From: a virus
IMG/VR virus record: IMGVR_UViG_3300046003_003000
Span: 1 to 20,099 of that record
Length of the DNA stretch: 20,099 nucleotides
Strand: one strand, 5' to 3'
Shown: in pieces, positions 1-20,099 of the stretch
Numbering within the stretch: position 1 is the first letter of the stretch
Layout of the letters: each line of letters starts with the position of its first letter
The notes under the pieces: model-generated
Database searches by the model: none
What the model saw: only the letters and a program-made list of their open reading frames with translations
What the model was told of the DNA's origin: nothing
Program-made: the position numbers and the translations under genes

Positions 1-207
1 GATTATACAAGGGATATTAATTAGTTTAGATAATCTAGCGGCGTAATTTACTTCAGATACTGTATCTTCCCATGATATATTATACAGCTCTTTATATCCA
101 CGACGAATGCCATTGCTTTCTGGCCATATTTTATCATCCTCTAGTCCACCGCCAAAGGTATAGGAACTACCATTAACATAAAATAATTCATATCCCTTGT
201 ATGACAT
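1..207 (-). CDS. SGNH/GDSL-like protein, N-terminal 69 residues only (runs off left edge)
   Basis: An open frame starts at ATG 207, overlapping the upstream stop as TAATG, and stays open to position 1, giving 69 residues. It begins MSYKGYELFYVNGSSYTFGG, where NGSSYT (S15) fits block I of phage-type SGNH proteins (compare FGCSYT in the gene at 8147-8944), and LEDD follows. The rest, including NYAAKLSKLINIP, fits the helix after block I. The catalytic Asp-His block would lie outside the window, so the call rests on the N-terminus and on two other SGNH genes in the same operon. Confidence 0.5.
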   Translation of the reverse strand, partial: MSYKGYELFYVNGSSYTFGGGLEDDKIWPESNGIRRGYKELYNISWEDTVSEVNYAARLSKLINIPCII

Positions 208-629
208 TATTCAGTTCCTTTTTTATCCCAACTAATTTCCCAATCTTTAAAGTCAGCAGCTAGGCAATCAACTTTATAATCAAGTCGGCCACCAACAATT
301 TCTTGTATTTTGTTCTTAGCAGTATTACGAATACCATTCAGTCCGTGAGTTAACTCAAGATTGTTCCCGTCTTTAATTCCTCTTCGGTATGCAGATTCGT
401 TGTGCCAAATGTGTAAGTTCATTTGACTTACTACAACAATGGCACGTATCGTGTCAGCTGTAATAACTCCCTGTGTTTCATTAAGTACGAGCTGTATGTC
501 GTGTACGATATCAGCAATTTCTTGCGAATATTCTTCTTTGTGATCTGTTATGAACACTTCTTTCAATTGGACAATACTTAAACGATCGATTAGATCGCCT
601 AGTGTATGTAAGTATTTTCGTTCGCTCAT
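207..629 (-). CDS. Small conserved-type protein with WHxE motif, function unknown
   Basis: The protein has 140 residues and is probably all-helical: LGDLIDRLSIVQLKE, a run of amphipathic helices, QMNLHIWHNESAYRRG, then GLNGIRNTAKNKIQEIVGG. The N-terminal TLGDLIDRLSI and the central NLxxWHxE, followed by an R/N-rich helix, remind me of DUF4254-type proteins found in bacterial surface-polysaccharide clusters; I cannot verify this. No signal peptide, membrane segment or metal motif is clear. It overlaps the SDR gene by 4 nt (ATGA) and the following SGNH gene by 1 nt (TAATG), so it is firmly part of the operon. Confidence 0.5.
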   Translation of the reverse strand: MSERKYLHTLGDLIDRLSIVQLKEVFITDHKEEYSQEIADIVHDIQLVLNETQGVITADTIRAIVVVSQMNLHIWHNESAYRRGIKDGNNLELTHGLNGIRNTAKNKIQEIVGGRLDYKVDCLAADFKDWEISWDKKGTE

Positions 630-1561
630 AGGTTTGTAAAACTCCTGTTATTGTAATTTATTACTAGTTGGTACGCTTCGATTAATTGTTGAACACCGTA
701 GTCTAAATTATAAAACGGCTCCCATCCTAACTTCTCAATCTTTTCATTTGACACGATGTAGTTGCGTTTATCAAAATCTTCTTTAAAATCGTCTTGTTTG
801 ATCACAAGATTAGGAACATACTTTTTAATTGTTTCTGCTAGTTCTAACTTACTTAGATTTGCAGTACTTAACCCTACATTATAAACCTGCCCCTTACACC
901 GATTGTAATTCCTAATCATGAACTCAAATGTTTGAGCAATATCTTGTACATGAATATAGTTGCGTTTAAAGTGAGCTTCAAATAACACTAGGTATCCATC
1001 TGTTACACTCTTATAAACAAAATCATTTACTAGTAGGTCTTGCCGCATACGTGGACTTACGCCAAACACTGTTGCAAGTCTGAGCACAATGCCGTTGCCT
1101 TTTTTAAGTACATAGTCTTCTGCATCACATTTAGTTTCCGCATATAAACTTAGCGGCTTAAATGGACTGTCTTCTGTAATAATATCTGGACTGGAACCAT
1201 ACTGACTATTTGTGTTAGGAATTATTAATTGTTGATCATCTCTAAGAACATCTACAATTTTCTTAATATGAACATAGTTTACATCAATAGCTAGTTGTGG
1301 GTTTTCTTTGCAGGCGGGCATCCCTACAATAGCTGCCAACGGAATAATAACATCATGTTCTTCTACTAAACGCTGTAGATGTTCTGTGTTCCTAACATCT
1401 CCCTTGATAAATTTAAATCCAGATTTCTTAAACAAGTGGAGTAGGGATAACTGTTTATACAGTAGGTTGTCAAAGACCGTAACTTCATAACCTTCTTTAA
1501 GAAGATGCTCAGACAGAGTAGAACCTAAGTATCCTGCGCCGCCCGTTATTAGGACTTTCAT
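626..1561 (-). CDS. Extended SDR: NAD-dependent nucleotide-sugar epimerase/dehydratase
   Basis: The protein has 311 residues. TGGAGYLG (6-13) binds NAD; GDVRN and AAIVGMPAC follow, and the active site is complete: S119 in NTNSQYGSS and Y140-x-x-x-K144 in SLYAETK. LRLATVFGVSPRMR and NYIHVQDIAQ are typical of UDP-glucose 4-epimerase and UDP-glucuronate decarboxylase relatives, and the C-terminus VSNEKIEKLGW is common in this group. It is thus the only one of the three SDRs here with a normal YxxxK site. The exact sugar is not readable from sequence. ATGA overlaps join it to both neighbours. Confidence 0.85.
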   Translation of the reverse strand: MKVLITGGAGYLGSTLSEHLLKEGYEVTVFDNLLYKQLSLLHLFKKSGFKFIKGDVRNTEHLQRLVEEHDVIIPLAAIVGMPACKENPQLAIDVNYVHIKKIVDVLRDDQQLIIPNTNSQYGSSPDIITEDSPFKPLSLYAETKCDAEDYVLKKGNGIVLRLATVFGVSPRMRQDLLVNDFVYKSVTDGYLVLFEAHFKRNYIHVQDIAQTFEFMIRNYNRCKGQVYNVGLSTANLSKLELAETIKKYVPNLVIKQDDFKEDFDKRNYIVSNEKIEKLGWEPFYNLDYGVQQLIEAYQLVINYNNRSFTNL

Positions 1562-2526
1562 TTAAACTCATCCTTGTTTGCAAGATACCAATCGTGAGCT
1601 TTCTTAAGTCCAACTGCTAGAGGAGTTTTTGCAGACCAACCTAGTACACGATTAATCTTATTAGAGTCAATGCGTCTTGTAGGAATCATACTAGGCTTAC
1701 CCTTGACATACTCAATAGGATTGTCATTGTTTACCAAAGACTTCATTGTAGCCAAAACATCATTTACAGAGTAAACATCATTACAGCCCACATTGAATAC
1801 ATCATACGTTTCTTGTTTTTCAATTACTAACTGTAGTGCTTCGATAAAGTCGTCGATGTACAATAAGTCGCGTAGTTCTGTACCATCGCCCCAAACTGGG
1901 ATAGGATTCATATTATCAGCAACCTTACGAATAGTAGCAGGTGTAACGTGACATTTGGCAAAATCGTATTTGTCGTGTGGGCCAAATAAGTTAGCAGGAC
2001 GAATGACCACTGTGGTCATTGGATTAGGCAAATATTTCGCATACAATTCGCATTGCACTTCTGCATAGCGTTTCATCCAACCTACCGGAAAGTAAACAGG
2101 GTAAGGTTCATCGAATAAGAAGTCTGTTTCGATTACAGGCTCGTCTCCTTTAGGAGGATATACCGTATTGCTACTAATAAAGATATACTTGCTAACCTTG
2201 TTGCGATATGCACTATCAATTAAGAAGTTATTCATAGCTACGTTGGGAGTAACATGTGCTAGTGGATCTTGTACTGTATCAACTGCATTACTTGTACTTG
2301 CGGCTGCATGAATAACAACTCCAATGTCTTTAGTAACTGCCAAGCAGTCTTCATAAGTCATTAAGTTACCGCTTACATATTCAACCGCATCGTGTTTAAT
2401 GCGGGGCTGTCTTGTATGTAGGTGTACACGAATATTTGTATATCCATCTGCTACCAGTTTGTTAGTCAAATTTTGACCAACTAGTCCCGATCCACCTGTA
2501 ATTAAAATTTTAGTTTCTTTATTCAT
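1558..2526 (-). CDS. Extended SDR: NAD-dependent sugar epimerase/reductase (catalytic Tyr absent)
   Basis: The protein has 322 residues from the ATG at 2526; an ATG at 2550 would add eight residues (MFTTKRKK) that look unlike an SDR N-terminus. The Rossmann motif TGGSGLVG (10-17), VIHAAA and YIFISSNTVYPP are present, and VIRPANLFGPHD is in the substrate half. The stretch KRYAEVQCELY after the catalytic lysine (K152) resembles GDP-L-fucose synthase (KRxxxVQxxxY), but the Tyr four residues before the Lys is V148. It could be an epimerase or reductase on a 4-keto sugar; fucose-synthase-like is a guess. It overlaps the oxygenase gene by 8 nt and the next SDR by 4 nt. Confidence 0.82.
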   Translation of the reverse strand: MNKETKILITGGSGLVGQNLTNKLVADGYTNIRVHLHTRQPRIKHDAVEYVSGNLMTYEDCLAVTKDIGVVIHAAASTSNAVDTVQDPLAHVTPNVAMNNFLIDSAYRNKVSKYIFISSNTVYPPKGDEPVIETDFLFDEPYPVYFPVGWMKRYAEVQCELYAKYLPNPMTTVVIRPANLFGPHDKYDFAKCHVTPATIRKVADNMNPIPVWGDGTELRDLLYIDDFIEALQLVIEKQETYDVFNVGCNDVYSVNDVLATMKSLVNNDNPIEYVKGKPSMIPTRRIDSNKINRVLGWSAKTPLAVGLKKAHDWYLANKDEFK

Positions 2527-3196
2527 TTTCTTTCTCTTTGTTGTAAACAAAACTTATATAACAAAATCTTCGAAAGTTATTTTTAACTTTTTCAACTTCA
2601 TGAAATAAATCATGTTTTGTAAAATCTAACATTACAAAATTACCTTTAAATGGAAGAATTTCCTCATGTAATTTGTCATCTCTTAATATAAACTTGCCGC
2701 CACCGTCTTTGTAATCTTTTTCATCTGAAAGGTAGATTAAAATTACACAAAGTCTTCCTTGATTTAAGTCATAACCACCATCGTTATGATTCTCAATAAA
2801 ATCTCCATCTTCATATAATGTAAAACTATCATTAAATCGAATGTTGTCTTCAGTGATCTCTGGGTAAATGGGTTGTATAAACTCGGTCACTGATTTTTGA
2901 AAAAACTTAAACATTTCTTCATTTTGAAAAATCTTTATCGACTCATACCATTGTTGCGCTATAGACCAGTTATTCTGTTTTACTAACTCTGTTCTACTAT
3001 CGATCTCATCTACTAAACAATCACCGCCAAATTCTGGATGCATTTTAATAACGTGTCTATACCTATACATCAATTTCTTGTCATCCGACAAAAAAATTAA
3101 CTTATCAATCATTTTTTGAAAAGTGTCTGGATCTTTTATGATCTCATCAACTTTTCCAATATAATATCCTTTTTCCAATAGTTGATCTTTAATCAC
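2519..3196 (-). CDS. 2OG-Fe(II) oxygenase (second copy, prolyl-hydroxylase-like)
   Basis: The protein has 225 residues if it starts at GTG 3196, which is preceded by AAGGA (3208-3212) and overlaps the upstream stop by 8 nt (GTGATTAA), the same junction form seen at 8154. An ATG at 3241 would add 15 residues and a 53-nt overlap. The Fe(II) ligands are H137 and D139 in ENHNDGG and H199 in DLFHEVEKV; R209 or R210 in NNFRRFCYISF should bind 2-oxoglutarate. VILIYLSDEKDYKDGGG is the usual strand-turn with the GG pair. It lies between two sugar SDR genes, so a sugar or sugar-bearing protein is a plausible substrate. The substrate is not known. Confidence 0.82.
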   Translation of the reverse strand: MIKDQLLEKGYYIGKVDEIIKDPDTFQKMIDKLIFLSDDKKLMYRYRHVIKMHPEFGGDCLVDEIDSRTELVKQNNWSIAQQWYESIKIFQNEEMFKFFQKSVTEFIQPIYPEITEDNIRFNDSFTLYEDGDFIENHNDGGYDLNQGRLCVILIYLSDEKDYKDGGGKFILRDDKLHEEILPFKGNFVMLDFTKHDLFHEVEKVKNNFRRFCYISFVYNKEKENE

Positions 3197-4172
3197 GATT
3201 GGTTCTTTCCTTGTAAGCACTAATAGTTTGATATAACCCATTGCGTAAAGATGTTCCTGGAAGTATATTATACTGCTTCTGCTTACTCGAGCCTAGACAT
3301 CTAAGCAAATCACCGTTTGGTTTTGTTTCATCCCAAATAATATTCTTTTCTTTCCCAGTAATTTCTTTATAGACTTCCACTATAGTTTCTATAGTTTGTT
3401 TAATAGTAACAGCTTCTCCGCAACCAAAGTTAATTACATCATTAACTTCTTTCTTAACTACATCAATACTGGCCTGTGCAACATCATCACCAAATACAAA
3501 GTCTCTACGTGCAGATCCATTGCCCCAACATACCATATCGCCATCTACATTAAACAACTTCCATACATTGGCGCTGATCACTGTTGCATCTTTGGCAAAG
3601 TTGTCATTACATCCGTAGATATTGCTAGGGCGAATAACAGTCCACTTGGTCCAGTTATGTTGTATGCGTAGGGCATCTAGTGCAAGTTCGCCCATGCGTT
3701 TGGTCCAGCCTGGATGCCAATCGTTCTTACTTGGCATCGTAGTCCATACGCTATCTTCTTCCATAACATCAGCAGGCGCATACACTCCTACAGATGACAA
3801 GTAGACAAACCAGTCCACATTAGCTTTAAATGAAGATTGTATCATGTTCATGTTAAACATACTCATAGGAAACATATAGTCTGCTGGGCTAGTTGCTGTT
3901 CGTGCAGGACTTCCCTTGACTCCGGCAATATGTAATACAATATTAATATCTGTGTCCTTAAATAAACTTTCGCAGTTGTGAAGGTATGTTAAGTCTGTTT
4001 GAACTAACTTAATATTAGTATAAGTGTTTGCTAGGTCTTGCAGTTCAGAACTAATTCGAATATCTACAGCATATACGTTAGATGCTCCTTCTTCAATGCA
4101 TTTACGAACTGTTGGTACACCTACTAGACCACTGGCTCCTGTAATAATAATATTTTTATTTTTAAATTCCAT
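3189..4172 (-). CDS. Extended SDR: NAD-dependent sugar epimerase/dehydratase (catalytic Tyr absent)
   Basis: The protein has 327 residues, the usual size for extended short-chain dehydrogenases acting on nucleotide sugars. The NAD(P)-binding motif TGASGLVG (11-18), VDIR after the second strand, HIAGVKG and FVYLSSVGVYAP are all in place, and VIRPSNIYGCND marks the substrate half. The YxxxK catalytic pair is altered: K158 is kept in PGWTKRMGE but the Tyr position (154) is Pro. The second SDR downstream shares the GWxKR form. Likely substrate: a GDP-, UDP- or dTDP-linked 4-keto sugar. It shares an 8-nt overlap with the next gene if that one starts at GTG 3196. Confidence 0.82.
   Translation of the reverse strand: MEFKNKNIIITGASGLVGVPTVRKCIEEGASNVYAVDIRISSELQDLANTYTNIKLVQTDLTYLHNCESLFKDTDINIVLHIAGVKGSPARTATSPADYMFPMSMFNMNMIQSSFKANVDWFVYLSSVGVYAPADVMEEDSVWTTMPSKNDWHPGWTKRMGELALDALRIQHNWTKWTVIRPSNIYGCNDNFAKDATVISANVWKLFNVDGDMVCWGNGSARRDFVFGDDVAQASIDVVKKEVNDVINFGCGEAVTIKQTIETIVEVYKEITGKEKNIIWDETKPNGDLLRCLGSSKQKQYNILPGTSLRNGLYQTISAYKERTNRD
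3208..3212 (-). promoter_or_regulatory. Ribosome-binding site supporting a GTG start at 3196
   Basis: The minus strand reads AAGGA ending 11 nt before GTG at 3196. With the 8-nt stop/start overlap it favours this start over the ATG at 3241. Confidence 0.5.
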
Positions 4173-4174
4173 AA

Positions 4175-5572
4175 TTATAAAGTAAAGACTTCCTCAATTG
4201 GATTGTATGTTGTATACCTCTTAAGAACATTTTGATTATGAATTAAAATATCAGTTATTGAATAATACCATTCATGTATTTCTTTAAGTGGCATCTCTGC
4301 GAATTTCTTAATTTCTTGCTCAACGGCAAAGAATCTCTCTCTTTGATCTTTTATTAAATCGTAGTCTTCGTTAATAAAAGGGCTAAAAGTTTTAAATCCC
4401 AACGACTTTAACTTTTCAAGAGATTTATAGTTTCCTACATATATAAATGGTTGTAGGTTTAAAATAGGGCGCCATGTTTTTTCTGATAAAAATGGTGTTG
4501 ATCCACTGTCAAATTCAGTTTCAGAAGTTATGTGCAAATAGCTATTTTTATAAAAGCGTTTATTGTTGTTCTCATTGGTAGTAAACGACATCTTATTATC
4601 AACATGATGTGTGTCTAATTCATAAGGAATTAATGATATTACTTTTTTAGCTATAACTTTTAATTCTTCGTTATTTTCTGTAATGACGTTTACCAATTGT
4701 GATGGTATATCTGGCGGCATATTTGCTAGAAAACTAAAAAACCCTTGTGTTAATATATTATATTTTATTGCAAGATGTGCAATTCCAAGTCTATGTGCTC
4801 TATGCATATTTCTGTTAAAACAAAGAAACTTTAGGTCTCGATGATGATTAACATCTAAGTCTTCTTCTCTAACATAGTCACTAACATATCCCAGTGACGT
4901 TTCAAATGGATAGAATGGAATAGTAGTAGACGTTTGATACAACGATATATCACTGGCCAGCATCTTCATTTTCCCGCAGTAGCTAACAAGATGATTCCCT
5001 TGTAGGAAAATAACGTTCTCTAGATTTATTCCATTTTTACTTAATTTTTCTTCTATGGCAATAAGAGTACGGTTATCTAAACTAGGATCAACCATGTTAG
5101 AAAAAATAAGTCTAACTTTACCAGATTGTACTAGATTTAATATTTTAGGAGTAAATGTTTCTATGAAATCATAATCAATGTTAACTCCGTCTACTGTAAA
5201 AGATATACTGTCTTTTAAAAAACAGAATCTATCTGATTCTAACTCAATTGGGAACAAGTAGATAGAATCATCATCAATAACATCATCTTCACCTATAACA
5301 CTGTCCATCGAGAACGTCCTTACAAAATGACAGAAAAATTCAGAATGCCTATAAAGAATTCCAGAGTCTATGTTGCTATAAAGTCTATCAATTTCTTCTA
5401 TCCTGCATTTTTCCAACAATGGGTGGACATAGGGATTTTCTCTTACTATATATTCTAGTATCCATTTAATGACAAGGGGATGCAAGCCGTTAGATAACGG
5501 ATATGGAATTCCATTTTTATAAAACCAGTGTGAGTATACTAGTTTAAAACGCGATCCATTTACCTGAGCCAT
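4175..5572 (-). CDS. Unrecognised large protein, possibly glycosyltransferase-like (paralogue of 6736-8154)
   Basis: The protein has 465 residues from the ATG at 5572, or 474 from the ATG at 5599; neither has a good ribosome-binding site, and the shorter overlap with the upstream gene (29 nt) favours 5572. Blocks shared with the 6736-8154 paralogue: FLCFNRNMHRAHR (about 249-261), FLSEKTWRPILN (361-372), and the identical GFKTFSPFINEDYD (392-405). A VRLIFSNMVDPSLD segment followed by NVIFLQGN reads like alternating beta strands of a Rossmann-type half. The N-terminal 130 residues differ from the paralogue. Possible role: sugar transfer, by context and a weak likeness to GT-B enzymes. The next gene starts 2 nt after the stop. 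Confidence 0.5.
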   Translation of the reverse strand: MAQVNGSRFKLVYSHWFYKNGIPYPLSNGLHPLVIKWILEYIVRENPYVHPLLEKCRIEEIDRLYSNIDSGILYRHSEFFCHFVRTFSMDSVIGEDDVIDDDSIYLFPIELESDRFCFLKDSISFTVDGVNIDYDFIETFTPKILNLVQSGKVRLIFSNMVDPSLDNRTLIAIEEKLSKNGINLENVIFLQGNHLVSYCGKMKMLASDISLYQTSTTIPFYPFETSLGYVSDYVREEDLDVNHHRDLKFLCFNRNMHRAHRLGIAHLAIKYNILTQGFFSFLANMPPDIPSQLVNVITENNEELKVIAKKVISLIPYELDTHHVDNKMSFTTNENNNKRFYKNSYLHITSETEFDSGSTPFLSEKTWRPILNLQPFIYVGNYKSLEKLKSLGFKTFSPFINEDYDLIKDQRERFFAVEQEIKKFAEMPLKEIHEWYYSITDILIHNQNVLKRYTTYNPIEEVFTL

Positions 5573-6173
5573 AGTGTGGGTATTTTGATTTATATGCATA
5601 ATGTATAACGTCTACGGGAATGTTTCTTTTAACATTCCATGTAGCTTCTGTAGGGGTGTATGTAGATATGCCGTTGTCTTCGACTATAAAATGTAGGGGC
5701 AAATCAAAGTTCCTGGCATACTTATGAACTTCATAGAAGGTGCCACCTTCAAAGCTCATGTCGCCAATAAAGCACCAAACTTTATCTGTGCTACCAGATT
5801 TCTTAATTGCCTGCGCTACACCTAATGCAATAGGCAATGTAGCAGATACAATAGCACTAGAATAGAATTTTTCATCAATGTTACAAAGAGTAATAGACTT
5901 ACCCGCTAAGATTTCTTTCTCTATCCAAATAGGATCTATATCTTTTAAAAAAGCATGATAGTGACTACGCCATGTACTAAACACCCAATCAGAAGTTTTA
6001 ATACGTTTAAAAATTTCAATTAGTTGATCTTCGTTTCCGTTGCTTAGATGCACTGGCCCACGAATTTTTGCATTTTCCCAATGACTGACTATCAGTTCTT
6101 CAAACTGAATTAAATCTTCTTTTGTTTTAGTAATACTTCTTACTACCGGATAGTTCTTTAAATTTTGTATCAT
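5544..6173 (-). CDS. Short thiamine-diphosphate enzyme, dehydrogenase E1-alpha/transketolase-N-like
   Basis: The protein has 209 residues from the ATG at 6173, which overlaps the RmlC-like stop as ATGA; an upstream in-frame ATG at 6212 would add 13 residues and a 43-nt overlap. The fold landmarks of the pyruvate/acetoin dehydrogenase E1-alpha group are clear: VFSTWRSHYHAFL (59-76 region), SSAIVSATLPIALGVAQA, and the thiamine-diphosphate motif GDM at 137-139 ending in EDNG with N167. Usual E1-alpha chains have 320-400 residues, so the C-terminal third is missing and no E1-beta/transketolase-C partner is present in the window. It may work with an outside partner in making a C-C-branched sugar or a two-carbon transfer. 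The last 29 nt overlap the next gene. Confidence 0.75.
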   Translation of the reverse strand: MIQNLKNYPVVRSITKTKEDLIQFEELIVSHWENAKIRGPVHLSNGNEDQLIEIFKRIKTSDWVFSTWRSHYHAFLKDIDPIWIEKEILAGKSITLCNIDEKFYSSAIVSATLPIALGVAQAIKKSGSTDKVWCFIGDMSFEGGTFYEVHKYARNFDLPLHFIVEDNGISTYTPTEATWNVKRNIPVDVIHYAYKSKYPHYGSGKWIAF

Positions 6174-6715
6174 CTGTCTCGACTCTGTAGTATAGGTGTT
6201 GGGGTAGGCCATTCAATGTTAAACTGGGGATCGTTCCATTTTATAACACCTTGGCTGTTCTCATCTACGTATTCACCTTGGTAGAATAATGTATAATGGA
6301 ATATGCAATCAGTTAATGCATAATGACCGTTGGCAAATCCAGGTGGCACTAATACCTGATCTCTAGTCTTTTCAGAGATTATATAGGATTCCCATTTACC
6401 AAATGTATTCGACTCTGGTCTAACATCTAACACAACCAAATAGATATCGCCAACAAGAGCTTGTACTAGCTTCCATGTTTTATTGTCGTAATGCAAACCT
6501 CGAAGCACACCTGCATGAGATTTTGAAAATCTGCTGTGTACTGCAACATTTTCTGGCATTAGGTTATTGACCGGATGAACTTTCGAATGATATGTAGTAA
6601 AGATTTCGCCACGATATTCTCTGTAGATACTAGGAGTAAAAATTGGAACTGCTTTATCAAATGTATTCAAGTATGATACATTAATATCTTTCCAGTTTTG
6701 GTTTTTGTAATTCAT
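6170..6715 (-). CDS. rfbC: dTDP-4-dehydrorhamnose 3,5-epimerase-like protein (RmlC/RfbC family)
   Basis: The protein has 181 residues, the normal length of the family. Cupin-fold RmlC landmarks appear in order: VLRGLHYD with the catalytic-type H75, LDVRPESNTFGKW, VLVPPGFANGHYAL, a Tyr-containing YTLFYQGEY strand, and GVIKWNDPQFNIEWP near the C-terminus. RmlC inverts carbons 3 and 5 of dTDP-4-keto-6-deoxy-glucose in dTDP-rhamnose synthesis; relatives make only one inversion, on related 4-keto sugars. No RmlA, RmlB or RmlD partner is identified in the window, so the substrate may come from the host, from genes outside, or from the three SDRs downstream. The gene symbol marks family, not proven reaction. 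Its stop overlaps the next start by 4 nt. Confidence 0.85.
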   Translation of the reverse strand: MNYKNQNWKDINVSYLNTFDKAVPIFTPSIYREYRGEIFTTYHSKVHPVNNLMPENVAVHSRFSKSHAGVLRGLHYDNKTWKLVQALVGDIYLVVLDVRPESNTFGKWESYIISEKTRDQVLVPPGFANGHYALTDCIFHYTLFYQGEYVDENSQGVIKWNDPQFNIEWPTPTPILQSRDR

Positions 6716-6735
6716 AGGATATTCGTGTTTTCTAT

Positions 6736-8154
6736 TTATGGAGCCGTTACGCGGATATGCAAATATCTTACAAGGTTAGCAGTGTTTGGTTCAGAGTGAT
6801 GTATTGTTAACAAATGCCTGTGGTTATGAAGTAATATTTCTTCCATACTCCAATACCAGTTGTGTAGATCTTCTTTACTCATAGAGCACAGCCGACTGAT
6901 TTCGTCTGAAATCATCTTTATCCTTTTATATAAATCTTGCTCGTTGTCATAATCTTCATTGATAAACGGACTAAATGTCTTGAATCCTAACCGACGTAGC
7001 TCATTTAATGCTCCAGGAAATGCTAAAAATATAAAAGGCTGAAAATTAATAAGGGGTTTAAATATCTTCTCTGTGAGCGACTTATATATTCCATGTACAT
7101 AAGTTTCAGATGCAATGTAAAAATAGGAATTTTCACTCTGTCTACTGTGCCTATCTGCCCAACCTGCTACATTTAGATAGTTGCTGCCTGGTTCTTCTCT
7201 TAAACTATGGGGAATTTGAGTATGGAGTTGTTTAAGTTTTTCTTGATCTAAATTTATAAATTGATGTGTTGATGACATGTGCAATCCATGTTGGAAATCA
7301 ACATTGTCTAAGCAAGACCAATCTCCTTTCTCCAATATTCCATCAGATGCAAGTTTATGCAACAATGCTATTCTATGATCTCTAGCTCGTCTAATAGGAT
7401 AGATAAAATAATCTTGTCTAATGGTGTTTCGAGTTTGTTTGAAAGATTCTTCATTTAGTCTCCAATCAACATTTGCAGTATAATGATGCGACATATGAGA
7501 AATTAAGAAAGGAAAATTATGTACTTCGATATATCTTTCATGTTCTTGAAACCATTCCTCGTAAATAGTTTTAGCGTTAAAACTATTAATACCTAATATA
7601 ATTTGACTTTTAGGAATCCCTGCGTTTTTTAATCCACTATGAAAGTCTACATACTCTTGATATTCAATAAAGTTTTCCTGACCCCAATCTAAAAATATTA
7701 TTGCTTGACCTGCACGTACATCTTCTAACACTTCTGCTGAAATATGTTTCCAAAAGAACTCACCGTTTAGCTTACTACCAACACTGTCAACACCTGTGAA
7801 TCTAGCAAAATGGGGAGTTACCTTAATAGGGTAGATATACCTTCTTACAGATCTGTTTCTTTTTCCAAAGTATACAGAGTCTTCCTTAATCTCTACCAAA
7901 GAATGGAAACACTGCTGTTGTAGGAAAGAGCCGCCGTTTCTAATACTGTTTGGCCAATCGCCAAATGCGTTTCCAAACATACGTTTCATAGGGTTTAATT
8001 CTAATTCTAAGTCTTGATCAAAAAAACTTTCTGTATCTAGTCTGTTAGAATACAAGGTGTGCATATAATTTACTACACCCATTTCGGGTGGTAGAGCATT
8101 TGGTAATATAACGTTAGGGAAAACATAATCGTAAAAAAAAGGTAACTTAATCAT
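6736..8154 (-). CDS. Unrecognised large protein, possibly glycosyltransferase-like (paralogue of 4175-5572)
   Basis: The protein has 472 residues and belongs to no family I can name with certainty. It is paralogous to the protein at 4175-5572: both have an RxxRxHR block (here 255-261), a block (S/T)EKxxxPxxNxQPFI (here 361-375), and an identical 14-residue block GFKTFSPFINEDYD (390-403). The order of a central strand (AIIFLDWGQE), the arginine/histidine-rich block and a C-terminal TEK motif resembles GT-B-type glycosyltransferases such as fucosyltransferases, where an EK pair contacts the nucleotide sugar; this is a weak analogy. No signal peptide or clear membrane span. It lies directly before the RmlC-like gene, with the largest gap of the window (20 nt) between them. 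Confidence 0.5.
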   Translation of the reverse strand: MIKLPFFYDYVFPNVILPNALPPEMGVVNYMHTLYSNRLDTESFFDQDLELELNPMKRMFGNAFGDWPNSIRNGGSFLQQQCFHSLVEIKEDSVYFGKRNRSVRRYIYPIKVTPHFARFTGVDSVGSKLNGEFFWKHISAEVLEDVRAGQAIIFLDWGQENFIEYQEYVDFHSGLKNAGIPKSQIILGINSFNAKTIYEEWFQEHERYIEVHNFPFLISHMSHHYTANVDWRLNEESFKQTRNTIRQDYFIYPIRRARDHRIALLHKLASDGILEKGDWSCLDNVDFQHGLHMSSTHQFINLDQEKLKQLHTQIPHSLREEPGSNYLNVAGWADRHSRQSENSYFYIASETYVHGIYKSLTEKIFKPLINFQPFIFLAFPGALNELRRLGFKTFSPFINEDYDNEQDLYKRIKMISDEISRLCSMSKEDLHNWYWSMEEILLHNHRHLLTIHHSEPNTANLVRYLHIRVTAP

Positions 8155-8944
8155 ATTTTATAAAAGGGTTAGTAGGTCGGAGTTTATTCCAGTTCTGTGA
8201 TTGATTAGTCGATGAGCTCTTATCAAGAATTGATTCAACTTCTTGTAACATGCTTATAGATTTAGGCGTAATAAATTCTGAAAAATGCTTAGACATATAT
8301 TTGAAATGCTGTGTTTGGCTAGGATGTCCGTCTGAGGAGTTTTCTTTTATAAAATAAGTATATTCTCTGGTAGGTCCAATAAATTCATCTAAACTTTCTT
8401 TAACATCTAGCATATTGTAAATGTCATTTATTTTTTTAATGTCGTAGGAGTCTAAATCTAATATGTCATAATCTTGTAAATAATATCTATTATCGATGCC
8501 CATTAGTATTTTATGTTTTATTTTTTTACTAACTAAAAACTCTTTAACAGCTTTTATTGCAATCCAGGATTGGTAAACTGCCCATTTTTCATTCCACACA
8601 TTTTCAACAAAATTTGAAATAACTTTATATGATGGATCAGAGTTATGTTTGCTTGTTAAGTTTCTTAAATCACCGTTTGTCTGCCAGGACTTAGATTCTT
8701 TATCAATATAAGAAAATCTAGATATTCCTGAAAACATTACTAGAATATAATCAGTTTCTGGATTAAACTGAATCGTGTCATTCCATTCAAATAATTTATT
8801 CATTATGTATGTATTTGATGCCCCGCCTTTTCCAAAATTAGCATAGATATCAAAATTAGATCCTATAAAATCTGCCCAAGTGGCCCAGAAATAATTTGTA
8901 TAACTGCATCCAAAAGAAAAACAACGTGTTTTATTCATAATCAT
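8147..8944 (-). CDS. SGNH/GDSL-like hydrolase or acyltransferase
   Basis: The protein has 265 residues. RCFSFGCSYTN gives block I with S14; NFGKGGASNTYI gives block II with G39 and N44; ILVMFSGISRF is block III; and ENSSDGHPSQ gives the catalytic-type D205 and H207 of block V. All four SGNH blocks are thus in place, more clearly than in the preceding gene. No signal peptide is seen, so it should act in the cytoplasm or on the particle. A second ATG two codons on (8938) is also possible. The 8-nt overlap with the next gene (ATGATTAA) suggests coupled translation. The likely role is an acyl esterase or O-acyltransferase on a sugar, inferred from context. Confidence 0.72.
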   Translation of the reverse strand: MIMNKTRCFSFGCSYTNYFWATWADFIGSNFDIYANFGKGGASNTYIMNKLFEWNDTIQFNPETDYILVMFSGISRFSYIDKESKSWQTNGDLRNLTSKHNSDPSYKVISNFVENVWNEKWAVYQSWIAIKAVKEFLVSKKIKHKILMGIDNRYYLQDYDILDLDSYDIKKINDIYNMLDVKESLDEFIGPTREYTYFIKENSSDGHPSQTQHFKYMSKHFSEFITPKSISMLQEVESILDKSSSTNQSQNWNKLRPTNPFIKYD

Positions 8945-9696
8945 TAAGTACTAATATTATATTTATTAACATAGAACTTGTACAATTCTTCAGAATACAA
9001 TTTATGCGGTTCTTCACCGTGGTGCCAGTATTTGGCTTTATGATTAACATGACCTGCGTTTTTATATTTCCAATAAAAACTTTGCTCGTTATCAATTAAA
9101 TCTAAGTAATAACTTTGATCAATTTGATCTATATAGAAATTAATTTGCTTTGCGGGAGTAAACATGTGCATGGTGTTGCACATTATGCTCTTTACCTGTT
9201 GTAATTTCAAAAAATACTGCATCTGTAAAATTAAATTGGCACTTATTATTTCTATGTACGTTAGATTGTTAGTAATAAATTGATGACATCCTGCAATAAC
9301 TTCCATTTCTTCCTTGCCGTTACCTTTGTATCCTAGATTAACACGAATGTAATCTCTCGATGCTTTAGATACATAGTCACTGGATAGATTCCACTGCTCA
9401 TGCCATGTAATTCTGTCCATGGGGATATCTAGTCTAGAACTTTCTGTCCAACCTATTAGTACAACAATATCCATACTTTCTGAATTGTAACACTCGTCAA
9501 ACCATTCAATGACAGTCCTAGCTATGCATTGATTATTGGCCGCACTTGAAGCAATGTTTATCGGTCGGCGGCCTAGCTTTTCTGCTAAAAGATTTCCAAA
9601 CGAATGTTGTCTATTATAGATACTATCTTCAGTTCCGTCGATTTCGGATCCGGCTGCATGACTACATCCCGCAATCAATAATACTCGTTCTTTCAT
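8944..9696 (-). CDS. SGNH/GDSL-like hydrolase or acyltransferase
   Basis: The protein has 250 residues. The N-terminus LLIAGCSHAAG carries the likely nucleophile S12 in a GCSH block, as in phage-type SGNH proteins, and NIASSAANNQCIART fits the second block with its Asn. A central VVLIGWTESSRLD strand corresponds to block III. The C-terminal His block is less clear: NAGHVNHKAKYWHHGEE contains several histidines. No signal peptide or membrane segment is seen. Family members cleave or transfer ester-linked acyl groups, often on sugars, which suits the glycan context. It overlaps the radical SAM gene before it by 4 nt and the next SGNH gene by 1 nt (TAATG). Function by motif only. Confidence 0.6.
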   Translation of the reverse strand: MKERVLLIAGCSHAAGSEIDGTEDSIYNRQHSFGNLLAEKLGRRPINIASSAANNQCIARTVIEWFDECYNSESMDIVVLIGWTESSRLDIPMDRITWHEQWNLSSDYVSKASRDYIRVNLGYKGNGKEEMEVIAGCHQFITNNLTYIEIISANLILQMQYFLKLQQVKSIMCNTMHMFTPAKQINFYIDQIDQSYYLDLIDNEQSFYWKYKNAGHVNHKAKYWHHGEEPHKLYSEELYKFYVNKYNIST

Positions 9697-11927
9697 TTCT
9701 CTGTTTTCTTAATGGATGAAATAGGAATAGCAAACATAACTTCTTTTTCTGGAATAGTCACTGAAGACTTGTCGGGTACTGCAATTTCATAGGCAGCAGT
9801 ATTACCCCAATTGCCTTCTCCGATATATTGGTAGTCAAAAGAGAAATCAAAATTTTGATTTAAAAATACTTCTTCCTTTAACATATCTCCAAACTGAGAA
9901 TCATCTCGACCATCTTCAACAGACCAATTTGGTTTAGCTAATTTTCTAGCACGTTTAGCTGTGTTGCTTGTTATTCGACTATAATCCTGAGCATAGAACG
10001 CACCTTCTCTCTCTTTTTCTCTAGATTTGTGGTCGTCATCAGGATTACGAATCTTTTGATCGAATTTAAAATTAAAATCAGCTTTCCATAGACCCGAGTC
10101 ATCAATATTAAATTTAAATATCGCAGTATACATTCCAGGGCCAAACTGAGTTCCAAATTCTCTTAAATCAATTTCTGGATTAAATTTAATCTCAGCATCA
10201 TACCCACCACGAGTCTTCCATAACATTCTAAAGAGAGGCCACATTTCATTTACTAATGCATCAGCAAATGGATTAATGTTAGGTTTAATAATATTATAAT
10301 CAAACTTTTCGTATTCAACTTCTTTAATTGTAGATGGATTGTGCAATGTAATCTTGTAATGATCTCTAGGCAGTGAATCTCTCACAGGATAACTAATTCT
10401 TCCACTTTTTACACAATTTTTTAGGAAATCTATAAATGTATAAAAAGATTTTACCCTAGTCATTACGTGGGTTCCACCTTTTGTGAAATCTTTTGTAATC
10501 CAATGCCCGTGGTACTTGTGATAGCCTACATTAAACTTGTCTGGATTTTGTCCTACAATAGTTTCCGGACCCATACCAAAGCCGACGCCTGCGCCAATGT
10601 TGTTGATATTCATATTACGCATACGCCACAGGAATGTCATAGTGTCAGCAAAGTCTTGCAAATTCTCTGTTGGGAACCCAATAATCCAATTAGTCGCCGC
10701 CCAGATTCCTACTTTTTTGCCGTCACGGAAGTTATCTTCCATTTCTTTAATAGTGACGCCTTTTGCCATGTCATCGAGTACTTTCTGACTACCCGACTCA
10801 ATCCCATAGTTTAGCATAATGCAACCACCTACTTTGAGATCTTTAAAGTATTCTAAATCCATGCGGCCGTCACATCGTGCATATCCAGTCCATCGTATCT
10901 TTAATCCCTTAGCTTCAACTGCCTTACAGAAAGCACGTAGTTCTTTAAGGTTGCCGTTAACCAGACTATCAATGAACCAAATAACGTCTGTGCCTTTGTT
11001 ATAGTACAACCATTCTATTTCTGTTATTAGATCAACTGCCTGGCGTTGACGATACTTCCAGAAGTGCGTCTCCTCGCAGAATGTACACTTGGCTGTACAT
11101 CCTCTACTGATCTCACTGTTAACTCCATTGGGAATTTTATACTGACTAAAGTCAATTGACTCGTAGTCTGGCATTGGTAATCCGTTGATACTGATACGTT
11201 GATCTTCTGGTTGCGTTATATACTGGGGAGTACTATGGTTGACTCCATTTTCAACTTCTTCTAATATGTTTAATAGAGCTTGTTCACCTTCACCATTAAC
11301 AACATAATCATAATAGTCCTGTATGGCAAACCAAGACTTCTGCACATTACTTCCTCCTACTGCAATTTTAACATTAGGCATACGGCGTTTTAATTCTTGG
11401 CACATCCATTTAGTAGGCTCTTCACTGATGTAGTAAACACTAAATCCTACTATTTCTGGATTAGCTGCTTCAATCTCATCACAGGCCTTCATTAGTAAAG
11501 GTTCTAACAAAGGATGAATATCTCGCAAATAGGTATCACCTAACCAATGCCAGCTAGCACTAGAATCCCACAACCTAAAAGGCAACAGGCCGTTTGGTTT
11601 CCAATTGCCCGCATATTCATTATATGCTCTAATATTTAAATCTATGATAGTTGTTTCATAGCCTGCAGATTTTGCTATTCCGCTTAGTCGAGCAAGATTA
11701 AACGGAGGCATTTCAGGAGCCCACTCGGGACACAATACTAAGATTAATTTAGTATTGCGTGTTTTATAGTCAACATAAACAGGTGTAACATTGGCCTGCT
11801 GTATTTTTTTAGCATAAGGCGCAATGGCCTCCATCATTGAAAGATGTCGAGCGTCTTCAATATCTGCTGTAGGACGCTCTCTAGGAGCCATGTTTTTGTT
11901 AGCAAGAGCTGTTAGGTTAAAATCCAC
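9693..11927 (-). CDS. B12-binding-type radical SAM protein with C-terminal extension
   Basis: The protein has 744 residues. It starts at GTG (11927), supported by AAAGGA at 11934-11939; the first ATG, at 11891, has no such site. Residues about 55-240 look like the Rossmann-type cobalamin-binding domain of this radical SAM class (LILVLCPEWAPEMPPFNLAR, then VGFSVYY and IAVGGSNVQ). The radical SAM motif is C277, C281 and C284 in SRGCTAKCTFCEE, followed by VIWFIDSL and MLNYGIESGSQKVLDDMAKG, typical of the family. Known B12-radical SAM enzymes often methylate unactivated carbon or phosphorus, but some do other chemistry. About 180 C-terminal residues, rich in alternating hydrophobic and charged positions (YTAIFKFNIDD, FDFSFDYQY), look like an extra beta-rich domain I do not recognise. 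It overlaps the following SGNH gene by 4 nt (ATGA). Confidence 0.85.
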   Translation of the reverse strand: MDFNLTALANKNMAPRERPTADIEDARHLSMMEAIAPYAKKIQQANVTPVYVDYKTRNTKLILVLCPEWAPEMPPFNLARLSGIAKSAGYETTIIDLNIRAYNEYAGNWKPNGLLPFRLWDSSASWHWLGDTYLRDIHPLLEPLLMKACDEIEAANPEIVGFSVYYISEEPTKWMCQELKRRMPNVKIAVGGSNVQKSWFAIQDYYDYVVNGEGEQALLNILEEVENGVNHSTPQYITQPEDQRISINGLPMPDYESIDFSQYKIPNGVNSEISRGCTAKCTFCEETHFWKYRQRQAVDLITEIEWLYYNKGTDVIWFIDSLVNGNLKELRAFCKAVEAKGLKIRWTGYARCDGRMDLEYFKDLKVGGCIMLNYGIESGSQKVLDDMAKGVTIKEMEDNFRDGKKVGIWAATNWIIGFPTENLQDFADTMTFLWRMRNMNINNIGAGVGFGMGPETIVGQNPDKFNVGYHKYHGHWITKDFTKGGTHVMTRVKSFYTFIDFLKNCVKSGRISYPVRDSLPRDHYKITLHNPSTIKEVEYEKFDYNIIKPNINPFADALVNEMWPLFRMLWKTRGGYDAEIKFNPEIDLREFGTQFGPGMYTAIFKFNIDDSGLWKADFNFKFDQKIRNPDDDHKSREKEREGAFYAQDYSRITSNTAKRARKLAKPNWSVEDGRDDSQFGDMLKEEVFLNQNFDFSFDYQYIGEGNWGNTAAYEIAVPDKSSVTIPEKEVMFAIPISSIKKTEK

Positions 11928-11930
11928 AGG

Positions 11931-12893
11931 TTATCCTTTTACTTTTGGAATTATGATATCAGTACCACAGTGGCAGTGTTCCTTGCCACAGATAATTTGT
12001 TTAGGTCCAATATCATTTATATCGCCTAGTATGTTACCAACATGTCCGCCCTGTCCACAACTTGCTAGACTGATTGCTCCAGTTGGATTAATAAACAATG
12101 CATCACCTACATTACATTTCCATCCTTTAAAGAAATTTTGTCTATTGATAATAACATCGTTACTGTTCACATGAGTTGTAGTCCTATCATCAAATTTAAC
12201 GTAACTGATACAATTATTTTCTTTTGAAGGTTTCTCTACAGTTTGTTTAGTATCAACGTTGTGTTCGCTTAGGAATTTAACTTTTTTAGGATCTTTATAT
12301 TCCCAAGGCCCTGCATTAACTGTCATCTCATCGAATAACGGTGTCCATTCAATAAAATAGTTAGGTAAGAGGGTTTTCAAATGCTCTCCAAACTCTACTA
12401 CTTCCCAGAATCTTTTATCGTGCATGAGCATCTTACTAGACAAATAGTTTACTTTATTGCACAAGAACAAACTGTTCTTCTCATAGACTTTCTTATCTGA
12501 AAACTCTACGTGAAAGCTGGCTACAATATCGTCAAATAAATGATAGTGTTTCTTCCACCATGCTAACGGACGACTTAAATTAGTGTTAACAGCAATGGTA
12601 CAATTAGGTATCTCCTCACGTAGCCATTCACAAACTGGAATGAAATTCCTCCATGCCGTAGGTTCTCCGCCGCTGAAGAAGAATTTAAAATCTTGATAAC
12701 CTTCAGCCTTGTACTTAGAAATGATAGTATCTAAATTATAAAGATACGTGCTTAGATTTCCGTTGTTTGTCTCAGTACCACTCCAATTACCCGGATTGCA
12801 GTAACTACATTTAAAGTTGCAATAATTGTTTACCTGCCATGTAACTGCAAGATATTTTGTTTTTGCAACAATTTCAATTAACTCTTTGCCCAT
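11931..12893 (-). CDS. Radical SAM/SPASM-like protein (C-terminal auxiliary cluster)
   Basis: The protein has 320 residues. The radical SAM motif is near the N-terminus: CNFKCSYC at C25, C29 and C32; FFFSGGEPTAW follows. The auxiliary cysteines are at the C-terminus: C260, C279 in the LASCGQGGHVGN segment, C302, C307 and C309, the usual SPASM/twitch order. The domain order is thus the reverse of the four preceding genes, although all belong to one operon. The start at 12893 overlaps the upstream gene by 16 nt but is backed by a good ribosome-binding site (12899-12905). SPASM proteins usually modify peptides, sugars or small molecules; which applies here cannot be told. The B12-type radical SAM gene starts 3 nt after the stop. 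Confidence 0.86.
   Translation of the reverse strand: MGKELIEIVAKTKYLAVTWQVNNYCNFKCSYCNPGNWSGTETNNGNLSTYLYNLDTIISKYKAEGYQDFKFFFSGGEPTAWRNFIPVCEWLREEIPNCTIAVNTNLSRPLAWWKKHYHLFDDIVASFHVEFSDKKVYEKNSLFLCNKVNYLSSKMLMHDKRFWEVVEFGEHLKTLLPNYFIEWTPLFDEMTVNAGPWEYKDPKKVKFLSEHNVDTKQTVEKPSKENNCISYVKFDDRTTTHVNSNDVIINRQNFFKGWKCNVGDALFINPTGAISLASCGQGGHVGNILGDINDIGPKQIICGKEHCHCGTDIIIPKVKG
11934..11939 (-). promoter_or_regulatory. Ribosome-binding site supporting a GTG start at 11927
   Basis: The minus strand reads AAAGGA followed by 6 nt (TAACCT) and then GTG. The position is ideal and supports the GTG over the downstream ATG at 11891. Confidence 0.6.
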
Positions 12894-14155
12894 TCATACA
12901 CCTCTTTTAGTTCTGGAACAACGTCCAATAGTTTTTCTTTCCTGTGTTCATCTACTTCATCATTGTATTTGATGAACTCCTGAATTCCACCTTTATTAGG
13001 TTCCCCCCTCATAAGGGTGTAAACCACTGTCTTAAAGGAATTTTTTAAATCTCTGCTAAATTCGTATTTGTACATCGATTGAATATATCGATTCTTTAAT
13101 TTGTCCTTAACATGATCCGGCAATATCATAATATTAGCGTACCAAGGATCGCTTAACAGATTAAATCTAGCATTAGGCGGCCGCCGAGGATCACTAAAAT
13201 CTAATAGTCCTTGATCAACTAGACTATCAAAAAAGTCAGGGAAGCTATGTACGTTCCAGATACTGATTGTAGGAGTTATTTGAAAGTCAGCATGTGGAAC
13301 TTCTTCTCGCAACTTCTTAATATTTTTAATTGTTCGTTCCCAATCTGTGCCTTTACGTATGATCTCTGCTTGAGATCCTCCTGCATCTAAACTAGCCCAT
13401 ATTTTTAAATTAGGAAACTTCTTCCACAGCTTGATTAAATCTTTGTTTTTATATTTAAGTACACTAAAGTTTGTAGTATAAGTTAACTCAACTTGATCTG
13501 TTAGTTTGTTTTGTATCCAATAATCTAAACATTCATAGTGTTCTGGAGTGATAATAACTTCGCCACCTGCAAAGTACACTTCGGTAACATCTTTTAAATA
13601 GGGTTTTAATTTAGTCATGAACATTTGATCTTCATTAGAATTAACAACAATAGTTTTCATTCCAAAGAATTTTTCTAGCTGGTCCATTCCCCATTTCTTT
13701 TTAACATATTCTTCTGCCCACTGACTAGAGCACCCAGGTCCACAACTACGACATTTCATATTACATAGATTACTAAATCTAATATCCATGTAACGCATTT
13801 CAAATTTATCTATGCTGCCGTCTTTGTTGGTATCTTTAATCATATCAATGTATTCAAAGCCTCTACGTTTATTGTGGCTTTGTCGCATAGTCCATGTACC
13901 CAATAACTCAACATCATGGCAACGTTTACATTCCGGACTTGGTTTATCCTCAAGCATGTCTCTGCGAATCCTCTTAAAGTCTTCACTATTCATCATTTGA
14001 ATAATCGACTCATCTGATTTAATTTTAGCAACAGGCTTACTACTGTCTGCAACACAACACGGCATTACATTTCCATTAGGCCAAGAGTGAAAGTGTATCC
14101 AAGGAAGCACACAGAAGTGTTTGCCTTCTTTGATTAAATGTTTAACATCTTGCAT
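12878..14155 (-). CDS. Radical SAM protein with N-terminal twitch/SPASM-like module and EF-hand-like linker
   Basis: The protein has 425 residues. Auxiliary module: C15 in FCVLPWIHFH, C33-C34 in MPCC, C76-x-x-C79. Radical SAM motif CNMKCRSC at C131, C135 and C138, followed by C142 and then by VYFAGGEVIITPEHY, where the usual GGEP has become GGEV. Between module and core, residues 108-119 (DTNKDGSIDKFE) match the 12-residue EF-hand calcium loop pattern. SLDAGGSQAEIIRKGTDW marks the same family as the two genes before it. A clear ribosome-binding site (AGAGGA, 14161-14166) precedes the ATG. The C-terminus is longer than in the paralogues. Its end overlaps the next gene by 16 nt. The substrate is unknown. 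Confidence 0.86.
   Translation of the reverse strand: MQDVKHLIKEGKHFCVLPWIHFHSWPNGNVMPCCVADSSKPVAKIKSDESIIQMMNSEDFKRIRRDMLEDKPSPECKRCHDVELLGTWTMRQSHNKRRGFEYIDMIKDTNKDGSIDKFEMRYMDIRFSNLCNMKCRSCGPGCSSQWAEEYVKKKWGMDQLEKFFGMKTIVVNSNEDQMFMTKLKPYLKDVTEVYFAGGEVIITPEHYECLDYWIQNKLTDQVELTYTTNFSVLKYKNKDLIKLWKKFPNLKIWASLDAGGSQAEIIRKGTDWERTIKNIKKLREEVPHADFQITPTISIWNVHSFPDFFDSLVDQGLLDFSDPRRPPNARFNLLSDPWYANIMILPDHVKDKLKNRYIQSMYKYEFSRDLKNSFKTVVYTLMRGEPNKGGIQEFIKYNDEVDEHRKEKLLDVVPELKEVYEWAKS
12899..12905 (-). promoter_or_regulatory. Ribosome-binding site deciding the 12893 start
   Basis: The minus strand reads AGAGGTG, 5 nt before the ATG at 12893. It lies inside the end of the upstream coding region and supports the 16-nt gene overlap as real rather than a start-choice error. 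Confidence 0.6.
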
Positions 14156-14156
14156 A

Positions 14157-15392
14157 TTATTCCTCTAAATCTTGTAGTCTAGACAGTTCAGGAAATGTTT
14201 TAAAAAAGTCTTCGTTTCTTAATTTATCCTGAGCTTCTGTATGTTTAAAAAATGTAGCTTTATTATCTTTCCATGTATTGTCCTGGTCGGCAAAACTAAT
14301 TGCATCATTAACTAATCTCGTTAATCCTGTATAATTGGTGCCATGACTCTTTACTAGATCTTGTGCAGAATCTCTAGCTAATTGTTTCAACTCTTTAGGC
14401 AGACTCTTGGCTGAATAATAACTAGGATGAACTGCTAGGTATAAGCTATTGTACCAATCATTAGTTTGTACAATGTTTTTACTCTTTAAGTAATTGTAAA
14501 ATTCTCCAAGAGTGGGATAGTTAAACAAGCTAAACACTGTATTAATTTGAAACACTACGTAATCTAAATCACGGAATGTTAATAGATTGCTTTCAATCTT
14601 GCCCCAATCAGTGCCATGTCTTAACCATTCTGCTCTTTCACCGTAATGGTCAATGCTACAACTTAGTTCAATCTTTTTAAAATGCTTCCATAAGCTAAGT
14701 ATGTCATGATTCTTATATTTGATTGTACTGGCATTTGTGTTATATCTTAAAACCGTATCTGTTCTGCCTTTTCTAATCATTTCTTCTAGTATAACATAAT
14801 GTTCTTCGGTAATCAACGGTTCACCACCTGCAAAGTATGCTAGGTCAATATGTTCTATATGATCTAATACTTCTTGTAATAAGTCCCCTTTATGATCATC
14901 TGCGTGTATAACAATTGGCTTGTTTTTATCATAATGTCTATCTTCGGCGGCCCACTGACTACTAAATTCACTGCCGCATGTCCTACACTTAAAATTACAT
15001 ATATTACTGAATCGAATATCAAAATAATGCATCTTAAAATCTGGAACAGTTCCATCTTCTAATGTAGTAGGTACAAGATCATCAAAACGCTTTGCCCAAT
15101 GATCTTTGCTGTACGTTCTAAAACTATACGGGCCTGCCTCTTCGTGTTTATAGCAAAAGTCGCAGATATCATTCTTTACATTATTGAGCATGTTTAGACG
15201 TAACTGTTTCATTTTATCACTGTTGAATGCTTCTTTTAATGATGTTTCTTTAGTACTACCGAACGGAGTTGAATAGTTATTACTGCAACACGGATAGATA
15301 TCCCCTTTTGGAGTTACATTTAAATGCATCCAAGGAAACATACAAAATACCTTGCTCTCGTTTAACAGAAAGTTTTTATTAAGATCTTCCAT
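14157..15392 (-). CDS. Radical SAM protein with N-terminal twitch/SPASM-like module (paralogue of preceding gene)
   Basis: The protein has 411 residues. Auxiliary module: C17 in VFCMFPWMH, C35-C36 in YPCC, C77-x-x-C80. Radical SAM motif CNFKCRTC at C132, C136 and C139, followed by AYFAGGEPLITEEHY. SIDHYGERAEWLRHGTDW and a FYNYL segment follow, as in the preceding paralogue. All cluster ligands are kept in both copies, so neither looks like a dead duplicate; they may form a heteromeric pair or act on successive positions of one substrate. Gaps of 1 nt on both sides fit a single operon. The reaction is not known. Confidence 0.87.
   Translation of the reverse strand: MEDLNKNFLLNESKVFCMFPWMHLNVTPKGDIYPCCSNNYSTPFGSTKETSLKEAFNSDKMKQLRLNMLNNVKNDICDFCYKHEEAGPYSFRTYSKDHWAKRFDDLVPTTLEDGTVPDFKMHYFDIRFSNICNFKCRTCGSEFSSQWAAEDRHYDKNKPIVIHADDHKGDLLQEVLDHIEHIDLAYFAGGEPLITEEHYVILEEMIRKGRTDTVLRYNTNASTIKYKNHDILSLWKHFKKIELSCSIDHYGERAEWLRHGTDWGKIESNLLTFRDLDYVVFQINTVFSLFNYPTLGEFYNYLKSKNIVQTNDWYNSLYLAVHPSYYSAKSLPKELKQLARDSAQDLVKSHGTNYTGLTRLVNDAISFADQDNTWKDNKATFFKHTEAQDKLRNEDFFKTFPELSRLQDLEE
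14161..14166 (-). promoter_or_regulatory. Ribosome-binding site before the 14155 start
   Basis: The minus strand reads AGAGGA 5 nt before the ATG at 14155, inside the last codons of the upstream gene. It is one of the few strong Shine-Dalgarno matches in the block, where many other starts rely on overlap with the upstream stop codon. Confidence 0.55.
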
Positions 15393-15393
15393 G

Positions 15394-16617
15394 TTAGTCC
15401 ATTAATGATGCAAGCTCAGGAAACACCTTAACAAAGTCTTCTCCCCGTACTTTGTCCAATTCTAGTACATAGGCACGGAATGCATCCTTGTACAATTCCC
15501 ACTGATTAGATGATTCGGTCCAATTAGCGGCATTCTGAATAGTATTTTTCTGAACAGGAGTAAATCCGTTAGAGTTCATGTAGTGGAGCAACTCGTTAAT
15601 TTTATCTCTAGCTTGTTGTTTTAAATTAGTAGGTAATATTTGAGCTGAGAAGTACTCAGGATGAGTTAACGGATATAGACTATAACATCGACCAGGTGGT
15701 GGTTGATAAATCTTTTTATCAATTAGATAAGTGTAAAATTCTTTTAAGGTTAGATAGTTGAATGCACTGCTAACTGTATTCAATGATAGTTGAAGATTTG
15801 GCAACGACTTTAATATTAACAAATTGCTTTCAATTTCTCCCCAATTAGTTCCTGATCTAATGTATTCTGCACGTTCACCTACATGATCAACGCTTGCCCA
15901 AAATTCAATAGGCTTTTTAAATTGACTCCACAGCTGGATAATGTCTTTGCTTTTGAATTTTAAATTACTAGCATTAGAGTTATATACAAGGGCAATATCT
16001 GTACGGCCTTGTTTGATCATTTCTTCTAGCATTATATAATGTTCTTCAGTGATCAAAGGTTCGCCTCCTGCAAAGTAGGCATATTCCATATGAGGAATAT
16101 GTGACATTATTTCTTCTAACAGTCTAGGTCCATTGTTCTTTGGGTATATCTTAGAATATGGCAGTTTTCTTTTAATATCTTCCTGTTCCCATTGCGTACT
16201 GAATTCAGCATTACAAGTCCTGCATTTAAAATTACAAATGTTGCTGAATCGAATATCAAAGTAGCGCATCTTAAAATTGTCAAGATGTCCGTCTGATTTA
16301 GTATCAACTATAACTTCGTCAAAGTATTTGTTAAATCTATCAGCGTATTGAAAGCGGCTAGATCTAACTCCACTTGCTTCGTGTGAGTGACAGGCTACGC
16401 AGGCAGGATTAACTCTTTCATTTAGCATATCTAAACGCAACTGTTTCATGTTTGGAGAATTGATCAACTCCTCTAGATTTTGTGAGTTTGAGTTGCCAAT
16501 AGTTGTTTTAGCAATACAACATGCGGATGCAGTTCCAGTTGGACTTGTGTGTACATGGATCCACGGAGACATACAAAATACTTTGCTTTTGTTTAATAGG
16601 AATTCTTTACTGTTCAT
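15394..16617 (-). CDS. Radical SAM protein with N-terminal twitch/SPASM-like module
   Basis: The protein has 407 residues. The N-terminal auxiliary module shows C15 in VFCMSPWIH, C33-C34, and C73-x-x-C76. The radical SAM core begins with YFDIRFSNICNFKCRTC, giving C128, C132 and C135, and continues with YFAGGEPLITEEHY. A later SVDHVGERAEYIRSGTNW segment is shared with the neighbours. It is a close paralogue of the next gene (14157-15392): length, cysteine spacing and most motifs match, which points to tandem duplication. I recall an NCBI family named twitch-domain radical SAM protein (N-terminal twitch) with this layout, but cannot confirm membership here. The substrate is unknown. The gap to the next gene is 1 nt. 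Confidence 0.87.
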   Translation of the reverse strand: MNSKEFLLNKSKVFCMSPWIHVHTSPTGTASACCIAKTTIGNSNSQNLEELINSPNMKQLRLDMLNERVNPACVACHSHEASGVRSSRFQYADRFNKYFDEVIVDTKSDGHLDNFKMRYFDIRFSNICNFKCRTCNAEFSTQWEQEDIKRKLPYSKIYPKNNGPRLLEEIMSHIPHMEYAYFAGGEPLITEEHYIMLEEMIKQGRTDIALVYNSNASNLKFKSKDIIQLWSQFKKPIEFWASVDHVGERAEYIRSGTNWGEIESNLLILKSLPNLQLSLNTVSSAFNYLTLKEFYTYLIDKKIYQPPPGRCYSLYPLTHPEYFSAQILPTNLKQQARDKINELLHYMNSNGFTPVQKNTIQNAANWTESSNQWELYKDAFRAYVLELDKVRGEDFVKVFPELASLMD

Positions 16618-17996
16618 TATAATTTGCTACACTTTTTAAAAAACTTTTCCATCTCTGGAAAGGTTGCGACAAAATTGGTTCCGCGTCGTGTGTCTAGTTC
16701 ATTGAACCAGTTGTAAAAATCACGCTGCCCTTCATCGATTTTATTTTGATCATATTCAGTCGCTCCCATATAATCAACTACTCGTCTAAACTTTTCAAAC
16801 TCAACTTCTGAAAACTTAGTTGGATCTTTATCGCTTACGTTCTTTTCCATAAACTTAAGACTATCCTTCATATACTTCATAAACTCTTTTTTAGGAAGAA
16901 TGTTCATATCGTACTGCAAAGGCTCTTTCAAGTACGGAGTATCAAATCTAACCATCTGCGGTTGGTCTGTTTTATTATATCGATTATAGATACTTCGCCA
17001 TTCTAGTATCTTCTCTAGCAAGCTCTTAAATGTTGTTACAGATAAGATATTGAATGTAATCATAAAGCTAATCGGTTGGCCGGTACCTTTTAGATAAGCA
17101 TCTAAGTTGCGTTCCCAAATTTTTAAATCCAATCCTGTTCGAATATATTCAGCACGGGGACCCCAAGTGTCAATGCTAGTATATAACTTAAACCTGTTGA
17201 TGCCTTTGTTATCTGTTAGATGATTAACATACTCAACCATTTTATCAACTAGGGCGGGCTTTACTCCTAGGTTACTATTAATGTTTAATTCAAGTTTAGG
17301 CATTGGATCTTCTTTAAGACTAGCCAACAGCTTCCATGTACTTGTGTGCATCAACGGTTCTCCTCCTGTAATACGTAGAATGGTTAATGTCTTACGCACT
17401 GTCGGCCACCATTGCCACCACGCATCTACATAAGGATTCTTTTCTTCACGTTCGTACAGATCCATCCAATCAATATCGCAACGATGATTCTTAACTGACG
17501 TTACTGGGCCGTATTGTTTGATTTCATTATAGAAACGACTACTGGCTTTTGGATGACAATATCCGCATTTAAAGTTACACTCGTTGCCAAAACTAACTTC
17601 AATATATTCCGGGTTTACATTTTTGTCCCAGGGATTATCTATAACTTGCTTATAACGTTTCTCTGTAAAGATACTAGCAGTTTTGATATGTCTATCACTG
17701 ATGTAATCAGGACCCATGTTCTCAATGTTCCAACAGTATTGGCATCCTTTGGTCTGTACGCCTTCTAGCATTTCTTTGCGCTCTTGCTTCTTTATGGAAG
17801 TGTTATGCAGAGCACTAGGATTCTTTTTAATCTCAGCTAGATCAATTTTATGTGGAGCAGGATGATAACAACTGTGAGTTTCTCCTGTTTGTAGATATAA
17901 GGTAACATGATGCCATTTAGCTAAACAAAACGTTGGACTTGTTTTGTTTACAATGGCAATAACCTTTTTAATTTTTTCGTGATCTGATTCTGACAT
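16617..17996 (-). CDS. Radical SAM protein with N-terminal twitch/SPASM-like module (divergent member)
   Basis: The protein has 459 residues. The radical SAM [4Fe-4S] motif CNFKCGYC is at C140, C144 and C147, and GGEP at 211-214 binds SAM. Ahead of the core lies an auxiliary-cluster module: C24 in FCLAKWHH, a glycine turn, C43, then C85-x-x-C88. The next three genes share this layout but have a CC pair where this protein has C43-YHP, and their CxxWxH block reads FCxxPWxH. After the core come the family landmarks TSIDTWGPRAEYIRTG and FNILSV. The reaction is unknown: it should cleave SAM to make a 5'-deoxyadenosyl radical and act on a substrate held near a second cluster. First of six consecutive radical SAM genes; its stop codon overlaps the next start by 1 nt (TAATG), which suggests translational coupling. 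Confidence 0.83.
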   Translation of the reverse strand: MSESDHEKIKKVIAIVNKTSPTFCLAKWHHVTLYLQTGETHSCYHPAPHKIDLAEIKKNPSALHNTSIKKQERKEMLEGVQTKGCQYCWNIENMGPDYISDRHIKTASIFTEKRYKQVIDNPWDKNVNPEYIEVSFGNECNFKCGYCHPKASSRFYNEIKQYGPVTSVKNHRCDIDWMDLYEREEKNPYVDAWWQWWPTVRKTLTILRITGGEPLMHTSTWKLLASLKEDPMPKLELNINSNLGVKPALVDKMVEYVNHLTDNKGINRFKLYTSIDTWGPRAEYIRTGLDLKIWERNLDAYLKGTGQPISFMITFNILSVTTFKSLLEKILEWRSIYNRYNKTDQPQMVRFDTPYLKEPLQYDMNILPKKEFMKYMKDSLKFMEKNVSDKDPTKFSEVEFEKFRRVVDYMGATEYDQNKIDEGQRDFYNWFNELDTRRGTNFVATFPEMEKFFKKCSKL

Positions 17997-18002
17997 AATA
18001 TG

Positions 18003-18572
18003 TTATTCGGTTTTTAAGAAGCCAACTAGCATGATGCGCGGCTCTTTTGCAAAAGGGTTCACAGGAGTAACACAGTGAGGTAACTGTTTTGATCCGTGAT
18101 TCATTATTACAAGTTTATTAAATTGAGGTAAAGATACAGAAGCTGTTTGGTCTTCATGTACGGACAGTAAAAGGCCGCCCCAATCCCATTTCCAATTACT
18201 GTTGAGGTACCAAACAAATCCCCAATCAGATATGTAATCATCTTTGTGAATTCTAAAATGTCCACCTTCATTCATGTAATAACAGCGTAATTCTTTATGC
18301 ACAATTTTTTTAGATACTTCTTTTTCAATTGCAGGGATTATATAAGAGTTAACGCAGTCTTTAATTAGATTAGAATTTTCTAAGAATCCTGATCTTTTAA
18401 AATTAGATAGATATACCTCATCGTTCTCTGGCAAGGTTGATGACACTACATTAAAGTCTCTCTGATAATAAGTTTTTCTCTCCTGCATAACGGTATCGTA
18501 GTCTGCAGAAAGAAATGCCTCTCTTATTTCATACGCAACCTCAGCTGGAACCACTCCAAATATTTCTTTCAT
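18003..18572 (-). CDS. 2OG-Fe(II) oxygenase (prolyl-hydroxylase-like fold)
   Basis: The protein has 189 residues. The iron-binding triad of the 2-oxoglutarate/Fe(II) dioxygenase family is visible: H109 and D111 in HFRIHKDD, distal H166 in LPHCVTPV, and R179 in EPRIMLVGF as the 2-oxoglutarate anchor. A GG pair at 132-133 lies on the expected strand. The length is typical of a single-domain phage-type oxygenase. The substrate is unknown; a protein side chain, nucleotide or sugar are all possible. An AGGA stretch lies about 9 nt before the ATG. The gene sits between the repeat glycosyltransferase and the first radical SAM gene, 11 nt and 6 nt away. It is only distantly similar to the second oxygenase of the window (2519-3196). 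Confidence 0.82.
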   Translation of the reverse strand: MKEIFGVVPAEVAYEIREAFLSADYDTVMQERKTYYQRDFNVVSSTLPENDEVYLSNFKRSGFLENSNLIKDCVNSYIIPAIEKEVSKKIVHKELRCYYMNEGGHFRIHKDDYISDWGFVWYLNSNWKWDWGGLLLSVHEDQTASVSLPQFNKLVIMNHGSKQLPHCVTPVNPFAKEPRIMLVGFLKTE

Positions 18573-18583
18573 ATACTGTTTTC

Positions 18584-20099
18584 CTAGTCTGTCATTTTAT
18601 TAAAGTATTCTCTTAACCAATTATAGTCATTGATCTTTAATAATGCATTGTGATCATTTACAAATTTGTTAGCAAAGTCGCAGGCGTGGGTTGCACCTAA
18701 GGCTGCATAACTACCAAATTTCTTTTTAGGGTCCGAACTCAGCCATTCGTTGAGTTTGCCCATTTGATTGTTCTTATATAGTTTAACGCATTCTCTAAAA
18801 GCACTACGCCAGGTTGAGAATTCATCTACATTAAATGAAGTAATACAACTAATTCTATCTTCTGCACTTATATTAGGCATTATGCCCGTAAACATATCAA
18901 GAGTGGTCCATTTCTTCTTCTTCATTAGGATACTCTTATTAAACAGTTTAACACCTCCGTTATGATAAGTCAAATTATTTACTGGATTTTGGCTGCACCA
19001 TACATAGGCACAGTCTCTGTCAAATATGCCTGGCTGAAAATCAAATTCCCAATCGTCCACTAGCCATGCGTCTCCGTCAACAACAAAGAACATATCAGAA
19101 GTTGACAATTTGGCTGCGGCCTTATGTGCGTTAAAGATCCCGTCAACACCGTGTATCCGTTTTGCCCAAGGTGCTTTCTCTAGTACACGATTCCAATTAT
19201 CATCAGCATTGGGTTCTTTATAGGAAATAAAGATGACATCTAATTGATCTGCAAACAATGGAGTTACTAACCCAACTGTTTTCTCACCGATAGGTTTGTT
19301 GCAAAACTTTGCTTTAACAGTCCAAACTTTTTCTTTAGAAGTAGAATCTAAATACCAAACATGTTCATAGGCAAAGTCATGCCATGGTACAATATACTCT
19401 TCATCGTATTTTAATTTAGGTAAGTTAGGATTGTAGGCAATGTCTACATTTGGACTAATGTAGTCTACAATTTTACTGCCTTCTAATTCTTCTGTTACCT
19501 GAATGGTGAACGCCCAAATACCATCCTCGTCATTTCTTAAATGTTTTCTATCTAACATCCAAATATGCTCGTAGGTAAAGTCATGCCATGGCATTGTGTA
19601 ATCTAAATCGTAGTCTAACTTTGGTAGTTCAGGATTATATTTTACAGTAAACTCGGGAGTGATAGTTCCTAACCATTTCCATTCTTTGGGTTTACGCCAC
19701 AACGGCGTAAATTTTATAACCCATAATCTCTCGTCGTTGGTTTGATGTATAGGATCTAACTCATAGGCACACTCGTGTGCTAGATCATAAAATGGAGGGC
19801 AACAATCATTGACATCTACTCCTAGGTCTGGTAGGTGTTCATTAAATTCAACAAACACATCGGGGGCAACATATCCCATGTCTTTAGTACCTGATACTTC
19901 CTTGCCCATGGGCTGACAACTAAATGCCCAAACTTTATCATCTAAGGGATTGAATCTCGGATCTATGTACCATACTAACTTATAATTCCTATCCCACTTG
20001 TTAGGATCAAATGTACCAAATGGGTCGTCCTCATAGGTTATAAGTTTATCAATATCTGGATTCTTTGTCCAAACTAATTTAGTCTTAACTATGTCAATT
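18584..20099 (-). CDS. Repeat-containing glycosyltransferase-like protein, 5'-truncated by window edge
   Basis: The reading frame stays open to the right edge; the ATG at 19909 lies inside it, with 63 more codons of repeat-like protein before it, so the true start is outside the window. At least 504 residues are visible. The N-terminal part is four tandem units of about 68 residues, each with a Y/FNPxLPxL segment, an aromatic EHxWxLD segment and a VWxF/VWTV strand. From about 19246 down follows a single globular domain starting LDVIFISYKEP, with a FFVVDGDAW motif (D278-G-D280 counted from the 19909 ATG) that fits the metal-binding DxD of GT-A glycosyltransferases, and a later NGGVKLF segment. 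Likely role: sugar transfer, with the repeats as a binding or scaffold region. The sugar and acceptor cannot be told. The gene ends 11 nt before the oxygenase gene and is probably co-transcribed with it. Confidence 0.6.
   Translation of the reverse strand, partial: IDIVKTKLVWTKNPDIDKLITYEDDPFGTFDPNKWDRNYKLVWYIDPRFNPLDDKVWAFSCQPMGKEVSGTKDMGYVAPDVFVEFNEHLPDLGVDVNDCCPPFYDLAHECAYELDPIHQTNDERLWVIKFTPLWRKPKEWKWLGTITPEFTVKYNPELPKLDYDLDYTMPWHDFTYEHIWMLDRKHLRNDEDGIWAFTIQVTEELEGSKIVDYISPNVDIAYNPNLPKLKYDEEYIVPWHDFAYEHVWYLDSTSKEKVWTVKAKFCNKPIGEKTVGLVTPLFADQLDVIFISYKEPNADDNWNRVLEKAPWAKRIHGVDGIFNAHKAAAKLSTSDMFFVVDGDAWLVDDWEFDFQPGIFDRDCAYVWCSQNPVNNLTYHNGGVKLFNKSILMKKKKWTTLDMFTGIMPNISAEDRISCITSFNVDEFSTWRSAFRECVKLYKNNQMGKLNEWLSSDPKKKFGSYAALGATHACDFANKFVNDHNALLKINDYNWLREYFNKMTD
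19253..20068 (-). repeat. Four tandem ~68-residue coding repeats
   Basis: Repeat units lie at about 20068-19856, 19855-19649, 19648-19445 and 19444-19253. The last two are closest: both contain YNPxLPKLxYD, PWHDFxYEHxW and a final ISPN/VTPL segment, and PWHDF recurs exactly 68 residues apart. At DNA level the 15-mer aaagtcatgccatgg occurs at 19373-19387 and 19577-19591, 204 nt apart. The two upstream units are more diverged but keep the LD/ID-P plus VWAF/LWVI pattern. More units may lie beyond the window edge. I do not recognise the repeat as a named family. Confidence 0.75.

Follow-up and report, generated by a model that had tools for sequence, protein, structure and literature searches.

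Phages related to the virus analysed here carry a fixed array of radical SAM genes, four for twitch enzymes (tw1 to tw4) and a fifth (rs5), together with a B12-binding radical SAM gene, and this array is a real, co-inherited unit. Radical SAM cassettes in host-recognition or structural regions of phages are already known, and what we found in no paper is the fixed tw1-tw4-rs5 array with its B12 gene. The reading that we prefer, with moderate confidence, is that the stretch belongs to a host-recognition and glycan island of a T4-like jumbo phage and works as a polycistronic, cytoplasmic carbohydrate-modification unit with serial radical editing. Four paralogues in fixed order and two further radical enzymes, in one operon beside genes for sugar nucleotides and tails, point to a substrate class that is concrete and can be tested.

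The operon and its genes

The window, by which we mean the whole stretch of DNA analysed, is the complete IMG/VR virus record IMGVR_UViG_3300046003_003000 (20,099 bases), itself part of a larger genome. All of its 19 identified genes are on the minus strand with intergenic gaps of -56 to +20 bases, mostly overlapping, and because of this shared strand and spacing they are very probably transcribed together as a single unit. The features, in their order on that strand, are as follows.

18584..20098, minus strand: W-rich repeat protein whose C-terminal region is glycosyltransferase-like (GT-A, DGD), from sequence reading
18003..18572, minus strand: 2OG-Fe(II) oxygenase (PF13640, 1e-9)
16617..17996, minus strand: tw1, twitch radical SAM enzyme (NF033640, 321.6 bits)
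15394..16617, minus strand: tw2, twitch radical SAM enzyme (NF033640, 374 bits)
14157..15392, minus strand: tw3, twitch radical SAM enzyme (NF033640, 373 bits)
12878..14155, minus strand: tw4, twitch radical SAM enzyme (NF033640, 376 bits)
11931..12893, minus strand: rs5, short radical SAM enzyme with twitch/SPASM-like C-terminal cysteines (PF04055, 4e-6)
9693..11927, minus strand: B12-binding radical SAM enzyme (PF02310 and PF04055)
8944..9696, minus strand: SGNH-like protein, DUF6071-like (PF19547, 2.6e-5, below cut-off)
8147..8944, minus strand: second SGNH-like protein, from sequence reading, without Pfam match
6736..8154, minus strand: unkA, glycosyltransferase-like, paralogue of 4175-5599, from motif reading, without family match
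6170..6715, minus strand: RmlC-type cupin epimerase (PF00908, 1.5e-35)
5544..6212, minus strand: TPP enzyme, E1-alpha-like half (PF00676, 3.7e-14; PHROG 34187, 1e-47)
4175..5599, minus strand: unkB, glycosyltransferase-like protein, from motif reading
3189..4172, minus strand: SDR, GDP-fucose-synthase/C4-reductase-like (PF01370; NF047922, 2.4e-35, below cut-off)
2519..3241, minus strand: 2OG-Fe(II) oxygenase (PF13640, 9.6e-9)
1558..2550, minus strand: SDR, GDP-fucose-synthase/C4-reductase-like (PDB 1bws, 1.2e-28; NF047922, 8e-39, below cut-off)
626..1561, minus strand: SDR (best PDB match 6vo6, 1.6e-100)
207..629, minus strand: 140-aa DUF protein on the 3' side of the operon (PF25006, weak)

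The six radical SAM ORFs run uninterrupted from 17996 to 9693, with no other gene between them and with gaps, counted from 16617-17996, of -1, +1, +1, -16 and +3 bases. Each contains one C-x3-C-x2-C motif and each is matched by Pfam Radical_SAM, in some cases with a score below the curated cut-off. This bears out the preliminary description of this DNA, which saw six consecutive radical SAM genes in one operon. Its further statement that the six are different holds for rs5 and the B12-type gene, whereas the other four are paralogues of one family, NF033640. The operon reaches past 9693-17996 at both ends and spans the whole 20 kb record, in which structural genes are absent. The T4 late-promoter motif TATAAATA does not occur in the window (0 against 3.9 expected).

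The gene at 18584-20098 is cut at its 5' end in the window and encodes 599 aa in a near-identical contig (L085); in almost every relative a shorter counterpart, a gt gene, immediately precedes the array. The oxygenase at 18003-18572 was found in 11 loci and is confined to the window's clade and a few others. The SGNH-like gene at 8944-9696 comes after the B12 gene in many relatives (57 loci).

Conservation of the array

Searching with the B12 gene gave 186 viral relatives, 80 of them retained for comparison, and searching with tw3 gave 62 loci, on related contigs of up to 364 kb. The order tw1-tw2-tw3-tw4-rs5 is kept in about 140 loci, several of which share a contig and hence are not independent, and since the same order recurs in this many places the array is not a product of chance. 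The genes touch or overlap, with median gaps inside the array of +1 to -23. Nineteen departures were flagged, and in most of these tw3 is duplicated, tw2 is absent or the B12 gene is placed upstream.

The array was also assessed as a unit by two anchor-independent tests. Among loci anchored on rs5 and having upstream sequence, a twitch gene ends within 150 bases in 65 of 66, and at least three twitch genes lie within 6 kb in 65 of 66. Large contigs that were found only through the B12 gene have an NF033640 match above cut-off in every case (50 of 50) and at least three such matches in 48 of 50. The preliminary description had proposed co-occurrence and gene order as the check on its idea, and the homologues, instead of being scattered and alone, occur together across loci with their order kept. 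It had missed that the B12 gene is often set apart from the other five radical SAM genes by 3-9 kb of other genes, as well as the viral origin of the operon in T4-like jumbo phages. The variant seen in the window, with the B12 gene directly after rs5 and then the RmlC/TPP/SDR set, is found in about a dozen loci.

Larger numbers of these genes can be seen on two contigs, G010 (117 kb, the contig of L141) and G031 (77 kb, the contig of L041), which have 21 NF033640 matches each and in which radical SAM runs alternate with proteins of 210-390 aa. A Pfam scan of seven other proteins in a 21-match contig gave no useful match.

The radical SAM enzymes

All four twitch enzymes match NF033640 (N-terminal twitch, N_Twi_rSAM) over their full length with 322-376 bits, against a curated cut-off of 170 bits, in agreement with the N-terminal auxiliary module earlier proposed for four of the six; a Pfam N-terminal SPASM/twitch match was found in three of them. 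The closest pair, tw2 and tw3, is 49% identical, while tw4 shares 30-31% with these two and tw1 only 22-23% with the other three. In a tree of 188 proteins, where the paralogue labels were taken from best hits and the clades are independent of the labels, tw1, tw2 and tw3 form separate clades with support of 100, 97 and 87, and 35 tw4 representatives cluster with support of only 42. Because of these separate clades and the fixed gene order, the sequences mark tw1-tw4 as ancient paralogues of one family, the result of old duplications kept in order and not of a recent amplification.

With 37 bits against NF033640, rs5 stays below the family's cut-off of 170. Its five invariant C-terminal cysteines fit a C-terminal auxiliary cluster and go with the earlier description of one SPASM-like gene, just as PF02310 goes with that of one B12-binding type. 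The ligands are intact in all of these enzymes, which look active, as had been noted. An alignment of 78 twitch proteins has C17, C36, C77 and C80 (auxiliary), C132, C136 and C139 (radical SAM) and a GGE motif invariant; the three radical SAM cysteines, a GG and the five C-terminal cysteines of rs5 are invariant in 67 of 67 orthologues; and C277/C281/C284, the radical SAM cysteines of the B12-type enzyme, are invariant in 45 orthologues.

AprD4 and OxsB act on sugars or nucleotides, and these two are the best and second-best structural matches of the predicted B12-type model (pLDDT 87.5), with a VIA-align Z of 18.7 and an rmsd of 3.3 over 393 residues for AprD4 and a Z of 17.5 for OxsB. Sequence identity to either is just 16-17%, the score against NF033070 (AprD4) is 33 bits where the cut-off is 500, and an extra C-terminal region beyond about residue 620 has no counterpart in the AprD4/OxsB alignments. 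The model thus has an AprD4-like fold, and a shared fold shows no function. The twitch profile search gave viperin (3e-5) and, weakly, the BtrN twitch domain (0.001). The likeness to aminoglycoside synthesis drawn in the preliminary description gains indirectly from AprD4 and BtrN, and also from a StrB1-like amidinotransferase and a DegT aminotransferase that adjoin the B12 gene in many relatives.

The AlphaFold model of tw3 (pLDDT 93.4) has the usual radical SAM core, preceded by the auxiliary module. Its tied top matches in a fold search include anSME, BlsE, CteB and DesII, with SkfB also among the top, and peptide-acting enzymes (anSME, CteB) resemble it about as closely as sugar- or nucleoside-acting ones (BlsE, DesII) do. 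We considered the fold comparison as an arbiter between peptide and sugar substrates, and with such ties it is not decisive. To our knowledge no substrate has been described for any NF033640 protein, nor a function for the twitch-type family of aquatic phages.

Most characterised SPASM/twitch enzymes act on peptides, and the enzymes of the array could likewise put crosslinks, epimerised residues or methyl groups on virion proteins in a RiPP-like manner, with the glycan genes as mere neighbours. The presence of anSME, CteB and SkfB among the top fold matches and of giant virion proteins next to the array would go along with this. Against it, no RRE/PqqD-type match was obtained with Pfam or NCBIfam, inspection of the array turned up no small precursor-like ORF, and glycosyltransferases and sugar enzymes are consistent neighbours even in a distant cultured phage, which leads us to regard peptide or protein modification as improbable.

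Phage identity and host

Gp23, the T4-type major capsid protein, is encoded in 7 of 10 large array-related contigs. Judged by sequence, the window's relatives are T4-like (Gp23) jumbo phages and the window is a stretch of such a genome. One relative, IMGVR_UViG_3300032298_001311 (G009), has a full-length pmoC at 55859-56578 on the same contig as the twitch array, with PmoC 3rfr as its best match (2.7e-155), and this points to a methanotroph host for that phage. A paper on pmoC-carrying phages (PMC7674155) does not mention radical SAM.

No close relatives of the window were found among 50,697 phage records, and cultured-phage matches for the B12 gene, tw1 and unkB were absent or generic only. 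In the same records the twitch genes have distant relatives only, from Vibrio phages K566/K567, KVP40 and phages related to these, with identities of 20-25%, and the K566 twitch gene used as query against viral contigs brought up no relatives. A bacterial origin of the cluster was also considered, and a tw1 scan of genome contigs, pattern-limited and weak as a test, returned only Helicobacter MoaA.

Virion and sugar genes around the array

Six large contigs share an order that starts with a giant structural protein, small virion and fibre-like proteins and two GT-A-like glycosyltransferases (assigned by sequence reading, Pfam giving no match), and continues with a further GT-like gene and tw1-rs5. 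In most of them a variable stretch of 3-9 kb, the B12 gene and sugar genes follow. As present in the contigs the giant protein has 1,900-6,000 aa and is mostly Thr/Val/Asn-rich; the one that was scanned matches PHROG 10938 (virion structural protein). In these relatives the array is directly downstream of virion genes and on the same strand, and the island adjoins tail and virion genes and has glycosyltransferases and sugar genes, as a cluster of the pelagimyophage type does. The near-identical contig has Thr/Ser-rich fibre-like proteins directly upstream of the window's operon. One of these proteins, virion-like and encoded at L085:2065-3183, carries a Hint domain, which is a self-processing domain. 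The island is closed by a W-rich repeat protein of 1,200-2,300 aa with a GT-like C-terminus (L150:7610-11314 and cluster c14 in G001, G002, G004 and G007), and its repeats are similar to the ones encoded at 18584-20098 in the window.

This location also bears on DNA hypermodification, in which phage glycosyltransferases and radical SAM enzymes are both known to occur. Protection of the phage DNA would then rest on a modified base that these enzymes make and glycosylate, and a radical SAM gene of KVP40 near a QueC-like gene adds to that precedent. We find this highly improbable given the place of the array among virion genes and the lack of a base-modifying entry enzyme among the 19 window genes or the annotated island genes.

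The sugar and glycan setting described earlier is supported by SDRs, an RmlC-type epimerase and glycosyltransferases in the window and its relatives. The sugar genes past the B12 gene include, in many contigs, a DegT aminotransferase, an amidinotransferase, a NodU-like carbamoyltransferase and a protein read as a 2OG-oxygenase/GT-like fusion. The amidinotransferase at L150:1770-2750 (G003) is closest to StrB1 of streptomycin synthesis (4.9e-69) and has homologues in 43 of the loci compared; its place beside a DegT aminotransferase makes a route to a guanidino-sugar or cyclitol possible. Relatives also have a UDP-glucose-dehydrogenase-like gene and a KedN5-like second B12 radical SAM gene. Glycosyltransferases and virion genes accompany the array constantly, and it is the sugar-nucleotide and decoration genes that vary, the window's own set being common to about 12 loci. 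Since the downstream sugar set varies in this way, the constant radical SAM array need not act on the window's sugar.

As for that sugar, the best PDB match of the SDR at 626-1561 (6vo6) is presumably the structure of Cj1427. In the synthesis of the Campylobacter capsule, Cj1427 acts as the GDP-heptose C4-dehydrogenase (PMC10680097). Among the best PDB matches of the RmlC-type protein at 6170-6715 are Campylobacter capsular GDP-heptose 3,5-epimerases (7ang/7m14, about 1e-40), and the GDP-fucose synthase family includes, going by entry titles, Campylobacter heptose C4 reductases. Because these two proteins and the GDP-fucose-synthase-like SDR resemble Campylobacter GDP-heptose enzymes, one may reasonably guess that the window's own sugar is a modified heptose. 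The identified window genes do not include a nucleotidyltransferase. The TPP half at 5544-6212 has an intact-looking GD...N motif, is without a beta partner in the window and stands beside RmlC in about 12 loci. With regard to the supply of the radical enzymes, none of 17 contigs has a flavodoxin that could serve as a phage-encoded reductant, and 6 of the 17 encode an A-type Fe-S carrier.

Proposed function

A scan for membrane-like segments (Kyte-Doolittle, 19 residues, threshold 1.9) found none in about 200 proteins of six islands nor in any window protein, and therefore the islands do not encode any step of export or of lipid-linked assembly. This argues against a phage-encoded O-antigen assembly line, with no flippase, polymerase or polyprenyl-phosphate transferase, and bears on the possibility that the operon, by way of the host's export machinery, changes the lipopolysaccharide or capsule of the infected host, for example to exclude competing phages. 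Such a role was suggested for the comparable host-recognition region, rich in GT genes, of pelagimyophages (PMC7029224), and is favoured by the resemblance of the window's sugar genes to Campylobacter capsular heptose genes and by LpxC- and PagP-like genes nearby in K566. Considering also the same-strand position directly after virion genes, we think host-surface remodelling rather unlikely, though the most serious of the alternatives that we weighed.

The building of glycans in the cytoplasm on a soluble acceptor is favoured instead because the glycosyltransferase and virion neighbours are constant, radical SAM and GT genes alternate in K566, and membrane segments are lacking. Under our preferred reading of a carbohydrate-modification unit, the Cj1427-like dehydrogenase, the RmlC-type epimerase and the GFS-like reductases would make an unusual activated sugar, probably of heptose type, and glycosyltransferases would attach the sugars. 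The sugars could then be edited at C-H positions by as many as five twitch/SPASM radical SAM enzymes and a single B12-type enzyme together with the 2OG oxygenases, with epimerisation, dehydrogenation, deoxygenation or C-methylation as candidate reactions and each twitch paralogue probably fixed on one position or one glycan residue. The acceptor would most likely be the phage's own virion, that is the neighbouring tail-fibre or giant Thr/Asn/Ser-rich structural proteins, and less likely a host O-chain. We infer sugars as the radical substrates, and likewise the reaction types, step order and acceptor, from this gene setting. What stands of the multi-step radical pathway suggested in the preliminary description is one co-inherited operon with enzymes that look active and sugar genes around them; a multi-step route on one sugar is not supported.

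A wider and still tentative possibility is that jumbo phages have a conserved radical assembly line of several enzymes, which act on carbohydrates during or after glycosyl transfer with one enzyme per position, giving virion glycans that hosts can neither make nor degrade, a viral counterpart of the radical sugar chemistry of the aminoglycoside type. If virion glycans are indeed edited, radical carbohydrate chemistry would join the ways in which phages alter surfaces.

Relation to known systems

The earlier statement that no named system has this set of genes stands insofar as we found no paper on the fixed array, and needs amending insofar as radical SAM cassettes in phages have been reported (PMC7029224, PMC5332604, PMC12390700). 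Pelagimyophages and T4-like cyanophages have a GT-rich host-recognition cluster with inserted radical SAM cassettes (Zaragoza-Solas et al. 2020, PMC7029224). These phages are alike in being T4-like and in having a hypervariable region where genes for tail fibres, glycosyltransferases and sugar nucleotides occur with such cassettes. Their cassettes are reported as variable, however, where here a fixed tw1-tw4-rs5 with the B12 gene recurs in dozens of mostly jumbo-phage contigs. The marine genome TARA_ERS488813_N000010, also T4-like and rich in these genes, has 12 of them (Nishimura et al. 2017, PMC5332604), a comparison of gene number and not of order or type. The cultured Aeromonas phage 332-Vera has eight radical SAM genes in its structural/tail-fibre cluster, which the authors describe as "highly unusual" (PMC12390700). 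Compared by description, it too is a jumbo phage with many such genes inside a virion structural cluster, but it belongs to the Chimallinviridae and is not T4-like.

The Campylobacter jejuni capsular GDP-heptose pathway is similar to the window in its dehydrogenase-, epimerase- and C4-reductase-like genes and differs in that GDP-heptose supply genes were not seen in the window; we know of no radical SAM enzymes in that pathway. In the cultured Vibrio phage K566, distant twitch radical SAM genes alternate with GT8/GT4-type genes. K566 and KVP40 differ from the phages described here in that their proteins are only about 20-23% identical, their radical SAM genes are fewer and the tw1-tw4-rs5-B12 unit was not found in them. 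As cultured phages with distant relatives of the array, both offer laboratory systems. KVP40 (L239) has three annotated radical SAM genes at 7056-9162 and 15445-17767, one of them near a glycosyltransferase and one downstream of the QueC-like gene.
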